Of a stretch of DNA of 63,870 nt, positions 1 through 63,870 are shown piece after piece. A program made the translations under genes and the position numbers. Positions within the stretch are counted from its first letter, which is position 1. Each line of letters starts with the position of its first letter. The DNA comes from an uncultured Campylobacterales bacterium. Lineage in GTDB: Bacteria; Campylobacterota; Campylobacteria; Campylobacterales; Sulfurimonadaceae. The notes under the pieces are model-generated. The model saw nothing but the letters and a program-made list of their open reading frames with translations, had not been told where the DNA came from and searched no databases. The DNA lies in contig CAITKP010000010.1 in the NCBI GenBank assembly GCA_903892995.1, positions 1-63,870 of the forward strand, written 5' to 3'.

Positions 1-1749
1 CGAATCGTTTTCGTAGATAAAATTCTCCACTTCATTCCATGTTTTAAATTGACTGATACAATATCTAAATACCCTATATTCATCTAAATATGTTTTATCC
101 GTACCACTTTTATTAAATATTAAAAATGCTTGTTTGATTCTTTCTGAAAATAGTTCTAAATTGTCTGTCTCTTTCAAAAGAAACCCTATATTTCCTTGAA
201 ATAATGGATGAGCTTCTGCTTTTAGTATTTCATCTCTCCAGCCTTCTTGGCTGAACAATTGTATTTTTCTTTTCTCTTCAATTAGTTGACTTCTATGAAT
301 ATTTGTTGTCTCTTCAATTAATGTATCGAATAAACCTTCGGAAAATGAGATATTGATGTTATTTGAGCCTTCAGACAGTTTATCTATCAGTTTCATTGCT
401 CCAATCATTGCTCCAATACTTCTAATGTCAGGATCAATTATAATGTTCCAAACAATCCTAATCCATGCTTTAAATTTTTCTTCATCAAATGAATTATTCT
501 CCAAGTACTTTGTTACTGCGAAAAAGAGTATTCTTTGAATTTGCGTAATTTTAGCATCATACAAAAACCAAGTATCTTGTTTATCCCATATTGGTTTTAT
601 TGCATTACGTATAGAATCTTGATGCGCGTAAAATGAATTGAGAACTTTTTCAAACTTTGATAGTATGTCAGGTATTATAAATTCTTTATAATCTTCAAAT
701 GATTGATATTTAATTTTTTCTTCATTACCTACAGAATAAAGTAGTTTAAAGTGTTGGCTACTTTCAATATCTTTTGCAGTCTTATCGGAGGATACAATAA
801 ATTGATTCAAGAAGAACCGTTTAATAAAACGCAAAAAATATGGATCAACTATTTTGTCATTTTCCTTCTCATTTTGTATTGCTTCTTTCCAAAATATATC
901 AGTCCATCTATTGTCAAATTGAGATGCAATAGATAAATACCATGGCATTTTAATATCATTAGATTCGACTTCTTTAGCAAACATTTTTTGATCATCATTT
1001 TTCTCTGATTTCATCCAGTTGATAATATCAGCTTTGAAATTCTCAAAATCTGTTAATGATTTTCCTCTAGCATTCATTTTAATATATAACTCATCGGTCA
1101 ACTTAAAATCATCAAGAGGAAGAATATAAAAACATAATTTATCCATACGATTAAATAGTTTTAATTTCTCTTGAGATATTCCTTGAAGATTTTTATATTT
1201 TTTTTGAATATCTTCAAGAGTTGTGAGCATACCCATAACAGTTGGATCATTTTCATAACTTTTATGAAACCAATAGGAAGAAACAATAGACTCACGAACA
1301 TTGCCTTTATAACCGATAGAAGATAGTTTTTCACAAAATAAGCGGGCTGTTGAACGTGTAGAGTAAGAGAACCTTTTTAAAAGTTCACATTCTTCTTTAA
1401 GTTGATCTTCATTCAATTCTTCTGTATTTATTAAAAACCAATCGAGTAAAAAAATTGTAGTTAAACGCTGCTGCCCATCTAATGGCAAAAATATCTTATA
1501 AGTATTATTTCCATCTTGTATTTCTTTAATACTTCCATAAATAAAATCCATTTCTAATATTTCATTGTTAGAAAGAGCCTCAAAAATAGAATCCAAAAAT
1601 CGATTACGAATAAACTTAGAAGATCCTCGGCCCTGAGCATAATCTCTTTGTATAATTGGTATTTCAATGCCACTTATATCATAAGATACTTTTTCATCTT
1701 CCCTATCAAGTTCTTTTTTTCCATTTAATAAATGACGTATATTAAACAT
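1..1749 (-). CDS. DUF262 (GmrSD/ParB-like NTPase) protein, 3' end outside the window
   Basis: The frame is open from the ATG at 1749 to the window edge (583 codons, no stop), so the C-terminus is missing. Residues 30-41 read IPIIQRDYAQGR and residues 91-98 read DGQQRLTT, the two signature motifs of the DUF262 NTPase fold found in GmrS and SspE. Its start overlaps the stop of the upstream DUF262-DUF1524 gene by 8 bp, so the two are translationally coupled. Family knowledge: DUF262 proteins form type IV restriction enzymes or other nucleotide-dependent defence nucleases. Inference: the two gene products work together. No DUF1524 nuclease motif is visible in the part present; one could lie beyond the edge. 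Confidence 0.85.
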   Translation of the reverse strand, partial: MFNIRHLLNGKKELDREDEKVSYDISGIEIPIIQRDYAQGRGSSKFIRNRFLDSIFEALSNNEILEMDFIYGSIKEIQDGNNTYKIFLPLDGQQRLTTIFLLDWFLINTEELNEDQLKEECELLKRFSYSTRSTARLFCEKLSSIGYKGNVRESIVSSYWFHKSYENDPTVMGMLTTLEDIQKKYKNLQGISQEKLKLFNRMDKLCFYILPLDDFKLTDELYIKMNARGKSLTDFENFKADIINWMKSEKNDDQKMFAKEVESNDIKMPWYLSIASQFDNRWTDIFWKEAIQNEKENDKIVDPYFLRFIKRFFLNQFIVSSDKTAKDIESSQHFKLLYSVGNEEKIKYQSFEDYKEFIIPDILSKFEKVLNSFYAHQDSIRNAIKPIWDKQDTWFLYDAKITQIQRILFFAVTKYLENNSFDEEKFKAWIRIVWNIIIDPDIRSIGAMIGAMKLIDKLSEGSNNINISFSEGLFDTLIEETTNIHRSQLIEEKRKIQLFSQEGWRDEILKAEAHPLFQGNIGFLLKETDNLELFSERIKQAFLIFNKSGTDKTYLDEYRVFRYCISQFKTWNEVENFIYENDS

Positions 1750-3607
1750 GACTCACCTCTTTTTTAGGTATAAATTTTTCCATTGTACCTTCAAGTATAC
1801 GTCTATATGATATTATGTCCTGTTCGAGCCATTGAGATTGCACATTGCCATCAAAATATTTAAGAAAAACATTTTTTGTACATAAAGGAATAAAAGTTCC
1901 TTCTCGATCTTTTTGAATAATAATCCTTCTTTTAGTAGAAAAAAGAGAATTACCATAACCCCTATTTGTTCCTGCATCAAGTAAAGTTAAATTTCCTATG
2001 CAGTTTTTTAATTCTTCACTTATTGTATGTTCTCCAGCTATTTCAATAATTTTATCTTGTAAAGTTTCAAATTTTATTTCACATTTATCATCTGTTAAAA
2101 AACAATCTATTTCTTTTTTACAATCATTTGGGATATTTTTAATATCTTGTTTTACATTTTCTAACCATACTTTTTTATCTTCAAGTTTTTCTAAAGTATT
2201 TTCTGTTGCAGAATTAACATGTTCAATATCCCATGCAATTAATTCTTTACCACTTTTACCTGTCTTAAAAGATTTGAATGGAAAATAATAAATTATATTC
2301 TTATTATTACTTTGTTGATTTATATATTCCAAATTAAAAAGTAAAAAGAATTTTCTTAATACTTCCTTGTTAGAGTTATAGTCTAAATCTAAGTGGAGGT
2401 CTTTCTCATTATTATTATTTATCCATTTAATATTTTTAAACTCTTTTTTGATTTCATCAATTAATCTTGTAGTTACATTTTCTTTAGTTATAATTGACTC
2501 AGCATTTAACCAGTTCATAATTTCTTGAACAGAATTACCACAATAAATTAAAAAACCTACATAGTGATACCATTCATGGGTTAAATACCATTCTTGAAAA
2601 GTTTCAAATTTTTCTTCGATTTCACTCCACAATGTTTTAATTGTTTCATGATCTGGACTATCCCCAAAACGATACGCATAATAACGAAAAGTTCTATTTT
2701 GATCATTGCCTATTATTTTTTCTATACTTTCACTAGTTTTATCCATACCACATATCATGTCAAAAATAAACTCAATATGAGAAGAAGAATTATTCTCCTC
2801 CTTATTCAAAAACCACCAAAAATTTTCTTCTTGCATTTGATTTTCGATACGATCCCACTTTTGAGCAATTTCAAGTTGTTTTAGCTTGGCAATATCTCCA
2901 TCTCCAAAATTACGTTTTTGAAGAAATAACGCTTTAATTAATTCCGCATTCGTTAAAGATATTTTTCCTAGATTAATACGAATGAAAGTATCAATGGGGT
3001 TAGTATTTTGTTCTCTTATCTCATACCATATAACTTGGATAATACCTTCTTCTCTTTGATTTTTTTTGTCATAAACTAATGTTTTAATTATACGGTCACA
3101 AATATCATCAAACATATTACCATCTTCTTTCATTTTGCTATCAAACCAAGAACTTATATGTTTATATGCTTGTGCAATGTGATAGTGGTCTATATTTGAT
3201 TTTTCTTCTAATTTTATTTCATCCAAAAAACCAACACATTCAGGTCGTGTTTCAAAATCAATAGTGTATAGTCTTTTCCCGTATCTTTTTTCTAAAGGCT
3301 TACCATTTAAATATTCATTTATCAAATAAGAAAATAATATTCTTATTGTCGTAAGTCTTTGCTGTCCATCAATCACTTCATATTCCTCAGAATTAGAATC
3401 TGTAGTATTTCTTTTTTTTACAATTACTGGCTGTAAGCAATAAAATTCTTTTTCTGACTCCTTTTTTTTTGTAGCAAATGAATAAATATCATCTAATAAA
3501 TCGGTTACCTGTTGTTCTGTCCATCTGTAACCACGTTGATAACTTGGAATAAAAAAACTCATTCCAAGTAACTCACTTATTGGTTTTAACTCTATATAAT
3601 TATTCAT
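1742..3607 (-). CDS. DUF262-DUF1524 protein, GmrSD-like type IV restriction enzyme candidate
   Basis: This 621-residue protein has an N-terminal DUF262 domain with IPSYQRGYRW at residues 20-29 and DGQQRLTT at 80-87. Its C-terminal region matches DUF1524 (HNH / His-Me finger): DIEHVNSAT from about residue 460 with the candidate catalytic His at 463, then GNLTLL and a downstream N-Y-N-F-KR pattern near 538-560. This fused layout is that of GmrSD and SspE, which cleave modified or phosphorothioated foreign DNA using NTP. The ATG is preceded by GGGAAA. A 51-residue ORF lies 31 bp upstream and a second DUF262 gene overlaps downstream, giving a three-gene operon. The substrate cannot be told from sequence; no dnd or ssp modification genes are in the window. 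Confidence 0.88.
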   Translation of the reverse strand: MNNYIELKPISELLGMSFFIPSYQRGYRWTEQQVTDLLDDIYSFATKKKESEKEFYCLQPVIVKKRNTTDSNSEEYEVIDGQQRLTTIRILFSYLINEYLNGKPLEKRYGKRLYTIDFETRPECVGFLDEIKLEEKSNIDHYHIAQAYKHISSWFDSKMKEDGNMFDDICDRIIKTLVYDKKNQREEGIIQVIWYEIREQNTNPIDTFIRINLGKISLTNAELIKALFLQKRNFGDGDIAKLKQLEIAQKWDRIENQMQEENFWWFLNKEENNSSSHIEFIFDMICGMDKTSESIEKIIGNDQNRTFRYYAYRFGDSPDHETIKTLWSEIEEKFETFQEWYLTHEWYHYVGFLIYCGNSVQEIMNWLNAESIITKENVTTRLIDEIKKEFKNIKWINNNNEKDLHLDLDYNSNKEVLRKFFLLFNLEYINQQSNNKNIIYYFPFKSFKTGKSGKELIAWDIEHVNSATENTLEKLEDKKVWLENVKQDIKNIPNDCKKEIDCFLTDDKCEIKFETLQDKIIEIAGEHTISEELKNCIGNLTLLDAGTNRGYGNSLFSTKRRIIIQKDREGTFIPLCTKNVFLKYFDGNVQSQWLEQDIISYRRILEGTMEKFIPKKEVSHV

Positions 3608-3638
3608 ATATTTCCCATTTTTTTTCTAATTCGGTCAA

Positions 3639-3794
3639 TTATTTTACCAAAAACTCACTTTCATTAATAAAAATTATAACCTCAAAATGACCACTTGAGC
3701 ATAGAAACAAATCAATATCATACACAAAGCCAATAGCATTTAAAAGTGTTTTTTGTTCATTGGAGTTTAATGTTAGTTTCCATGAGAGTTGCAC
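3639..3794 (-). CDS. Small hypothetical protein at the head of the DUF262 operon
   Basis: A 51-residue ORF begins with GTG at 3794, preceded by AAAGGAGAG at good spacing, and ends 31 bp before the DUF262-DUF1524 gene on the same strand. The product begins VQLSWKLTLNSNEQ and ends ESEFLVK; it has no recognised domain, no signal peptide and no clear membrane segment. A strong ribosome-binding site and operon position argue that it is real. It could be a regulator, an accessory subunit or the remnant of a longer gene; the sequence does not decide. Confidence 0.5.
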   Translation of the reverse strand: MQLSWKLTLNSNEQKTLLNAIGFVYDIDLFLCSSGHFEVIIFINESEFLVK

Positions 3795-3939
3795 TTTATC
3801 TCTCCTTTATAATTTTAAAAATTATAAAATACTCATGAGACAGCATTGTGTTCGTATAATAAAATTTGTTTAACCTGTTAATCCTGCCCATAAATAAAAT
3901 TGATTAATATATACCAAATAAAAATAATGACATCTCAAA

Positions 3940-4256
3940 ATGAATAATCTGAATTTATCGATGCAGTAGCATCTAAAACAGGACTTACAAAAAAAGATGC
4001 TGGAATAGCACTTGATGTAACATTAGAAACAATTACAGAAGCTTTATCAAAAAGTGACTCAGTATCATTTATAGGATTTGGAACTTTCTCTACTTCTAAA
4101 AGAGGAGCTAGGCAAGGTGTAAATCCATGAACTGGTGCTAAAATTCAAATTGTTGAATCTACTGGTGCTAAACTAAAAGAGGCTGTTAAGGTTGATTCGC
4201 AGAAGCAGTTTTTTGGAGCATTTAAAGACTCTTTTCGACCAGAAAGTAATGGATAA
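3940..4256 (+). pseudogene. Broken HU-family DNA-binding protein gene
   Basis: Translation from about 3951 gives an HU/IHF-like sequence with SFIGFGTFSTSKRGARQG, the beta-arm entry of the HU fold, followed by NP and TGAKIQI. Two lesions are visible: the ATG at 3940 is out of frame with the HU frame by a probable one-base deletion after ATGAATAA, and an in-frame TGA at about 4127 replaces the residue between NP and TGAK. The tail after the beta-arm then runs on to a TAA at 4254. HU proteins compact and bend DNA. This copy should not make a working protein. Confidence 0.8.
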
Positions 4257-4358
4257 ATACCTCATATATAGTCGAAATTATAGAAAAAATAGCTTTAAAA
4301 GTCCCTAATATAGGACGTCTTTAGAGTTTTTCAGAGATAACTATTATCATCTTGAAAA

Positions 4359-4829
4359 TCATTCCCCAAACTCCGCATCAATACTCTCTTCTCTCTTTTG
4401 ATGAAGTTTTTGGGCAATTTCATATTCCATAATGTAAATCACCGCATCCATAGAAAGAGGTTCTTCATTCTCATCCTCAAATAAAGCGCATATCTTTTTT
4501 GCTTCTTCTGATTTAGGGTCAATATCAATGGCCATTGTTCCTAGAAATGGCCATACTAAATAGCTCATTGGCACATTATCAAAGACCTCTACCAATTTAA
4601 TGTTTGGAAAATTTATCTTCATGTATTCAAGAAACTCTTGACGCTTTTGCTCATTGACATGTTTTTTGTCTAGCCAGTCAAATCCACTATATTCATCGAC
4701 ATTGTTATCAAAAGGAATACCAAGACTAGCCTGATTATATGGTTTAGAAAAATTGACAAACAAAGTTGCTTCTTTCCTATCTGTTGCAATGTATTCTTCT
4801 ATTGTTTTAAGTAATTGTGGCATAAGCAT
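4359..4829 (-). CDS. Hypothetical protein, 156 aa
   Basis: I do not recognise this family. The protein begins MLMPQLLKTIEEY and ends in an acidic EFGE tail. It looks soluble and acidic and has no signal peptide. A GAAGGAAAT ribosome site precedes the ATGs; the start may be the first or second Met. It lies between the HU remnant and the AbiE pair and is probably its own unit, since about 150 bp separate it from AbiEii. A possible immunity-like or SMI1-like role is only a guess from size and acidity. Confidence 0.6.
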   Translation of the reverse strand: MLMPQLLKTIEEYIATDRKEATLFVNFSKPYNQASLGIPFDNNVDEYSGFDWLDKKHVNEQKRQEFLEYMKINFPNIKLVEVFDNVPMSYLVWPFLGTMAIDIDPKSEEAKKICALFEDENEEPLSMDAVIYIMEYEIAQKLHQKREESIDAEFGE

Positions 4830-4977
4830 ATTTCCTTCATTGCTATAAAATTTAAGTTAAAAGAGATTTTCACTCTTGTGTGAAATGGACAAGTTGTTAG
4901 ACAAAAGAAATATGCTTAAATTCAACTAATATAAGTGCTAACTTCTCGTGTCTCTCGTGCACTATTTTTAGATTAAT

Positions 4978-5832
4978 TTAAGAAAATACAACTCTTGAAG
5001 CTAACAGTTTAAAATACTCCTTTGACCAAAAATCAAACACTCTCACATCTTTGACAAAACCTTTTACTTCTTTGATAGCTTGCTCTATATCAAGAGTCTC
5101 TATTTTATTATTAAGTAGTTTAGTAAATTCTTCTTTGGTTAAAATATCCTTTTCAAAGTCACCACTCTCTTTCATTCTTTGACATAGATGTTCTAAATTG
5201 AGTCGAGTATTGTTTTTGACATACCACTCAAAATCAAACCAATCTCTCCCTTTTACACGAGTTTTCCAGCTTCTAAATAAAAGTGCATGCATCTTCCCTG
5301 CATAAAGATTTGGCAAGGTCATAGTTCTTACATTAAAAGTCATAGGAAGAAGAAGTGTTTTTGATTCAGTCTGAAATTTTAGTGGAGGATTGGTGTCCAC
5401 TTCAAGTTTGATTTTAATCTTTCGTCCACTATGAATATTTTCTAATCCTTTGGCTTCAATATTAAGGGTATGGATAGATGTGTCATTTTTTAAAAATGCT
5501 GATTCTATGTTTGTTTCGCTTGATTTACTTTTTTTATTCAAACTTATCTCAATCCCTAAAGCTTCAAACTCACTCACAACACTTGGAAAGTATTTTTCTA
5601 TATCAAAATCTTTGTTTTTTTCAAGTAATGAAAAATCCAAATCTTCTGAAAATCTCTCTAACCCATAAAGTATTCGGAGGCTCGTTCCACCATAAAAAGC
5701 AGCTTTATCGAAAAAACCACCACGATAGAGTCCAAGAAGTGTTATCTCTTGAAATATCTCTTTAAGTGCATTGATGAGTTCACTTTCACTTTGTGGATCA
5801 TATTTTTTTAGCATTTGTTCTATGATATTCAT
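4978..5832 (-). CDS. abiEii: AbiEii-type nucleotidyltransferase toxin
   Basis: This 284-residue protein belongs to the AbiEii/AbiGii nucleotidyltransferase toxin family. Motif I is GGTSLR at residues 48-53, followed by the metal-binding FSEDLDF with Asp64 and Asp66; later IKLEVD and GRDWFDFEWY match the conserved family blocks. AbiEii toxins are type IV toxins that cause reversible growth arrest, some by adding nucleotides to tRNA 3' ends, and give abortive infection. The start overlaps the stop of the AbiEi gene by 4 bp, which is the usual coupled order antitoxin then toxin. All key residues that I can check are present. Confidence 0.9.
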   Translation of the reverse strand: MNIIEQMLKKYDPQSESELINALKEIFQEITLLGLYRGGFFDKAAFYGGTSLRILYGLERFSEDLDFSLLEKNKDFDIEKYFPSVVSEFEALGIEISLNKKSKSSETNIESAFLKNDTSIHTLNIEAKGLENIHSGRKIKIKLEVDTNPPLKFQTESKTLLLPMTFNVRTMTLPNLYAGKMHALLFRSWKTRVKGRDWFDFEWYVKNNTRLNLEHLCQRMKESGDFEKDILTKEEFTKLLNNKIETLDIEQAIKEVKGFVKDVRVFDFWSKEYFKLLASRVVFS

Positions 5833-6476
5833 CTTGATAATCCTTTTATAACTTTAGTAAGAACTTCTATTTTTTTTGATTTGCTGATTTTGGCATACTC
5901 TTCAAAAATTTCTATATCACAGTTTTCAAGCTCATCCATATCGATTCGTAAATCATCTTCCAAAAATTCCATCATAGCTTTCTGGCTTCGTAAATCTATA
6001 TCTTTTGTAAAATAAACTTTATCGCACAAGGCTTTTTCTTTACTTGCCATTATAAAATTACCGCTTTTGGAAGTTTTGATTTCTAAACCAATATTAAAAA
6101 GCTCCTTTTTAATTTGCACATAGCTAAACACTCCGTAAGGTGTCTCAAAAGATTTGGATCGTTTGATCGTAATAGAAGTTATTTCATGTACACTCTCAGG
6201 TATAAGTTCATGAAACCACAATGCAAAATCAAGCGACACATACGATGGACCCAAGAGTATATTTGCAATTATTTCTTTAGAAAGAAGTGTATTGTTGTGG
6301 ATTGGATTATAAACATAAAGCCCACTTTTTAGAGGAGTTAAAATACCTTTATTTTTGAGTTGGACGATTTTGTCATTGATACTTTTATAAGCCAAATTTT
6401 CAAGTATTGAGGAGAGTGTAGCATGTTCTATAATTCTAGACGGATATTTATCTAACTCTCTTTCTATTTCCCTCAA
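5829..6476 (-). CDS. abiEi: AbiEi-type antitoxin and transcriptional repressor
   Basis: The 215-residue protein has an N-terminal winged-helix region (residues about 10-60, including LAYKSINDKIVQLKNKGIL) followed by the AbiEi C-terminal domain. AbiEi proteins repress their own operon by binding inverted repeats and neutralise AbiEii. Translation appears to begin at a TTG (6474-6476) preceded by AAGGAAAGCATA; no in-frame ATG lies nearby. Two inverted repeats sit immediately upstream and are plausible operators. It overlaps the toxin gene by 4 bp. Confidence 0.85.
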   Translation of the reverse strand: MREIERELDKYPSRIIEHATLSSILENLAYKSINDKIVQLKNKGILTPLKSGLYVYNPIHNNTLLSKEIIANILLGPSYVSLDFALWFHELIPESVHEITSITIKRSKSFETPYGVFSYVQIKKELFNIGLEIKTSKSGNFIMASKEKALCDKVYFTKDIDLRSQKAMMEFLEDDLRIDMDELENCDIEIFEEYAKISKSKKIEVLTKVIKGLSR

Positions 6477-6497
6477 TATGCTTTCCTTACTTCAATA

Positions 6498-6536
6498 ATC
6501 GATATAAAATCGATTTAATATGTAATATTAACATAT
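6498..6536. promoter_or_regulatory. Paired inverted repeats upstream of abiE
   Basis: ATCGAT-ataaa-ATCGAT occupies 6498-6514, and ATATGT-N7-ACATAT occupies 6518-6536. Both lie between the abiEi start and the divergent gene at 6602. AbiEi is known to bind inverted repeats in its promoter, so these are candidate operators. Binding is inferred. Confidence 0.45.
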
Positions 6537-6601
6537 ATTACGTATAAAATTGTCCCATTCTCTTTTTTGGTACAATTAGACAACTTATATTAGGAAGATA
6601 A

Positions 6602-7717
6602 ATGATCAACTTTCTTGTTCTTTACAATCCATACTATCAAAAAGATGTTATCGTCAGTCATGTCAATCTATTGCTCACATCTGCTGATCAAGAAAATGCA
6701 CAAGTTGCCTTTGGAAAGATACGCTCCAAACTACGTGAAGATGAAGCGTTTGCAGATAGCAATATTGAAAAGATTGCTGCTGCAATTAGTGAGGATGGTT
6801 ATATTCAATTGCTTTTAACCGACTATGCAGATATGTATGTGGCAAAAGTAACAAGTGTCACTAAGGAAGATTCTCGTGCGATTGCACCATCTTACTATAC
6901 AGAAAAAGATCTCGATGTAGAAGCTTGGTTTATTATCACCGACATACGCCAAATTGTCGAAAATGATTTTCAAACTATTCGTGACAAAATTCTTTCAAAC
7001 TTGACTACACCATCATTTGCAAACCATCACTATGCCGTTTATGGCAATGGCTACAAATTTCCATTGGAAGTCTCAATGGACAATCCAATTGATTATTTTC
7101 AAGATAGTGAAGTTCCCTATTATTTTGATATATTTAAAAGTTTTGAGCATATTGAAACAAAACGCCATCTTATCCATTACCGTTTTGGTCAAAAGATTTT
7201 TTATGCGCTTCACCCAAATACGCAAGAATCTATCATCTCAGCAGAGATTGAGTTTACTCAAAATAAAAATGATACACTTTACGATTTTTCAAGTGTCATC
7301 TTAAAGTATGCAAAAGCAGCAGAGATGGAGCTTTATCTTTTTATCCGAACTATCATGATTTATCTAATGGAAAAGGAGCCCTCACTCTTACATGTAGAGT
7401 ATCAAGTGCAAGGACATAGCTATACATTAAATGATCTCAAAACCATCAAACCAAATATTGGCACGTACAAATATCTTTTAGGTCATCAAGATATAAAAGA
7501 GGCTATTTTTGCCCATATTGAGAACTCTCAGTTAAAAAACTTTCTACAATTTGGTTTACGTTTTTATATGCAACCAGTACAAGATATACGCAATGAATCA
7601 GCCCATGGATCGATCATGAGCTTTAAAGAGTGTAAAACAATGCGATCAATCGTTATGGGAATTGGCTCAAACGGGATGCTTTGCGAATTGATCCTCAATA
7701 AAAAGAGGGCTTTTTAA
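6602..7717 (+). CDS. Uncharacterised protein with a HEPN-like R-x4-H motif near its C-terminus
   Basis: A 371-residue soluble protein with an AGGAAGATAA ribosome site. I do not recognise the N-terminal part. Near the end, residues 330-335 read RNESAH inside a helical stretch (QDIRNESAHG), which resembles the R-x4-6-H active site of HEPN ribonucleases. HEPN proteins are common toxins and effectors in phage defence. It is divergent from abiE and its last 4 bp overlap the end of the convergent DUF3293 gene. The HEPN assignment rests on one short motif and should be treated as tentative. Confidence 0.6.
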   Translation: MINFLVLYNPYYQKDVIVSHVNLLLTSADQENAQVAFGKIRSKLREDEAFADSNIEKIAAAISEDGYIQLLLTDYADMYVAKVTSVTKEDSRAIAPSYYTEKDLDVEAWFIITDIRQIVENDFQTIRDKILSNLTTPSFANHHYAVYGNGYKFPLEVSMDNPIDYFQDSEVPYYFDIFKSFEHIETKRHLIHYRFGQKIFYALHPNTQESIISAEIEFTQNKNDTLYDFSSVILKYAKAAEMELYLFIRTIMIYLMEKEPSLLHVEYQVQGHSYTLNDLKTIKPNIGTYKYLLGHQDIKEAIFAHIENSQLKNFLQFGLRFYMQPVQDIRNESAHGSIMSFKECKTMRSIVMGIGSNGMLCELILNKKRAF

Positions 7718-8151
7718 AAATGAGCGTGAAGAGGCCTTTGTTTTGATCTTATGTGCGTTGTTACGATTTCATTTTTCGTATTTACTTCATAATAGGCGCA
7801 TTTTTTGCCATCATGGTGGACAATGGCATATTGTCCAAACATTTTGCCCAACTCTAACGCTTCATCTAAGACTATCTTTTCAACCAAAAAGCTCTCTTCA
7901 AAGTGATCATCTAAACCGCCAATACACTCGATGACATTAAAACCCCTTACATGTAAGAGATTTTTTAGTTCCAAATTTCTTGCGTCGTTTTGCTCTTGAG
8001 AAAGTGTATTGTTATCTGGATCCCATGCTGTGATGATAGCCCATGGGGTACTATAAACTCCTAGCGGGATCGTTTCTATAGTAAAAGATGCTCTTTGCGT
8101 ATCTTTAAACGAAAACACATTTTTGCGGTAAATTTCTGCTAAATTTTCCAT
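7714..8151 (-). CDS. DUF3293 domain protein
   Basis: This 145-residue protein resembles DUF3293: AIITAWDPDNNTLSQEQNDARN in its first half, then NLLHVRGF and a late FGQYAIVHHDG block (the motif here is quoted in parts). The family's function is not established. It is 8 bp downstream of the Type III restriction subunit gene and is probably read from the same transcript, which would place it in the restriction-modification operon. It ends in overlap with the convergent gene at 6602-7717. Confidence 0.65.
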   Translation of the reverse strand: MENLAEIYRKNVFSFKDTQRASFTIETIPLGVYSTPWAIITAWDPDNNTLSQEQNDARNLELKNLLHVRGFNVIECIGGLDDHFEESFLVEKIVLDEALELGKMFGQYAIVHHDGKKCAYYEVNTKNEIVTTHIRSKQRPLHAHF

Positions 8152-8159
8152 GTTTATCC

Positions 8160-11100
8160 CTAATAAAATATCTTCTCCATAATTTGCTCAATATAATCAC
8201 GATCTTCTTGAAAGATCACATTTTCATCACTATAAATTGTCTTGGAAGGTTTCTTGATTTGATTTTTATTTAAATCATCAAAAGTCGTATTTGAAACAAT
8301 GAAAGAGTTTAAAACAAGGTTGCAATCTCCCAACTTATTTTGGATCTCTTTAATACTTTTCGCCAATTTAATTTTTGGATCATACAATGGATTCATATTT
8401 CGCAATCCCTTTGGATCAATAAAACTCAAATACTGTTTACCACCTTTGAGTATCCACAGCATAAAATCTGGATAAAAAGCACTTTCACTAAAAAATCCGA
8501 CTCCCGTTTTACTTTGGTTTCGTAAAAGATAAAATGTAACATCTTCTTGGTTACTTGCAATAAATTCACTTAAATCTTTTACAAACTTGCTCTCACCCTC
8601 ATTTAGAGCAACTGGTGAAACTTTAACATCACTCCAAGCTTTACTTTGAAAAATAAGTGGACAATATAAATGCGGTTCAGCATTAAAAACTTCAAAATTT
8701 GGTAGATAATTCTTGAGTTCTTGAGAGATATTATTTACTAGCTCATCTATATCACTTTGCAATGCAGTGTAATTTTGCGGTATCTCAATTGTGTACTCTG
8801 TTATAAAGTTACTATCATCACAATTCAATTCAGCACATTGTATATGATTCATCTCCCATGTTCTTTTTTCAAATTTATAAAACTCTTCCACATAGCGTTT
8901 TGCCAAAATTAAAACTGTGTCATAAAGTTTCATAACATCTTTAAAACTCACTAATGCAAAATAATTTTGTGGAGCATAGATCTCATACCAACCCGCACTA
9001 TTGAAAATGTCTAAAAGTTTTGCTTTATCTATCAAGAGATTAGAATATTTTTTTTCTCGTTTGTATTGCAATACTTCAAGATAGAGTTTATCAGTATCTA
9101 TCATATTTAAAAAATTGTTTGGCAAAGTTACTGCTGTCGGTGTATTTAAAGGTGTGTTAGATGCAACTGTTGTGATAATATTTACTTTTGCAAAGAGGTC
9201 AAGCGTAATTTTTCTATTTGATAAAATCCCCATAAACTCATCTTTAAGCTCAATGCTTGGATTTTCTATTTTAAAATCTTTTGATTTATCTATCATCAAA
9301 GTTTTCAGCTGTGGTTGTTTATTCTCGCAGTCAAAAATAGAATTTCTATCTGTTTGTATCACTCTTTTTATTGGTTCTGCTGTTGGTACATCTTCATTTT
9401 CAAGGTAGGTTTTAAAGGTTGTCATATAGTCTGCATTAAGTCCAAAGATATTAAGCGTTTCTATACTTTGAAGTTTTGCCTCAAGTGCTTTACCATATCT
9501 TGTACTTCTTTTTAGGCTCATATTTTGCCCCTTTAGCCGTACACCACGACCAAAAAGCTGAATAATCTGACTTCCCTCGCTTCTTCCCATATTTAAAAGT
9601 CCCATCGAGCTTACTCTCCAGCTATTCCAGCCCTCGCTAAACTTTTTACTTCCAATGAGCATCGTAAGATTTGAGTTTTTATCATTGATATTTTCAAACT
9701 GCGATGAAGCAAACTGATCATCATTAATATTTAAGCCCTTTGTATGACACAATGCCAATAGCTTTGCATCATCGCCTACATTTATAACTCCAAAATACTC
9801 GCCATCTCCTACTTTTAAACCAATTTCTCCTTGAGCATTTTTAATATTTACAAGTTCTAAATTGCCACTTTGAGACAAAAAGATGGTTTTTGTAACATCT
9901 GCTAAAAGAACGTTTTGGTCTAAATACTCAAACTTTCCTGCAAATATATCATTTGGACCAATACCGCTGTTTCCACTTATAATATTATTGATAGCTGTTT
10001 GTGTTTCATCGGCATTATTTTGTAAAAATCGTTTTAAAAATAAGAGCACATCGACAACATCTGAACTTGCACCTTCACCTTTGCCTTTAACCGCATTAAC
10101 ACTTCCGCCAACCCAAACCATAAAAGGTTTATGCAGATTGTACCCTTGAAGTTTCAAGCCCTCATTTTCAAAAATTTTGAGCTGTTGATAAAAACTAAGC
10201 ACCGCACCAACTAGATAGATAAAATTATCTGTATGAACCGCTTGATTCTCTTGAAGATTGAGTATGTAATACTCTTTTCCATGTCCATCTTCATAAAAAT
10301 ATTTATAGCTATAATCAAATAAAATCGATTTTGCATATTCATTTGTTAGTGTTTTTTTAAGGGTATCACCTGCCCCATTTATAGCTTGACCAAATGTCGC
10401 ACTATATTCAAAACTAAATCCATCGCTGCTGAGTGCATCACGGTTTGTTTTCCAAACATCTCCGCTACTTCCTCTGTGTCCCTCATCAATAAAAACAAGA
10501 TTATTACCTCCAAAGCTCTCAGTTGCTACTTTGGTAACTTCATCTTTTTCTCCAAGTTTAGATATTTCAAGAATCTCAAGCTTAGTTGCTCCAAAATCAA
10601 GTCCACCACTATTTTTGGTAAATATCTCCGCTTCAATTTGACTTTGTTTAAACTCAGATAGATGTTGGATGCTCAAATTTGTATTTGGTGTGATAAGAAG
10701 TGTTTTGTTGTAGCGGTATTTGTGTTTTGTTGCATAATGCTCAAACTGTCTTAAATTTATATGCATCAAAAATGTTTTTCCGCTTCCCGTTGCATTCCAA
10801 AAAGCGAGTTTATTAAGTTCGCCATTTTCAAAAGGCTTTAGTTTTTCTTTTTTATCTGTTATGGATTCATTGAACTTTTTTAAAAAAAGATTGAGTTCAT
10901 TCAAAAGTATTTTTTTATCGCTAAAATATTTATCAAGATAGATCTCTGTAAACAAAAGAGTTAGATACTGAAAATATTTCCAAGTGATATTTCGCTTCAA
11001 GCTTTTAGTATGACGCACAATATTTTCGTCATATTCAAAAAGTTTTTCTTTTCCAAGCGTAAAGTTATTAACAAGAAGATTGACGATCTTTGAGCGGTTC

Positions 11101-11264
11101 TCTTCATCGACTCCCTCAAACTTCTCTTCTTTAAGATTTGCCGACAACATTTCAAAAGTTGCTGCACCAAAGAGAGAAAGTAACCATCTATTTAAGACAA
11201 GTTTGTCTTGTATTTTTAATGGTTTTTCAGCCGATACATTTTGAGTTTTTTTTGCTTTTGCCAT
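8160..11264 (-). CDS. res: Type III-like restriction endonuclease subunit (Res), helicase-nuclease
   Basis: The product is an SF2 helicase fused to a nuclease. From the chosen start (1034 residues), ATGSGKT at 158-164 is Walker A, FIDEGHRG near 255 is the DExH box, and GRGVRLKG is helicase motif VI. A PD-(D/E)xK nuclease is visible near the C-terminus: YPDF at about 931 and FIDPKG at about 949. A longer ORF begins at 11288, but the ATG at 11264 is better supported: it overlaps the mod stop as TAATG and has GGGGGAGAAG upstream. It acts with the Mod subunit, translocating and cutting unmethylated DNA. The helicase and nuclease motifs appear intact. Confidence 0.9.
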   Translation of the reverse strand: MAKAKKTQNVSAEKPLKIQDKLVLNRWLLSLFGAATFEMLSANLKEEKFEGVDEENRSKIVNLLVNNFTLGKEKLFEYDENIVRHTKSLKRNITWKYFQYLTLLFTEIYLDKYFSDKKILLNELNLFLKKFNESITDKKEKLKPFENGELNKLAFWNATGSGKTFLMHINLRQFEHYATKHKYRYNKTLLITPNTNLSIQHLSEFKQSQIEAEIFTKNSGGLDFGATKLEILEISKLGEKDEVTKVATESFGGNNLVFIDEGHRGSSGDVWKTNRDALSSDGFSFEYSATFGQAINGAGDTLKKTLTNEYAKSILFDYSYKYFYEDGHGKEYYILNLQENQAVHTDNFIYLVGAVLSFYQQLKIFENEGLKLQGYNLHKPFMVWVGGSVNAVKGKGEGASSDVVDVLLFLKRFLQNNADETQTAINNIISGNSGIGPNDIFAGKFEYLDQNVLLADVTKTIFLSQSGNLELVNIKNAQGEIGLKVGDGEYFGVINVGDDAKLLALCHTKGLNINDDQFASSQFENINDKNSNLTMLIGSKKFSEGWNSWRVSSMGLLNMGRSEGSQIIQLFGRGVRLKGQNMSLKRSTRYGKALEAKLQSIETLNIFGLNADYMTTFKTYLENEDVPTAEPIKRVIQTDRNSIFDCENKQPQLKTLMIDKSKDFKIENPSIELKDEFMGILSNRKITLDLFAKVNIITTVASNTPLNTPTAVTLPNNFLNMIDTDKLYLEVLQYKREKKYSNLLIDKAKLLDIFNSAGWYEIYAPQNYFALVSFKDVMKLYDTVLILAKRYVEEFYKFEKRTWEMNHIQCAELNCDDSNFITEYTIEIPQNYTALQSDIDELVNNISQELKNYLPNFEVFNAEPHLYCPLIFQSKAWSDVKVSPVALNEGESKFVKDLSEFIASNQEDVTFYLLRNQSKTGVGFFSESAFYPDFMLWILKGGKQYLSFIDPKGLRNMNPLYDPKIKLAKSIKEIQNKLGDCNLVLNSFIVSNTTFDDLNKNQIKKPSKTIYSDENVIFQEDRDYIEQIMEKIFY

Positions 11265-14089
11265 TAGAGACTTCTCCCCCACATACAATTTGCAAACTCA
11301 CTCTCAATACTCAAAGCTCCATCAACATTTGTATCGCCGTTAATATAAACTACACCCTCTAAAACATCTCCATCAAGCTTTAATTCTACAGAAATATCTT
11401 TTCTCCAGATAACAGTTACAGCTTCCTCTTTGGCTGTACCTTTTACAATTAAGTAACTTTCTTTCATCTTTATAGAGCTTACATGTAAACCTAAAAGATA
11501 GTTAAATGTTTCTACTAAATCAATATTTGTCTCAACGGCTTCATTGTTTTTAGCAATATTTAATTTATACTCAAATGGCTTTTCAAACATCGCTAAGTTG
11601 TATTTTGGAGTTTCATTTAAGAGCATATAGTTTATAAGATACTCATCTTCAAACTCAGGCAAGATACCTTTTTGTTTAAACTCTAAGTTGTTTAGAGTAT
11701 CTTCATAACTTTCTAAAGAGAAGTATTTGAAGATTTGAGAGATGCCATTTGTATCTTGTGGTTTTCCATCTTTCCAGTTATTAGTATAGATTACTTTTTG
11801 AATACGTGGTTTGGTAACTGTATCAAAGTATTCACCCATCTCCACAAGGATATATTTTCTTTTTCCTTGGTCTTCTCTATTTAAGTTTATAACTGCGTGT
11901 CCTGTTGTTCCTGAACCTGCGAAGTAGTCTAAAATAAAGCCATTATCTTCCATTTTTGGAGCTATTTGAATACATCTTACAATCATTTCTACAGGTTTAG
12001 GAAAATCAAAAACTTTATTACCACTAAATATATTTCTTAAATCTCGTGCAGCTTTTTTATTCCCTTCTAAGTCATTCCATAATGGCGAGGGTCTCTTAGT
12101 TCGTCCTTCTAAATAATATTTGACATATGGCCACCAAATTTCACTGCCATCACGTTTAGATTTTTTCCATAATATAAAATTTTCTTTTACAAGTTTATCA
12201 TATGTTCTTCGTTCAAATCGCCAACAACTTTCATATCCAGCAGGAGCAATAGGATAAACATCAATACCATCAGGGTCTTTAATTGCATAATACATATTCG
12301 GCCTATCTTCACGCTTGTCATTGCTCCCCGTTTTTCGCATTTGATCATAAGCAAAATATCCTACATCATCTTTATTTTCAAACCGTTTTAAATCTTTGTC
12401 TGTTAATGGCAAACCGTTCAAACTGCTATTTTCAGTTTTTGAATTCAATAATAAAAAATCAAAAGAACTCCCTAATCCATCACTATCTTGCCCCGTAGTT
12501 TGTCCAGTAGCTCTTACTATATTTCCCATAAAGTTCTTTTCTTCAAAAATTAAATTATTTATCATTTTTAAATTCACAAACTCTTTATCATCTATACTAC
12601 TAAATTGAACTCCATCTTCACTCATTAGTTCACGACCATAAACCAATCTATCATACATCATACTCATCCAAGTTGAGTGTTGTAAATTGTCTTTATAAAT
12701 AAATCCATCATTTCCTGTGTTGTAAGGTGGGTCTATATAAACTGTTTTGACCTGCTCTTTGTATCGCTCTTGAAGTAAGTTTAATGCCCCAAAATTCTCA
12801 CTATTGATTAAGAGTCCGTCTGTATTCGCATCTATGTCAGCTATTTCACTCAATAGAGTGTATTTGAACTCTTTAGAAAAGAACTTTGTGTCTAAAACCA
12901 AATAAGAAGAAGTTAAATCCTCTTTTGTAGATACTTCAACACCAAAGAGCTTTGTCCATTCATCTAATTGAGCCTTACATGTAAGGATTTTATCATAGTG
13001 TTTAGAGTCAATTTTATCTAAAGTCATACAGTAGTTACTATCATAAATAAACTTTTTCTTCAACCAAAGAGCCTTTTGAAACTCCTCTAACTGGCTTAAA
13101 AAATCAATGATTGGCGTTGCCACATCTTTAAATGTTTTGGCTTTTCTGATTAACTCTTCTGAATTGTTTGAAGATAAAATATCTTTTAAGAGGTTGTTTT
13201 TTATATAAACATCTAACTCTTTGTTTAAAAATGATTTTAGGTCTTTGTGGATGAAGTAATCAAAAGAGTTTTTAGAGGTGTATTTTTTGAGATGTTTTTC
13301 AATCGCTTCGATAAGTTGAGGATCCGTGATCTTGAGTTTGGCATTATCCAATGCTTCTTCGTTTAGGCTTTTTTTAGGATTTTCACTTTTACTTTTTACT
13401 GGAAATTGCCCCTTTTCGCTTTTTTCATATACAAAAGGGATGATAATACTGTTTTCACTAACTTCAATCTCTCCTTGCTGTATGAACTTTCTTTCCTCTT
13501 TGTTATTGTTTTGCTCCGTCGAGGCATCGGTGAGTTTAAAATGAACACTAACTTCTCCAACCTTAAAAGAGTAATCTTTAAAACTTTCACTCGATTTTAT
13601 GTAATACTGATCTGCAGTTGCCCAATGAAGTTTGACCTCTTCGCCATTGTAGGGAATTGAGTATTCATTTTCATTTGAGTATCTTCTGTGAGAGATAAAG
13701 TCACCGTTTTCATAATAGCGTTTGAAAAATGTATAAAGATCATTGTAAAGAGCATTTTCAATATCTGATGATGATTGCGTGTTTTTGAGTTTTTGTTCTA
13801 ATTCAACATACTCTTTGATGATAGGCACAATAAGTAAAGCATCATTTGGCTGTGCAAGATAAGTTTGGACAGTAGTATCTTTTTTTAACTCATCCATTCT
13901 CGTTTGTAAAGTTTGAGTTTGTGAGTCATTGAGTGCATTTGAAATTTTCTTTGTCAGAGTTTCACTTAAAAAAGTTTCGATCTCTTTTGATTTGATTTTT
14001 ATAACTTTATATATCCCAAAATCAAGATCACTTTGATTGAGTTGGAACATCTCTTTAAATAGTTCTATAAATTTATCTTGTAATGACAT
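11264..14089 (-). CDS. mod: Type III-like DNA methyltransferase subunit (Mod), N6-adenine or N4-cytosine
   Basis: This 941-residue protein carries DPPYNTG (motif IV) at residues 453-459 and FAGSGTTG (motif I) at 723-730. Motif IV before motif I is the beta-class order used by Type III Mod subunits. The N-terminal 440 residues lack a recognised domain and make it longer than typical Type III Mod proteins of about 600-700 residues, so target recognition may differ. The gene is first in the operon, overlapping res as TAATG. DPPY suggests adenine-N6 or cytosine-N4 methylation; the recognition site cannot be read from sequence. Confidence 0.9.
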   Translation of the reverse strand: MSLQDKFIELFKEMFQLNQSDLDFGIYKVIKIKSKEIETFLSETLTKKISNALNDSQTQTLQTRMDELKKDTTVQTYLAQPNDALLIVPIIKEYVELEQKLKNTQSSSDIENALYNDLYTFFKRYYENGDFISHRRYSNENEYSIPYNGEEVKLHWATADQYYIKSSESFKDYSFKVGEVSVHFKLTDASTEQNNNKEERKFIQQGEIEVSENSIIIPFVYEKSEKGQFPVKSKSENPKKSLNEEALDNAKLKITDPQLIEAIEKHLKKYTSKNSFDYFIHKDLKSFLNKELDVYIKNNLLKDILSSNNSEELIRKAKTFKDVATPIIDFLSQLEEFQKALWLKKKFIYDSNYCMTLDKIDSKHYDKILTCKAQLDEWTKLFGVEVSTKEDLTSSYLVLDTKFFSKEFKYTLLSEIADIDANTDGLLINSENFGALNLLQERYKEQVKTVYIDPPYNTGNDGFIYKDNLQHSTWMSMMYDRLVYGRELMSEDGVQFSSIDDKEFVNLKMINNLIFEEKNFMGNIVRATGQTTGQDSDGLGSSFDFLLLNSKTENSSLNGLPLTDKDLKRFENKDDVGYFAYDQMRKTGSNDKREDRPNMYYAIKDPDGIDVYPIAPAGYESCWRFERRTYDKLVKENFILWKKSKRDGSEIWWPYVKYYLEGRTKRPSPLWNDLEGNKKAARDLRNIFSGNKVFDFPKPVEMIVRCIQIAPKMEDNGFILDYFAGSGTTGHAVINLNREDQGKRKYILVEMGEYFDTVTKPRIQKVIYTNNWKDGKPQDTNGISQIFKYFSLESYEDTLNNLEFKQKGILPEFEDEYLINYMLLNETPKYNLAMFEKPFEYKLNIAKNNEAVETNIDLVETFNYLLGLHVSSIKMKESYLIVKGTAKEEAVTVIWRKDISVELKLDGDVLEGVVYINGDTNVDGALSIESEFANCMWGRSL

Positions 14090-14167
14090 ATATTGGACCT
14101 TATGTTTATATTTTATTGTGGGATTATGATTTTAGCAAAATAAGTATTAAGCACTCTGTTTTATCAT

Positions 14168-14755
14168 TTAAAAAACTTCACTAAGCTGCTGAAAATAGGA
14201 CTCTTTTTTGCAATACACCCAGATCTCTTTGTCTGTTTGCTTTTTTGCCATGGTTATGCGATAAAGTGAATCAGCTGTAGTAATATCTAGCTCTTTTTTG
14301 ATGTAGCCATGATCTAAAAAATGCTTATCAAATCTTGCATATCGTGGAAGTTTTGTTTTTATGTCACTGAGTGCTCCACGGACGATGATCGCTGGTGAAG
14401 TTTTACTAAGATACCTGCGAATAAACTTTTCTAAAAATCTTAAAATCAATTCTCTAGCTTCTGGCGAATCAAGGTATTTTTTAGTAGAACTGCCATCTTG
14501 TTCATTTAAATCGGGAATGTGTAGAAAGTATTGTTCTCTATTAGACCATTTTTCTATATCTACAATATATCCAAAATTTAAAATAGCAATATTGTCCTCT
14601 TTTGTAAACCCTAGTAGTGTAAATGATGGAGACAGCTCTACTTTGTAGTTTTTGTATCTAAAAACATAAGTCAATTTACTATCAATTTTTGATTCACACC
14701 AACTATTTGTATTTCGAATTGAAACCAAATAAAAATCTTCTGCTAGTTGTAACAT
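14168..14755 (-). CDS. Unknown protein, paralogue of 23739-24329
   Basis: A 195-residue protein of unknown family, starting MLQLAEDFYLVSI. It is clearly homologous over its full length to the product of 23739-24329: shared blocks include WSNREQ, KKYLDSPEARELILRF, KTSPAIIVRG, LPRYARFD, IKKELDI and WVYCKKES. No signal peptide or membrane segment is visible. A GAGGAG ribosome site precedes the ATG, and an RGACA-N6-TGTCY box lies 45 bp upstream with a -10-like TATACT. It is monocistronic and divergent from 14936. Function is unknown; conservation of the PAIIVRG core suggests that a folded domain is under selection. Confidence 0.7.
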   Translation of the reverse strand: MLQLAEDFYLVSIRNTNSWCESKIDSKLTYVFRYKNYKVELSPSFTLLGFTKEDNIAILNFGYIVDIEKWSNREQYFLHIPDLNEQDGSSTKKYLDSPEARELILRFLEKFIRRYLSKTSPAIIVRGALSDIKTKLPRYARFDKHFLDHGYIKKELDITTADSLYRITMAKKQTDKEIWVYCKKESYFQQLSEVF

Positions 14756-14783
14756 ACAAACTCCTCATCTCTTTGATAAAAGA

Positions 14784-14816
14784 AGTATATGAATTTTGTT
14801 GGACAACTTGATGTCT
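14784..14816 (-). promoter_or_regulatory. Box 1: conserved promoter box and -10 for 14168-14755
   Basis: On the plus strand the box is GGACA-acttga-TGTCT at 14801-14816; read with the gene it is AGACA-N6-TGTCC. After 11 bp follows TATACT (14784-14789). The box ends 45 bp before the start codon. Confidence 0.75.
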
Positions 14817-14878
14817 TTATTCTTTGTTTACTGTAGCTTTTTTTTAAATCAGATATTTTTACAATAGTCTATTTGAAA

Positions 14879-14911
14879 GGACAAAAAAATGTCTATATTT
14901 TTAGAAATAAT
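14879..14911 (+). promoter_or_regulatory. Box 2: conserved promoter box and -10 for 14936-15700
   Basis: GGACA-aaaaaa-TGTCT at 14879-14894 is followed after 11 bp by AATAAT (14906-14911), the weakest -10 of the set. The box ends 41 bp before the start codon. Boxes 1 and 2 face away from each other in one divergent intergenic region. Confidence 0.7.
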
Positions 14912-14935
14912 ATTTTAAAAAAGGAGACACATAAG

Positions 14936-15361
14936 ATGCACTTAAATGGTATAGCAAAAGAATCTCTTAGTAATTTTTTAGAAAAATTACAGTTTGGGAG
15001 AATAACAAAAGAGAATTTCAGTGAGCATTTGAGAGAATCGTTCTTTATTGAAGGTTCTAATCTCCATCCAAATCCAAACCTTTATAAATATACATGGTGG
15101 ATCTATCACCAAAATTTACCACAACAAAGCGCTGCAGAAGTTTTTTATAAACCAGAGCATGCCTTAAACACATTTGACGCATTTGCACTTATGGAAGATC
15201 TATCTCAACAAAACATATCTTTTGCCTATGTAAATATGAAGCAAAAAAGATTAGGTGTTTTAATATGGGACTATGCAAAAATATTAGCAGAGTACCCAGA
15301 TGAGCAATTTGCACCATCATTTGAAGATGATAGAGATCCACTCATTAATGGACACAAATAA
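14936..15361 (+). CDS. Hypothetical protein, 141 aa
   Basis: An unrecognised soluble protein beginning MHLNGIAKESLSNF. An in-frame ORF begins at 14873, but that would place the conserved promoter box inside the gene; the ATG at 14936 has AAAAAGGAGACACATAAG upstream and is the better start. The next gene starts about 20 bp downstream on the same strand, so the two form an operon controlled by box 2. No catalytic motif is visible. Confidence 0.65.
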   Translation: MHLNGIAKESLSNFLEKLQFGRITKENFSEHLRESFFIEGSNLHPNPNLYKYTWWIYHQNLPQQSAAEVFYKPEHALNTFDAFALMEDLSQQNISFAYVNMKQKRLGVLIWDYAKILAEYPDEQFAPSFEDDRDPLINGHK

Positions 15362-15382
15362 CTTTACTTGAGGAAAAATTTT

Positions 15383-15700
15383 TTGATTACAAATCTCATA
15401 ATAGTATCTGACACTACTAGCCAAAATGCTATTGCCATAATTTATGAAGCGAACACAAATCTCCCACCACGTATTGTTGCAAGAGGAATAAATTCTGATG
15501 CTATTGATATGATCAATTTAGCAAAAGATCATGATATAGAAATATTTTATAATAATGATATTACAGTAATATGTAATGATGAAATCATGTATATACCTTC
15601 AAATCTGTATGAGCCTGTAGCAGATATGATGGCGTACGCTAGCAGCAAAAATAGGAATAAATCAGATGAAGATTTGAAAATATTTATCACAAAAATCTAA
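15383..15700 (+). CDS. Stand-alone FlhB C-terminal-like (FhlB-like) protein
   Basis: About 105 residues resembling the cytoplasmic C-terminal domain of the flagellar export protein FlhB, as in the small FhlB proteins: AIAIIYEA, then PPRIVARGINSDAIDMINLA, then IPSNLYEPVADMMAYA (the last matches the family's IPxELYxAVAEVLA region). The NPTH autocleavage motif of true FlhB is not seen. The start is probably TTG at 15383, which has AGGAAAA at proper spacing; TTG at 15368 is possible. No flagellar genes lie nearby, so a role in flagellar export is uncertain; in this context the domain may be reused for something else. Confidence 0.55.
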   Translation: MITNLIIVSDTTSQNAIAIIYEANTNLPPRIVARGINSDAIDMINLAKDHDIEIFYNNDITVICNDEIMYIPSNLYEPVADMMAYASSKNRNKSDEDLKIFITKI

Positions 15701-15703
15701 GCT

Positions 15704-15739
15704 CAACAACTCTAAACGCCCAGACATTTAGAGTTGTTG
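15704..15739. terminator. Strong hairpin between convergent genes
   Basis: CAACAACTCTAAA (15704-15716) pairs perfectly with TTTAGAGTTGTTG (15727-15739) around a 10-nt loop. It lies between the convergent ends at 15700 and 15754 and is probably a shared terminator, although no long U tract follows on either strand. Confidence 0.6.
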
Positions 15740-15753
15740 TCGAAGCTTCAGCT

Positions 15754-16266
15754 CTATTTTTCTACATGAAAATATGAAAGCAAACCACCCGAGTCACCAT
15801 GCCCAGCCAATGCTGGAACTGCGTTTTGAACTGTCAAATTAATAAAAGAGCGACCACTGTTTTTCACCTTAGCCACTACCAATTTTTCTCCCAGATCACA
15901 TACACAATAAAGGGCATTTGTACTCTCTAGCCATATATCATCATTTTGATCCAAACTAAATTCAAAAGATGAAGATTTACCATGAATGAGCGGTTGATTA
16001 TTATAGTTTATGTAAACTCTCTTACGGCAATTATGGCGATTAATAAAACGCATCCATCCTTGAGGTTTAGTGTGCGATCGATCTAACTCAAGTGAAAACC
16101 ATGAAATCTTTTTTAAAATGATGTCACACTGAGGAAATATTTGTGGCGATTTCTCTAGTTTTACATATTTTCCAAGTGCTACGTTTTTATGAAACTCTTC
16201 TATATAGCTTCTTGCTTCTACATTTTTTTGCTCTGCATTCTCACGAATAACCTTAATAGTTCTCAT
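15754..16266 (-). CDS. Hypothetical protein, 170 aa
   Basis: I do not recognise this protein. It starts MRTIKVIRENAEQ, has a basic central part (RFINRHNCRKRVYINYNN) and ends in VPALAGHGDSGGLLSYFHVEK-like sequence. The GHGDSGG string resembles the Ser-active-site motif of chymotrypsin-like proteases (GDSGG), but no matching His/Asp context is evident and the protein is short, so I do not call it a protease. The ribosome site is AAAGGAGAG, and box 3 lies 53 bp upstream. It is monocistronic. Confidence 0.6.
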   Translation of the reverse strand: MRTIKVIRENAEQKNVEARSYIEEFHKNVALGKYVKLEKSPQIFPQCDIILKKISWFSLELDRSHTKPQGWMRFINRHNCRKRVYINYNNQPLIHGKSSSFEFSLDQNDDIWLESTNALYCVCDLGEKLVVAKVKNSGRSFINLTVQNAVPALAGHGDSGGLLSYFHVEK

Positions 16267-16302
16267 TTGGACTCTCCTTTAAACGCCATTTATTAGTAAG
16301 TA

Positions 16303-16335
16303 ATTCTATTGTTTTTCATGGACAAGAAAATGTCT
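16303..16335 (-). promoter_or_regulatory. Box 3: conserved promoter box and -10 for 15754-16266
   Basis: On the plus strand the box is GGACA-agaaaa-TGTCT at 16320-16335. Reading with the gene, TAGAAT (16303-16308) follows after 11 bp. Confidence 0.7.
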
Positions 16336-16351
16336 TTATTTTTAAAATTTT

Positions 16352-16831
16352 CTAAATAAAAATCTTTTCTCTAACGAGATACTTAGCATAAGAAGTAGAA
16401 AAATACTCTTCATCTCGAATAATTCCGACACGTTGGATATCAAGTTTGTCAGCATCCATACATATCTGCACAGCCAGATCTTGAAAATATTTTGAGGAGC
16501 TATTTTTAACCTTTGTATGGTTCACGCATGCATAGATAAGTCTGTTTTGATCGGCTTTGCAAAGATCTATGAGATTTTCTCTAATTAAGTTCTTAATAAA
16601 AAGCCCTGCTCTTTTCCCATGATTACAATCTTCTGCTTCATCTAAGCGTCTTGAATCATGTAAAAGTGCAAAATATTCAAAGAGCTTTGAGTCAATTTTA
16701 TAATGCTTAGCTAATAATATGGCATATTCATACACTCTCTGCCAGTGATTGATGCCATGAAAGCTATCCATATCAAGAACAAACTCCCTTTCTACTCTTT
16801 CATAGAGTTTGGTGTTTCTTATTTTTAACAA
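16352..16831 (-). CDS. HD-domain phosphohydrolase-like protein
   Basis: A 159-residue protein with the pattern of small HD hydrolases: FHGINHW with His25 and His29, LLHDSRR with His58-Asp59, then NHGKRAG and a late MDADKLD. These are the metal-binding His and Asp residues of the HD superfamily, which act on nucleotides or phosphoesters. It overlaps the upstream gene by 7 bp and is thus translationally coupled to it. It may be read through from box 4 via the subtilase gene, but this is not shown. Substrate unknown. Confidence 0.75.
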   Translation of the reverse strand: MLKIRNTKLYERVEREFVLDMDSFHGINHWQRVYEYAILLAKHYKIDSKLFEYFALLHDSRRLDEAEDCNHGKRAGLFIKNLIRENLIDLCKADQNRLIYACVNHTKVKNSSSKYFQDLAVQICMDADKLDIQRVGIIRDEEYFSTSYAKYLVREKIFI

Positions 16832-17553
16832 TCTACCTCTTTCATAAATCTCACTTTAAAATCTTGAACACTCAAAGTTCCACCGTTTATCATATCCTCT
16901 ATCAAAGGCTCATCACTATCATCTAAATCCGTACTTATTTCAATTCCATCGATATAGTATCCAGCGATATATTGAGGTAAAAAAGGATGAGAGATGCGCT
17001 TGTTTTTGTCTTCCATGGTTCTAATTATTCGATCTATGTTTAAAACAGCGTTATTTGAAAAATTATATTTTTGGAACTGTTCTAAACAGGTTTGTGAAAA
17101 AAGATTTAAAAGTTTATAGTGAAAAATATATGTAGGATTTTCAATCCTATAAATAAGCTCTTTTAACTTTGAAGAAGTGTTAATCTCTTTATCAAGATAG
17201 ATCATAAATCTGTGGATAATTTTAGAGTAATAATCCTCTATCTGAGCAATAAAATCATCTGCACAAAAATCTTTTTCATTCCATATAGAGTTTCGCAATG
17301 GTACATATTCCTGCTCTTCATTAGACCAAGAAAAAATATCAATATTGTAGTAAAGATCAATATCTCTTTTTTCGATACCAAATTTGAGATATACTCCTGT
17401 CATGGTTGTCCGACCCTCTGAAGTTGGCATGTGAGTGTCAGCGTTAATTAAATATGATTTGACAAAATCGTCTTGAGTGTTTTTTGAAAAGAAACCACTC
17501 TGTTTTGCTTCAAATCTATTTTTTTGATCACTTATGATTGTAATTAAACTCAT
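16825..17553 (-). CDS. Hypothetical protein coupled to the HD hydrolase
   Basis: Unrecognised soluble protein of 242 residues. The ORF extends to 17574, but the ATG at 17553 (MSLITIISD) has AAAGGAAATAAAACA upstream and is preferred. Visible features are acidic stretches near the C-terminus (DLDDSDEPLIED) and no signal peptide. It overlaps the HD gene by 7 bp. No conserved box lies directly upstream; 70 bp separate it from the subtilase gene, so it may share that transcript or use its own promoter. Confidence 0.6.
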   Translation of the reverse strand: MSLITIISDQKNRFEAKQSGFFSKNTQDDFVKSYLINADTHMPTSEGRTTMTGVYLKFGIEKRDIDLYYNIDIFSWSNEEQEYVPLRNSIWNEKDFCADDFIAQIEDYYSKIIHRFMIYLDKEINTSSKLKELIYRIENPTYIFHYKLLNLFSQTCLEQFQKYNFSNNAVLNIDRIIRTMEDKNKRISHPFLPQYIAGYYIDGIEISTDLDDSDEPLIEDMINGGTLSVQDFKVRFMKEVDC

Positions 17554-17623
17554 TGTTTTATTTCCTTTGTTCAAAAAGCTACTATGTAAAACTCTTTACT
17601 TTAGTCAGGGGAGATTGTCAATC

Positions 17624-20038
17624 TCACCAAAACCACTGTCCATTAATTTTCACATCATTAGATGTCAGACCAGCAATCCCATAAAGGTCATAAGACTTTG
17701 TAGCTTGAAGAGTAAGAAATCTATTTCTATATTCTAAACCAACATCTTTTTGAAATGCTCCGTTAGATAAATTAGAACTGCTTGCACCATATTGAATATT
17801 GCCATCAATATCACTAGAAACAGCACTTGTTACTGTTGCTCTACCACTAATAACTTTGTTCGGTACACTTCCAATTAAGCCAAATCCATTATAAAGAACT
17901 TCTGCTTTTGCAGACACAGCTTGGATGTCGCTCATGTTAAGAATACTATCACTGTAATTAACAGCTTGTCCATAAGAATATGTTCCCGAAATATCAAGTC
18001 CAGTGAATGAAGAATCAGTTCCTTTATAACTCATACCAAAATAGTGAGTATGCCCTGAATAACCTAATGCACCTGTTCCGCTTGAACCCATTAGTCCATC
18101 TTTGTAGCTGTATTTGAATGTATAATCCTCATCCCTATAACCTACAGCAAATGTTTGTTGTTCGTTACTAACACCAACAGAAAAATGTTTGCTGATAGGA
18201 ACCATTAAAAAACTATCAAATGTAAAATCATTAGATGTTGGTTTTATGTTTTGAGTTAAATTTAAAGTAAAATCCCTACTGAACGAATCAAACCCAACTA
18301 CACTTTCTAAAGAACCCAAGGAAGCTAATTTTAGGACAACTAAAGTGCTTCCATTAACACTAGTTGTCCAAGCACTAGGAGCAACTTTAGTGTTAAGTCC
18401 TGCAACATTTTTAACTAAATTAGGCACCAACAAATCACCTGCAGGTGAAAATGCTTTAGCCAAGTCAAGCTTTCCATGTCCATAAATTGGGTCAATACCA
18501 GGTGCACCCATATCATCAGCTGTTTGAAGTAAAATTTGTGTCTGCTGATTTCCAGAAAGACGAGGCCACTTTTGTTGTAACAATGCCATTGCACCTGCAA
18601 CATAAGGTGCTGCATATGATGTACCTGAACCAGTTACAGTTGTATTTCCATTGTTGCTTGCAACACCAACACTAGAGCCTGGTGCTAATATATAAAAATC
18701 AGCAGTCAAACCAGCTCTATTGCTCCAAGAAGCTATATCAGTTCCCGTATTATTGAGTGCTCCAACAACTAACCATCCACCAGCTGACGTAAGCATATCA
18801 GAATAACCTGCTTGCAGTGGAATAGCTCCAAATTGGTTACATGTAGCTAAGGTAGTACAAGTGTTTCCTTGATTCCCTGCAGCTGTTATAAATGTTGCGC
18901 CAGCTTTAACCAACTCTCTATAACCATCTTTATACGCTGTAGTTAGATTAGCATAAGTCTCTATAGACTGATTCATAATCGTAGCACCTTTAAGAAATGC
19001 TGCTCTTGCCCCATCTATCATATCTGTAGTATAAATAAGGTTTTTAGAATCAACAACTTTAACATCTATGATATTTGCATCAAAAGCAACCCCAACAACT
19101 CCAGTACCATTAAAAGCTCCGGCAATAATAGCTGAAGTAGCAGTACCATGTCCATAATAATCATATCCTGCTACTTGCACACTTCCACTAGTAATTACAG
19201 CACCTGTAGAAGGGTTAGTAACCGTAACAGTTACATTACCGCTATAACCATTTCCAGGGTTTGTTAATTTCACTCCTGTTAAAACTCCATTAGTAATTAT
19301 AGGAACAGCAGTCGCACCGCTACCATTTCCAGAAATTGTTACAGTAGGAATTGTAGAACCAACAGTTTGGCCATAAGAACTAATTACCACCTCAGAGAGC
19401 ATTCCACCACTAAGTTGTGTTCTAGTAATAGTTTTTGTTATTGGATTGTAAATATTTGCAAAATCAATAATGTTATTTGGGTTATTATAGACTCTATTAA
19501 CATCTGAATTTAAGTTGGATACACCCGTGTCAAGGTCAGCTACAGTAACACCTTTACCGGTATAGCCTTGAGCCCATGCTACATCAACACCAGTTAAACT
19601 ATGGTCATATGATTTTATATACTCTACACTTGTTGCAAGCGGTACAACCGGCTTATCCGTAATGATATTGGCATCCGCTGGCCCTAGTACCACTGGGGTC
19701 GCTACCACAGGAGTTTGTAAAGCATCTAATTGTTTTTGGTATTTTTCAAGCAAAGCTTGATATTGAAGAAGTTTTGCTTGATTCGTAATCAAAGATTTAT
19801 ACAGTAAATCAGTAACACTACCAAATAGAACACACAAGGGAGTTTGTACAGTACAACTATTAACTTTAACAGAATAGCTATCATATAATTTTTGAGTATT
19901 TAGTATAAGCGATTGTTGATTTGCAATAATTGCCTGTTCATTTGTAACTAATTTTTGTGCTTTTGCAATTGCAGCACTGTTATCTATAGCAAGTGCTAAG
20001 GAATTAACTAGCAATAGTGGTAACAAAATTTTTTTCAT
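17624..20038 (-). CDS. Secreted S8 (subtilisin-like) serine protease with beta-rich C-terminus
   Basis: An 804-residue protein with a signal peptide (MKKILLPLLLVNSLALA) and an S8 triad: Asp170 in DLDTG, His297 in YGHGT, Ser474 in GTSYAAP; AAGNQG near 389 gives the oxyanion Asn. About 85 residues rich in Gly, Thr and Val are inserted between Asp and His and match the repeating GxGSGATAxP/PGxGYSG pattern seen in adhesins. The C-terminal 270 residues are beta-rich with alternating patterns and end in WFW, as in outer-membrane barrels, so it may be an autotransporter. ATG 20038 has AAGGGATTG upstream and lies 2 bp after the previous stop. It is third in the operon from box 4. Confidence 0.85.
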   Translation of the reverse strand: MKKILLPLLLVNSLALAIDNSAAIAKAQKLVTNEQAIIANQQSLILNTQKLYDSYSVKVNSCTVQTPLCVLFGSVTDLLYKSLITNQAKLLQYQALLEKYQKQLDALQTPVVATPVVLGPADANIITDKPVVPLATSVEYIKSYDHSLTGVDVAWAQGYTGKGVTVADLDTGVSNLNSDVNRVYNNPNNIIDFANIYNPITKTITRTQLSGGMLSEVVISSYGQTVGSTIPTVTISGNGSGATAVPIITNGVLTGVKLTNPGNGYSGNVTVTVTNPSTGAVITSGSVQVAGYDYYGHGTATSAIIAGAFNGTGVVGVAFDANIIDVKVVDSKNLIYTTDMIDGARAAFLKGATIMNQSIETYANLTTAYKDGYRELVKAGATFITAAGNQGNTCTTLATCNQFGAIPLQAGYSDMLTSAGGWLVVGALNNTGTDIASWSNRAGLTADFYILAPGSSVGVASNNGNTTVTGSGTSYAAPYVAGAMALLQQKWPRLSGNQQTQILLQTADDMGAPGIDPIYGHGKLDLAKAFSPAGDLLVPNLVKNVAGLNTKVAPSAWTTSVNGSTLVVLKLASLGSLESVVGFDSFSRDFTLNLTQNIKPTSNDFTFDSFLMVPISKHFSVGVSNEQQTFAVGYRDEDYTFKYSYKDGLMGSSGTGALGYSGHTHYFGMSYKGTDSSFTGLDISGTYSYGQAVNYSDSILNMSDIQAVSAKAEVLYNGFGLIGSVPNKVISGRATVTSAVSSDIDGNIQYGASSSNLSNGAFQKDVGLEYRNRFLTLQATKSYDLYGIAGLTSNDVKINGQWFW

Positions 20039-20040
20039 AA

Positions 20041-20643
20041 TCAATCCCTTACATTTTCATCATTATCGTTTGTACTATCTATTTCTTGAAATGTAGTTGG
20101 ATCAACAATATAAGGATCTTTAAACTCCTCATAATAAAACTCATACCTCAAAATAGCATCAGTCTCGCGTAATTTATCTTTATGTTTAAAATAATGTCGG
20201 CGGCATATCTCTTCAACTTTTGCTGTCTTTTGATCAAATGATAAAGGATACAGGTGACTCAGTTTAGTTATTCGTCCAAAATAGGAGTAATACCACATTG
20301 CTGCTTGATATGATCCAAGATAGGTACCCTTTGTGATGATATGAATGTACATATAATTTGCGGCCTTTTGCTCCGCTTTGATATATTCAACTGCATTTTC
20401 ATTTGCGTCTAAAAGTTGTTGTGGAGCTTGAAAATAGACACATAGTGCTTTAAGTAATGTAGCATCAGTGTATGTCCAATCATAGAAATTTTTTTCTTCA
20501 TTTACGATAGCACAATATGGTTCACTTAAGAGATACTCAATATGGCTAACACCTTTATTTAAATCTTTATATCCAAGAGCTCGTGCAGTATCTTCAATAC
20601 CCAATTCCATGACTTTTTCATTTAAAAAATCTTGCAAATTCAT
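20041..20643 (-). CDS. Unknown protein with a GYKxxNKG N-terminal domain
   Basis: A 200-residue protein. Residues about 10-40 (MELGIEDTARALGYKDLNKG) resemble a helix-turn-helix and match the N-terminus of the product at 21242-21802 (LMGYKNPNKG), including the following hydrophobic ladder. The C-terminal half is unrelated to that protein and unrecognised. It overlaps 20640-21167 by 4 bp and is followed 2 bp later by the subtilase start, so it sits in the box 4 operon. A regulatory role for the shared N-terminal domain is a guess. Confidence 0.6.
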   Translation of the reverse strand: MNLQDFLNEKVMELGIEDTARALGYKDLNKGVSHIEYLLSEPYCAIVNEEKNFYDWTYTDATLLKALCVYFQAPQQLLDANENAVEYIKAEQKAANYMYIHIITKGTYLGSYQAAMWYYSYFGRITKLSHLYPLSFDQKTAKVEEICRRHYFKHKDKLRETDAILRYEFYYEEFKDPYIVDPTTFQEIDSTNDNDENVRD

Positions 20644-21167
20644 ACTGTTTCCTCACTTTTAATAATTTTGGCTGCGACAACATAATCTGAATCAGTTATC
20701 CACTTTTTATCACTCTTAATATTTTCTAATAAAGTAAAAAGCGATTTATCCATTTCAAATGGTAAATCTGGGAAAGGGCAACTCATAGGTGCACCACCTG
20801 GAGATACAACTAAAGGAAGTGAATATTTGACTTGTGGAATAAAAGTTACGTTTATCTTCAAATCCATGATCTCTAGTTCATTTCTCAAAGTCAGAATTGC
20901 TGTTATGTTGTCATCTTCATTATTTTTAATATCATGTAAAGTTATCTCCGTATAACTATTGAGTTGATCGATCAGATCAAAGATATATTCATCTACTCTT
21001 TTCAATTTTAAAGAAAGTATCTTTTCATCGTGTTCACTTAGAGCAAAACGGTAACCAAATATATTACGTGGACCATATACTTGCTCCTCCCACTCATTAT
21101 ATTTTTCGGGCGAAATGACTTTTGTATTTAGGTAAAGCTTCATCAAATACTCTTGAAATGACTCCAT
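20640..21167 (-). CDS. Hypothetical protein, first gene of the box 4 operon
   Basis: A 175-residue unrecognised protein starting MESFQEYLMKLYLN. It has no signal peptide. The start has AAGGCGGT upstream, and box 4 ends 45 bp before it. The stop overlaps the next start by 4 bp. The operon then reads 20041-20643 and the S8 protease, so the protein is tied by context to the secreted protease, perhaps as an assembly or control factor; the sequence does not say which. Confidence 0.6.
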   Translation of the reverse strand: MESFQEYLMKLYLNTKVISPEKYNEWEEQVYGPRNIFGYRFALSEHDEKILSLKLKRVDEYIFDLIDQLNSYTEITLHDIKNNEDDNITAILTLRNELEIMDLKINVTFIPQVKYSLPLVVSPGGAPMSCPFPDLPFEMDKSLFTLLENIKSDKKWITDSDYVVAAKIIKSEETV

Positions 21168-21195
21168 ACTGCTACCGCCTTATATTGATAGTAAA

Positions 21196-21228
21196 ATAAT
21201 AATCGAAAATATAGACACTCATATGTCC
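21196..21228 (-). promoter_or_regulatory. Box 4: conserved promoter box and -10 for the subtilase operon
   Basis: On the minus strand the box is GGACA-tatgag-TGTCT (21213-21228), and TATTAT (21196-21201) follows after 11 bp. It has the opposite half-site order to boxes 1, 3, 5, 7 and 8 relative to its gene. Confidence 0.7.
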
Positions 21229-21241
21229 AATAATATGAAGT

Positions 21242-21802
21242 TCACGATGTAATCAATTTTCCTGCTAGATCACAATGATATCTCTTCCCTAAATAATGAA
21301 GAGTATAACTCTTTATCTCTCCCCATACTGCAAGTTTCCCACTATGTGCTTCATAGTGCTCTATTATCATTTCAGAAACTCGTTGCAGTGTCTCTAAAAG
21401 AGATTTATCGACAAGTTCATTTATATCAAACTTTATACATTTTGTACTTTGTAGTACTACTAACACCATAATCGGCTCATTATTTCTTTTAAAATTAGTA
21501 TTAGCAGATAGAGTACACTCTTTTAATTTTTGAAGATATTTATTGTAGTCAGTAGCAAGTTCTATTTCCTTATCAACTAATGATCCATCAATCTCAAGAA
21601 GTTCACACAGTTTTTTTACAAATCCCACACTTTCATATTCAAAATCATAATGTCCAGATTGCAGCCATGCCGAAAGCTTCTTACATGTAAGCAGTTTTTG
21701 TAGTGTTGCCAATCCTTTGTTTGGATTTTTGTAACCCATTAATTTGATTATTTGTTGCGGGTCTTTATTGTTAAGTTTATCTTTTATTATTTGAAGAAGC
21801 AT
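21242..21802 (-). CDS. Unknown protein with a GYKxxNKG N-terminal domain
   Basis: A 186-residue unrecognised protein. Residues about 16-37 (PQQIIKLMGYKNPNKGLATL) match the N-terminal domain of 20041-20643. The rest is not similar. The ribosome site AAAAAGGATAATAG precedes the ATG. No conserved box lies upstream, and the segment before it is the unusual structured region at 21.84-22.04 kb, so its promoter is unclear. It may be one of the regulators of this island, but this rests only on the HTH-like look of the N-terminus. Confidence 0.55.
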   Translation of the reverse strand: MLLQIIKDKLNNKDPQQIIKLMGYKNPNKGLATLQKLLTCKKLSAWLQSGHYDFEYESVGFVKKLCELLEIDGSLVDKEIELATDYNKYLQKLKECTLSANTNFKRNNEPIMVLVVLQSTKCIKFDINELVDKSLLETLQRVSEMIIEHYEAHSGKLAVWGEIKSYTLHYLGKRYHCDLAGKLITS

Positions 21803-21844
21803 CTATTATCCTTTTTTTCTGTCGATACATTTTTTACAGTTTAA

Positions 21845-21970
21845 CCGGCAAAACAAGTTTACTCGAACAACTTTCAACATTTCAATTAACAACAACGACT
21901 GTAACAGCAATCAACACTCTGGTACCCTTCGTCTTAGGTCGCTCCATGATATTTGTTTTTGTTTTACCGG
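21845..21970. repeat. Long-range inverted repeat in an intergenic segment of unusual composition
   Basis: CCGGCAAAACAA (21845-21856) pairs with TTGTTTTACCGG (21959-21970), one mismatch in 12, across about 100 bp. The whole stretch 21803-22044 lacks a credible gene and looks richer in G+C than its flanks. One plus-strand frame is open from about 21838 to 22041 but has no ribosome site or usual start. It could be a structured RNA, a recombination site or a remnant of another element; I cannot tell which. Confidence 0.45.
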
Positions 21971-22044
21971 GACATTTGCCATTTTGCAAGGTTGCATTAG
22001 GGCTTTTTACAGGAGTAAGGGCGAATATCTGCTACCCGTAATTT

Positions 22045-22704
22045 TCAAAGTCCTAGCAGCTCTTTGCTACTTGCATAAAGTTCAATTTTGAGTGTTTTTG
22101 TAGAATTAATCAGAGAGATCTCTTCCTCATACTCTAGAATAGTTGTTTTAATGGATTTTAGCTCCTGCTCTATCACACTTTTATCCCAAAATTGATACTC
22201 AAATACAAAATCTTCATTTCTCTCAAAGGCAGTATCTTTTAACTTTTTAAGACCTGATATGATCTCTTTTAAAGATGTAGGCAATCCTTTTGATTTTAAG
22301 AGATAGGACTCAAGAAGTCTAATATGCTCTTTTTTCTTTGTGATGTAGTTTAGTTTTGCGCTCAAGCCATTCTTTACATTGAACTCAAATATTGCTTCCT
22401 TGATATCACGGATATCCTCCAATACTTCCAAAGAGGAAACATGCCGATATAGCTTTTCGTTAATCTCATTTTCAATTAATTGCTCAAGCTTACCTTCATC
22501 ATTTGTAAGAATCGATGCGTAAGAGATCTCAAAACGACTTAGTTTGTTTGCATCAAAACTTCCAGATGATTTAAGGGAATAGGATGTGTCTCTTAGATTG
22601 TTCGCCTTAAAACTTTCGTATTTACGAAGGTTTTCTAAAAGCTTATGCGCTTTATTGGCAGTTACTTCAAAAGAAGTTTTTTTTGAAAGAATAAGGTTTT
22701 GCAT
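22045..22704 (-). CDS. Hypothetical protein, largely helical
   Basis: A 219-residue unrecognised protein, charged and probably coiled-coil in large part (for example residues 85-150 and 170-205). It has no signal peptide. A GGAGAGATGTT ribosome site precedes the ATG, and box 5 ends 49 bp upstream. It appears monocistronic, since the gene downstream is over 200 bp away across the structured segment. Confidence 0.6.
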   Translation of the reverse strand: MQNLILSKKTSFEVTANKAHKLLENLRKYESFKANNLRDTSYSLKSSGSFDANKLSRFEISYASILTNDEGKLEQLIENEINEKLYRHVSSLEVLEDIRDIKEAIFEFNVKNGLSAKLNYITKKKEHIRLLESYLLKSKGLPTSLKEIISGLKKLKDTAFERNEDFVFEYQFWDKSVIEQELKSIKTTILEYEEEISLINSTKTLKIELYASSKELLGL

Positions 22705-22736
22705 AACATCTCTCCATTTATTTATTTGCTGAAAGT

Positions 22737-22769
22737 ATTTTACTTATTTATATGGACAAAAATTTGTCT
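22737..22769 (-). promoter_or_regulatory. Box 5: conserved promoter box and -10 for 22045-22704
   Basis: On the plus strand the box is GGACA-aaaatt-TGTCT at 22754-22769. With the gene, TAAAAT (22737-22742) follows after 11 bp. Confidence 0.7.
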
Positions 22770-22810
22770 GTTTAAAATTTCAGTCGTCATTATTCCATCT
22801 CTAGCCAATA

Positions 22811-23323
22811 TTAAATATCTCGCATACACTCATCATTTTCTTCATCAACATATTGATAATAGACTTTAATATCACTCCAGATTATTCCTATACGTAGCAG
22901 ATCTTCTACAAAGAGATGATTATGATCATATAAACAGTGAAACCACCAGCAATGGTGATCTTTAGAGATTAAACTAGACCCTCCAAAATCGCGCCCTTTA
23001 TATTCATTATGGTTTCCATTCCATCGCCATTCTGAACTGTTATCTGTTAGAGAAATCTTTTTTACATACTCATCAATCACTGTAATAATGTTGTCTTTAT
23101 CATCTTTATACTCTTGATCACTCTCTTTAAGATAAAAATTAATGATTATCTCTATCTCATAATCATGAAGTGAATCATTTGAATCAGCAAGACGTGTTAA
23201 TAGAGCTTGATCAAGGTTAATAGCCTCTTTTATAAGCTTTTTTTGAAGATTATGAAGGCGTGCATTGAGGGCTCTGAGTTGTACTACTTGCTCCTCACTT
23301 GCTTGATATAAATATGTTTCCAT
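22811..23323 (-). CDS. Hypothetical acidic protein, 170 aa
   Basis: Unrecognised, starts METYLYQASEEQVVQL and is acidic, with a helical N-terminal half. A block HHCWWFHCLYDHNH near residues 120-135 is rich in His, Trp and Cys and could bind metal, but no known motif is matched. It has an AGAGGAATAG ribosome site and shares box 6 with the divergent gene at 23441. Confidence 0.6.
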   Translation of the reverse strand: METYLYQASEEQVVQLRALNARLHNLQKKLIKEAINLDQALLTRLADSNDSLHDYEIEIIINFYLKESDQEYKDDKDNIITVIDEYVKKISLTDNSSEWRWNGNHNEYKGRDFGGSSLISKDHHCWWFHCLYDHNHLFVEDLLRIGIIWSDIKVYYQYVDEENDECMRDI

Positions 23324-23362
23324 CTATTCCTCTATAATTTTATTGTGATATTTGATAGTAAA

Positions 23363-23412
23363 AGTATAAAAAGATATGTGGACAAATCAATGTCTTGTAT
23401 AAAACCTATAAT
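23363..23412. promoter_or_regulatory. Box 6: one box serving two divergent promoters
   Basis: GGACA-aatcaa-TGTCT at 23380-23395. To the right, TATAAT (23407-23412) follows after 11 bp for the plus gene at 23441; to the left, TATACT (23363-23368) follows after 11 bp for the minus gene ending at 23323. The symmetry shows that the box works in either orientation at the same spacing. Confidence 0.8.
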
Positions 23413-23440
23413 TTAAATAAATTTTACCTTGAGGTGTATA

Positions 23441-23710
23441 ATGCAAAACAAATCAAAACGTAGCTCGGTATATACAATTCTTTACGAGGATACCACCCAA
23501 GTTGAGCTAGATGAAATAACCAAAAATATGAGCGATAAAGAGCTATACCATTTTTTTAAAAATAAAAATATTAAATTTATACGTGTACTACCTGCAACGA
23601 CCAAAGAAAGATTAAATAGATACATTGATAAAGTTTTTAACGAAGCAATAGACAACATAATTGCAATAATGAAAAAAGGCAAATATGAGAATCTTCCTGA
23701 TAAGTTTTGA
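23441..23710 (+). CDS. Hypothetical protein, 89 aa
   Basis: An unrecognised small charged protein beginning MQNKSKRSSVYTILYED. A longer frame begins with TTG at 23429, but the ATG at 23441 has GAGGTGTATA before it. Box 6 ends 45 bp upstream. It ends in convergence with 23739-24329. No membrane segment or domain is visible. Confidence 0.6.
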   Translation: MQNKSKRSSVYTILYEDTTQVELDEITKNMSDKELYHFFKNKNIKFIRVLPATTKERLNRYIDKVFNEAIDNIIAIMKKGKYENLPDKF

Positions 23711-23738
23711 CAACATCACTTATCATTTACGAATATTT

Positions 23739-24329
23739 TTACTTAAATGCTGTATTGAGTTTATCAAATGAAGATTCTTTTTTACAATAGACCCAGAATA
23801 CCTTAGCATCTTCTTTTGGATCATATATTAAATTATAAAGAGAATCATATTCATTAATGTCTAGTTCGCGTTTGATGTAATTATGCTTTTCAAATTGGGC
23901 ATCAAATCGTTTGAATCGAGGAAGCTTCATATCAAGCTCACTTAATGGACCTCTTACAATAATAGCAGGAGATGTTTTTTGAAGATATTTATCAACGTCT
24001 CTTTCGATGAATCTTAAGACAAGCTCACGTGCTTCTTTTGAATCAAAATATTTTTTAGTATCTTGTCCGTTTTTATTATCTAAATCAAAATATTTGAACT
24101 TTTGTTCTTTATTCGACCAGCGCCTTATATCAAGATCATAGACAAAGTTCACAATACTAACTGTATCCTCTTTGATATGCCCGATTATTGTAAATTTTAT
24201 CTCTACATCTATCTTATATTCTTTATATCTAAATGTGTAATTTTTAGATTGAATAAGAAGTGAATCTTCAAATATATATTTTGACCTATCAATCGAAGTA
24301 ATATAAAAATCATTTGCTAATCGTAACAT
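23739..24329 (-). CDS. Unknown protein, paralogue of 14168-14755
   Basis: 196 residues, homologous end to end to the product of 14168-14755, with close to half of positions identical by eye. Shared blocks include FRYKEYK, RWSNKEQ, KKYFDSKEARELVLRF, KTSPAIIVRG, LPRFKRFD, YIKRELDI and WVYCKKES. The gene follows the SLOG protein gene by 18 bp, with its own AAAAGGAGATCCG ribosome site, and so falls under box 7. The pairing of this family with a SLOG protein is the best contextual clue to its function, which is unknown. Confidence 0.7.
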   Translation of the reverse strand: MLRLANDFYITSIDRSKYIFEDSLLIQSKNYTFRYKEYKIDVEIKFTIIGHIKEDTVSIVNFVYDLDIRRWSNKEQKFKYFDLDNKNGQDTKKYFDSKEARELVLRFIERDVDKYLQKTSPAIIVRGPLSELDMKLPRFKRFDAQFEKHNYIKRELDINEYDSLYNLIYDPKEDAKVFWVYCKKESSFDKLNTAFK

Positions 24330-24347
24330 CGGATCTCCTTTTAGAAA

Positions 24348-24704
24348 TTAAAACTTAATGATATAGACCTTTTTTTCAAGGCTTTTTGCGTAGTTAATTG
24401 TATATTTTGTGCCAGTTGAATGCCCATTCCAAAATGCAACTATGATGTCAGATTCTTGTACGATCTGTCTATTACGAAAATGGTACGCGCGTTTTCTATT
24501 TTTAAAATCTGGATAAAAGATAATCGTTTGGATATTATTTTTATTAGCCCACTGCTGTCCGAGGGTATCTGCACCTTTGGCACCACCGCTTACGATATGA
24601 CTGATAGGAAACTCAAGATTGAGCTCTTGCATCTTCTCATCTAAAAGATTTTTGTTTTTAAAATCTCTACTACCAATAATGGCAACTTTGTAAGTTTGAC
24701 TCAT
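24348..24704 (-). CDS. YspA/DUF2493-type SLOG-family protein
   Basis: A 118-residue Rossmann-like protein with IIGSRDF at residues 9-15, VSGGAKGADTLG at about 38-49, RNRQIVQESD near 77-86 and FWNGHSTGT near 91-99. These match the DUF2493/YspA branch of the SLOG superfamily, which binds nucleotides or nucleotide-derived ligands and often appears in nucleotide-signalling conflict systems. It is first in a two-gene unit with the 196-residue unknown protein, transcribed from box 7. It may sense a nucleotide signal; this is inference from family. Confidence 0.75.
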   Translation of the reverse strand: MSQTYKVAIIGSRDFKNKNLLDEKMQELNLEFPISHIVSGGAKGADTLGQQWANKNNIQTIIFYPDFKNRKRAYHFRNRQIVQESDIIVAFWNGHSTGTKYTINYAKSLEKKVYIIKF

Positions 24705-24731
24705 AATGCTACTCCAGTTATTTTACTGGAC

Positions 24732-24764
24732 ATTATAATGTTTCAAGTGGACAATCAAATGTCT
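24732..24764 (-). promoter_or_regulatory. Box 7: conserved promoter box and -10 for the SLOG unit
   Basis: On the plus strand the box is GGACA-atcaaa-TGTCT at 24749-24764. With the gene, a consensus TATAAT (24732-24737) follows after 11 bp. The box ends 44 bp before the start codon. Confidence 0.75.
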
Positions 24765-24790
24765 AGTATTTGATTTAATCTTGTCAATAT

Positions 24791-25153
24791 TTACTTAACT
24801 CTTTTTTTTTCTAACTTTTCTATTTTATCTTTTGTAGTAGGCAACATCAATTTTTCAAGCTCTTCAAGCCTTCCAAATGTTCGCATAACTTTTATGAAAT
24901 TAATCATAGAAATACTCCCCTTTTGCTCATAATTGGAGTATGTTGTCTGTGAGCTAAGCTCTGCTTCTTTTGCAAAATCACTCTGTTTTTTATTTTGAGA
25001 GATTCGTAGCTCTTTTGCTCTCATTGCCAAAACCATTGCAATCTCTTTATCAGTCAGCGTTCCAAACGCACTGTTTGGATTGAGGTTGTCTTTAAATTTC
25101 TTTTTTATCTTTGCTTGAGAAAGTTGCAGTTTCTTTAGAAGTTCTCCACTCAT
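24791..25153 (-). CDS. hipB: Xre-type antitoxin of a HipA-like module
   Basis: A 120-residue protein with a central helix-turn-helix (residues about 45-95, including SQNKKQSDFAKEAELS and TYSNYEQKGSIS) and a lysine-rich tail. The start overlaps the stop of the HipA-like gene by 4 bp. HipB proteins bind HipA and repress the operon. Here the regulator gene follows the kinase gene, whereas most hipBA operons have hipB first. A perfect inverted repeat sits upstream of hipA. Confidence 0.75.
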   Translation of the reverse strand: MSGELLKKLQLSQAKIKKKFKDNLNPNSAFGTLTDKEIAMVLAMRAKELRISQNKKQSDFAKEAELSSQTTYSNYEQKGSISMINFIKVMRTFGRLEELEKLMLPTTKDKIEKLEKKRVK

Positions 25154-26403
25154 GACAATGCTCCTTGCAGATCTCTTTGTTGTGTTTCAAAAAGAATCTG
25201 GTTTTGTTTTAATTCACTTACCCCATACTCATTTAAAAGTAATGGTAACTCAGTATCACGCAGTTTTTTTAGTCTTTCGAGTGTTTCAGCCACAAACTCT
25301 AGCTCAATTGAAAACTCAGTTGCTAGTGCCGTTATATCATCTATATCTATTTGTGAAAGAGGTTTGCCATAAAGGGAGAGCTGGTGTTCTACTGTTTGTT
25401 TTTCACCTTTAGCAAAGGTTAAATCATAGGCTGGTGTAGCTGTATATTTAAAATCTCTATCGCACATAAAGGAGAAGTTTCTACTGTGATCATCTTGATT
25501 GACAAACATATAGTTAAAAAGCATCTGTAAAAAGAGTTGTTTTAGACTACCTAATGCTCCTAGTTTTACCGCTGTTCTAAGGAGATCCTCGTAGCCAATT
25601 GTTCTTGGTATATTATAATCAAGATGCAAAAGTCCCGCTAATGAGTGCACATGATATCTTTTCCCACTTGGCTCAATATCAAATCTTTTTGTTACAAAGT
25701 GGTGTTTACCATCAGTCTCTGCCAAATAGCAATCCATCATATTAAGACCTGATTTTTTTGCCAACAGGTAGTAGATGTACTCGACTTTAGAGTATGTAGA
25801 TCTAGTTTCATCATCATTCGCAGTGTCATCATACTTGATTATGGCATGGATAAATCCCTCTTTTAGAGGCTTGGTTTTATCCCCTAAAAACACCTCTTTT
25901 GTTTCAAGGTTGATAGCTCCAACTGCTTTACTTCTGGCTCCGCCTACAAAAGAGTGAGCACTGATCAAAAAGGCATCCTGCAAAGAGTGATAATCACCAC
26001 CTTTTTTAAGCTCTTTTACCTTTTCAAACATCGATTTTAATTCTACAGTTTGTTCAAAATCATTTTCTTTTTCCATAGAGGGTTCATAACTAATAGCTCC
26101 CAAACCTCGATCGCCTATAAAAAGTAGTTCATCACTGACGGTTGGGTATTTATTTGAGTTTATTAAAAAAAAGTTGTTAAGAATCTCATTTCCAAAATTT
26201 CCAGGTAATGAATCGCTTATAAATCCAGCGACTCGTTCTAAGTGCACAAGATTTGTAGTGTCAATCTCTTTTTGATGTGAGTTTAAAATTAAAGGGCTTA
26301 CTTTATGACACATATCATCGACTTGTTTGAGATACACCCTATCTCCATCTTGATACATATCTGCTATGTGCTGATCAAAAATATATATTGAAATTTTTTG
26401 CAT
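25150..26403 (-). CDS. hipA: HipA-family serine/threonine kinase toxin
   Basis: A 417-residue HipA-type kinase. SFVGGARSKA at 151-160 matches the HipA loop carrying the autophosphorylated Ser, NQDDHSRNF at 302-310 is the catalytic segment, and PAYDLTF at 325-331 is the metal-binding segment. HipA toxins phosphorylate aminoacyl-tRNA synthetases or related targets and cause dormancy. Key residues are present, so it is probably active. AAGGACTTTGT precedes the ATG. It is not preceded by the RGACA box, so it is controlled separately from the surrounding island. Confidence 0.88.
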   Translation of the reverse strand: MQKISIYIFDQHIADMYQDGDRVYLKQVDDMCHKVSPLILNSHQKEIDTTNLVHLERVAGFISDSLPGNFGNEILNNFFLINSNKYPTVSDELLFIGDRGLGAISYEPSMEKENDFEQTVELKSMFEKVKELKKGGDYHSLQDAFLISAHSFVGGARSKAVGAINLETKEVFLGDKTKPLKEGFIHAIIKYDDTANDDETRSTYSKVEYIYYLLAKKSGLNMMDCYLAETDGKHHFVTKRFDIEPSGKRYHVHSLAGLLHLDYNIPRTIGYEDLLRTAVKLGALGSLKQLFLQMLFNYMFVNQDDHSRNFSFMCDRDFKYTATPAYDLTFAKGEKQTVEHQLSLYGKPLSQIDIDDITALATEFSIELEFVAETLERLKKLRDTELPLLLNEYGVSELKQNQILFETQQRDLQGALS

Positions 26404-26417
26404 ACAAAGTCCTTATA

Positions 26418-26470
26418 CATATATATTTGTAATAATAACCAATAATTCTATTTAAATACAAATATATATG
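26418..26470. promoter_or_regulatory. Perfect inverted repeat upstream of hipA
   Basis: CATATATATTTGTA (26418-26431) and TACAAATATATATG (26457-26470) are exact 14-bp inverted copies 25 bp apart, ending 14 bp before the hipA start. They are likely operators for the Xre protein; HipB-type repressors are known to bind such repeats. Confidence 0.6.
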
Positions 26471-26532
26471 ATTAATAATAAAACCAAAAAGCGTTATTTA
26501 GACTTTGCAAATTTTTTCATAAATTCTAGGTC

Positions 26533-27108
26533 CTACTTGTTCAACTTATCAATCTCTTCATCCATCACTTTTAATGAATCCTTCGCTTGCTCTTTTTGAT
26601 ACTTCGCCGCCACTGATCCATAAGTTTCATGTAAACCATCTTTTAACTCTTGGAGCGATTTAGAAGTAAGTTGCATCCTGACCCATACCTCGCCAGCAGG
26701 AGATATCCAAATATTACTACGTCTTACACCAACTAGAGTCTGGTGTGCTATTGTACGAGATGTTTCTGAGCGCACTGTATCTAGTTCTATCCCTTTTTTC
26801 TTGCCTATAATCTGTTTAAAACTCTCATTCATAGCAGATACTTTTACCTCAATCTGGCGAGCCAAAGAGACTCTTGCCGCATTTTCAGCTTCATCTATTG
26901 CAAATTGGATTCCTAAATCTGTGATCTGAGCATTTCCAGAAGCACTAAGTGATGTCGTGTTATTATCGGGGTTTAGCACCCAAATGGGAGCTTTTTCAAG
27001 CTCATTGTGATACGCCTTTGGTTCAATCGGTAAAGATACACTTTTACTGCATCCAACTAACATTGCAGCCAATCCTATTGCTATAAATAGACCTGTTGTT
27101 TTATTCAT
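26533..27108 (-). CDS. LPP20-family lipoprotein
   Basis: 191 residues with a lipoprotein signal (AMLVGC, lipidated Cys at residue 20) and the LPP20 fold: PIWVLNP, then LSASGNAQI, AIDEAENAARVSLARQIEVKV and late WISPAGEVWVRMQL. LPP20 proteins are outer-membrane or periplasmic lipoproteins of Campylobacterota with unclear functions. It follows the second lipoprotein by 24 bp with its own CAGGAGAAATAAG site, and it lies in the unit started by box 8. Confidence 0.8.
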   Translation of the reverse strand: MNKTTGLFIAIGLAAMLVGCSKSVSLPIEPKAYHNELEKAPIWVLNPDNNTTSLSASGNAQITDLGIQFAIDEAENAARVSLARQIEVKVSAMNESFKQIIGKKKGIELDTVRSETSRTIAHQTLVGVRRSNIWISPAGEVWVRMQLTSKSLQELKDGLHETYGSVAAKYQKEQAKDSLKVMDEEIDKLNK

Positions 27109-27132
27109 CTTATTTCTCCTGTATTTTTTTAT

Positions 27133-28041
27133 TTAATAATTTTGCAATGCATCTTTAAGACCACTCTTTAAAAGGGCCCTTTGCATCTTCTGTTTTACAT
27201 TACGTTGGGATGTGAGTTTTGATTTGCCCTCATCTACAGATTTCTGCTCTAGAGAGTAAAGTGTCTCTTTACATTCAGACACCAAATCCAATGAAACATT
27301 CATGACACACAAATAATGTCCGTTATTCATTTGATGAAACTCAAATGAATGTTTTTCGATCAAAGTCCCCTCCCCTTTCTCTGATATATTAATATTTATC
27401 TGAGCGAAAACAGGTGCAATTAGTGAAGAATCTCCGCTTACATGTAAAGCTTTTTTTTCAAACACGGTGTACCCTAATTCATCTATCTCCTCAACTATTT
27501 TACTTTCAGGATTGTATGTTCGTAAAAGAGCGCGTTTTGTAATGATTTGTTCTTTACGATATGTGTAATTCTCTCTTTGTGACCTATTCATACAATGTGC
27601 TTTTGGATTGTTTTGCTTAAGCCAATAGATATCATCTTTTAAACTTTCTTCAAGACTGTCAGCTACACTTTGCGTTGTTACACATGTTCTTACAAAATAT
27701 GCCTTATCAAGTATCGTAGAGCTTATTTCCTCTTTTTCAATAATCGGTCTTGAAATTATTGGAAAGAGATTTTTGATACTAAGGTTAGATTTTTTGATTC
27801 TCTCAATTTGACCATTGGTATAAGTTGTGTTACTTTCATTTACAGCATTAATGAGCAATCCTATAGCATGTGAGAGTGAAGAAAGACTCTGTTCTTTTGC
27901 AATTTCTGAAAACTCTCCAGAACCATCACCACAAACCATGTTTTCATTGCTCTTTTGAAAATACCATTCTGGGGGTGTAGGTTGTGCGCATCCGCCAAAC
28001 GCCATCAAAACAAGCATACTAGTGAGTATCCACTGGATCAA
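27133..28041 (-). CDS. LPP20-like lipoprotein, 302 aa
   Basis: A lipoprotein with the lipobox AFGGC and a mature region starting AQPTPPEWYFQKSNEN, then CGDGSGEFSEIAKEQSLSSL, which resembles the N-terminal part of LPP20 proteins. The ORF is open from 28095, but a TTG at 28041 is preceded by CCGGAGAAAAAA and gives a compact signal peptide (MIQWILTSMLVLMAFGGC), so I place the start there; this is uncertain. The gene overlaps the end of 28019-28240 by 23 bp, so the two are coupled. It shares the box 8 transcript. Confidence 0.65.
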   Translation of the reverse strand: MIQWILTSMLVLMAFGGCAQPTPPEWYFQKSNENMVCGDGSGEFSEIAKEQSLSSLSHAIGLLINAVNESNTTYTNGQIERIKKSNLSIKNLFPIISRPIIEKEEISSTILDKAYFVRTCVTTQSVADSLEESLKDDIYWLKQNNPKAHCMNRSQRENYTYRKEQIITKRALLRTYNPESKIVEEIDELGYTVFEKKALHVSGDSSLIAPVFAQININISEKGEGTLIEKHSFEFHQMNNGHYLCVMNVSLDLVSECKETLYSLEQKSVDEGKSKLTSQRNVKQKMQRALLKSGLKDALQNY

Positions 28042-28240
28042 TTTTTTCTCCGGTAAGTTGATAGAGCTTTTCTTCAGGTGTAAGTGACGTATCAATCCCT
28101 TTATCTTCTTTATGTGATTTGTTTGTGGATATTATTGTCTTTGGCTTTTTTTGAGATGAATTTTTTAAAATATTCTCTTCACCACTACAAGAGCGAATCA
28201 ATACAACAATAATTAGAAACCATATTAAAAATTGCATCTC
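28019..28240 (-). CDS. Small membrane-anchored hypothetical protein
   Basis: 73 residues: MQFLIWFLIIVVLIRSC forms a membrane or signal segment, followed by a hydrophilic Lys/Ser-rich part and a C-terminal LTPEEKLYQLTGEKID. An ORF begins at 28288, but that lies inside the conserved promoter box; the ATG at 28240 has AAGGAAAATAGAG upstream. It is first in the lipoprotein unit, with box 8 ending 42 bp upstream. A Cys follows the hydrophobic segment but the lipobox is not canonical. Confidence 0.6.
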   Translation of the reverse strand, partial: EMQFLIWFLIIVVLIRSCSGEENILKNSSQKKPKTIISTNKSHKEDKGIDTSLTPEEKLYQLTGEKIDPVDTH

Positions 28241-28265
28241 TATTTTCCTTGTGTTTTGTAAGAAA

Positions 28266-28298
28266 ATTATAGGAAAATATTTGGACACGTAGTTGTCT
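28266..28298 (-). promoter_or_regulatory. Box 8: conserved promoter box and -10 for the lipoprotein unit
   Basis: On the plus strand the box is GGACA-cgtagt-TGTCT at 28283-28298. With the gene, a consensus TATAAT (28266-28271) follows after 11 bp. This is the rightmost copy seen. Confidence 0.75.
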
Positions 28299-28784
28299 TA
28301 TTTTTTATATTGAAATATATGTAAACTTGTCATATGACTAGAAAGGAAAATATATCTAAAAATGTTACTAACGCTGTATTAGGTTCAAATAGATAATTAG
28401 TTGTAAAAATATAAACAAGTGGTTCAAAAAATATTGTATAAAATACTAATTGATCTCTCGATTTATTTCGCCCTACTCTCTTAAAAAGAGATTTTTAGTG
28501 AGCTATTTTTAAGAGGTCAATGATAGTATTCGTTTATTTCTCTTCTGCATGTAAATTATTACTTTCTTCTGTTTTACCTAAGAGTATATTAGATGTTAGG
28601 CGTTTTATACTACATAGAGACCTTAAAGAACTTGAAGCGCATTGGAGTGAACTCTTTTGTTCAAACTTTTTGTGTATCCTAAGAATGTTTTGTAATTATG
28701 CTCCTTTAGAAATATGCAATTTAATAATATGTATTTGTTGTATACAAATGTATATAATGTATAGGATACCCCAAATACCCGCTT
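28299..28784. other. Gene-free stretch before the iterons
   Basis: No convincing gene lies here. A 10-bp inverted repeat, CTCTTAAAAA (28478-28487) with TTTTTAAGAG (28506-28515), could form a hairpin. An 89-codon plus-strand ORF (28520-28789) has no ribosome site and an unlikely composition, so I do not call it. Confidence 0.4.
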
Positions 28785-29183
28785 ATTAGGGGTAGATAAA
28801 AGTGTATTAGGGGTTTTATTTAGAGTATTAAGAGTAATAAATAGGGTAATAGAGTATTAAAAATCAGGGTATTAGAGGTTTTAAAATTTACCTCCATAGA
28901 GTATTAGGGGATAAATTATTAATTTACTATTAGCCTTTAGGGTATTAAGGGTCTGTATTCAGTACATATTATTATATGTTTTCACCTAAATTGATCAGGA
29001 TTCTCTATCAATTAAGGTATTAGGGGTAAGTTGATATCTTTTTTAGAGTATTAGGGGTTTATTCTTTCAAATACTTCTAATATTCTAAGGTATTTGGCGA
29101 TAAAAATTGACTTATTAGGGTTTATTACCAAAATACCCCTAATATTATAAGGTATTTGATATGTATAATAGAATATTAGGGGT
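28785..29183. repeat. Iteron array, probable plasmid replication origin
   Basis: The 9-mer ATTAGGGGT occurs five times in direct orientation (28785, 28806, 29019, 29050, 29175) and once inverted (29135). Near copies lie at 28871 (ATTAGAGGT), 28903 (ATTAGGGGA), 28944 (ATTAAGGGT) and 29114 (ATTAGGGT). Most are preceded by GT or AT. The array lies in a very AT-rich stretch just past the 3' end of the Rep gene, the standard layout of an iteron-controlled origin. Rep would bind here to open DNA and set copy number. Confidence 0.85.
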
Positions 29184-29186
29184 AAA

Positions 29187-30083
29187 TTATTGATCTACAA
29201 GTGGTAGGGGTTTAATATAATAGTGAGATTTAGATTCTATTTCATTAAATACAAGTGTTTCATCTCCAACTAAAGTAATTCCAAATTTAACTCTAAGGAG
29301 TTCTTGTATATCAGTGCTTTTTAATAATTTGATATTTCTTTCAAGTTCAATATGTGACATGATTTTGTCTGTTTGAAGTTTATCAATTAGATTGCTGATT
29401 TTAATTTTAGAATCTTTACCATTATTGATAAGCATATATCGTACCACTGCTTTAACAAATGTATTATCAATACTTACAATATCATCAATATAATTTGAGT
29501 AATCTAATATCTCTGTACGGGCTAAAAAGGCTGTATAAGCCTCTGAAAATACAACTTTTATAGTTTTTTCACCAGATTTAATGGCATTGCCATTTTCATC
29601 TTTTTTTGTAATACCAGTTACTGTATCAATAAAATCAAATGAAAAGTCATCCCCATCATCATTTATGAAACGAATACGACATTCTGCAATTTCATTTATT
29701 TTATTAGAGAGCCATTCTTTATTTGATGTGGTAACTCCTAAGCGTTTTAGTATTTGGTAAGCTGACATTTCTACACTAAAACGACGATCATTCTTATTGA
29801 ATACTTTTTCTCCAGTTAACAAAACTTCGAGAATATCTTTATGAATTTGTCCTAAGAGACGAGCTCGAACTTGAAGACGACCAAAAAGGTTATGTTCTAA
29901 TTCAAGTACTTGATTACTTTTTATAAAACGTTTATGGATATCAGAATTTTCAATTCTTTTAAAAGGAAGAAAAATTGATGAAGAGTTTTCTAAAAGTGAT
30001 GAACATGCACGATTAATATTTGGCGCAGAATTGATAAATTCCATAATTGATAAACTAAGTTCATTAGATTCGTTATCTGACAT
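29187..30083 (-). CDS. Iteron-binding plasmid replication initiator (Rep)
   Basis: A 298-residue soluble protein next to the iteron array. It contains two winged-helix-like parts: residues about 60-140 (FGRLQVRARLLG, SAYQILKRLGVTT) and 190-260 (VSIDNTFVKAVVRYML, ISNLIDKLQTDK). This layout fits Rep_3 or IncQ RepC-like initiators, but I cannot name the family firmly. The ATG at 30083 has GGGGAGGGGAACTT upstream; the ORF start at 30110 would overlap the upstream helicase gene. It follows the helicase gene by 16 bp. Confidence 0.7.
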   Translation of the reverse strand: MSDNESNELSLSIMEFINSAPNINRACSSLLENSSSIFLPFKRIENSDIHKRFIKSNQVLELEHNLFGRLQVRARLLGQIHKDILEVLLTGEKVFNKNDRRFSVEMSAYQILKRLGVTTSNKEWLSNKINEIAECRIRFINDDGDDFSFDFIDTVTGITKKDENGNAIKSGEKTIKVVFSEAYTAFLARTEILDYSNYIDDIVSIDNTFVKAVVRYMLINNGKDSKIKISNLIDKLQTDKIMSHIELERNIKLLKSTDIQELLRVKFGITLVGDETLVFNEIESKSHYYIKPLPLVDQ

Positions 30084-30099
30084 AAGTTCCCCTCCCCTA

Positions 30100-31509
30100 T
30101 TAGTCTTCAAATTTTAAGCCAGCTGCAGTTGCAGCTTTAATTTTTTTATCAATAATAACTTGTTCTTCTGGAGTGGGTTCTATTTCAGAAGGAATATCAA
30201 CTATGCGTATTCTAGCGCCAAGAGGTTGGTCGCTTTTTCTAGATGGGGATGCTTTTTCCTTGATGAACCTGTTTTTTTTAGTATTTTCTGGAAGTTGTTT
30301 TGTTTCAGTGTAATTTACAACTTTAAGAGGTTTTGATGGGAATAGCTTGATATCTTGTTGATAACCAAAAAATTGATGTGCACCATAATTATCTTTTGTT
30401 AGTAATACTCGGCGAAGTGATTCATCAAACGTATCCATGTCCGAATTTTCTTTTGGCTTTATTTTTTCAAATTCATAAACAGCTCTTACTGCATCAACAA
30501 AAGCAGAAGCTCCACGGGTTTTACTTTCATTTCCCACCCTATTTCCTTTTGAACTATGATGAATAAAAATTATTGTTTTACCCTCTTTTGCTGCCCATTG
30601 TGTAAATAATTGCATAAATTGTCTAGCATGTGCATTGTTATTTTCATCACCAGTAAAAAATCCAATGAGTGGATCGATGATAATAAGTTCATACTCTTTG
30701 AGTTTATTTTTCATTTGATAAAACTCAGGTTTTACAATTGCTTCTCCAGATGATTTGAATGTCATTAATGGAAAAGTTTGACTGTCTGAAATGTCAATTA
30801 AGTTGATATATTTGTGAAAAGGATCTTTTATTACATTGTTACATATGTCTTGAGCTCTCTGCTTTGAAATTCCTGCAGGGTCTTCTGAGAGCCAAAGAAA
30901 AACCTTCTTTGTATATTCTTTTTCACTTATATATCGTAATGCAATTTGTAAAGCCGCATATGTCTTTCCAGTCCCTCCTCCCGCAGAAAATAATGTAATA
31001 GTTTTTTTTGGTATTGGCAACCAGTTTTTACAAAGAAACTCAGGCTCTTCATTACTAATATCTTGCATACTATTAATTGTAAAAGCATCTAATGATTCAT
31101 CATTTCTTAATTTTTCTGCAGTAGATTCAAAAGCAGAAAGAAGTTCATCTCCCTCAACTTCCTCAGAAAGCTGTTTTAGGTTAATAATTGATTGTAAAAT
31201 TTCTCTCTTTTTTGCTAATTTTTTAATTGTTAATAAATAATGTTCAATATTTGTTGTGGGATTTGCTGAAAGTATTGCAAGCATTGTTGATTCATCAAAT
31301 ACTTTATTCCGTCTTAATTCATTAGCTAAGAAATCTTCATCAATAGGTTTATTGAATATCTGTAAAGAAAGAATTGCTTTAACAATATTTTGGTGAGTTG
31401 CAAAATAAAAATTTTCAGGATCTAATTTGATTTTTTGTAGCAAAGATGGATCGAAAATTATTGAACTCAATAGGGTTTGTTCCATTGCAAGATTAAAATA
31501 ATTATCCAT
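30100..31509 (-). CDS. repA: Plasmid replicative helicase, RepA-like AAA ATPase with a DnaB N-terminal domain
   Basis: 469 residues. The first 100 or so match the DnaB N-terminal domain (MEQTLLSSIIFDPSLLQKI, FYFATHQNIVKAI, PTTNIEHYL). The second part is a RepA/AAA_25 hexameric helicase: GGGTGKT at 177-183 (Walker A), ELIIIDPLIGFF near 275 (Walker B) and IFIHHSSKG near 320, then GASAFVDAVRAVYEF. RSF1010-type RepA helicases normally lack the DnaB N-terminal domain, so this is a hybrid layout. It would unwind the iteron origin with Rep. The ATG at 31509 has AAGGTGTTAATTG upstream. Confidence 0.85.
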   Translation of the reverse strand: MDNYFNLAMEQTLLSSIIFDPSLLQKIKLDPENFYFATHQNIVKAILSLQIFNKPIDEDFLANELRRNKVFDESTMLAILSANPTTNIEHYLLTIKKLAKKREILQSIINLKQLSEEVEGDELLSAFESTAEKLRNDESLDAFTINSMQDISNEEPEFLCKNWLPIPKKTITLFSAGGGTGKTYAALQIALRYISEKEYTKKVFLWLSEDPAGISKQRAQDICNNVIKDPFHKYINLIDISDSQTFPLMTFKSSGEAIVKPEFYQMKNKLKEYELIIIDPLIGFFTGDENNNAHARQFMQLFTQWAAKEGKTIIFIHHSSKGNRVGNESKTRGASAFVDAVRAVYEFEKIKPKENSDMDTFDESLRRVLLTKDNYGAHQFFGYQQDIKLFPSKPLKVVNYTETKQLPENTKKNRFIKEKASPSRKSDQPLGARIRIVDIPSEIEPTPEEQVIIDKKIKAATAAGLKFED

Positions 31510-31676
31510 CAATTAACACCTTATAACCCTTTTTTAAAATTATTGTCATTATATGGTAATAGTTTTAAGTGAAAGATTAAATTTAAAGTATTATGGGTAT
31601 TTACTTAGAATTTGATTTTACAGACCCGCTTTCAACTTTAATTTTAAATATAAATTAGTAATAAAGGTACCCAAAA

Positions 31677-31776
31677 TGCTAGTTAAAAAGTAGGTTTGAA
31701 AGTTGCTAGATCCATAAGAAAAGCTCGTGGAAGCGGGATTCTTATGGAAGAGAAAATTATAACGGTGTTCTGTTAA
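31677..31776 (+). mobile_element. IS remnant A, 5' end of a transposase (IS982-like, tentative)
   Basis: About 100 bp are nearly identical to the reverse complement of 40831-40928, including GATCCATAAGAAAAGCTCGT and the start of an ORF at 31744 reading MEEKIITVFC. After the shared part the frame is lost by a missing T (31772 region) but continues IDDLL in another frame, as in IS982-type transposases. Only the left end remains. It lies between repA and the par region. Confidence 0.6.
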
Positions 31777-31978
31777 TAGATGATTTATTAGATATAAAAA
31801 GAAAGTAGAGATTGCGTTCTCAATAATCACTGGAAGATTTGGCAAAGTCATTAAAGCCACTTCAATTGATAGCTTTTTAACTAAACTCAAATTTTTTATT
31901 ACTGCTTATTCAATGGATTGCTTCTTAAAGCTCTCTGATGAACGGCAAAAACTACTAGAAATTTGAGTTATTTATTAT

Positions 31979-31998
31979 TTATCCATCCGGATAGATAA
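31979..31998. promoter_or_regulatory. Par palindrome 1
   Basis: A 20-bp palindrome centred on CCGG (TTATCCATCCGGATAGATAA) with one mismatched pair. It is an inverted copy of the palindrome at 32097-32122. Candidate centromere (parS) or operator for ParB or ParA. Confidence 0.6.
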
Positions 31999-32096
31999 TT
32001 GAAAAAATGAGATTTTTTTAAAAATTAGTTTCGTTATTATAAAAAATAAATCCACACTACTTATTTTTTTGGTATACTGTTACAAAGCTAAAATAA

Positions 32097-32122
32097 AAAT
32101 TATCTATCCGGATGGATAATTT
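32097..32122. promoter_or_regulatory. Par palindrome 2
   Basis: A near-perfect palindrome centred on CCGG, core ATCTATCCGGATGGAT, with a single mismatched pair, ending 14 bp before the parA start. The half-sites of both palindromes are the same. A promoter-like GGTATACT lies between them at about 32070. Confidence 0.6.
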
Positions 32123-32136
32123 AAAAAGGATACCGT

Positions 32137-33012
32137 ATGGGAATGGTATTATCCATAGTTAATCAAAAAGGTGGGGTCGGTAAAACAACGATGGCCCAGG
32201 CTCTAGCTAGAGAATTTGCGAAGACTTACAAAGTGCTACTTATAGATTTTGATGGACAAGCAACATTAACTGAGTTGATTGATTTAAATAATAATTTTGA
32301 TGAAAAGTATATTCAAGACTACATGAAGTCAGATAGTATTGTTAAAATATTTGAGCGAGAAACAATTGAACCACTAAATATTACTGGGATGCTCAAGGAT
32401 GAAAATGGAAAAACAATAGTTCCAATTAATGAATTACATTTTATACCATCACCTGGAAATATTATGGTTTCTGCAGCAGAGAGTGTAAGTGGTGGAAAAG
32501 ATATGTTATTGAATAAGTATCTTCAAAAGGTTAAAAATGAGTATGATTATATAATTATTGATGCTCTTCCTTCTGTTTCAACATTATTTCGTAATGTATT
32601 GTTAGCATCTGATGCACTGATTGTAACAATTCAAACTAAAACTAATGCGATTGCAGGAGCAAATGGATTTTTACAAGTATTAGATGATGTTTTGGGTGAT
32701 TATGAAAAAACATATAAACACCTTTTTATATTACCTACCATGTATAATAAGCAAAGACGTGATGATAAGGATACATTAGCTGAAATTATGAGTTCGTATA
32801 TGCAGTCATTGAAAACATATAAATCAATTGGGGCAATAACGACGACCTTACTGGAAGAAATTCCAGATCGTACGGTATTTTCGAATGCTCAAGCTGTACG
32901 TTATTTTCTTCAAGATTATATAGAAGGGTTTGATACTGGAAAACGAGATATTCTCCTGCTATTAGAAAACATAGCAAAAACAGTGACAGAGAAACTAAGA
33001 GGAGATAATTAA
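32137..33012 (+). CDS. parA: ParA-family partition ATPase
   Basis: 291 residues with KGGVGKTT (residues 11-18, deviant Walker A), LIDFDGQATLT near 36-46 and IIIDALPS near 138. ParA ATPases position plasmid copies along the nucleoid with ParB. AAAAGGATACCGT precedes the ATG at 32137; an in-frame ATG two codons later is possible. parB follows by 2 bp. The twin palindromes upstream are probable ParB or ParA sites. Confidence 0.93.
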   Translation: MGMVLSIVNQKGGVGKTTMAQALAREFAKTYKVLLIDFDGQATLTELIDLNNNFDEKYIQDYMKSDSIVKIFERETIEPLNITGMLKDENGKTIVPINELHFIPSPGNIMVSAAESVSGGKDMLLNKYLQKVKNEYDYIIIDALPSVSTLFRNVLLASDALIVTIQTKTNAIAGANGFLQVLDDVLGDYEKTYKHLFILPTMYNKQRRDDKDTLAEIMSSYMQSLKTYKSIGAITTTLLEEIPDRTVFSNAQAVRYFLQDYIEGFDTGKRDILLLLENIAKTVTEKLRGDN

Positions 33013-33014
33013 TT

Positions 33015-33974
33015 ATGGCAAAGATACCACAACGTAAAAATATTTCAGCTCAGACAGCTGCAAAGCGCATAGAAGAGGTAGAAGAACTCAAAAATAATAT
33101 TGATGAAAGTATTAGAGAAAATTCTGCTAACGTTGTTGAAATTTCTATTTCAAATATATTACCTCCAAAGTTTCACGATCGCCGATGGCATGATAAATTA
33201 GCAATTATTGAACTTGCAAAATCAATTGAAGCTGTAGGATTGATTTATCCTATTGTTTTAAGGAAAGTAGGGGAAAATTTTGAACGCGTTATTGGTTATC
33301 GTCGTATGGAAGCGTATAAATATTTAGGTAAAGAAACTATTCCAGCTATCATATTAGAAAATATCTCTGATGAAACTGCAATTTTATTAATGGCAACAGA
33401 AAATATGCAACGAGAAGATATTAGTGTTTATGATGAAACATTAGCATTAATAGACTACTTAAAAATTGCTATGAATGAGCCTGAGGAAATAATAGAAAAA
33501 CTATTAGTACGTTTTAAAAACAATGATGCTGGCACAATTCAATTAACAGATGAAGAAAAAGACAAGAGGATACAAATGAATGATATCCTTAAAAAGACAG
33601 GTAAAATAGATATTAGTGGATTACTTAATCGATTATCTATGTTATCAATGCACCCTTTAATTAAATCTGAGTTAAGTGCAAGTAGACTTTCTTTTTCAAA
33701 TGCCCAGGCAATTCAGAAAATTTCTAAAAACGAAGATATTCTCAGAATTGTATTAGAGAGAGTTATTGCAGAGAATATGAGTAAAAGAGAGACGATAAAA
33801 TTAGTGGCAGAGTATGTAGATAAAACAAAAATCAAAGCAGTGGAGGGCAGTTTACAAGAAATGGTTAAAACAATTGCAAAATCTTTAAATAAAAAACGAA
33901 TGAAAACTTTATCCTCTAGTGATCATGAAAAGATTACAGAATTATTGAAAAAAGTAGAAGAAATAATTTTATGA
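33015..33974 (+). CDS. parB: ParB-family partition protein
   Basis: 319 residues. The N-terminal nuclease-like ParB domain shows ISNILPPKFHDRRWHD, IVLRKVGENFERVIGYRR (the RVIGYRR block corresponds to the GERR/GHRR CTPase motif) and LLMATENMQREDIS. A central helix-turn-helix and a helical C-terminal dimer region follow. ParB binds the centromere and loads ParA. It is 2 bp after parA and clearly co-transcribed. Confidence 0.9.
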   Translation: MAKIPQRKNISAQTAAKRIEEVEELKNNIDESIRENSANVVEISISNILPPKFHDRRWHDKLAIIELAKSIEAVGLIYPIVLRKVGENFERVIGYRRMEAYKYLGKETIPAIILENISDETAILLMATENMQREDISVYDETLALIDYLKIAMNEPEEIIEKLLVRFKNNDAGTIQLTDEEKDKRIQMNDILKKTGKIDISGLLNRLSMLSMHPLIKSELSASRLSFSNAQAIQKISKNEDILRIVLERVIAENMSKRETIKLVAEYVDKTKIKAVEGSLQEMVKTIAKSLNKKRMKTLSSSDHEKITELLKKVEEIIL

Positions 33975-34037
33975 TAGTATTGTCGGTATAGATTTGCTAG
34001 ATTAAATAAAGCAACCTACCAATGGAGGAGATAGACA

Positions 34038-34130
34038 ATGAATCACTTGAATATAAATACCTATAAAGAGAATTCTAATGAAGACAAACAAGGAAATATA
34101 AAAGAAGTTCCTTTAGAAAGTCTCCAATAA
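34038..34130 (+). CDS. Small ORF, 30 aa, upstream of the DksA-like gene
   Basis: A hydrophilic 30-residue ORF (MNHLNINTYKENSNEDK...) with a strong GGAGGAG ribosome site. It ends 2 bp before the DksA/TraR gene, which has no strong site of its own, so it may serve as a leader for translational coupling. No domain is recognisable. Confidence 0.45.
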   Translation: MNHLNINTYKENSNEDKQGNIKEVPLESLQ

Positions 34131-34132
34131 TC

Positions 34133-34471
34133 ATGACACGAGCACAAAAACAATCCATAAAAGAAAGAGTTGCTGAATACCTAAATTCACTTGAGAGCGA
34201 AATCTCTCAACTCAAAGAAAAACTCCAACCTATAGAGTCTGATTGCTGCTTAGAGGATCTTACACGCTTTGAGATGATGCATGAACAGAGAATATTTGAA
34301 AAAGCACTACTTCTAGCAGAGGGCAGGGTGCTTCATCTGCATCGTGTATATAAAACTATAGATGAGAATGAGCAATATGGATTATGTGAACTATGCGGAG
34401 ATGAAATCCTCTTTGAACGCTTACTCCTAGTCCCTGAAGCCAAACGGTGTGTAGAGTGTATCAATGAATAA
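34133..34471 (+). CDS. TraR/DksA-type zinc-finger protein
   Basis: 112 residues. The N-terminal two thirds form a helical coiled-coil, and the C-terminus carries a four-Cys zinc finger: Cys85 and Cys88 in CELC, Cys106 and Cys109 in CVEC. DksA/TraR proteins bind in the RNA polymerase secondary channel and alter promoter choice. Plasmid-borne TraR copies are common. It overlaps the next gene by 8 bp. Confidence 0.85.
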   Translation: MTRAQKQSIKERVAEYLNSLESEISQLKEKLQPIESDCCLEDLTRFEMMHEQRIFEKALLLAEGRVLHLHRVYKTIDENEQYGLCELCGDEILFERLLLVPEAKRCVECINE

Positions 34472-34976
34472 AAAAAGAGAGCTAATAAAAAAACGAACAC
34501 TCTTTGAACTCTCAATCATACTCCCAGCATTTCATTTTCTATACCTACAGCTAAAATCCGCTCAAGAGAAACATCTCTTAAAACCTCAAGATACGCTCTC
34601 AAGAGAGTTTATTATCACAGACCAAATTGTAAGAAGATTAGCACGTATGATAAGAGTCTATAAATCTGCTCAAAAAGATGCGATAGATATCTCAAACGCA
34701 GTTATCGATAAACACTCTAGCGCTATAAATGACACTAATAACTTTCTTTTAGGATTACACCTTTTAGACCTTCACTACAATCTTCAAGGCAAACAGATCC
34801 ATATAAACTTACTAGAGCAGTTCTTAGAACTTTGTGATTCAATATTTCAAGAGATAGATAAAACCTTGATTGAAAAAAGTATAGTGACTGCAAAAGAGAT
34901 CTATGTCGATCTGTTGCAACACCATTGGGAAAGCTTTGAGTACAAAGAGGAGAGAGTTAATTTAGTGTTTCGATGA
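34464..34976 (+). CDS. Hypothetical helical protein, 170 aa
   Basis: An unrecognised, mostly helical soluble protein. It begins MNKKRELIKKRTLFEL and its start overlaps the DksA-like gene by 8 bp, so the two are coupled. No catalytic motif or membrane segment is evident. It is the last gene of the par-dksA unit. Confidence 0.6.
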   Translation: MNKKRELIKKRTLFELSIILPAFHFLYLQLKSAQEKHLLKPQDTLSREFIITDQIVRRLARMIRVYKSAQKDAIDISNAVIDKHSSAINDTNNFLLGLHLLDLHYNLQGKQIHINLLEQFLELCDSIFQEIDKTLIEKSIVTAKEIYVDLLQHHWESFEYKEERVNLVFR

Positions 34977-35077
34977 GTTTTATTTCTTTCTATACAAGAA
35001 GAGTTATTGCTTTAAAATAAACAATTAAATACAAATTGTACTAAAATAGATAATATATGTGACTAAACACCATTAAA

Positions 35078-35326
35078 TTATTGCTTATCTCTCTTTCCAT
35101 CCAAAAGCACCTCACACACACCGCTCTCTTGAAGCGCTTGTTTTAACTTCTTATACTTCTCATTCTCAAAGTAAAGCGTAAACCATGACTCTACCCAGTA
35201 TGGGATCTCTCGTCCCTCATTTCCCCAATTAGAGATAGTAGGTCCACTAGTTCCTAGCATCTCTCCAAACTCTTTTTTACTTAATCCCGATTTTTTAAGA
35301 AGTTCATTGAATTTCTGTTTTTCCAT
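35078..35326 (-). CDS. Small Xre/Cro-like DNA-binding protein
   Basis: 82 residues with a helix-turn-helix in the first 40: LLKKSGLSKKEFGEMLGT and PTISNWGNEGREIP. It is divergent from the membrane-protein operon beginning at 35674. Copies of a 16-bp sequence between the two are probable operators. It is likely the local repressor. Confidence 0.75.
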   Translation of the reverse strand: MEKQKFNELLKKSGLSKKEFGEMLGTSGPTISNWGNEGREIPYWVESWFTLYFENEKYKKLKQALQESGVCEVLLDGKRDKQ

Positions 35327-35338
35327 TTTTATCCAAAT

Positions 35339-35560
35339 ACATATATGTTATTAAATTAGCTTCAAACTATACTCAAATAGTTACTAAAATCACTTTAACT
35401 CGTAAAAATTCCTCACATTAGGGCAAAAAACTTGACATTTTTAAAATAATAATAACATATATTATTCCATTTATGCACATTAGTAATATATAGTTATATA
35501 AAACTTGCGCTTTTATTTATATGATTATATAATACTGTCATATAAATAATATATGTTATT
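35339..35560. promoter_or_regulatory. Three operator-like repeats upstream of the Xre gene and the membrane-protein operon
   Basis: AATAACATATATTATT (35451-35466) and AATAATATATGTTATT (35545-35560) are exact inverted copies of each other. A partial third copy, ATATATGTTATT, lies at 35341-35352 next to the Xre start. The three lie 80-100 bp apart in the divergent intergenic region. Confidence 0.6.
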
Positions 35561-35673
35561 TATAGAGATATAAACAAGGAGGATTATCTGTTAAGGGAGT
35601 AGGGGAGTAACGAAATAATGATTTCGTAGTGAGCTGTTATCTTTTGATAATAAAAACAAGGAGAAGGGTAAAA

Positions 35674-35982
35674 ATGACTATCTATATCACCATATTGATA
35701 CTGACAGTGGCATTAGTCACATTTGACATATTGGTAGATCTACCAGGACGTAGAGCCATCAGTGGAGTGAGTGTAATAGCGGCTATAGGATTATCTAGTT
35801 GGTACTTTTACACTCATAAGGCTTTGATAGAGGAGTTTGAGAATGGTAAAGGGATTCTATGTTCTCAAGAGAGTGGAAAATTTGTAGTTTCAAAGGGGCG
35901 TGGGTATGAATATAAAAATGGCTACTTCATAGATACAAATGGTGAAGCCATCGATGAAGATTATTGTCAGAGTCTAGAGTAG
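35674..35982 (+). CDS. Small membrane protein, Cys-tail paralogue 1
   Basis: 102 residues. Two hydrophobic segments (about 2-18 and 28-45) precede a soluble tail with ILCSQESGKFVVSKGRGYEY, YFID and a terminal DYCQSLE. The tail pattern, xxC then VSKGRG, then YF, then C near the end, recurs in the next three larger ORFs. The ATG at 35674 has AGGAGAAGGGTAAAA upstream; the ORF from 35629 is not supported. It begins the operon. Confidence 0.65.
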   Translation: MTIYITILILTVALVTFDILVDLPGRRAISGVSVIAAIGLSSWYFYTHKALIEEFENGKGILCSQESGKFVVSKGRGYEYKNGYFIDTNGEAIDEDYCQSLE

Positions 35983-35992
35983 GGGGAAAATA

Positions 35993-36079
35993 ATGAAATA
36001 TTTTAATGGCGCGATAGATAGCTGTATGGTAAAGCTAGCAGATACTATAGTCATAACAGTACTGCAAACAGGAGCCTGA
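35993..36079 (+). CDS. Tiny ORF, 28 aa
   Basis: A 28-residue ORF, MKYFNGAIDSCMVKLADTIV..., with an AGGGGGAAAATA ribosome site. It ends 2 bp before the next gene, whose GGAG ribosome site lies inside its last codons. The operon position supports expression; the product is unrecognised and partly hydrophobic. Confidence 0.45.
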   Translation: MKYFNGAIDSCMVKLADTIVITVLQTGA

Positions 36080-36081
36080 AG

Positions 36082-36435
36082 ATGATGGCACTAACTCCTA
36101 ATGAGCTACTACTCTACTCAGTGCTTCTTATCGGATTTGCCAGTGTGCTTTTGGATATCTATGCATTGGTTTATAACAAGAGGGAGTTCTTTTACTATCA
36201 GCTATTTTTTCTATTTGTCGCAGCAGGTGTTGTAAACAATCATTACACAATGATAATTGCAAACACCAAACAAAGCTTCTTAAATGATGAAGCCATTATT
36301 TGCACACAGCCAACACTAAGGGTGGTAAAACAATCTGAGGGGTTTGTTTTAAAGGGAGAGTATCTCATCAACAAAGAGCAGATCCTAGATCTCAAAGATT
36401 GTAAAACACTAGAGTCAAAAGGGGAGAAGAAATAA
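36082..36435 (+). CDS. Small membrane protein, Cys-tail paralogue 2
   Basis: 117 residues with two hydrophobic segments near 8-28 and 38-55, then a tail with IICTQPTLRVVKQSEGF, a GEYLINKE block and LKDCKTLE. Its tail aligns with the other family members. GGAG precedes the two adjacent ATGs. It is followed 2 bp later by paralogue 3. Confidence 0.65.
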   Translation: MMALTPNELLLYSVLLIGFASVLLDIYALVYNKREFFYYQLFFLFVAAGVVNNHYTMIIANTKQSFLNDEAIICTQPTLRVVKQSEGFVLKGEYLINKEQILDLKDCKTLESKGEKK

Positions 36436-36437
36436 AG

Positions 36438-36776
36438 ATGAATCCAATAGATTTCATAGATCCACAGTTGATACTATCGAGTCTCTTACTGCTCTTAGCT
36501 ACTTTTTTACTGAGTGCAAAGAAAAAAGGCAGTGAGAAGGGGTATCTCACAGTGTGGGTCCTGCTCATCTTGATTATCATAAATATTTCAGCTCCCCTGC
36601 ATGAAGCCTCTTGTGCAGAGGATTATATAAATGAGTTCTCTCGTGGAAATAGCCTTACATGTAAGAATAGTAGAGATCAATATAGAGTCTCCATGAAAGA
36701 TGGCTGGGAAGTAGATAAAAACTACTTCATAAAAGAGAGCTTGATGATACGAGCTGATATGTGTGAGAAGGAGTGA
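36438..36776 (+). CDS. Small membrane protein, Cys-tail paralogue 3
   Basis: 112 residues with hydrophobic segments near 12-26 and 37-52, then LTCKNSRDQYRVSMKDGWEV, KNYFIKE and ADMCEKE. The tail matches the shared pattern. An extra Cys (SCAEDY) lies just after the second segment. It is separated by 5 bp from paralogue 4. Confidence 0.65.
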   Translation: MNPIDFIDPQLILSSLLLLLATFLLSAKKKGSEKGYLTVWVLLILIIINISAPLHEASCAEDYINEFSRGNSLTCKNSRDQYRVSMKDGWEVDKNYFIKESLMIRADMCEKE

Positions 36777-36781
36777 TAGAT

Positions 36782-37114
36782 ATGAATGCATCAAAAAATA
36801 AAGAGGATAGAGACTTTATAAAAGCAGTGATATTTGTACTCTTATTGGTACTGCTTTTAATTGTCACGATCTTCATTGATCCAAATGATGATGAGAGTAA
36901 AGAAGAGGTACATAAAGCAAAGGTAAAAATGTTTATGGATGGAGAGACACTTATCTGTAGCGTCTCACCTCTGAAATATAGTGTGAAATACCAGGTCTCA
37001 AAGGGCAGGGGATGGAGTATTGAGGGAGAGAGCATAGCCAAAGAAGATATGCTCATCAACATCGATGAGTGTCAAAAAAAGAACACTACACCAACAAAGG
37101 GAGATATTAAATGA
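36782..37114 (+). CDS. Small membrane protein, Cys-tail paralogue 4
   Basis: About 110 residues. One clear membrane segment (IFVLLLVLLLIVTIFI) follows a charged N-terminus; the tail has LICSVSPLKYSVKYQVSKG with GRGWSI, and NIDECQKK near the end. The frame opens with GTG at 36773, but the ATG at 36782 has GAAGGAG at correct spacing. It overlaps the next gene by 4 bp. Confidence 0.65.
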   Translation: MNASKNKEDRDFIKAVIFVLLLVLLLIVTIFIDPNDDESKEEVHKAKVKMFMDGETLICSVSPLKYSVKYQVSKGRGWSIEGESIAKEDMLINIDECQKKNTTPTKGDIK

Positions 37115-37323
37115 GTACGTTTGAAATCATAATAATCGCTTTAACGATCATGGCAGTAGCACAAGCAGTAGTAGAGATCACTAAATCCAAACATAAACGA
37201 GATGCAAAGGCTTTGCACTTAGAAGAACGTGTAGTTGCTCTAGAAGAATACATATCTTCTTTACAAAACGGCGTACAAACACTCAAAAAGGAGCGTTTGG
37301 CAAAGATGGGTGAGCAAAAATGA
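37111..37323 (+). CDS. Small membrane-anchored coiled-coil protein (PspB-like topology)
   Basis: 70 residues: an N-terminal membrane helix (FEIIIIALTIMAVAQAVV) followed by a charged coiled-coil (LEERVVALEEYISSLQ). The layout is like PspB but I do not claim homology. It overlaps both neighbours by 4 bp, and the next ORF has the same layout, so the two may be paralogues. Confidence 0.55.
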   Translation: MSTFEIIIIALTIMAVAQAVVEITKSKHKRDAKALHLEERVVALEEYISSLQNGVQTLKKERLAKMGEQK

Positions 37324-37487
37324 GTGCAACAGAGATTTATATCATATCTGCAGCAACAGTGTTAATCACAATGGTACTTGGTCAGGCATATGAGGAGCGC
37401 TGTCGTAACAAAGAGAGGGAGAGTTCTAGGGAACTTAAAGAGATAAAAAAGCGTCTTGAACTCTTAGAGAAACAACAAAGAGCATAG
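37320..37487 (+). CDS. Small membrane-anchored coiled-coil protein, 55 aa
   Basis: 55 residues starting MSATEIYIISAATVLITMVL, then a charged helix ending KKRLELLEKQQRA. The start overlaps the previous stop as ATGA, and the next gene begins at the base after its stop. It resembles the preceding protein in layout and is probably a duplicate. Confidence 0.55.
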   Translation: MSATEIYIISAATVLITMVLGQAYEERCRNKERESSRELKEIKKRLELLEKQQRA

Positions 37488-37661
37488 ATGAGCACCATGA
37501 GTTATGATGAAAAGCTACTGATGTTAAGTGAGCTTCTTCCAACTCATGAGCAGTTGCTATGGTTAGTAGCATTTGTCCTTATTTGGACAGGGTTTTTACT
37601 TATTGTACTTAAGAATAAAAAGTACAGAAGTTACAAAGAGTTTATAGAGAAGTTTTTTTAA
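37488..37661 (+). CDS. Small single-span membrane protein, 57 aa
   Basis: 57 residues with one hydrophobic helix (LLWLVAFVLIWTGFLLIVL) near residues 23-41 and a basic tail (KNKKYRSYKEFIEK). It starts directly after the previous stop, so it is expressed by coupling if at all. No family is recognised. Confidence 0.55.
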   Translation: MSTMSYDEKLLMLSELLPTHEQLLWLVAFVLIWTGFLLIVLKNKKYRSYKEFIEKFF

Positions 37662-37683
37662 AAAATAGGGGAGGGGTAAGAGA

Positions 37684-38019
37684 ATGAGCGAAGTGACACT
37701 AATAGGGGTTATTTTTATGGGGTTTATGATCCTCCTAGCACTCTTTGCACACTATGGACGGATATACAGTGAACAAAAGAGAAATAAAGCGCTCTTGCTG
37801 ATCAAGAGATATGATCAGGTAATTGAGCTGAGTCACAAAGATCATACGCTTTATATCTATGATTGTATCGATTCAAAAGTAGTAAAAGACACCCAAGCAA
37901 AGTTAAGAGAGGTTAATCATGAACTCGCTTTAAAAATAGAGTCTTACTTTGGCATAGATCTAAAAGAATATGGCATCAAAATAAGAGATGAATCTATTAC
38001 GTTTAAAAATGAGGAGTAA
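37684..38019 (+). CDS. Membrane-anchored hypothetical protein, 111 aa
   Basis: An N-terminal membrane helix (LIGVIFMGFMILLALFA) is followed by about 90 soluble residues with alternating charge. GAGGGGTAAGAGA precedes the ATG. It lies in the same run of genes. No domain is recognised. Confidence 0.6.
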   Translation: MSEVTLIGVIFMGFMILLALFAHYGRIYSEQKRNKALLLIKRYDQVIELSHKDHTLYIYDCIDSKVVKDTQAKLREVNHELALKIESYFGIDLKEYGIKIRDESITFKNEE

Positions 38020-38045
38020 GCAATGCAAGAGATTTTATATGAAAA

Positions 38046-38447
38046 GTGGAAATATTTATCAGTGAGGGAAACCAAGAGATCCTTATCAATGAGAGTAAAG
38101 AGCGTTTTTATTATGTGAGCTGTGAAAATCAGCACAGAGCATTTCACAACGCAACCTTGAGTTATGATAAGAGTAAAGAGTGCTATATCATTGAGGGAGA
38201 GCAGACCCTAACTAATGAGCATAGTGATAGTGGGTTTGATTATGAAGCATTGCTGTGTCTGCATCCAGCAGAGTTAATAAAAGCAAAAAGCTTCTTGGGC
38301 ATGAAATACTACAAAGTCTCTGGAACACTCACTCGCCAAATCAAGAGTCGCTATGTTTGTAAACATAAAAACTATCTCATTCATCAAAGATCTCTGATCT
38401 CGCAGAGCTTCACAGAGGATAGTGATATGAATAAAACAGTGCAGTAA
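38046..38447 (+). CDS. Hypothetical soluble protein with an uncertain or frameshifted start
   Basis: The 133-codon frame begins with GTG at 38046 (EIFISEGNQEILINES), but this GTG has no ribosome site. A short ORF from an ATG at 38023, with GGAGTAAGCA upstream, reads MQEILYEKW in another frame and stops at about 38118. The simplest reading is one gene whose start is at 38023 and whose frame changes near 38040, by mutation, sequencing error or programmed shift. The body contains several Cys, is not membrane-bound and matches no family I know. Confidence 0.45.
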   Translation: MEIFISEGNQEILINESKERFYYVSCENQHRAFHNATLSYDKSKECYIIEGEQTLTNEHSDSGFDYEALLCLHPAELIKAKSFLGMKYYKVSGTLTRQIKSRYVCKHKNYLIHQRSLISQSFTEDSDMNKTVQ

Positions 38448-38560
38448 ACGAGCAAATATGAAATTGATGCTGACACGATGTGTTGATTCTAAGATGCGAA
38501 ATGATAGATTCGCCTCATAGGCGTATCTTTTTAAAAGTATAAAAAGAGGAGATAGAGATC

Positions 38561-38983
38561 ATGTTGATATTGTTTGACTTTGAGAATATTCAAAACTTTC
38601 ATTACAAAAAAGTAAAAACCTTTCTCATCGAAGAGTTTGGAAAAGAGGCGTGGCAAAACGCCACAAAGATCGGTGCTGTGTGTTATGAGAATGTAGATAC
38701 CTGCTTGCCTGATTGGAACACTGCAATGATGATCTATCAAGTGCATAAAGAGCCTGAAGCTGCGGATAATAAATTAGTCGAATTAGCACGTCTTCATAAA
38801 AGTGAATGCTGTGTTGTTGTTTCCAACGACAGAGGGCTTTCTGGGAGAGTCTATGATGCAGTGACATCTCAAACTTCACTAAGAGCAAGAGAGGTATATC
38901 AAGTACTTCAAGTGAGATCAAGATTCTTACTTGATAGAGTCATGATGAGTGATCAGTTTGATCCACACAACGATCTGTACTAG
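38561..38983 (+). CDS. NYN/PIN-like nuclease-fold protein
   Basis: 140 residues with the acidic pattern of NYN-domain ribonucleases: FDFENI (Asp6, Glu8, Asn9), AADNKLVEL (Asp69) and VVVSNDRGLSG (Asp90). These fit the metal-binding site of the PIN/NYN superfamily. It has a GAGGAGATAGAGATC ribosome site. A plasmid-borne RNase may act in RNA control or defence; nothing here shows which. Confidence 0.65.
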   Translation: MLILFDFENIQNFHYKKVKTFLIEEFGKEAWQNATKIGAVCYENVDTCLPDWNTAMMIYQVHKEPEAADNKLVELARLHKSECCVVVSNDRGLSGRVYDAVTSQTSLRAREVYQVLQVRSRFLLDRVMMSDQFDPHNDLY

Positions 38984-39010
38984 ATCAGCATATTAAAAAG
39001 GGGAAATAAA

Positions 39011-39427
39011 ATGTTTATACTGAGTCTTATAGCAATCGCAATCATCGCACTGCTTATTTATGGGTTTATAGAGTGGTTCAATAAATACAGCTTTAAAAAA
39101 GAGAGATACCGCTTTTTTACAACAGAGCATACGGCAGCATTTGTTAGCTCTTATGTGATCATGCTTATTGGATATATGGCGATGAAAAATAATTGGCTTG
39201 ATGATTGGAAAAATGGAGCGGTGATCATGCTCATCGGCACTATTATATTTGTGTTGAGCATCCGTAATAACTTTAAACATACCACTCCATCTCTTGCGAT
39301 CAAAGGGAGTATTTTACAGGTGATACTTTATATCCCTATAGCTATTGTTGGGATATTTGTATTAATGGCTGCCATTGCTTTTTTTGCACAGACGAAGCCT
39401 GTGTATAACATCAATTCTGGGGATTAG
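39011..39427 (+). CDS. Polytopic membrane protein, 138 aa
   Basis: Four hydrophobic segments are visible (about 1-19, 38-58, 70-88 and 100-125). AAAAAGGGGAAATAAA precedes the ATG. The product is unrecognised. It lies 28 bp after the NYN gene and 11 bp before the next membrane protein. Confidence 0.6.
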   Translation: MFILSLIAIAIIALLIYGFIEWFNKYSFKKERYRFFTTEHTAAFVSSYVIMLIGYMAMKNNWLDDWKNGAVIMLIGTIIFVLSIRNNFKHTTPSLAIKGSILQVILYIPIAIVGIFVLMAAIAFFAQTKPVYNINSGD

Positions 39428-39438
39428 GAGGTGCTTTT

Positions 39439-39735
39439 GTGAGTGAGACAATGGAGATGATTACAGGGGGAGCTATATTTGCAGCGCTTGGTGTTGCGTC
39501 ACTATGGCTTATAGGTTTTACAAGAGGCAGAGTAAGTATGCTTCTTGGATTTATTGTTATGACACTTATTATCAGTGTAGTGTTTGGTGTGAAATATATC
39601 TTTTTAAATGGTTTGTTCTTTGGACTTTTTAGTATGTTTTATAGTGGCGGTGTTTTATTGTACAGGAGCATTCAATGTTCTAAAGAGCTCAAAGAGGCGA
39701 TAGAGGAAGAGAAAAAGAGTTTACAAAGAAGCTGA
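39439..39735 (+). CDS. Polytopic membrane protein, 98 aa
   Basis: Three hydrophobic segments (about 9-26, 34-52 and 56-75) and a basic/acidic tail ending KSLQRS. It starts with GTG at 39439, with TAGGAGG at correct spacing. It is the last gene of the run that begins at 35674. Confidence 0.6.
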   Translation: MSETMEMITGGAIFAALGVASLWLIGFTRGRVSMLLGFIVMTLIISVVFGVKYIFLNGLFFGLFSMFYSGGVLLYRSIQCSKELKEAIEEEKKSLQRS

Positions 39736-39792
39736 AAAAGAGGATGCAGATTCATTGTGTCGAAGATTTAGTTCGCACATTGTGAGGATTAA

Positions 39793-39985
39793 TTATTCAT
39801 ACGAATATGCATCTGTGGTATTCTTGATACCATATTCATTTACTGTGACTTGCTTTACAGCCTCAATTTTAAACTCATCTGTATATCTTGGTGGCATTTT
39901 TAACCCCTCGTTAATTCTTCAATAACATTATCGTTATTTTTATGTAAATTAACTGATTGAAAAATTGTCTAGTTTATGGGGGGCA
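39793..39985 (-). mobile_element. IS3-type element, left-end remnant
   Basis: An ORF on the minus strand (39793-39897) reads MPPRYTDEFKIEAVKQVT and then degenerates; this is the usual N-terminus of IS3-family OrfA. The outer terminal repeat is TGTCTAGTTTATGGGGGGCA at 39966-39985, which matches the right-end repeat of the fragment at 61361 in about 14 of 20 positions. Only the left end remains. The rest of the gene-free stretch to 40169 shows nothing else. Confidence 0.7.
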
Positions 39986-40169
39986 TTCCACTACTTTAGC
40001 CTTGATGAACTAGAAACTATTAGTGGTCCGTTAGGATGCCAAATTTAGACACAATTATTGAAACAATCACTTGTGGGTGAGTAGTGTGTTTAAACGGTAA
40101 CCAATAATATTTATAATATGATCTAAATAATTCGTTATTACATTTAAATATTAGACTAAGGAAAAATTA

Positions 40170-40751
40170 ATGAATCATCTTATTGTATATGCGCATCCGT
40201 TCGAAGACAGTTTTAATCATGCCATTTTAGAAATGGTAGTAAACACTCTGCAAAATAATGGAGATAATGTTGTTGTTGTTAGAGATCTTTATCAAATGGA
40301 TTTTAAATCTGTACTCGATCAAGAAGATTTTAATTCATTGAGAAAAAAAATTATTCCTGAAGATATCAAAAAAGAACAACTGTATATTAAGGATGCTGAT
40401 GTTATCACCTTAATTTATCCATTATGGTGGGCAGGTATGCCGGCAATATTAAAAGGTTATATCGACCGTGTCTTTTCATATGGATTTGCTTATCAATATA
40501 ATCAAGAAGGTATTGTAGAAGGTTTATTGGGAAACAAAAAGGGATTAATGATTACAACACATGGAACACCAAAACTTTATTATAATGCATCGGGAATGAC
40601 AACAGCCCTTAGGCATACAACAGATACTGGGATATACGAGTTCTGTGGTATGAAAATTGGTGAACACCTCTTCTTTGGAGGTGTGCCGACTTCTGATGAG
40701 ATGACACGAAACGAGATTTTGGAAAAAGTTAAAATTGCATTTGTACGTTGA
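40170..40751 (+). CDS. NAD(P)H quinone reductase-like flavodoxin-fold protein
   Basis: 193 residues of the NQO1/MdaB/KefF flavodoxin-like group: HLIVYAHPFEDSFNHAIL (FMN/FAD phosphate loop), YPLWWAGMPAILKGYIDRVF (characteristic WW-P-A-K-G-DRV block) and THGTP near 127. These enzymes reduce quinones or electrophiles with two electrons. A TAAGGAAAAATTA ribosome site precedes the ATG. It is monocistronic between two IS remnants, so it may be a recent passenger gene. Confidence 0.85.
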   Translation: MNHLIVYAHPFEDSFNHAILEMVVNTLQNNGDNVVVVRDLYQMDFKSVLDQEDFNSLRKKIIPEDIKKEQLYIKDADVITLIYPLWWAGMPAILKGYIDRVFSYGFAYQYNQEGIVEGLLGNKKGLMITTHGTPKLYYNASGMTTALRHTTDTGIYEFCGMKIGEHLFFGGVPTSDEMTRNEILEKVKIAFVR

Positions 40752-40830
40752 GAACAATAAAAAATATTGATACGCTTAATGTTGCATGAGAGATCTGCAG
40801 GCTCTGTTTTACCTTCTATACTCTAAGCTA

Positions 40831-40928
40831 AACAGAACACCGTTATAATCTTCTCTTCCATAAGAATCCCTTTGCCACGAGCTTTTCTTATGGATCTAGC
40901 AACTTTCAAACCTACTTTTTAACTAGCA
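40831..40928 (-). mobile_element. IS remnant B, inverted copy of remnant A
   Basis: The reverse complement of this segment nearly matches 31677-31776 and contains ATGGAAGAGAAGATTATAAC, the start of the same transposase ORF (MEEKIITVFCL). It is cut off at the same region. The two remnants face each other across about 9 kb containing par and the membrane-protein operon. Confidence 0.6.
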
Positions 40929-40940
40929 ATTTAGGTTATT

Positions 40941-41603
40941 TTAATTTTCTTGGACACACTTTTTGAGTGATTTTGCGATTATTTTTTTAAAATACTCTGA
41001 CTTTACTCTATTCTCATCGAGTGGATTTACTATCACACCTGCTTCAAATAAAAATGCAGGAGACTTAGCATGTTTTAAAACTTTCAAATCGTCCATATCG
41101 AAGATTCCTAGAAAAGGATCAATTACCTCTCTATCTTTTTTATGAGTTTGTTTTAAGTGATTGGAAATAGGTTTAAGTCCATTTTTAATCAATTGATTTG
41201 CAAATCGTTTAGCATATATCAAGGATTGTTTGTAATACGGATTTTTTTTAGAGACAAAAATTGAGAAGCCTGATGCACAACCTGCAGTGGGACAACCATG
41301 ACTATGAGAGAGATCTGTTTGCTGTACAGAATCATGATGTAAAGACACAAACAGATCTTGTCCACTACTTTGAAGATATCGTTCATTAAATGTCGATTCT
41401 CCCACATCCCTTGTTGCAACATGGATATCACTGTTGGCTGTTAAAATAGTTTTAAGTGATAATGCTAAATCTACATTATAAGAATACTCTTTTTTACAAG
41501 TGGAACTTATTGCACCATACGCTGATGGTGTGTGTCCAATATCTAAAAATAGGTTAAATCCTAGAGCAAAATTGGGTAAAAGCAGAATCATAATAAACTT
41601 CAT
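40941..41603 (-). CDS. N-acetylmuramoyl-L-alanine amidase (Amidase_3)
   Basis: 220 residues with a signal peptide (MKFIMILLLPNFALG) and the Amidase_3 zinc site: His24 in DIGHT, Glu39 in KKEYSYN, His89 or His90 in SLHHDS, and the catalytic-region Glu in FLFEAGVIVN near 190. These enzymes cut the amide bond between muramic acid and peptide in the periplasm. It lacks the AMIN targeting domain of AmiC. The gene ends 13 bp from IS remnant B. Confidence 0.85.
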   Translation of the reverse strand: MKFIMILLLPNFALGFNLFLDIGHTPSAYGAISSTCKKEYSYNVDLALSLKTILTANSDIHVATRDVGESTFNERYLQSSGQDLFVSLHHDSVQQTDLSHSHGCPTAGCASGFSIFVSKKNPYYKQSLIYAKRFANQLIKNGLKPISNHLKQTHKKDREVIDPFLGIFDMDDLKVLKHAKSPAFLFEAGVIVNPLDENRVKSEYFKKIIAKSLKKCVQEN

Positions 41604-41646
41604 GAGAAATCAATTCTGCTATCTAAACGATTTTACTTATGTTGAA

Positions 41647-42120
41647 TCAGCCAAGTTTCCAATCTGCAGGAAAGTTTTCTTTAATCCGATTGTTGTTTAC
41701 AAGATCTATAAATCTGAGGACTTCAGCTTTGATTTTTTCTTTTACTTCTCTCACTTTATTCATAATCTCTTCATCACTACCGCTAAAGCTCATAGGATCT
41801 TCAAAACTCATCATAATTCTTGTTCTCACACCTGGAAAAATGGGGCATTTTTGTGCTGATACTTGATCGCACACGGTGACAACGTAATTAAAAAGTTTAC
41901 CCTGATTATAAAAATCGATTGCTGATTTTGTTTGGTTATTAGAGATGTCAACGCCTTCATCTTCAAGCAAAACTCTAACCGCATAAGGATTAAGCTGACC
42001 AGCTTCAATTCCTGCACTATAAGCATCAAACTTATCATTCCCATATTTAAGCAATAATGCTTCAGCAATTTGACTTCTTGCACTATTGTGAATACAAACA
42101 AATAAAACTTTTTTTAGCAT
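41647..42120 (-). CDS. arsC: Thioredoxin-coupled arsenate reductase (LMW phosphatase type)
   Basis: 157 residues. The P-loop CIHNSAR has Cys9 and Arg15, and the resolving cysteines Cys84 (TVCDQ) and Cys92 (QKCP) are present, as in the S. aureus-type ArsC. It reduces arsenate to arsenite. A longer frame starts at 42153, but the ATG at 42120 has CGGAGAAGTTTT upstream. No ArsB/Acr3 pump or ArsR is seen nearby, so the gene is an orphan here. Confidence 0.9.
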   Translation of the reverse strand: MLKKVLFVCIHNSARSQIAEALLLKYGNDKFDAYSAGIEAGQLNPYAVRVLLEDEGVDISNNQTKSAIDFYNQGKLFNYVVTVCDQVSAQKCPIFPGVRTRIMMSFEDPMSFSGSDEEIMNKVREVKEKIKAEVLRFIDLVNNNRIKENFPADWKLG

Positions 42121-42320
42121 AAAACTTCTCCGTTTATATATGATAAGCCACATAGTAGTCTAATTTCATTACAAGACGGTATCCCAATGTTGAAGTTTTG
42201 TATTGGTGCTTTTGCTTTATTATAAACTTAAAATAGGACTCTCTTTTCCTTTTGCTTGAAATGTAACTGTAACAATTGAAGCATATCATTTTGCCTAAAG
42301 TTTTTTCGGGGGAATTGATA

Positions 42321-43937
42321 ATGCTTAAAAATCTAAATGTTAAAACAAAATTGATGCTGTTAGTTGGTGTCGCGATGGTTGGTATGATTCTTGTCATACT
42401 CTTTGGACTAGGTGCAAGTGGCAGTATGAAATCGAGTATGGATACAGTAATGATCCAAAATCAACAAGCAAGAATTGCAGAAACACTACGTATGCTTGTT
42501 TTGAGTATGCAAAATAATGAAAACAAAACGATCCTCTCGAAAACATTCAGTGGGAAAGATAAGTTTGCCGCAGATTTTGAAAAAAACAGAGCTGATTTTA
42601 ATACAAACATCAAGCTTATAAAACAGAATATGCAAGACTCCAACGGTGTGCATGTAACAAACTGCGAAAAGTTTATCAACAGTGAGTATGAACCTGTATT
42701 TCAAAAAATCTATAACGCAACAAAGTTTGGCGATGATCTGAATGCTGTGCAGATGAGTGAAGATGAAACAAAACCTGTAGTAGAAAAAGTGAATAAAGAG
42801 CTGGATATTATTATCAAAAACAATCAAGCAAGTTTACAAACAGCGACAGATGAGAATGCTGAACAATATATTTTCGGTCGTAACTCTATTATTATAATTT
42901 CATTTTTATCTATTGTGGTTTTAGCGGTTTTGACATTTATTATTGTTACTCTTATCAATAACTCTTTGGTTACGATTCAAAATTCTCTTGATGCTTTCTT
43001 TAAATTTTTAAATCGTCAAACCCACAAAGCAGAACTCGTAGATCTTCGTTTAGATGATGAATTTGGACAGATGGCTTCGATGATTAATGATAATATTGCC
43101 ATCATAGAGAGAAATTTTGTTGCAGATTCTGCTGTTGCATGCGAGATAGCACAGATTGCTGAACAGATTACGGTAGGAAACTATGGAGCGAGAATTCAAG
43201 CAGATTCTGAGACGGAGATTATGCACCTATTGCGTGAGGGGATGAATCATATGTTAGATTCTGCTGAAAAAAATCTCAACGACGCGACACTAACACTCAA
43301 ACACTTGGCAGCTGGTCAATTTGACATGCGCCACGGTGTACATGTACAAGCGCATATGGGAGAACTTTTAAGCAACATCAATCTCTTAGGCGAATCACTT
43401 ATGAATATGAAGGTACAAAATGATGATTCTAATAAAACTATTATAGATGCATCAAACCGCTTAAATAAAACGGTAGATGAAATCACTAATACGACAGTTG
43501 TAGAGTATAAATTTATGATAAATGATATTGTGAGCAAAGTGTTTAATGTGTCTCAAAGAGAGAATGAATTAGTTGATAATCTACACGAGCTAGTTGCACA
43601 TGCAAATGAAACCAAAGCTATTTTACAAAATATCGGAGATATCGCAGACCAGACAAACCTTCTTGCTCTCAATGCGGCCATAGAAGCGGCGCGTGCGGGT
43701 GAACATGGACGTGGATTTGCTGTCGTTGCAGATGAAGTAAGAAAGCTTGCAGAACGCACGCAAAAAAGCTTGACTGAAACCGCAAGTACGACAAATGTTT
43801 TAATTCAGTCGATCACACAAGTATCAGAAAGCCTCAATGAAAATGCAGATGATGTGAGTAACATCTCAAATGAGGTCAGTGAAGTAAGCTCTAAGATGGA
43901 TGAGATTATTTCAGCTTTGCAACGATTAAATAGATAG
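42321..43937 (+). CDS. Methyl-accepting chemotaxis protein
   Basis: 538 residues with an N-terminal membrane helix ([19 protein letters not shown]), a periplasmic helical sensor of about 150 residues, a second helix ([20 protein letters not shown]), a HAMP-like region and a cytoplasmic signalling hairpin with [16 protein letters not shown] and [13 protein letters not shown], the conserved MCP tip. The start at 42321 has CGGGGGAATTGATA upstream. The signalling part is short after the tip, ending ALQRLNR, and lacks a C-terminal methyltransferase tether. The ligand is unknown. Confidence 0.9.
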
Positions 43938-44027
43938 GATTCGCAAGAGATTTTCCTTATTATAGGTACTGTTTTATCAAGAGAACATTCTATGCATTTT
44001 TTGATATCTAGCAAAAGACACATAACC

Positions 44028-44624
44028 CTACCGCACTAAACAAGCCCGTAAATCCTCATCAGTAGGCTTAATGTAGGGCATAGTGGTATTGATATCACTA
44101 TGCCCTATAAACTTCTGTATAAACTTTGGATTCACCGATTTACTCATTTCAGTGATTAGTCCACTTCTGAATGAATGCGAACTATAGCGTTTACCAAGTA
44201 CTTCATGTATAAATTCATTGACGATGCTTATAAAGGTAGTATCAGAAGGTGTTTTTGAATAATCGCCTTTTGCGCCAATAATATAGTTTTCATTATCTTC
44301 TTTACTCATATCAAAAAGTTTTCGAATCTCTTTGATCGCATTTTTGGAAAAAAAGAGTTTACGCTCTTTATGAGTTTTTGGAGTAACGATAATAAATTCG
44401 TTATGTTCAATAATCGTTTTAATATCTTTCACTGTCAATTGCTTGATCTCGTTAAGTCTACAGCCAGTGAAATATAGTAAAGTAAAAGTACGAGCTAGAT
44501 TTGATTTGGTACAAGCATGAAGTTTATCTTTACCATTAAGATAGGTCATTAACTTTTGGTACTCGATTTCAGTAATGTACTCTTTTATCTGTTTGATCGG
44601 TTTTTGTTTGTGTTGTTTCCCCAT
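44028..44624 (-). CDS. Minimal tyrosine recombinase (catalytic domain only)
   Basis: 198 residues. The catalytic set is visible: Arg in GCRLNE, Lys in TPKTHKERK, HxxR as SHSFRSG, His in GHSDINTT and Tyr in MPYIKP. Most integrases have an N-terminal SAM-like core-binding domain of about 100 residues; here only about 30 residues precede the catalytic domain. It may be a cassette-type or plasmid-resolution recombinase, or a truncated integrase. The start is uncertain: ATG 44624 has GGGG at 10 bp, and the frame is open to 44687. Confidence 0.8.
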   Translation of the reverse strand: MGKQHKQKPIKQIKEYITEIEYQKLMTYLNGKDKLHACTKSNLARTFTLLYFTGCRLNEIKQLTVKDIKTIIEHNEFIIVTPKTHKERKLFFSKNAIKEIRKLFDMSKEDNENYIIGAKGDYSKTPSDTTFISIVNEFIHEVLGKRYSSHSFRSGLITEMSKSVNPKFIQKFIGHSDINTTMPYIKPTDEDLRACLVR

Positions 44625-44931
44625 TTTTATATTACCCCGCGTATAAAGTATCTTTTTCAATCGATATTTTATGAGCTTTAAACTCACAGAAACCTCATAA
44701 AATAGGCTTTTGTGCGGATGAATTAATATATTTTATATGTTTTAGAATCGCTAACAAGTGCAACAAAAGAGTAACAACATGATATAGCGGAAGTAATAGA
44801 AAATAAGTTTTTGTTGTTTATTTGTAGGGAGAATTTATAAAATTTTACTCATATTTCAGCCATTTGAATAATTTTAGTACTTTTATTTATGCGAAATGAT
44901 TTCACATGCAGTTATACATTGATAGATATAT

Positions 44932-45231
44932 CTAAGCTATGCTTTGCTTTAAATTGATTTCAAGATTAAATCCAATGGCTTTAGCATATTCAATCAAAGT
45001 CGAAAGATTTGGAAGATGCTTTGTGTTAAGGCTTTCTAATCTAGAAATATTACTTTTTTTTGTATGTAGCATAGTTGCGACATCTTCTTGTGATAAGTTT
45101 GCAGCTAATCGAGCGGATACCATCTGCTTTTTTAATTCATAGATGGGTTTGAGTTCGTTGTACTCAGTTTGAACACCTTCTCTTTGAAGAGCTTTTTCTT
45201 TAAAAGCTTGAAAGCTTGGTCTATTATTCAT
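44932..45231 (-). CDS. higA: HigA-type antitoxin (Xre family)
   Basis: 99 residues with a C-terminal helix-turn-helix (VSARLAANLSQEDVATMLHT and KSNISRLESLNTK). It overlaps the preceding toxin gene by 8 bp. The ATG at 45231 has AAGGAGATTGATA upstream, better than the ORF start at 45261. The toxin-first order is typical of HigBA modules. Confidence 0.8.
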   Translation of the reverse strand: MNNRPSFQAFKEKALQREGVQTEYNELKPIYELKKQMVSARLAANLSQEDVATMLHTKKSNISRLESLNTKHLPNLSTLIEYAKAIGFNLEINLKQSIA

Positions 45232-45550
45232 TATCAATCTCCTTCTTGTGTATAAGTGCAATTTCTAACTCTTTTTTAGGTGTTTTTTGAGTCTTTTTAA
45301 TAAAAGAATGGAGGATTATAATTGTTTTGCCATGCGTGTAACAAAACAAACTTCTCCCTATGCCTTCTTGCCCTTTGGCTCTAACTTCAAATAATCCATC
45401 ACCTAATGAATCAGTATAAGGCTTCCCAAGATTTGCTCCATGTACTTCAATCATCTCAAAGATATGCAACAATTTTGCCAAAATCTTATCTGGAAACTCT
45501 AATGTTTCCTGTTCGACTCTGTCACTATAAAAAAGTATTTGCCATTTCAT
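45224..45550 (-). CDS. higB: HigB/RelE-type toxin (phage Gp49-like)
   Basis: 108 residues of the RelE/Gp49-like fold: MKWQILFYSDRVEQE, then PYTDSLGDGLFEVRAKGQEG and RSLFCYTHGKTIIILHSFIKK, which match the family's LxxGLxElR and hxxFxKK blocks. HigB toxins cut mRNA at ribosomes. First gene of a two-gene module. Confidence 0.85.
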   Translation of the reverse strand: MKWQILFYSDRVEQETLEFPDKILAKLLHIFEMIEVHGANLGKPYTDSLGDGLFEVRAKGQEGIGRSLFCYTHGKTIIILHSFIKKTQKTPKKELEIALIHKKEIDNE

Positions 45551-45594
45551 ACGCTTATAATATCATATTTGATAACTTGTGTCAATTTTTTAAT

Positions 45595-45732
45595 TTTTTT
45601 GATAATGCCAATTTCACCGATGCACAAAACACCGCAATCGACATACGTTCCAACAATCTCAAAGGTGCTATTTTTAGCCATTATGAGGCGCTGTATCTAC
45701 TCGAGACGATGGGGATAGTGCTGGTGGACTAA
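45595..45732 (+). pseudogene. C-terminal remnant of a pentapeptide-repeat protein
   Basis: The open frame from about 45595 to the TAA at 45730 encodes FDNANFTDAQNTAIDIRSNN and then KGAIFSHYEALYLLETMGIV, the usual end of a pentapeptide-repeat protein. The upstream repeats are missing. The fragment lies between two HigBA modules. Confidence 0.6.
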
Positions 45733-45756
45733 TACTTTGAGAACCTTGTTGTAGTG

Positions 45757-46050
45757 TTAGGCTACACGATTTTCAATACAGCTAAGAGCATCTTTCTCTT
45801 TTTCATATGTTTTGTAAAGATCATAGGCGTTTTGCAAGTTCATCCAAAATTGCGGTGTAGTACCAAAATATTCTGAAAGTTTGAGAGCCATTAGGGGTGT
45901 GACTCCTCTTTTCTCATTATAAAGTTCACTTAGAGTTTTAATGCCTACATGTAAAGCATTGGAAAGTTCTGCTTGTGTTATATTTAATGGAGCTGCAAAC
46001 TCCTCTTTTAAAATAATGCCAGGATGGGTGCTTGGTCTTATCGCTTTCAT
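45757..46050 (-). CDS. higA: HigA/VapI-type antitoxin
   Basis: 97 residues of the HigA family: HPGIILKEEF at residues 9-18, ITQAELSNALHVGIKTLSEL as the helix-turn-helix, and FGTTPQFWMNLQNAYDLYK near 62-80. It binds and neutralises the toxin encoded 10 bp upstream. A family different from the antitoxin at 44932. Confidence 0.9.
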   Translation of the reverse strand: MKAIRPSTHPGIILKEEFAAPLNITQAELSNALHVGIKTLSELYNEKRGVTPLMALKLSEYFGTTPQFWMNLQNAYDLYKTYEKEKDALSCIENRVA

Positions 46051-46060
46051 TTATTATCTC

Positions 46061-46345
46061 CTATTTGTGGTAGTCTGTAATATACACATCATACGCATTA
46101 GAATTTTCAAATTTAAATACCAATCTATATTGCTCATTTATCCTAATGCTGTAAAACCCTTTGAGATCACCTTTTAATAATTCTAAATTATTTGAAGGAG
46201 GCACTTTTAAATCTTCAAGCTCACATGATGCTTCAAGCATATCTAGTTTTCTTTTTCCAACATTGTTAATAGCTTGGGAAAATTTTTTCTGAAATTCTCC
46301 ATCGAATAATGCCTGTGTATATTTACATTTAAAACTTTTTATCAT
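46061..46345 (-). CDS. higB: HigB-type toxin
   Basis: 94 residues of the HigB/RelE family (plasmid maintenance killer type): MIKSFKCKYTQALFDGE, PPSNNLELLKGDLKGFYSIR and INEQYRLVFKF. The active-site pattern RINEQYR is present. It is first in its two-gene module. Confidence 0.9.
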   Translation of the reverse strand: MIKSFKCKYTQALFDGEFQKKFSQAINNVGKRKLDMLEASCELEDLKVPPSNNLELLKGDLKGFYSIRINEQYRLVFKFENSNAYDVYITDYHK

Positions 46346-46424
46346 ATGGATATGTTATCACTATATGATACATTTGTCAATGTAAACAGTTTTTACTTAA
46401 CTATAGATAATGTGAGCCTTCGAC

Positions 46425-46559
46425 AGCAGATTGAAATCAGCTTATATCAATACACTTGTCTTAATGTTACACAGTGGAAGAAGAGTGTTTGAAGATATAA
46501 GAACTATTCAACACGATAAAGCTATGAGAACAATTTTAAAATTAAGAGATATCCATTAA
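46425..46559 (+). pseudogene. IS1380-like transposase N-terminal remnant
   Basis: The frame encodes SAYINTLVLMLHSGRR followed by FEDIRTIQHDKAMRTILKLR before a stop; the GRxxEDxxxLxxD pattern resembles the region after the first helices of IS1380-type transposases. Only about 43 codons remain, so the family call is tentative. Confidence 0.5.
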
Positions 46560-46632
46560 CACTTAATACGTCATATTTAAAAATTATTAATCTTTTAAAG
46601 ATAAAATTTTTTCCAAAAAAAAGGAGTTCTTC

Positions 46633-47085
46633 ATGAGTAAAAAAATCCTACTAGGTATAGGTCTTGTCCTATCACTTACTTCTACAGTATTTGCTTCAGA
46701 TCCAACTGCAGCTACAAAAGATTCTTATAAGATACATCATCATGCACATTTACATCAAGATAGATATCATAAACATGGATTTTTCGCAGAACTGGAAAAC
46801 TTAAATTTAACTGAAGATAAAAAAAATCAAATTCACGCTATTATGCAAGATGAGATGAGAGATATGCCTCATATTAGTGATGCATTCAGTGATAACGGAT
46901 TTGATAAAGCTAAATATATTCAGATGGAGCAGCAAAAGAGAGATAAGATGATTGAAATAAAAGCAGATATCATTGAAAAAATTTATAATATTCTAGATGA
47001 CTCACAAAAAAAAGCCCTAAAAGAGCATATGCTTAAGCATCGAGAACACAACTGGCATTGTGAAAACGAAAAGCCTATAGTGTAA
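46633..47085 (+). CDS. Spy/CpxP-like periplasmic protein, His-rich
   Basis: 150 residues with a signal peptide (MSKKILLGIGLVLSLTSTVFA). The mature protein begins with a His-rich stretch (HHHAHLH) and then helical LTEDKKNQIHAIMQDEMRD and ILDDSQKKALKEHM, like the LTxxQ-type helices of Spy/CpxP. Spy-like proteins are chaperones or sense envelope and metal stress; the His cluster may bind metal. A GNAT gene follows after 6 bp. Confidence 0.7.
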   Translation: MSKKILLGIGLVLSLTSTVFASDPTAATKDSYKIHHHAHLHQDRYHKHGFFAELENLNLTEDKKNQIHAIMQDEMRDMPHISDAFSDNGFDKAKYIQMEQQKRDKMIEIKADIIEKIYNILDDSQKKALKEHMLKHREHNWHCENEKPIV

Positions 47086-47091
47086 TTCTTC

Positions 47092-47496
47092 ATGCTTGAA
47101 TCACTCTATTATGTATACCATCGAGAACAAACGAAGCTCTTAAAAAAAGAGGAACTTAATCTTGTATTTGAATGTAGTCAAAATTTAAAGCAGTATCAGC
47201 TTTCAGAGTTTGATTATGGAGTGCATAATCATTATGTGTTTTGTATCAATGAAGATACACAAGTTATTGGTGTACTAATCTATTTTTTCACTAATGAAGG
47301 TTTCATCTGGCTTTCAAAAATATATGTAAAACCTGAGTATCGAAGAAAAAAAATAGCTTCAAAGATGTTTAATGAACTATTGCAGTTTAATAAATCTATC
47401 GATCTTGGGGTCGATCCGGAAAATTTAGATTCAAAACAGTTTTTTTCATCTTTGGGATTAAAACCTGTTTCTTTAGTTTTTAGAAAAGAGTTATGA
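47092..47496 (+). CDS. GNAT-family acetyltransferase
   Basis: 134 residues. The C-terminal half shows the GNAT acetyl-CoA loop: IYVKPEYRRKKIASKMFNEL, and the last part (FFSSLGLKPVS) is the typical F-x-x-x-GF-like end. The N-terminal half is less typical. The substrate is unknown. Confidence 0.75.
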   Translation: MLESLYYVYHREQTKLLKKEELNLVFECSQNLKQYQLSEFDYGVHNHYVFCINEDTQVIGVLIYFFTNEGFIWLSKIYVKPEYRRKKIASKMFNELLQFNKSIDLGVDPENLDSKQFFSSLGLKPVSLVFRKEL

Positions 47497-47536
47497 AATA
47501 ATCAAAAAGATTATACGAATATAAAGGGCTGTTAAT

Positions 47537-47869
47537 ATGCGTAAGATATATCTATTTCTTTCCATTGCATTGGTCTCTTGTGTGCTTCTAGCACAAGGAG
47601 ACAACTCTTCACAATTGCTACCAAAGTTTAATCTCTCTGATTCAAATCTTTCAAAAGATTTTGATCCGGACAAAGAGGTCGATAGTTTTGACGCAAACAA
47701 AAAGATGATGCTGCAGTATTTGCAAGATAAGACGCAATGTGTTCAATCTGCAAAGAATCAAGAACAGCTCTCAGGCTGTAAAGTATTTCAATCATCCAGT
47801 CATGGTGAAGAGAATACAGGCAGAAAGAAATCCCATAGTAAAAGATCACAATCTTTTGGATCGGATTAA
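47537..47869 (+). CDS. Secreted hypothetical protein, 110 aa
   Basis: It has a signal peptide or lipoprotein-like N-terminus (MRKIYLFLSIALVSCVLLAQ), then a polar part and a basic Ser/Lys/Arg-rich tail (GRKKSHSKRSQSFGSD). No domain is recognised. It is probably co-transcribed with the GNAT gene 40 bp upstream. Confidence 0.5.
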   Translation: MRKIYLFLSIALVSCVLLAQGDNSSQLLPKFNLSDSNLSKDFDPDKEVDSFDANKKMMLQYLQDKTQCVQSAKNQEQLSGCKVFQSSSHGEENTGRKKSHSKRSQSFGSD

Positions 47870-47954
47870 TATTTTTTGAGATTATAAAGCAATCATAGTA
47901 TATCTATGAAAAACCCAACCGTTATAAACGATTGAGGTGGTAGGTATTTTGAGA

Positions 47955-48488
47955 TTAAACTGAAAGGTTGGTTACTGTCCCTGTAGTAGAAGTTGAACTT
48001 CCATAAGCAGCCATAATCTTACTAAAAAGAGATTTTTGGAAATCACTCATAGTTGATGCTTGAGTAGATGTATTTGTCTGAGTTGATTGTGGTGTCAAAT
48101 CAGATGTATTTGCTTCAGTGTGATGATGACCACCATGATGATGTTTACCTTGTGTTTGGGTAGTGGCTTGTTTTAATGCCGCCATCATCTCATCTGAGGT
48201 GATTTGACCATCGCTATTAGTGTCCATTTTTCCAAATACAGCATCAATATTACTACTGTTATTAGCATTTTTAGCTAATGCTTGAGCTGCTTGACTAAAT
48301 TCTGCTTTATCAACAGAACCACTTTTATTTGTATCCATTGTTGTCATAAACTGTTGTGCCATGGCACTAAAATCTGAACTACTACTTTGTGCAGCACCGG
48401 TCCACATTCCGCTTGCACCACTTTGGGATTGAATTTTATTGTTGTTATATACTTGAGATGCCATCATCGAACTGTCATTGACTGTCAT
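47955..48488 (-). CDS. EF-hand calcium-binding protein with His-rich segment
   Basis: 177 residues. Two canonical EF-hand loops are visible: DTNKSGSVDKAEF near residues 52-64 and DTNSDGQITSDEM near 88-100. A HHHGGHHH cluster follows near 116-123, then a Ser/Thr-rich tail. No signal peptide is evident. EF-hands bind calcium; the His cluster could bind other metals. An AAGGAGCTTATT ribosome site precedes the ATG. Confidence 0.8.
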   Translation of the reverse strand: MTVNDSSMMASQVYNNNKIQSQSGASGMWTGAAQSSSSDFSAMAQQFMTTMDTNKSGSVDKAEFSQAAQALAKNANNSSNIDAVFGKMDTNSDGQITSDEMMAALKQATTQTQGKHHHGGHHHTEANTSDLTPQSTQTNTSTQASTMSDFQKSLFSKIMAAYGSSTSTTGTVTNLSV

Positions 48489-48505
48489 AATAAGCTCCTT
48501 CGAAA

Positions 48506-48526
48506 AATAGTGTTTTAAACACTATT
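48506..48526. promoter_or_regulatory. Inverted repeat upstream of the EF-hand gene
   Basis: AATAGTGTTT-T-AAACACTATT, a perfect 10-bp inverted repeat, lies 17 bp before the start codon. It could be an operator or a 5' hairpin. Confidence 0.4.
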
Positions 48527-48604
48527 GAAATAAGCAAAAAATATACCATACTATATAAAAATCAGGTGAAAAATAGTCGACTTTTAAGTATACCTATCAA
48601 GGAA

Positions 48605-48703
48605 CACTTGAAAATAAGAAGTGAAGCAAATCGATTTGACAGCAATTATGATGAATATTTTTCTAAACGATATATTGCCCTTAAATATTTCACTGTGTCT
48701 TAG
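48605..48703 (+). pseudogene. Remnant of a group II intron-type reverse transcriptase C-terminus
   Basis: The frame HLKIRSEANRFDSNYDEYF-SKR before a TAG resembles the HxKIRxxANPxDPxxxxYFxxR block near the C-terminus of group II intron maturases. The rest of the gene is missing, so this is a dead fragment. The call rests on this block alone. Confidence 0.5.
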
Positions 48704-48716
48704 TCATTGGTGCTTA

Positions 48717-48749
48717 GGGAAGGATACTACTGCGAGGTGGTGTTCTTAC
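48717..48749 (+). repeat. Short repeat, copy 1 (inverted relative to 60615-60646)
   Basis: The reverse complement contains CACCACCTCGCAGTAG-TATCC-TTCCC and aligns with 60615-60646 over about 32 bp with few differences. It lies just after the RT remnant and just downstream of the RND operon. Nature unknown. Confidence 0.4.
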
Positions 48750-48762
48750 CCGACAAAGATAT

Positions 48763-50175
48763 TTATTTATTTTCTTTGAGTTGTAAAATATTCCATCCAC
48801 CGCCAAGTGTACCTATTAAGGTTGTATGTGTAACTAATATCCTTACTTGAAGTTGCTTAAGCAGAAGAATATCGTTATAGAGGCTGATTTTGGCATCCAT
48901 AGTATTGATATAATTTGCTGTTCCAGCATCATATTGATTTTTACTGATCTTGTATATCTGGGCTGAAAACTCGGTTTTTTTCTTTTGTATTATGAATTCC
49001 TGTTGAAGATTTTTATACGTCGCAAGTGAATCTTCTACCTGTTGAAATGCAATAAGAATACTCTGTTTATAATTGGCAATACTTGCTTCATAATTAGCTT
49101 TTGCTTGTTTTTTATCCGCTTCTCGCAATCCTCCGTCAAAGAACGTTTGAGTCAAAGAACCTCCTACCGCCCATATGAGGTTTGGAGTGGAGACAAGATT
49201 TGAGAGCGTATTGCTTTGCGCTCCTATGGATGCAGAAAGTCCTAGCCGTGGATACCAAGCTGCATCGACAATACCGATTTGTGCATTTGCAGCCTGCATC
49301 TTTCTCTCAGCAGATGCAATATCCGGACGTCTTTCTAAAAGTTCTGAAGGTATAATAGATGGTACCTGTAAAGTGCTTACATATAAGGCTTTTTTTTCTA
49401 TAGTAAACTCACTTGGATTTTTTCCGATTAACACAGCAATAGAGTGTTCTAGTTCTGATCTTTGAATTTCAACCTCTTTCATCTGTGTCTTAATGGATTC
49501 GATTAGCTGTTTTGCTGTGAGAAGATCAATTTGGACGATAAGACCAGCATTATATTGATTTTGTAAAATATTTAATGATTGGGTATTATCTTTCAAGATC
49601 TCACTAAGAATCTCTGTTTGTGCATCATATGTTCGCAGTTGAAAATAGCTTTGTGCTAGTAGTATCTGGATTGAGAGTCTTGCTGCTGCTAGATCAGCTT
49701 TTGACGATTGGGCGTTTGATCGACCCATCTCTTCCTGGCGTTTTACACTTCCCCAGATATCAGGTATCCAGTTTGCCTGTAGGGTAGCATCTACACTTTT
49801 AGTAGTTTTTGAACTGCTGCCTTGAGTAGATGATGTAGTCTTTGAAGTAGAACTCGAAATTCCCGCGCCAAGTGTCGGTAAAGATTGCGATGAAGCAGTA
49901 TCCACTACAGCTAAAGCATATTGATAAGAAGCGATATATTTAGCTAATGTCTGATTGGAGATGTCCACTTGTTTCATAAGTGTATCAAGTTTGCTGTCGT
50001 TATACTCTTTCCACCATGTGTCTGTAATTGCGATCTCTTTTGGAGTAGCAAGTTTCCACTCTTTAAATGATTTAGGTGTTTCAACTATCGGTTTTTTATA
50101 ATCATTTCCGGCAGTACATCCGCTTGCAAAAATTAAAACAAGGGTCAAGAATGAGAGAATGATCTTTGTAGTCAT
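48763..50175 (-). CDS. Outer-membrane efflux lipoprotein of the RND system (NodT/OprM type)
   Basis: 470 residues with a lipoprotein signal (ending FASGC) and the two repeated TolC-like OEP domains: LAKYIASYQYALAVVDTASS in the first, and PSIIPSELLERRPDIASAER in the middle, a hallmark of NodT-type outer-membrane factors. It forms the outer-membrane channel. The start overlaps the RND gene upstream by 4 bp, so the four-gene operon encodes a complete tripartite pump. Confidence 0.93.
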   Translation of the reverse strand: MTTKIILSFLTLVLIFASGCTAGNDYKKPIVETPKSFKEWKLATPKEIAITDTWWKEYNDSKLDTLMKQVDISNQTLAKYIASYQYALAVVDTASSQSLPTLGAGISSSTSKTTSSTQGSSSKTTKSVDATLQANWIPDIWGSVKRQEEMGRSNAQSSKADLAAARLSIQILLAQSYFQLRTYDAQTEILSEILKDNTQSLNILQNQYNAGLIVQIDLLTAKQLIESIKTQMKEVEIQRSELEHSIAVLIGKNPSEFTIEKKALYVSTLQVPSIIPSELLERRPDIASAERKMQAANAQIGIVDAAWYPRLGLSASIGAQSNTLSNLVSTPNLIWAVGGSLTQTFFDGGLREADKKQAKANYEASIANYKQSILIAFQQVEDSLATYKNLQQEFIIQKKKTEFSAQIYKISKNQYDAGTANYINTMDAKISLYNDILLLKQLQVRILVTHTTLIGTLGGGWNILQLKENK

Positions 50176-53100
50176 TGGTATTTCCTTATAAAGTCTGAGA
50201 ATTTTTCGCTGTAAAGATATATGACAGGAGTCGTAAAAAGTGTGAGCATCTGGCTTAATATCAATCCACCAACAATTGAGAGTCCCAGAGGTTGACGAAA
50301 CTCTGAACCATCTCCTATACCAAGTGCTAAAGGTATAGCTGCAAAAAAAGCTGCCATGGTCGTCATCATGATAGGACGAAACCGTTGAAGACTTGCCTCT
50401 AATATCGCATCGCGGGAGCTTAGTTGACGCGTACGTTTTGCTTCTATGGCGAAATCGATCATCATAATAGCATTTTTCTTAACTATCCCTATCAGCAGGA
50501 TAATCCCTATAAATGCTATGATAGTAAACTGAGTATTGCTAAGCATAAGCATCAACAATGCACCTATTCCTGCTGAGGGAAGAGTGGAAAGAATAGTAAG
50601 CGGATGGATATAACTTTCATATAATATCCCAAGCACGATATATACAGCAACAAGTGCAGCAAAAATAAGCAGAGGCTGTGTACTGAGCGAAGATTGGAAT
50701 GCCTGAGCATTCCCCTGAAAACTTCCATGGATAGAGCTTGGTATGCCAAGAGTGGCGATCTCTTTATTTATACTTTGTGTAGCTTCCATCAAAGAAACCC
50801 CAAGCGGAAGATTAAAAGAGATAGTTGCTGCGGCAAACTCTCCTTGATGATTGACCTGCAAAGAGGTATTGGTCTGTTCATAATGGCTAAATGAACTAAA
50901 CGGAATCAAAGAACCGCTTTGTGATCTAATGTAAACATGAGAGAGTATTTCTTGATTTTGAGCATATTTAGGATCTACTTCTAGTACCACGGTGTATTGA
51001 TTGAGCGGATTATAAATGGTTGAGACTACCCGTTGTCCAAACATATCATTGAGTGCATCATCGATCATTTTTACACTCAAACCCAGTCTTGAGACCGTAT
51101 CTCTGTCAATCACTAGTTTGGTTGCCACCCCTTTTATCTGCTGATCACTGCTAACATCGGTCAGTTGATGAAGTCCAAAAAAAACTCTTCTAACCTTTGG
51201 TTCCCATTGTCTCAGCAGTTCCAGATTATCAGAGCTTAAAGTGTATTCATACTGAGCGTTGGACTGTCGTCCTCCTAGCCTTATATCTTGTGCCGGCACT
51301 AAAAAAAGCGTAGCACCGGGGATATGAAAAAGTTTTTTTCTGAGCCGATTCACGACTTCATCGGCAGTTATTTTTCTCTCATCTAGTGATTTGAGCGAAA
51401 TGAACATTCTCGCACTGTTTGTCTGTGAACCGCCTGTGTAGGTGATCACATTCTCAACAGCCGGATCTTTAGCGACAATATTTGCAAGGATCTGGATTTT
51501 TGATTTCATGGCATTGAAAGAGATAGACTGATCAGCACTGATATTTCCCATGATTCTACCCGTATCCTGCTGCGGAAAAAAACCTTTCGGGATGATAATA
51601 TAAAGATAAACATTCAACGCCAAGCCCGCAAAAAAAATCAATAATATAATCTTTGTATGCTCTAAAGCCCAGTGAAGAGAGATCTTATACAGATGTAAAA
51701 AAGAGTTGAACAGCTTTTCACTGAAATGGTAAAGCTTGCCGTGTTGCAGGGTGTTTTCTCTGCGTAAAAGTAACGCACTCATCATCGGTGTGGTGGTCAA
51801 AGATAGAACAAGCGATATCAATACTGCTATGGACAATACAACGGCAAACTCCCGAAATAAACGTCCTACTATTCCACCCATTAGCAAAATAGGAATAAAA
51901 ACGGCTATCAAAGAGAGACTCATGGAGATGACCGTAAAACTCATCTCTTTGCTTCCTACAATTGCGGCTTCATGAGGCGAGAGTCCGTTTTCGATCTTTT
52001 TAGAGACATTTTCCAGAACTACAATCGCATCATCTACGACAAATCCAGTTGCGATGGTCAGTGCCATCAAGGAAAGGTTATCTAAACTATAACCCAGTAG
52101 ATACATCATACCAAAAGTACCAAGGAGCGAAACAGGAACAGCCACGCTTGGTATTAATGCTGCACGCCAATCTCTTAAAAATGTAAATACAACAAGAATG
52201 ACTAGAGCAATAGATATAAGTAACGATATCTCCACTTCATGCAAAGATGCACGTATCGTTGGAGTACGATCCATAGCAATTTTAAGATCGATATCTCTTG
52301 GAATAGATGCGGAGAGTTCTGGTAAAAGTGCTTTGACTCTATCTACAGTAGCGATAATATTAGCATTTGGTTGGCGAAACATCAAAATAACGACTGAGGG
52401 TTTACCGTTTGCAGATCCTGCATTATGCAGATCCTGATTGGAGTCGATAACCATAGCTATATCTTTTAGTTTTATAGGATTACCATTCTTATAAGCAATA
52501 ATAAGCGGTGCATAATCCTTAGCTCTTTTTGCCTGATCGTCTGCTTGTATCTGCCATGTATTTGTATCGTTTTCCAAAGAACCTTTTGGACGGTTTGCAT
52601 TTGAGCTGACAATTGCAGTTCTTAGATCCTCAAAATTTATTCCGTATTGGCTTAAAATTGATGGATTTACCTCTATCCTCACAGCCGGCAAAGAGCTTCC
52701 TCCTACCGTAACTTGACCTATACCGTCAATCTGCGAAAGTTTTTGAGCAAGGATCGTAGAAGCTGCATCATACATCTGTGCTTGAGAAAGTGTATGGGAT
52801 GTTAAAGAGAGGATCATGATCGGAGCATCTGCAGGATTCATCTTTTTGTATGTGGGATTGCTCAGCATCCCCGTTGGAAGCATCGGGAGTGCAGCATTTA
52901 TTGCCGCCTGCACATCTCTTGCCGCTCCGTTAATATCACGATCAAGATCAAATTGCATAGTTATTCTACTGTTACCAAGAGAACTTGTGGAAGTCATCTG
53001 CGTAACTCCCGCTATCCTTCCCAGTGTTCTTTCCAGAGGCGTTGCCATAGTAGAAGCCATAGTTTCAGGGCTTGCTCCTGCGAGGTTTGCACTTATTGAT

Positions 53101-53234
53101 ATTGTCGGAAAATCTACTTGAGGCAGAGGTGATACGGGTAATAGATTAAAAATTAAAATGCCAGAAAGAGCTATACCAATGGTTAAAAGCGTAGTCGCGA
53201 CCCGTCTTACGATAAAAGGAGCGCTGATATTCAC
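50172..53234 (-). CDS. RND efflux transporter subunit, MdtC-like
   Basis: 1020 residues. It starts with [18 protein letters not shown] and the PQVDFPTI block and has the proton-relay segment [15 protein letters not shown] in transmembrane helix 4, with two adjacent Asp residues. Large periplasmic domains and about twelve membrane helices fit the HAE1 RND family. Its neighbour is a second RND protein of the same size, as in MdtB/MdtC heterotrimers. It overlaps both neighbours by 4 bp. Confidence 0.93.
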
Positions 53235-56200
53235 TCAGCACTTCCATCTTTTTTATTGTATTTTTTTGACAATCTGTCAAAAGCCAGATAGATGACAGGT
53301 GTTGTAAAGAGTGTAAGTATCTGACTCATAATAAGTCCGCCGACCATCACCATTCCAAGAGGATTTCTTAGTTCAGATCCTACGCCGCTTCCTACCATGA
53401 GCGGAATGGCTGCACCAAGTGCTGCTAAAGAGGTCATCAAAATAGGTCTAAAGCGTAAAAGACTCGCAGAGAAAATCGCTTCTCTTGGAGATTTACCGTT
53501 TTTTCTTTCCTCTTCAAGAGCAAAATCGATTATCATGATCGCGTTTTTCTTCACAATACCGATCAACAGAACAATTCCTATGATGGCTATGATACCGAAG
53601 TCTTGATGACTCAGCATCAAGATCAGTAAAGCTCCCACGCCGGCTGAGGGAAGGGTAGAGAGGATAGTGAGCGGATGGATATAGCTTTCATACAATACGC
53701 CTAGAACAATATAGACTGTAACAACGGCTGCAAGTATTAAAAATAGTGTACTAGTCAAAGAGTTTTCAAAGGCTGCAGCACTTCCCTGAAATTTTGCCTC
53801 TAAGCTTTTAGGAGGATTCAACTCTTTTTGTACATTATTAATCGCACTGATAGCATCTCCAAGAGAGTAGGGTTCTTTGAGATTAAATGAGATAGTGTTT
53901 GCTGGAAACTGTTCTAGATGATTGATACTCAACGAAGATCTACGCTCTTCAACTTTAGCAATACTGCTTAGAGCGATTTGCGAACCAGTAGAGGACGGCA
54001 CATAGATCGCATTTAAAGAATCGGGAGAAAGTTTGAATTTAGGAGAGACTTCCAGAACTACTCGGTATTGGCTTGTCTGTGTATAGATTGTAGAGATAAG
54101 CCTTTGTCCGAATGCGTCATAAAGCGCATTGTCAATCGCAGCGACACTGACACCAAGACGACTAGCTGTTGCTCTGTTGATATCGATATACGCCTGCAGA
54201 CCATTATCTTGTTTATCATTGGTCACATCCTGTATTTGCGGCAGTGATTTTAATCTTTGGGTGATCTTATCTACCCATATGCCAAGCTCTTTGGAATCTG
54301 CATCCTCTAGAGTGAATTGATATTGGGTCGAACTTACACGATCCTCGATGGTGAAGTCTTGAACCGGTTGCATATATAAAGAGATACCGTAAATACTTGC
54401 CATTCTTTCTTTGAGTCTTGCAATTACCTCCTCCGCACTAACATCTCTTGAATCGTGTGGTATGAGATTGATCATCATTCGACCGCTATTAAGTGTAATA
54501 TTTATGCCATCAACTCCTACGAAGGAACTGACACTCTCAACTGCTGGGTCTTGAAGAATTGCTTCTGCAAGTTCATTTTGCTTCTTTGCCATCGCAGTAT
54601 ATGAAATAGACTGCGGTGCCTGCGTTATACCCTGAATGAGTCCGGTATCTTGCGAAGGAAAGAAGCTTTTTGGGATGAAGATATAAAGCAAAACTGTCAA
54701 GGTCATCGTTACAAAAAAAAGTGAAAGGATCAGCTTCTCTCTATGAAGCACCCATGTCAATGCTTTTGCATAGTAAAAAATAAACCAATCTATAATCTCG
54801 CCCGATTTTTTATATAAATATCCGCCATCTGAATGAGAGGATAGAAGCCGTGCACTCATCATCGGAGTAAGCGTAAGCGAGATAAAACCGGATATCAATA
54901 TGGCAATAGCCAACGTAATAGCAAACTCTCTAAAAAGACGTCCGATCACGTCGCCCATGAAGAGCAAGGGAATAAGCACGGCGATGAGTGAAATAGTAAG
55001 CGAGATGATTGTAAAGCCGATCTGCTTGGAGCCTTTAAGAGCTGCTTCCTTTGGATCTTCTCCATCTTCTATATAACGCATGATATTTTCTATCATCACG
55101 ATAGCATCATCCACAACAAACCCTGTGGCAATAGTAAGAGCCATAAGCGTAAGGTTGTTAAGACTAAACCCAGCAAGGTACATCGCTCCAAAAGTTCCAA
55201 TTAAAGAAAGAGGCACTGCTACGCTAGGAATAATAGTTGCCTTTAGATTTCGCAGAAATAGAAATACAACCAAAACAACCAAAAATACAGCGAATAGCAG
55301 CTCTTTTTTGACATCATCCACAGAAGCTCTAATTGTCGTTGTTCTATCAGTCAGGACTTTTACATGTAAGCTTTCAGGCAAAGATTCTTGAAGTTTTGGA
55401 AGCATTTTTTTAACACGGTCTACAACTTCTATGACATTGGAACCGGGTTGTCTTTGGATATTTATCAGGATAGCTGATTTTGTATCTGCCCAACCACCGA
55501 GCCTGCTGTTTTCTACACTGTCAATTACATCTGCCACATCACTCAGACGGATTGGTCTACCGTTTGTGTACGCGATGATCACATCTTTATACTGGTTAGC
55601 AGAGTGAAGCTGATCATTCGCATCTATCGTCGAAGCGTTGAGCGTGCCGTCAAAACTACCTTTTGGTTCATTGACATTGGCGTTTTGAATAGCGGTTTTA
55701 AGCGTCTCCATAGAGATACCATAAGATGCAAGTGCTGTGGGATTCACCTGTACTCTCACAGCAGGCCGTCCTCCTCCGCTCAGGCTTACAAGTCCTACAC
55801 CTGAGAGTTGAGATATCTTTTGGGCGATTCTTGTATCCACAAGGTTTTGCACATCTCTTAAAGGCAGAGTATCAGAACTTACCGCGATTGTAAGCACTGG
55901 AGTATCGGCGGGATTAATCTTGTTATAAACTGGAGGTGTTGGCAGGTCGCTTGGCAGAAGTGCCTGAGCTGAGTTGATGGCTGCTTGCACCTCTTGTTCC
56001 GCAACATCTAATGAAATATCCAGATTAAACTGCAGCGTGATAACGGATGCTCCGCCTGAACTTGTTGAAAGCATCTGGTTGAGTCCAGGCATCTGTCCTA
56101 ACTGCTTTTCCAAAGGTGCCGTAACAGATGACGTTATCACATCTGGACTTGCACCAGGATAGAAAGTGACCACTTCAATAGTAGGATAATCTACTTGGGG

Positions 56201-56311
56201 CAAAGCAGAAAGTGGTAGGAACTTATAACCGATAAGTCCGGAGATAAGAAGTGCTAGCATCACCAAAGAGGTGGCTATAGGTCGGATAATAAAAATGCGC
56301 GATGGATTCAC
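53231..56311 (-). CDS. RND efflux transporter subunit, MdtB-like
   Basis: 1026 residues, homologous to the next gene throughout. [35 protein letters not shown] and [15 protein letters not shown] are the family blocks. Paired RND proteins in one operon suggest an MdtBC-like mixed trimer. In E. coli that pump exports bile salts, novobiocin and metal-related compounds; the substrate here is not known. It overlaps the adaptor gene by 1 bp and the second RND gene by 4 bp. Confidence 0.93.
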
Positions 56312-57510
56312 TACAGCTCTTTTTTAAATTCATGCTTGCGTTTGCCACCGACAGCATTTTTTTGCACGGGGATCACTTTTACTCCATCTTTTAGTCTATC
56401 AAGTCCATCTATGACGATCGTCTCCCCTGCTGTCAGTCCATCTTTTATAACAGTCATTCCGTCTTGTGCATAGGAGCTTTTTACATTTCTTACATGTACG
56501 CTCTTATTTGTATCCATCACATAGACAAAATTACCTTTTACTCCAGTTTGAATTGCTGCCTGAGGGATAGTGATAGCGTCATGTAGGGTTTGGATCAAAA
56601 GATGAATATTCACGAACTGATTTGGAAAGAGTGTCATATCTTTATTGGTAAATTCAGCTCTGAGTTTCAAGGTACCTGTTGCAGTATCAATCTGATTATC
56701 TACGCTCACAAGCAAACCGCTTTGAAGTTTTACAATATCCTCTTTATCATAGGCATCAACGATCAGCTTTTGACCTTTTTGATATTTTTGTATAAAACTG
56801 CCGATATCCGATTGCGGTACCGTAAAAAGGGCCGTAATAGGTTCTAGTGATGTAATTGTGACAATACCGTTTTGATCACTTGGATGAATCATATTCCCCT
56901 GATCTACAAGACGTAATCCCGCTCTACCATTAATCGGTGATCTTATCGTACAGTATGAGAGCTGGAGCTTCGCATTTTTTACTGCGGCTTGATCCACTTT
57001 GATGGTTCCTTCATACTGATGTAAAAGAGCTTTTTGAGTATCGTAAACCTGTGTTGAAATGGAATTTTGTTTTTTGAGATCCTCATATCTTTGCATATCG
57101 ATCTTTGCATTTTCTAAAAGAGCCTGATCTTTTCCAAGTTGTCCTTGTGTTTGTTCCAGACTTACTTCAAAAGGGCGGGGATCTACTAATGCCAGTTTAT
57201 CTCCTGCTTTGACATAGGTTCCTTCTTTAAAAAATATCTTGACAAGCTGCCCGTCTACTAGAGTTTTAACATTAATGGTAGTCGTTGGTATGATAGTTCC
57301 AAGTGCTTTAATAGAAACATTAAGATCATTTGTCTTTACAAGAGCTATAACAACACTTTGAGGCTTATCGGAATGTTTCTTTTTTGCATCGGTAGAACGC
57401 TCTTTTTTGATACTTGTAAAATAATAGACAGAAATACTTACTACACCCAACAAAATGACGATAAGAAGGGTCGCAAACCCTTTTGAAAAATTTCCCTCTA
57501 CTCGAATCAT
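56311..57510 (-). CDS. RND periplasmic adaptor (membrane fusion protein, MdtA-like)
   Basis: 399 residues with an N-terminal membrane helix ([20 protein letters not shown]), a biotinyl-lipoyl-like part ([20 protein letters not shown] and DPRPFEV), a helical hairpin near 100-160 and beta-barrel parts ([14 protein letters not shown]). It links inner and outer membrane components. First gene of the pump operon. No regulator gene is adjacent. Confidence 0.93.
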
Positions 57511-57942
57511 ATAAACACCTAATAAAATTTATAGAATATTATATATTGTATTTAAAAATAAAATGCAAATGGGAATATTACTATGAGTGATACTTTTTGA
57601 AGATATACGAGACAAAGCAACTATAGAAAATATGATGGCCAATATCTCATAAGGCATATCTATATCATACGATATTGAAAGTAATAAAATAAAAATTGGA
57701 GCAAGTGCCAGCATAGCAATAAATCCCGAGAATAGGAATGGTAGTAATATTCTATTACATTTTGAAGATGGGAAGTGTACCGTATGGAAAACAAAGATTG
57801 TGATTTATATGAAATACGATTTTAAGTAAACTTTAAAACTTATAAGAAGAAAAATATGCAAAACTCAAATTGACAAATGAATTATAAAAGTGATATACGA
57901 AGCTAAGTGAAGCGAATATGATCTCGGCAGTTGAGGGGATTT
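57511..57942. other. Gap between the pump operon and 57943
   Basis: A minus-strand 61-codon hydrophobic ORF (57529-57714: MLALAPIFILLLSISYDID...) could be a tiny membrane protein or the tail of a lost permease; the frame is open further upstream and has no ribosome site at its ATG. Otherwise I see only AT-rich sequence and the promoter region of 57943. Confidence 0.3.
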
Positions 57943-58440
57943 ATGAAAAAAGTCTTATCAAAAATTGCTTTATCTGCATTAGCACTTACAGCTTTACAAA
58001 GTGATGTATTTGCAATAGCATATACGCAAGTAGATTCATATCGTGTTGATACACAAGCTTATGCTGCAGTGGGGTTATATTTTGGAAATGGAACTCTTGT
58101 TCCATATGGTTTAGTAGGTGCTCGTAGAACTACAGTTGATACAGATAATATTATCAAAGGTGCAGATGCATCTCTTCGTATCAATTTCAAAAATAGTAGT
58201 GTAGCTGTAGATAGCACACGTTTATCTTGGTTATACGGAAATCGTAACCTTTATGCAAATACGGGTGTTGGTTATTCATTTGACTCAAAAGCTTGGTTGG
58301 GTACATTAGCAGCTGAGGGTGATTATTATAGAGTAGGTTCTGATTATCTCTTTACTACTGAAAAATTCAGTCCATATATTGAAGCTGTGACAATTGGAAA
58401 GCCTAATGAAGTTAAAAAGCAAGTAATACAACCTCAATAA
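57943..58440 (+). CDS. Secreted protein with outer-membrane beta-barrel-like repeats
   Basis: 165 residues with a signal peptide (MKKVLSKIALSALALTALQSDVFA). The mature part has alternating aromatic/Gly patterns (AAVGLYFGNGTLVPYGLVGA, WLYGNRNLYANTGVGY), as in small beta-barrels, but it is short. GTTGAGGGGATTT precedes the ATG at 57943. The function is unknown. Confidence 0.65.
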   Translation: MKKVLSKIALSALALTALQSDVFAIAYTQVDSYRVDTQAYAAVGLYFGNGTLVPYGLVGARRTTVDTDNIIKGADASLRINFKNSSVAVDSTRLSWLYGNRNLYANTGVGYSFDSKAWLGTLAAEGDYYRVGSDYLFTTEKFSPYIEAVTIGKPNEVKKQVIQPQ

Positions 58441-58454
58441 GAACATTTTATGCA

Positions 58455-58478
58455 CTAAGCCACATTTTTGTGGCTTAG
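58455..58478 (+). terminator. Intrinsic terminator of 57943-58440
   Basis: CTAAGCCACA-TTTT-TGTGGCTTAG is a perfect 10-bp stem with a four-base loop, 14 bp after the stop codon. A weak T-rich tract follows some bases later. Confidence 0.75.
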
Positions 58479-58747
58479 AAGTTAAAAATACTTTTTTCAC
58501 AAACTTCTACTCCGTACCATCTTCAAATCCATGAAATTCTCGTCAGCCATATCAAATATAAAAATTACTCCCTATGTAAGCCTTACATCTATGTTAAAGC
58601 AAAATAAAAATATCTTTAAAATACCTAACATTACAGATCATTTTGTTTTTCAGAGCAACTTTGAGATACTCATAATGCCTTATAAAAACTTTTGGCTTAA
58701 GTTATAAAGAGATACCTCTAAACGCCTAAAAGTGATCATACGTCGTT

Positions 58748-58864
58748 CATAAATACAAATCTATTACAATTGCGGTTTTAAGTGGTTTGGTCCTTTTTTC
58801 TTCAAATGCTAGTGCAGATGAAAATTTGGAAAAAAGAACTTCAGTTTTAGGAATTCAAAAATAA
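58748..58864 (+). pseudogene. Remnant of a secreted protein gene, signal peptide only
   Basis: The frame reads HKYKSITIAVLSGLVLFSSN-ASADENLEKR and stops after 38 residues. It looks like a signal peptide and the start of a mature protein, but there is no ATG or ribosome site in frame. The rest of 58479-58952 shows nothing clear. Confidence 0.4.
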
Positions 58865-58952
58865 GACAATAAATATTCCAGCACTTCTTAAGTAGCAGCG
58901 CTATGATTACTATCTGATTGCGTGCGATGAGAGAGTCTTCATTAATTGTAAA

Positions 58953-59471
58953 CTAAAAAAACAACAAAAATCCATTAAAAAAATACACAAGACCTACTGA
59001 ACCGCTTACAATACCTATATACCAAATATATGGTTTTTTTAATAGCCCTGAGACTGAAGATAACAAAATAGTTATTTGTAAAAAGATGATTGCATAGCCA
59101 AAGTTCTTTGCATGTATCTGCGCTTGATCTCTTGCATTTTCTAGTTCTTGAGCCTTATTTTTTATATTGGTCTTTTCTGTTTCATATTTTTTGATTTTTA
59201 TTTTATAATCTTGAAGCTTCTTATTCAAGTTCTGTGAATTTTGATCTTCTATTTGCATCTCTATTTTTTCTGATTGCAAAGTATAGAGATCCGCTTTAAT
59301 CGCTTTTGCTTGGTAGTGTGCCCATTCATCTGAGGCTTTAGATTGACTCATAATAGACTGTGTGGAGTAGGAGCCACCTTTGAAAGTTGCTAAAGTTGCA
59401 CATACAGCAAAGATAACAGTTGAAAGTGCTAAATAGCTTAACCACGCCTCTTTTTTTTCTTCTTCTGCCAT
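58953..59471 (-). CDS. DUF4337 family membrane protein
   Basis: 172 residues. An N-terminal membrane helix (WLSYLALSTVIFAVCATLATF) is followed by QSIMSQSKASDEWAHYQAKA, the signature of DUF4337, a long coiled-coil (residues 65-115) and two C-terminal membrane helices. The role is unknown. Confidence 0.8.
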   Translation of the reverse strand: MAEEEKKEAWLSYLALSTVIFAVCATLATFKGGSYSTQSIMSQSKASDEWAHYQAKAIKADLYTLQSEKIEMQIEDQNSQNLNKKLQDYKIKIKKYETEKTNIKNKAQELENARDQAQIHAKNFGYAIIFLQITILLSSVSGLLKKPYIWYIGIVSGSVGLVYFFNGFLLFF

Positions 59472-59797
59472 CGATTGCTCTTTATTCTTTAAATTTTTGG
59501 GATTTTACTCTCCCTAAATTGAAACTAAGATGAATTTTGATGATAGAAAATTGGTTTTAATGTGGGCGGCATCAATTTCTGGACAAGTAGGCTATTTTTG
59601 CAGAATATATCACCGAAATAAGAAATGGATATAGTTACTCCTTTTTCTGAGAATAGTTAAGAATTTGTATTAGGTCAAATGGAAAATCCAGGAGACATTT
59701 CATGATAGGATGGTTTTATAGGTAGAAGGATTGTTAATCACTGATTTACGAAGTAGAAGTATTATTCCTACAAAATGAAATATAAAGGATATAAACA
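59472..59797. other. Gene-free stretch
   Basis: I see no gene, repeat or clear promoter here beyond AT-rich sequence and a TATAAAGGATATAAACA ribosome/promoter region just before 59798. Confidence 0.4.
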
Positions 59798-60583
59798 ATG
59801 AAGCTAGTAGAAAAACTATTTTTACTTTTATTTATAACAATTACGATGGGTTTTGCTGAGCCAAATGTACATCAGATATTTAACACTATGGAATCTGGTC
59901 ATTTAGATGAAGCTCATAATATGATTCAAGAGGTCTTAAAAGCACATCCAAACAGTGCAAAAGCACACTACGTGGATGCAGAAATATTAGTACGTCTAGG
60001 GAACAAACAAGCTGCACAAAGTGAGCTTGCAATTGCTCAGCAACTTTCACCTAATCTTTCCTTTGCAAAACCTGATGCTGTAGCTGCACTTGAGGCCCGT
60101 ATTCAGGGTGGCAATGTTGTTGTCAATCAAGTTGTACCAGTAAAAAAACATGAGGATTTTCCTTGGATGATGTTAATACTTACAGTGGGTACACTCATTT
60201 TAATTATACTTATTTGGCGCTCGATCTTTACACGAAAACAAAATAGTTATGCGAATGCTCCTGCATACAACAATATGGGAACTTCAGGGCAGGGATATCC
60301 AAATAATAGTATGTACAACAATAATCAAGGATATTCTCAAGGTAGCGGTCTTGGAAGTAATATCATGAGTGGTCTGGCAACGGGCGCAGCAGCCGGTGTT
60401 GGTATGGTCGCAGCCGAAGAAGTGATGCATCATTTTATGGATCGTAATGATTCTGCACCAACTCAGTCTTTTGATCATAATATTCCATCAAGTGGTATGG
60501 ATGATAATGATTTTGGTATTAATGACAGTTCGTCGTGGGATGATGGCGACACTTCTGATAGTAATGATGACACTTCTTGGTAA
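59798..60583 (+). CDS. TPR-like membrane protein with Gly/Asn-rich region and acidic tail
   Basis: 261 residues. A signal peptide (MKLVEKLFLLLFITITMGFA) precedes a TPR-like part (GHLDEAHNMIQEVLKAHPNS and AHYVDAEILVRLGNKQAA), then a membrane helix (WMMLILTVGTLILIILIW), an Asn/Gly/Tyr-rich linker, a small Gly/Ala segment (GLATGAAAGVGMVAAEEVMH) and an Asp/Ser-rich tail ending DTSW. The linker and AAEEVMHHF part recall YtfJ/DUF-type envelope proteins, but the family is not certain. Confidence 0.65.
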   Translation: MKLVEKLFLLLFITITMGFAEPNVHQIFNTMESGHLDEAHNMIQEVLKAHPNSAKAHYVDAEILVRLGNKQAAQSELAIAQQLSPNLSFAKPDAVAALEARIQGGNVVVNQVVPVKKHEDFPWMMLILTVGTLILIILIWRSIFTRKQNSYANAPAYNNMGTSGQGYPNNSMYNNNQGYSQGSGLGSNIMSGLATGAAAGVGMVAAEEVMHHFMDRNDSAPTQSFDHNIPSSGMDDNDFGINDSSSWDDGDTSDSNDDTSW

Positions 60584-60614
60584 TTGAAAAAAATCGACAG
60601 ACCACTTTTTGTGC

Positions 60615-60646
60615 GTAAAATACCACCTCGCGGTGGCATCCATCCC
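60615..60646 (+). repeat. Short repeat, copy 2
   Basis: GTAAAATACCACCTCGCGGTGGCATCCATCCC-type sequence (quoted in parts: ACCACCTCGCGGTGG forms a small hairpin) matches the reverse complement of 48717-48749. It lies 30 bp after 59798-60583, so it may act as part of a terminator. Confidence 0.4.
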
Positions 60647-60730
60647 TTACGTGCATCATAATTTTGTATTTTTTTAGATTCCAAGCACCTTTTGAGGATA
60701 GGCCCAATCCTCTAAAGTTGGGAAGTTCAC

Positions 60731-61171
60731 TTAATCCATTTGTATAAAATGAATAAAACTTTTTGCTATATATGTATATCTTAAGTCATCTGATATAAAA
60801 TCTATCGCTTTACTATTTTGTTTAACAGCAGCAAGAGTGACATCTTTATCATTTCGTAACGAATCGCTTACATGTTCTAATACCATTCCGTTTTGACTTA
60901 AAATTTCAATAATGAATTCTTTATCATTTTGTAATTCTTTTGCAGCATATTTTAATGCCCATCCATCATTAATTATTGCTATTTTTGCTATTTCTTTGTC
61001 TGCTTTCAATCTTTTACAAGCATACCTAAAAGAATATCCATTTTGTCTTACAGCGACAAGAACAATCTCTTTGTCATCTTTGAATTCATCAGATACATAT
61101 TCTAACTCTAGCCCATTTGTATTAACTGCACTTAAAGCAATCGCTTTTGTTAAATATTTAATATTACTCAT
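60731..61171 (-). CDS. DUF4116 repeat protein
   Basis: 146 residues composed of about four copies of a helical repeat with the pattern DKEIVLVAVRQNGYSFRYAC / LKADKEIAKIAIINDGWALK / NDKEFIIEILSQNGMVLEHV / NDKDVTLAAVKQNSKAIDFI. This is DUF4116, a repeat of unknown function often found in mobile or symbiosis-related regions. No signal peptide. Confidence 0.85.
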   Translation of the reverse strand: MSNIKYLTKAIALSAVNTNGLELEYVSDEFKDDKEIVLVAVRQNGYSFRYACKRLKADKEIAKIAIINDGWALKYAAKELQNDKEFIIEILSQNGMVLEHVSDSLRNDKDVTLAAVKQNSKAIDFISDDLRYTYIAKSFIHFIQMD

Positions 61172-61316
61172 TTAATTCCTTTAAAATTAGATTTTACGAA
61201 GGTACGAAACACTGCTCCACAAAACCTATCCAACCCTACTTACAATTAAGTTTGGTTGGTGTTTATTTACTGGTTCAACGATGCTGGGTACCAAACCATT
61301 TTTGGCAAGTAGAGCC

Positions 61317-61364
61317 GTCATCCCCGCAGTCGTGAATTCCCGCAGAGCTTGCGGTTGGAATGAC
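61317..61364. repeat. GTCATcCCCGC...GGAATGAC palindromic repeat
   Basis: GTCATCCCCGCAG at one end and GCGGTTGGAATGAC at the other form an imperfect inverted repeat of about 48 bp. Its outer GTCAT/ATGAC ends recall widespread REP/MITE-like elements. Its last 4 bases overlap the terminal repeat of the IS3 fragment. Confidence 0.45.
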
Positions 61365-61728
61365 CTCAATTTTATAGACACTTATTTATTCAGTTAACAC
61401 CTAATAATTTGTCAACATTTTGATTATACCTTTTTTCAAATTTATTTGGTGATATATAGCCCAAATAACTATGTCGTCTTTTTGGATTGTAGAACATCTC
61501 TATATATTCAAATATTTTAGATGCTGCGACCTCTCTTGTTAAAAATACTTGCTTTCTGACAAGCTCTTTTTTAAGAGTTTTGAAAAAGCTTTCTGTCACT
61601 GCATTATCATAGCAATTGTTATGTCTACTCATACTAAGGATGATGTTGTGATGTTTTGCAAATATTTTATACTCATAGGAGTTGTATTGGCTTCCTTGAT
61701 CTGAATGAAGAGTAACTTGTGACTCCAA
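61361..61728 (-). mobile_element. IS3-type element, right-end fragment with OrfB C-terminus
   Basis: The minus-strand ORF 61390-61728 encodes the end of an IS3-family integrase-type transposase: LHSDQGSQY (second Asp), SRHNNCYDNAVTESFFKTLK (Glu of DDE), FYNPKRRHSYLGYISP. The first Asp region is missing. The terminal repeat is TGACCTCAATTTTATAGACA at 61361-61380, which matches the left repeat at 39966-39985. Upstream (61729-61958) no complete transposase gene remains. Confidence 0.85.
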
Positions 61729-61958
61729 TTTCTCGACTTAACTTTCCACATAAAACCTAGCTCTTTTTTGGTGTAAGTTCCAATAACAGCGATAATCTGC
61801 TACCCTCATTTATGATCGAAATTATATTAAAATTATGCCTACTTTGAAACACAGAATCAAGGAATAAAATAGGTATATTTTTCTCTTTATCAGCAAAGCT
61901 GATGCTCCTTATATCCCCGCCCCGTGCAACGAAGGTTTACGGAGCGGGTGCTAAAAAA

Positions 61959-62762
61959 TCACTCTGCTATATAGCTCTGCCCTACTATCGGTTGGCTTAT
62001 AATACCCTCTTGGCTAATAAACTTAATTGGGAATGATGCTCTTGTTATCCCATCAACAGCTTTATATACAATGAAGTGTAGATGTGCTCCATTTACAAAT
62101 CCTGTTTTACCACTATAACCTATAAGCTGTCCTCTTTTGACTTGCTCACCAACTTTTACGATGACACCGTTTTGTTCTAAGTGTGCGTACGTAGCGAGCG
62201 TTTCGTCACTATGTTCCATTATTATAAAGTTTGCATTTTTTTCAAATTCACGCGTTGGTCCACTTACATTAGAATCATATTTTATGTCAACGACTTTGCC
62301 ATCTCTTGCAGCATATACCTCTGATCCCTCTTTCATATTAAAATCTACCGCATATTGACTCGTTCCATAATGGCTAAACAAGCCATTAAACCCTTGAGTG
62401 ATACTTTGTTTTGTACCAAGTTTATATGGCAGTCTATAAAGATAGTTGGAATTGTGTTGTGCGTCTTTTGAACCGATAGTCCATTTATAGTTTGCTTTCA
62501 ATTTGAAAGGATTTTTATCTACATGTAGATGTAAGATTTCTTGAGAACTATGTGCATGCATGACAAATACAACAGGTAACTTTTGATTACTCTTGAGATT
62601 TTCTAAACTTGCATTATAGATAATTGTCACGCTAAAAGGATTTTTATTATCAGCATTGACAATCACATATTCTCCCACTTTTTTTGCTTTGACTGTGACA
62701 CTCTCGTCTGAAGCAAATAAAAATCCAAAAATAAGAAATAAAAATAAAAATACTCTTTTCAT
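61959..62762 (-). CDS. M23-family peptidase (LytM-like)
   Basis: 267 residues with a signal peptide (MKRVFLFLFLIFGFLFAS). The zinc-site pattern is HYGTSQYAVD (His131, Asp140) and HLHF (His227, His229), with ATYAHL and GKTGFVNGAH between them. M23 peptidases cut peptidoglycan cross-links or are inactive regulators. The first His context is HYG rather than the usual NHxGxD, so activity is likely but not certain. Confidence 0.85.
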   Translation of the reverse strand: MKRVFLFLFLIFGFLFASDESVTVKAKKVGEYVIVNADNKNPFSVTIIYNASLENLKSNQKLPVVFVMHAHSSQEILHLHVDKNPFKLKANYKWTIGSKDAQHNSNYLYRLPYKLGTKQSITQGFNGLFSHYGTSQYAVDFNMKEGSEVYAARDGKVVDIKYDSNVSGPTREFEKNANFIIMEHSDETLATYAHLEQNGVIVKVGEQVKRGQLIGYSGKTGFVNGAHLHFIVYKAVDGITRASFPIKFISQEGIISQPIVGQSYIAE

Positions 62763-63188
62763 TGAACGCTTATCTCCTCTTCAAAAGAGTTTTATTTCTT
62801 AATAATTTTGCTAGTAAAATAGTATACTTTGTGGGATAGATATAAAATTTCAGAATGATTTATAGAAAAAGTGTAATTTAGATTTATTTAAGTAGCTTAG
62901 GAATTTTCGTACCTTAAGCGCTCAATCACTCTCAAATGTTCATAACACTTTATTATAACTTGGTATTGGATTTGCTTGTTATTACACTTAAGTTAAGTAC
63001 AACAGAAAAAGTAATGAAGATAGTGAACTGTTTAAAGCCATTGTAGAGTTGATCTTACAAAAGAATTCTCTGGATAAAGAGAAATACCAAAAAATCAAAG
63101 AATGGCTCTTAAGAAAGCAGTTTTATGAAGTGTTCATAAATGAGCAACACACATGCCAATAGAGCGATAAAATTAATGGAGAGTAAAC
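62763..63188. other. Gap with an orphan open frame
   Basis: A plus-strand frame is open at 62992-63162 (KYNRKSNEDSELFKAIVELI... KEWLLRKQFYEVF) but has no start or ribosome site. It may be the tail of a lost gene. The rest is AT-rich, with no clear gene. Confidence 0.35.
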
Positions 63189-63593
63189 TTGAAGATCTTA
63201 ATAATAGATGATTCAAAAACAATGAGAAATATCTTAAGGACTACCATCTCGCGCTTTTTTGCAGATCTGCCCCAATTCTTCGAAGCTGAAAACGGTGAAG
63301 AGGGATATAACCTTTTAAAGCAGCATCCAGATATGACATTAGTAATACTTGATTACAACATGCCGGTGATGAATGGTGGTATGTTTTTAACAAAGGTGCG
63401 AGAAGAGAGTGCATATAATAAAGTCCGTATTATCATGTGTACAGCAGAAGTAAAAAAAGGGGAGGTGATAGAGATCGTCAAAAAAGGTGTTAGTGGTTAT
63501 GTCATTAAGCCTTTTACCCCAAATACCCTTCGTAAAACACTGCAGCCAATAGTAGAGCGTATGGGTTATACAATGAGAGAGCAGACTGAATAA
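63189..63593 (+). CDS. CheY-like response regulator receiver
   Basis: 134 residues: a single receiver domain with acidic residues Asp7 and Asp8, phosphoacceptor Asp55 (ILDYNMP), Thr near 88 (MCTAE) and Lys near 108 (VIKPF). It starts with TTG at 63189, with GGAGAGTAAAC upstream. The chemoreceptor at 42321 could be a distant partner, but no kinase is nearby. Confidence 0.9.
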   Translation: MKILIIDDSKTMRNILRTTISRFFADLPQFFEAENGEEGYNLLKQHPDMTLVILDYNMPVMNGGMFLTKVREESAYNKVRIIMCTAEVKKGEVIEIVKKGVSGYVIKPFTPNTLRKTLQPIVERMGYTMREQTE

Positions 63594-63730
63594 AAGAGCA
63601 GAGATGTCATAGAGACTGCTTTATCTAGTATTATCAAAGGTGGAGATATACCCAAACCACGAAATAGAAAAATCATAAATGAAGTGTAAATATCACTTGC
63701 AATCGCAAGCGATAGCTTCCATCCTTCGTG

Positions 63731-63870
63731 GGACCGTTCAAAATTCTGTGTCAATCGGGTAAAATAAACAATACCCAAGGAACGACATATGAAGATAGAA
63801 GTAGATGTAGAGCAATTTGCTCGTGATATAAAAGCTGGTAAAAGTATCGGCGGAACAGATGGAGCTTTAG
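63731..63870 (+). mobile_element. IS256-family element, left end, cut by the window edge
   Basis: The terminal sequence GGACCGTTCAAAATTCTGTG at 63731 resembles the IS256-type inverted repeat. An ORF begins at 63789 and reads DVEQFARDIKAGKSIGG before the edge, the N-terminus of an IS256-type (mutator) transposase. The remainder is outside the window. It may be intact. Confidence 0.8.

Follow-up and report, generated by a model that had tools for sequence, protein, structure and literature searches.

The activator DriD of Caulobacter crescentus, itself activated by single-stranded DNA (ssDNA), reads the palindrome ATACGAC-N7-GTCGTAT, whose distance from the -10 is the same at every DriD promoter, and its sites flank sigma4 at a poor -35 (PMC12340889). 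The LexA/RecA-independent P1 promoters of mycobacteria, which are served by PafBC, carry the consensus tTGTCRgtg-8nt-TannnT (PMC5656591). Of the other WYL proteins, SiwR of Mycobacterium smegmatis is an activator with a 19-bp palindrome between -35 and -10 (PMC10693628), and BrxR represses a plasmid defence island from a site that lies after the -10 without fixed activator spacing (PMC9122601).

The window (that is, the whole stretch of DNA analysed, 63,870 bases, which is an entire contig of a 2.43-Mb Campylobacterales genome) contains eight exact matches to RGACAN6TGTCY, while 0.17 were expected and at most two were found in any of 100 shuffles. All eight boxes of the original prediction were recovered at their positions, with no further exact match in the whole window. 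When the -10 was included (GACAN6TGTC-N12-TANNNT), nine matches were found versus 0.05 expected. Based on flank alignment, eight of the nine are real promoters, the remaining one being the + side of the box at 24749, where the hexamer is present and no start codon is faced; the ninth real promoter belongs to the box at 14879, whose -10 (AATAAT) likewise lies at +11. The same alignment confirmed the predicted 11 bp between box and -10 at all nine promoters. The boxes stand 41-56 bp upstream of the start codons, and that at 23380 is shared by two divergent promoters and stands 11 bp from the -10 of either, both as had been proposed.

The promoters are distributed over both strands. Box 1 (14801..14816, - strand; -10 TATACT at 14784-14789) drives 14168-14755, behind which type III mod/res genes and a DUF3293 gene follow in the same direction (7714-14089), an operon judged by spacing only; the type III restriction genes may be co-transcribed from this box, provided that the 78-bp gap holds neither a terminator nor another promoter. 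Box 2 (14879..14894, + strand; -10 at 14906-14911) drives 14936-15361 and probably 15368-15700. On the - strand follow box 3 (16320..16335; TAGAAT at 16303-16308) for 15754-16266, box 4 (21213..21228; TATTAT at 21196-21201) for 20640-21167 and the next genes down to 16352, and box 5 (22754..22769; TAAAAT at 22737-22742) for 22045-22704 and perhaps 21242-21802. The bidirectional box 6 (23380..23395) faces 22811-23323 on its - side (TATACT at 23363-23368) and 23441-23710 on its + side (TATAAT at 23407-23412). Box 7 (24749..24764, - strand; TATAAT at 24732-24737) precedes the YspA/SLOG gene 24348-24704 and then 23739-24329, while box 8 (28283..28298, - strand; TATAAT at 28266-28271) precedes 28019-28237, encoding a 72-aa protein, behind which lie 27133-28095 and then 26533-27108 (an LPP20-like lipoprotein). 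A tentative tenth promoter has a degenerate box at 3838..3853 (- strand; GAACACAATGCTGTCT-N11-TATAAT) with one mismatch.

The window is probably a plasmid or mobile island: it carries a ParA-like protein, ParB, a DnaB-like helicase, a HipA protein, a GmrSD enzyme, an AbiEii toxin and the type III restriction system. No terminal overlap of the contig was found. Its own genome was searched by pattern and by family. The rarity of the motif across the genome, on which the original prediction depended, was borne out: a looser pattern matched only 16 times in 2.43 Mb, nine of these in the window and three on contig C29, as against no match for the reversed-pattern control. Matches on contigs C76 and C98 were judged to be chance, as they represent one repeated sequence without the outer R base. 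The final 40 bases of the box-bearing C29 recur at 63818-63857, near the right end of the window; therefore, both contigs run into a shared repeat.

The arrangement shares features with the described systems. With DriD it has in common a wHTH-WYL-WCX protein (here the putative regulator, DriD being the best fold match) and a GAC..GTC palindrome around the -35 position, GACA-N6-TGTC being centred there, together with a single fixed -10 distance and a poor -35. However, the spacer of DriD is N7, whereas the main form here is GAC-N8-GTC and only the minor N5 form corresponds to GAC-N7-GTC; moreover, the known DriD regulon comprises a few chromosomal genes of a genus that has LexA, whereas here plasmids and islands bear as many as 14 promoters per cluster. 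PafBC, the best profile match, shares the TGTC-12-TANNNT spacing, the lack of a -35 and the (here putative) WYL activator, yet it is a heterodimer that uses one half-site and needs RNA polymerase for binding, in contrast to a dyad site and one gene for the protein. No tandem WYL genes of the PafB/PafC type were seen at the box loci examined, which have single WYL genes; the plasmid pACIB has several, neither fused nor directly paired as in pafBC. SiwR shares a WYL activator (again putative here) and a palindrome, but regulates an adjacent operon rather than a regulon of many promoters. CapW, a WYL protein of defence islands, is a repressor. Together with BrxR it shares the link between WYL proteins and defence genes on mobile DNA as well as palindromic sites, yet BrxR represses from a site past the -10, while the box here lies before the -10 at a fixed +11.

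To avoid circularity, loci were also fetched by WYL protein only. Among all 4-mer palindromes with spacers of 0-14 (3,840 tested) upstream of 108 WYL genes, GACA-N6-TGTC ranked first (24 of 108; 0.18 in shuffles), the ranks below it being held by A/T-only palindromes. After leaving out one WYL gene found via its box, N6 spacers were found upstream of 23 and N5 spacers upstream of 10 of the 107 genes, with at most two for any other spacer and 0.18 in shuffles. Within 3 kb of WYL genes, 75 N6 and 42 N5 boxes were counted, versus 3-5 for the inverse orientation. At these protein-fetched loci, TANNNT was located at exactly +11 on 46 of 124 N6 box sides, compared with about four for other offsets; of the N5 box sides, 29 of 68 have it there. 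It is thus the promoter-proximal half-site that is anchored, as N5 and N6 boxes agree in +11.

Over 123 collected promoters, the match to TTGACA at the -35 position (2.09 of 6) was below background (2.67), and the 11-bp spacers were almost information-free while half-sites and -10 were kept. The low -35 match agrees with the proposal that the box replaces the -35 element. The lack of a -35 nevertheless says less than had been claimed, since many sigma-70 promoters of this phylum have a poor one, and a stronger argument comes from the fixed spacing. A conserved TATCA after the -10, apparent by eye in the window, was weak among the 123 (9 cases in the first bases, compared with 6 in a control stretch); the broader TATMA stands out at +5 (17).

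The box with its 11-bp spacing is a promoter class common to Campylobacterales. It is clustered, with up to 14 copies per cluster, on plasmids and chromosomal islands of the order, and the clusters adjoin genes of one HTH-WYL-WCX subfamily. The prediction of a dedicated regulator with a multi-unit regulon holds as to a single regulator with many promoters, but not as to confinement to one island. A search of 60 relatives with an HTH-WYL protein placed WYL genes beside boxes of several genomes, including a same-genus contig (G001:C57) with seven strict promoters within 15 kb and a WYL gene; furthermore, a box lies upstream of an HTH-WYL gene in the window's own genome (contig C107) and in G031. 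Among 399 genomes, the promoter was found in 41, a WYL homologue in 106 and both in 27 (P value 2.5e-8; Fisher test), with a homologue in each of the nine genomes that have at least three promoters. Half of the listed boxes (46 of 91) are within 20 kb of a WYL gene. In G110, 14 promoter matches extend over ~43 kb, at one end of which lies a WYL gene with a box immediately before it, and in G090 eight matches surround the WYL gene. No WYL gene lies within the window itself, nor within 20 kb of several other clusters (G179, G316, G138:C54 and G391), which would therefore need service in trans. On two annotated Arcobacteraceae plasmids, the non-self boxes that face annotated starts are all 42-52 bp away from them with the -10 at +11. 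Boxes in G001:C96 and G007:C57 may be chance, for they are without a ribosome site and start where expected. None of the papers searched describes such a regulon in this phylum.

Two WYL paralogues were found in the window's own genome, on contigs C106 (L092:2182-3114) and C107 (L018:2635-3594); both have HTH_11, WYL and WCX domains above cut-offs and a box upstream. The C106 protein is the likely regulator of the window, since its type groups with the WYL genes of islands that resemble the window in their other genes, and the C107 protein is the second candidate. A profile of 34 relatives searched against solved structures placed PafBC and DriD first, while the AlphaFold model of C106 gave DriD as the top fold match, followed by PafBC and then by BrxR and CapW; overall TM scores were low owing to moderate model confidence (pLDDT 79, pTM 0.53). 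The WYL protein had no match in phages. The WYL genes' own boxes do not stand at one position, and some overlap the start codon; this placement fits autorepression, so that autoregulation may be negative. Those in L163, L169, L171, L223 and L224 have no -10 at +11, and in the first three of these loci the nearest TAAAAT is ~30 bp away, a different and perhaps negative arrangement. At L018 ~5381-6516, two fragments are 63-75% identical to the C-terminal part of the adjacent WYL regulator, apparently remnants of duplicated copies.

The computed sites, fixed geometry, linkage between box and WYL gene, missing -35 match and fold, with the likeness to DriD and PafBC, fit an activator that stands in for the -35 contact: the box is in good probability the binding site of a DriD/PafBC-like WYL activator that recruits polymerase to the -35-less promoters of a plasmid or mobile island. 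We infer that the protein binds, that it activates and does not repress, which paralogue acts and what induces it. A homodimeric HTH-WYL-WCX protein would sit on the box with one wHTH per GACA/TGTC half-site, either side of the vacant -35. The proximal half-site, 12 bp before the -10, would hold it against sigma region 4, and promoters without a -35 would receive housekeeping RNA polymerase through this contact. If DriD and PafBC are a guide, the WYL domain may sense single-stranded DNA or another nucleic-acid signal, upon which the mobile-island genes would be switched on jointly.

A rather unlikely alternative is that the same protein acts as a repressor, its dimer covering -39 to -24 and blocking polymerase until a nucleic-acid signal arrives. 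BrxR sets a precedent on a plasmid defence island (PMC9122601), the C106 model also matches the CapW and BrxR structures, the varied self-box positions suit repression, and promoters of a phylum that often lacks a clear -35 might fire unaided. However, a roadblock needs no single-base spacing to the -10, yet +11 is kept for N5 and N6 alike; the activators DriD and PafBC rank above BrxR and CapW in both profile and fold; and the match to the -35 consensus is below background.

That an unrelated regulator binds the box, with the WYL genes as mere frequent passengers of islands, is very improbable. The XRE/HipB-like gene 24791-25153 would be a candidate, as it sits between boxes and the hipBA pair recurs in pACIB, but the hipBA operon is without a box of its own; moreover, enrichment ahead of WYL genes, including those with different neighbours, was limited to GACA-N6-TGTC and its N5 form, and DriD, a solved WYL relative, reads GAC-N7-GTC. 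It is scarcely credible that the promoters are copies of one mobile cassette, their spacing due to common descent and not function: the island does have paralogous genes (14168 and 23739; 52%), yet the spacers are almost information-free over the 123 promoters while half-sites and -10 are kept, and in many families of the order this spacing is found at different genes.

The proposed WYL activator would operate in an order without LexA, the usual SOS repressor. The LexA DNA-binding domain was absent from the window's own genome (G000) and from 39 of 40 relatives, with positive controls. A broader reading, possible but somewhat doubtful, is that LexA-less Campylobacterales carry a mobile, order-wide alarm for DNA damage or invasion, in which ssDNA-sensing WYL activators on plasmids and islands act through one promoter, combining the DriD dyad with the PafBC spacing, to switch on defence or checkpoint batteries (SLOG, Sir2, AAA ATPases, FtsZ- and DnaA-like proteins, and restriction systems). 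For this LexA-less order, an anonymous DNA box here becomes a testable regulon with a named regulator family. With the promoter signature, regulon members can be listed across hundreds of genomes; it also brings up many uncharacterised gene families, which probably cooperate, given that they are co-regulated. The finding further suggests a single WYL promoter design, of which the promoter geometries of DriD and PafBC would be two forms.

Several box-driven genes resemble defence or checkpoint factors. Across the order, the box drives YspA/SLOG and Sir2 proteins, IetA-like AAA ATPases, a DnaA-type ATPase, an FtsZ paralogue, a DUF2779 protein, an M28 peptidase and many unassigned proteins; an ADP-ribosylglycohydrolase is located in the G110 island. 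The FtsZ paralogue (L018:10146-11081; tubulin GTPase and FtsZ_C domains), a possible division-checkpoint protein, has a box with -10 TAAACT at +11. The box-driven L160:12372-13118, in the 14-promoter island of G110, consists mostly of a DnaA ATPase domain. An 11-kb segment of the Aliarcobacter plasmid pACIB (L223:13130-24169) holds three WYL-type/transcriptional regulator genes together with a hipBA pair and a SLOG gene that is box-driven.

For most genes of the window's island, no confident match was found in Pfam, NCBIfam or PHROGs, and eight of the island's genes have homologues in other box-carrying islands of the order. The box-driven 14168..14755 (- strand) is a paralogue of 23739-24329, and in another family of the order the box also drives its homologue, L162:8296-9162. 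Homologues of 14936..15361 (+ strand) in the G090, G138 and G327 islands are also box-driven (47-48%), those of 22811..23323 (- strand) were found in L169, L171, L018 and further islands, and the YspA-type SLOG protein (24348..24704, - strand) is box-driven in the window, L164, L171 and the A. cibarius plasmid pACIB. Two further genes lie behind box-driven ones on this plasmid-like contig: 15368-15700 encodes a 110-aa protein that matches the C-terminal part of FlhB/YscU export proteins (PF01312), and 17624-20044, mid-operon behind the box at 21213, encodes an 806-aa subtilase (PF00082) with an apparent signal sequence.
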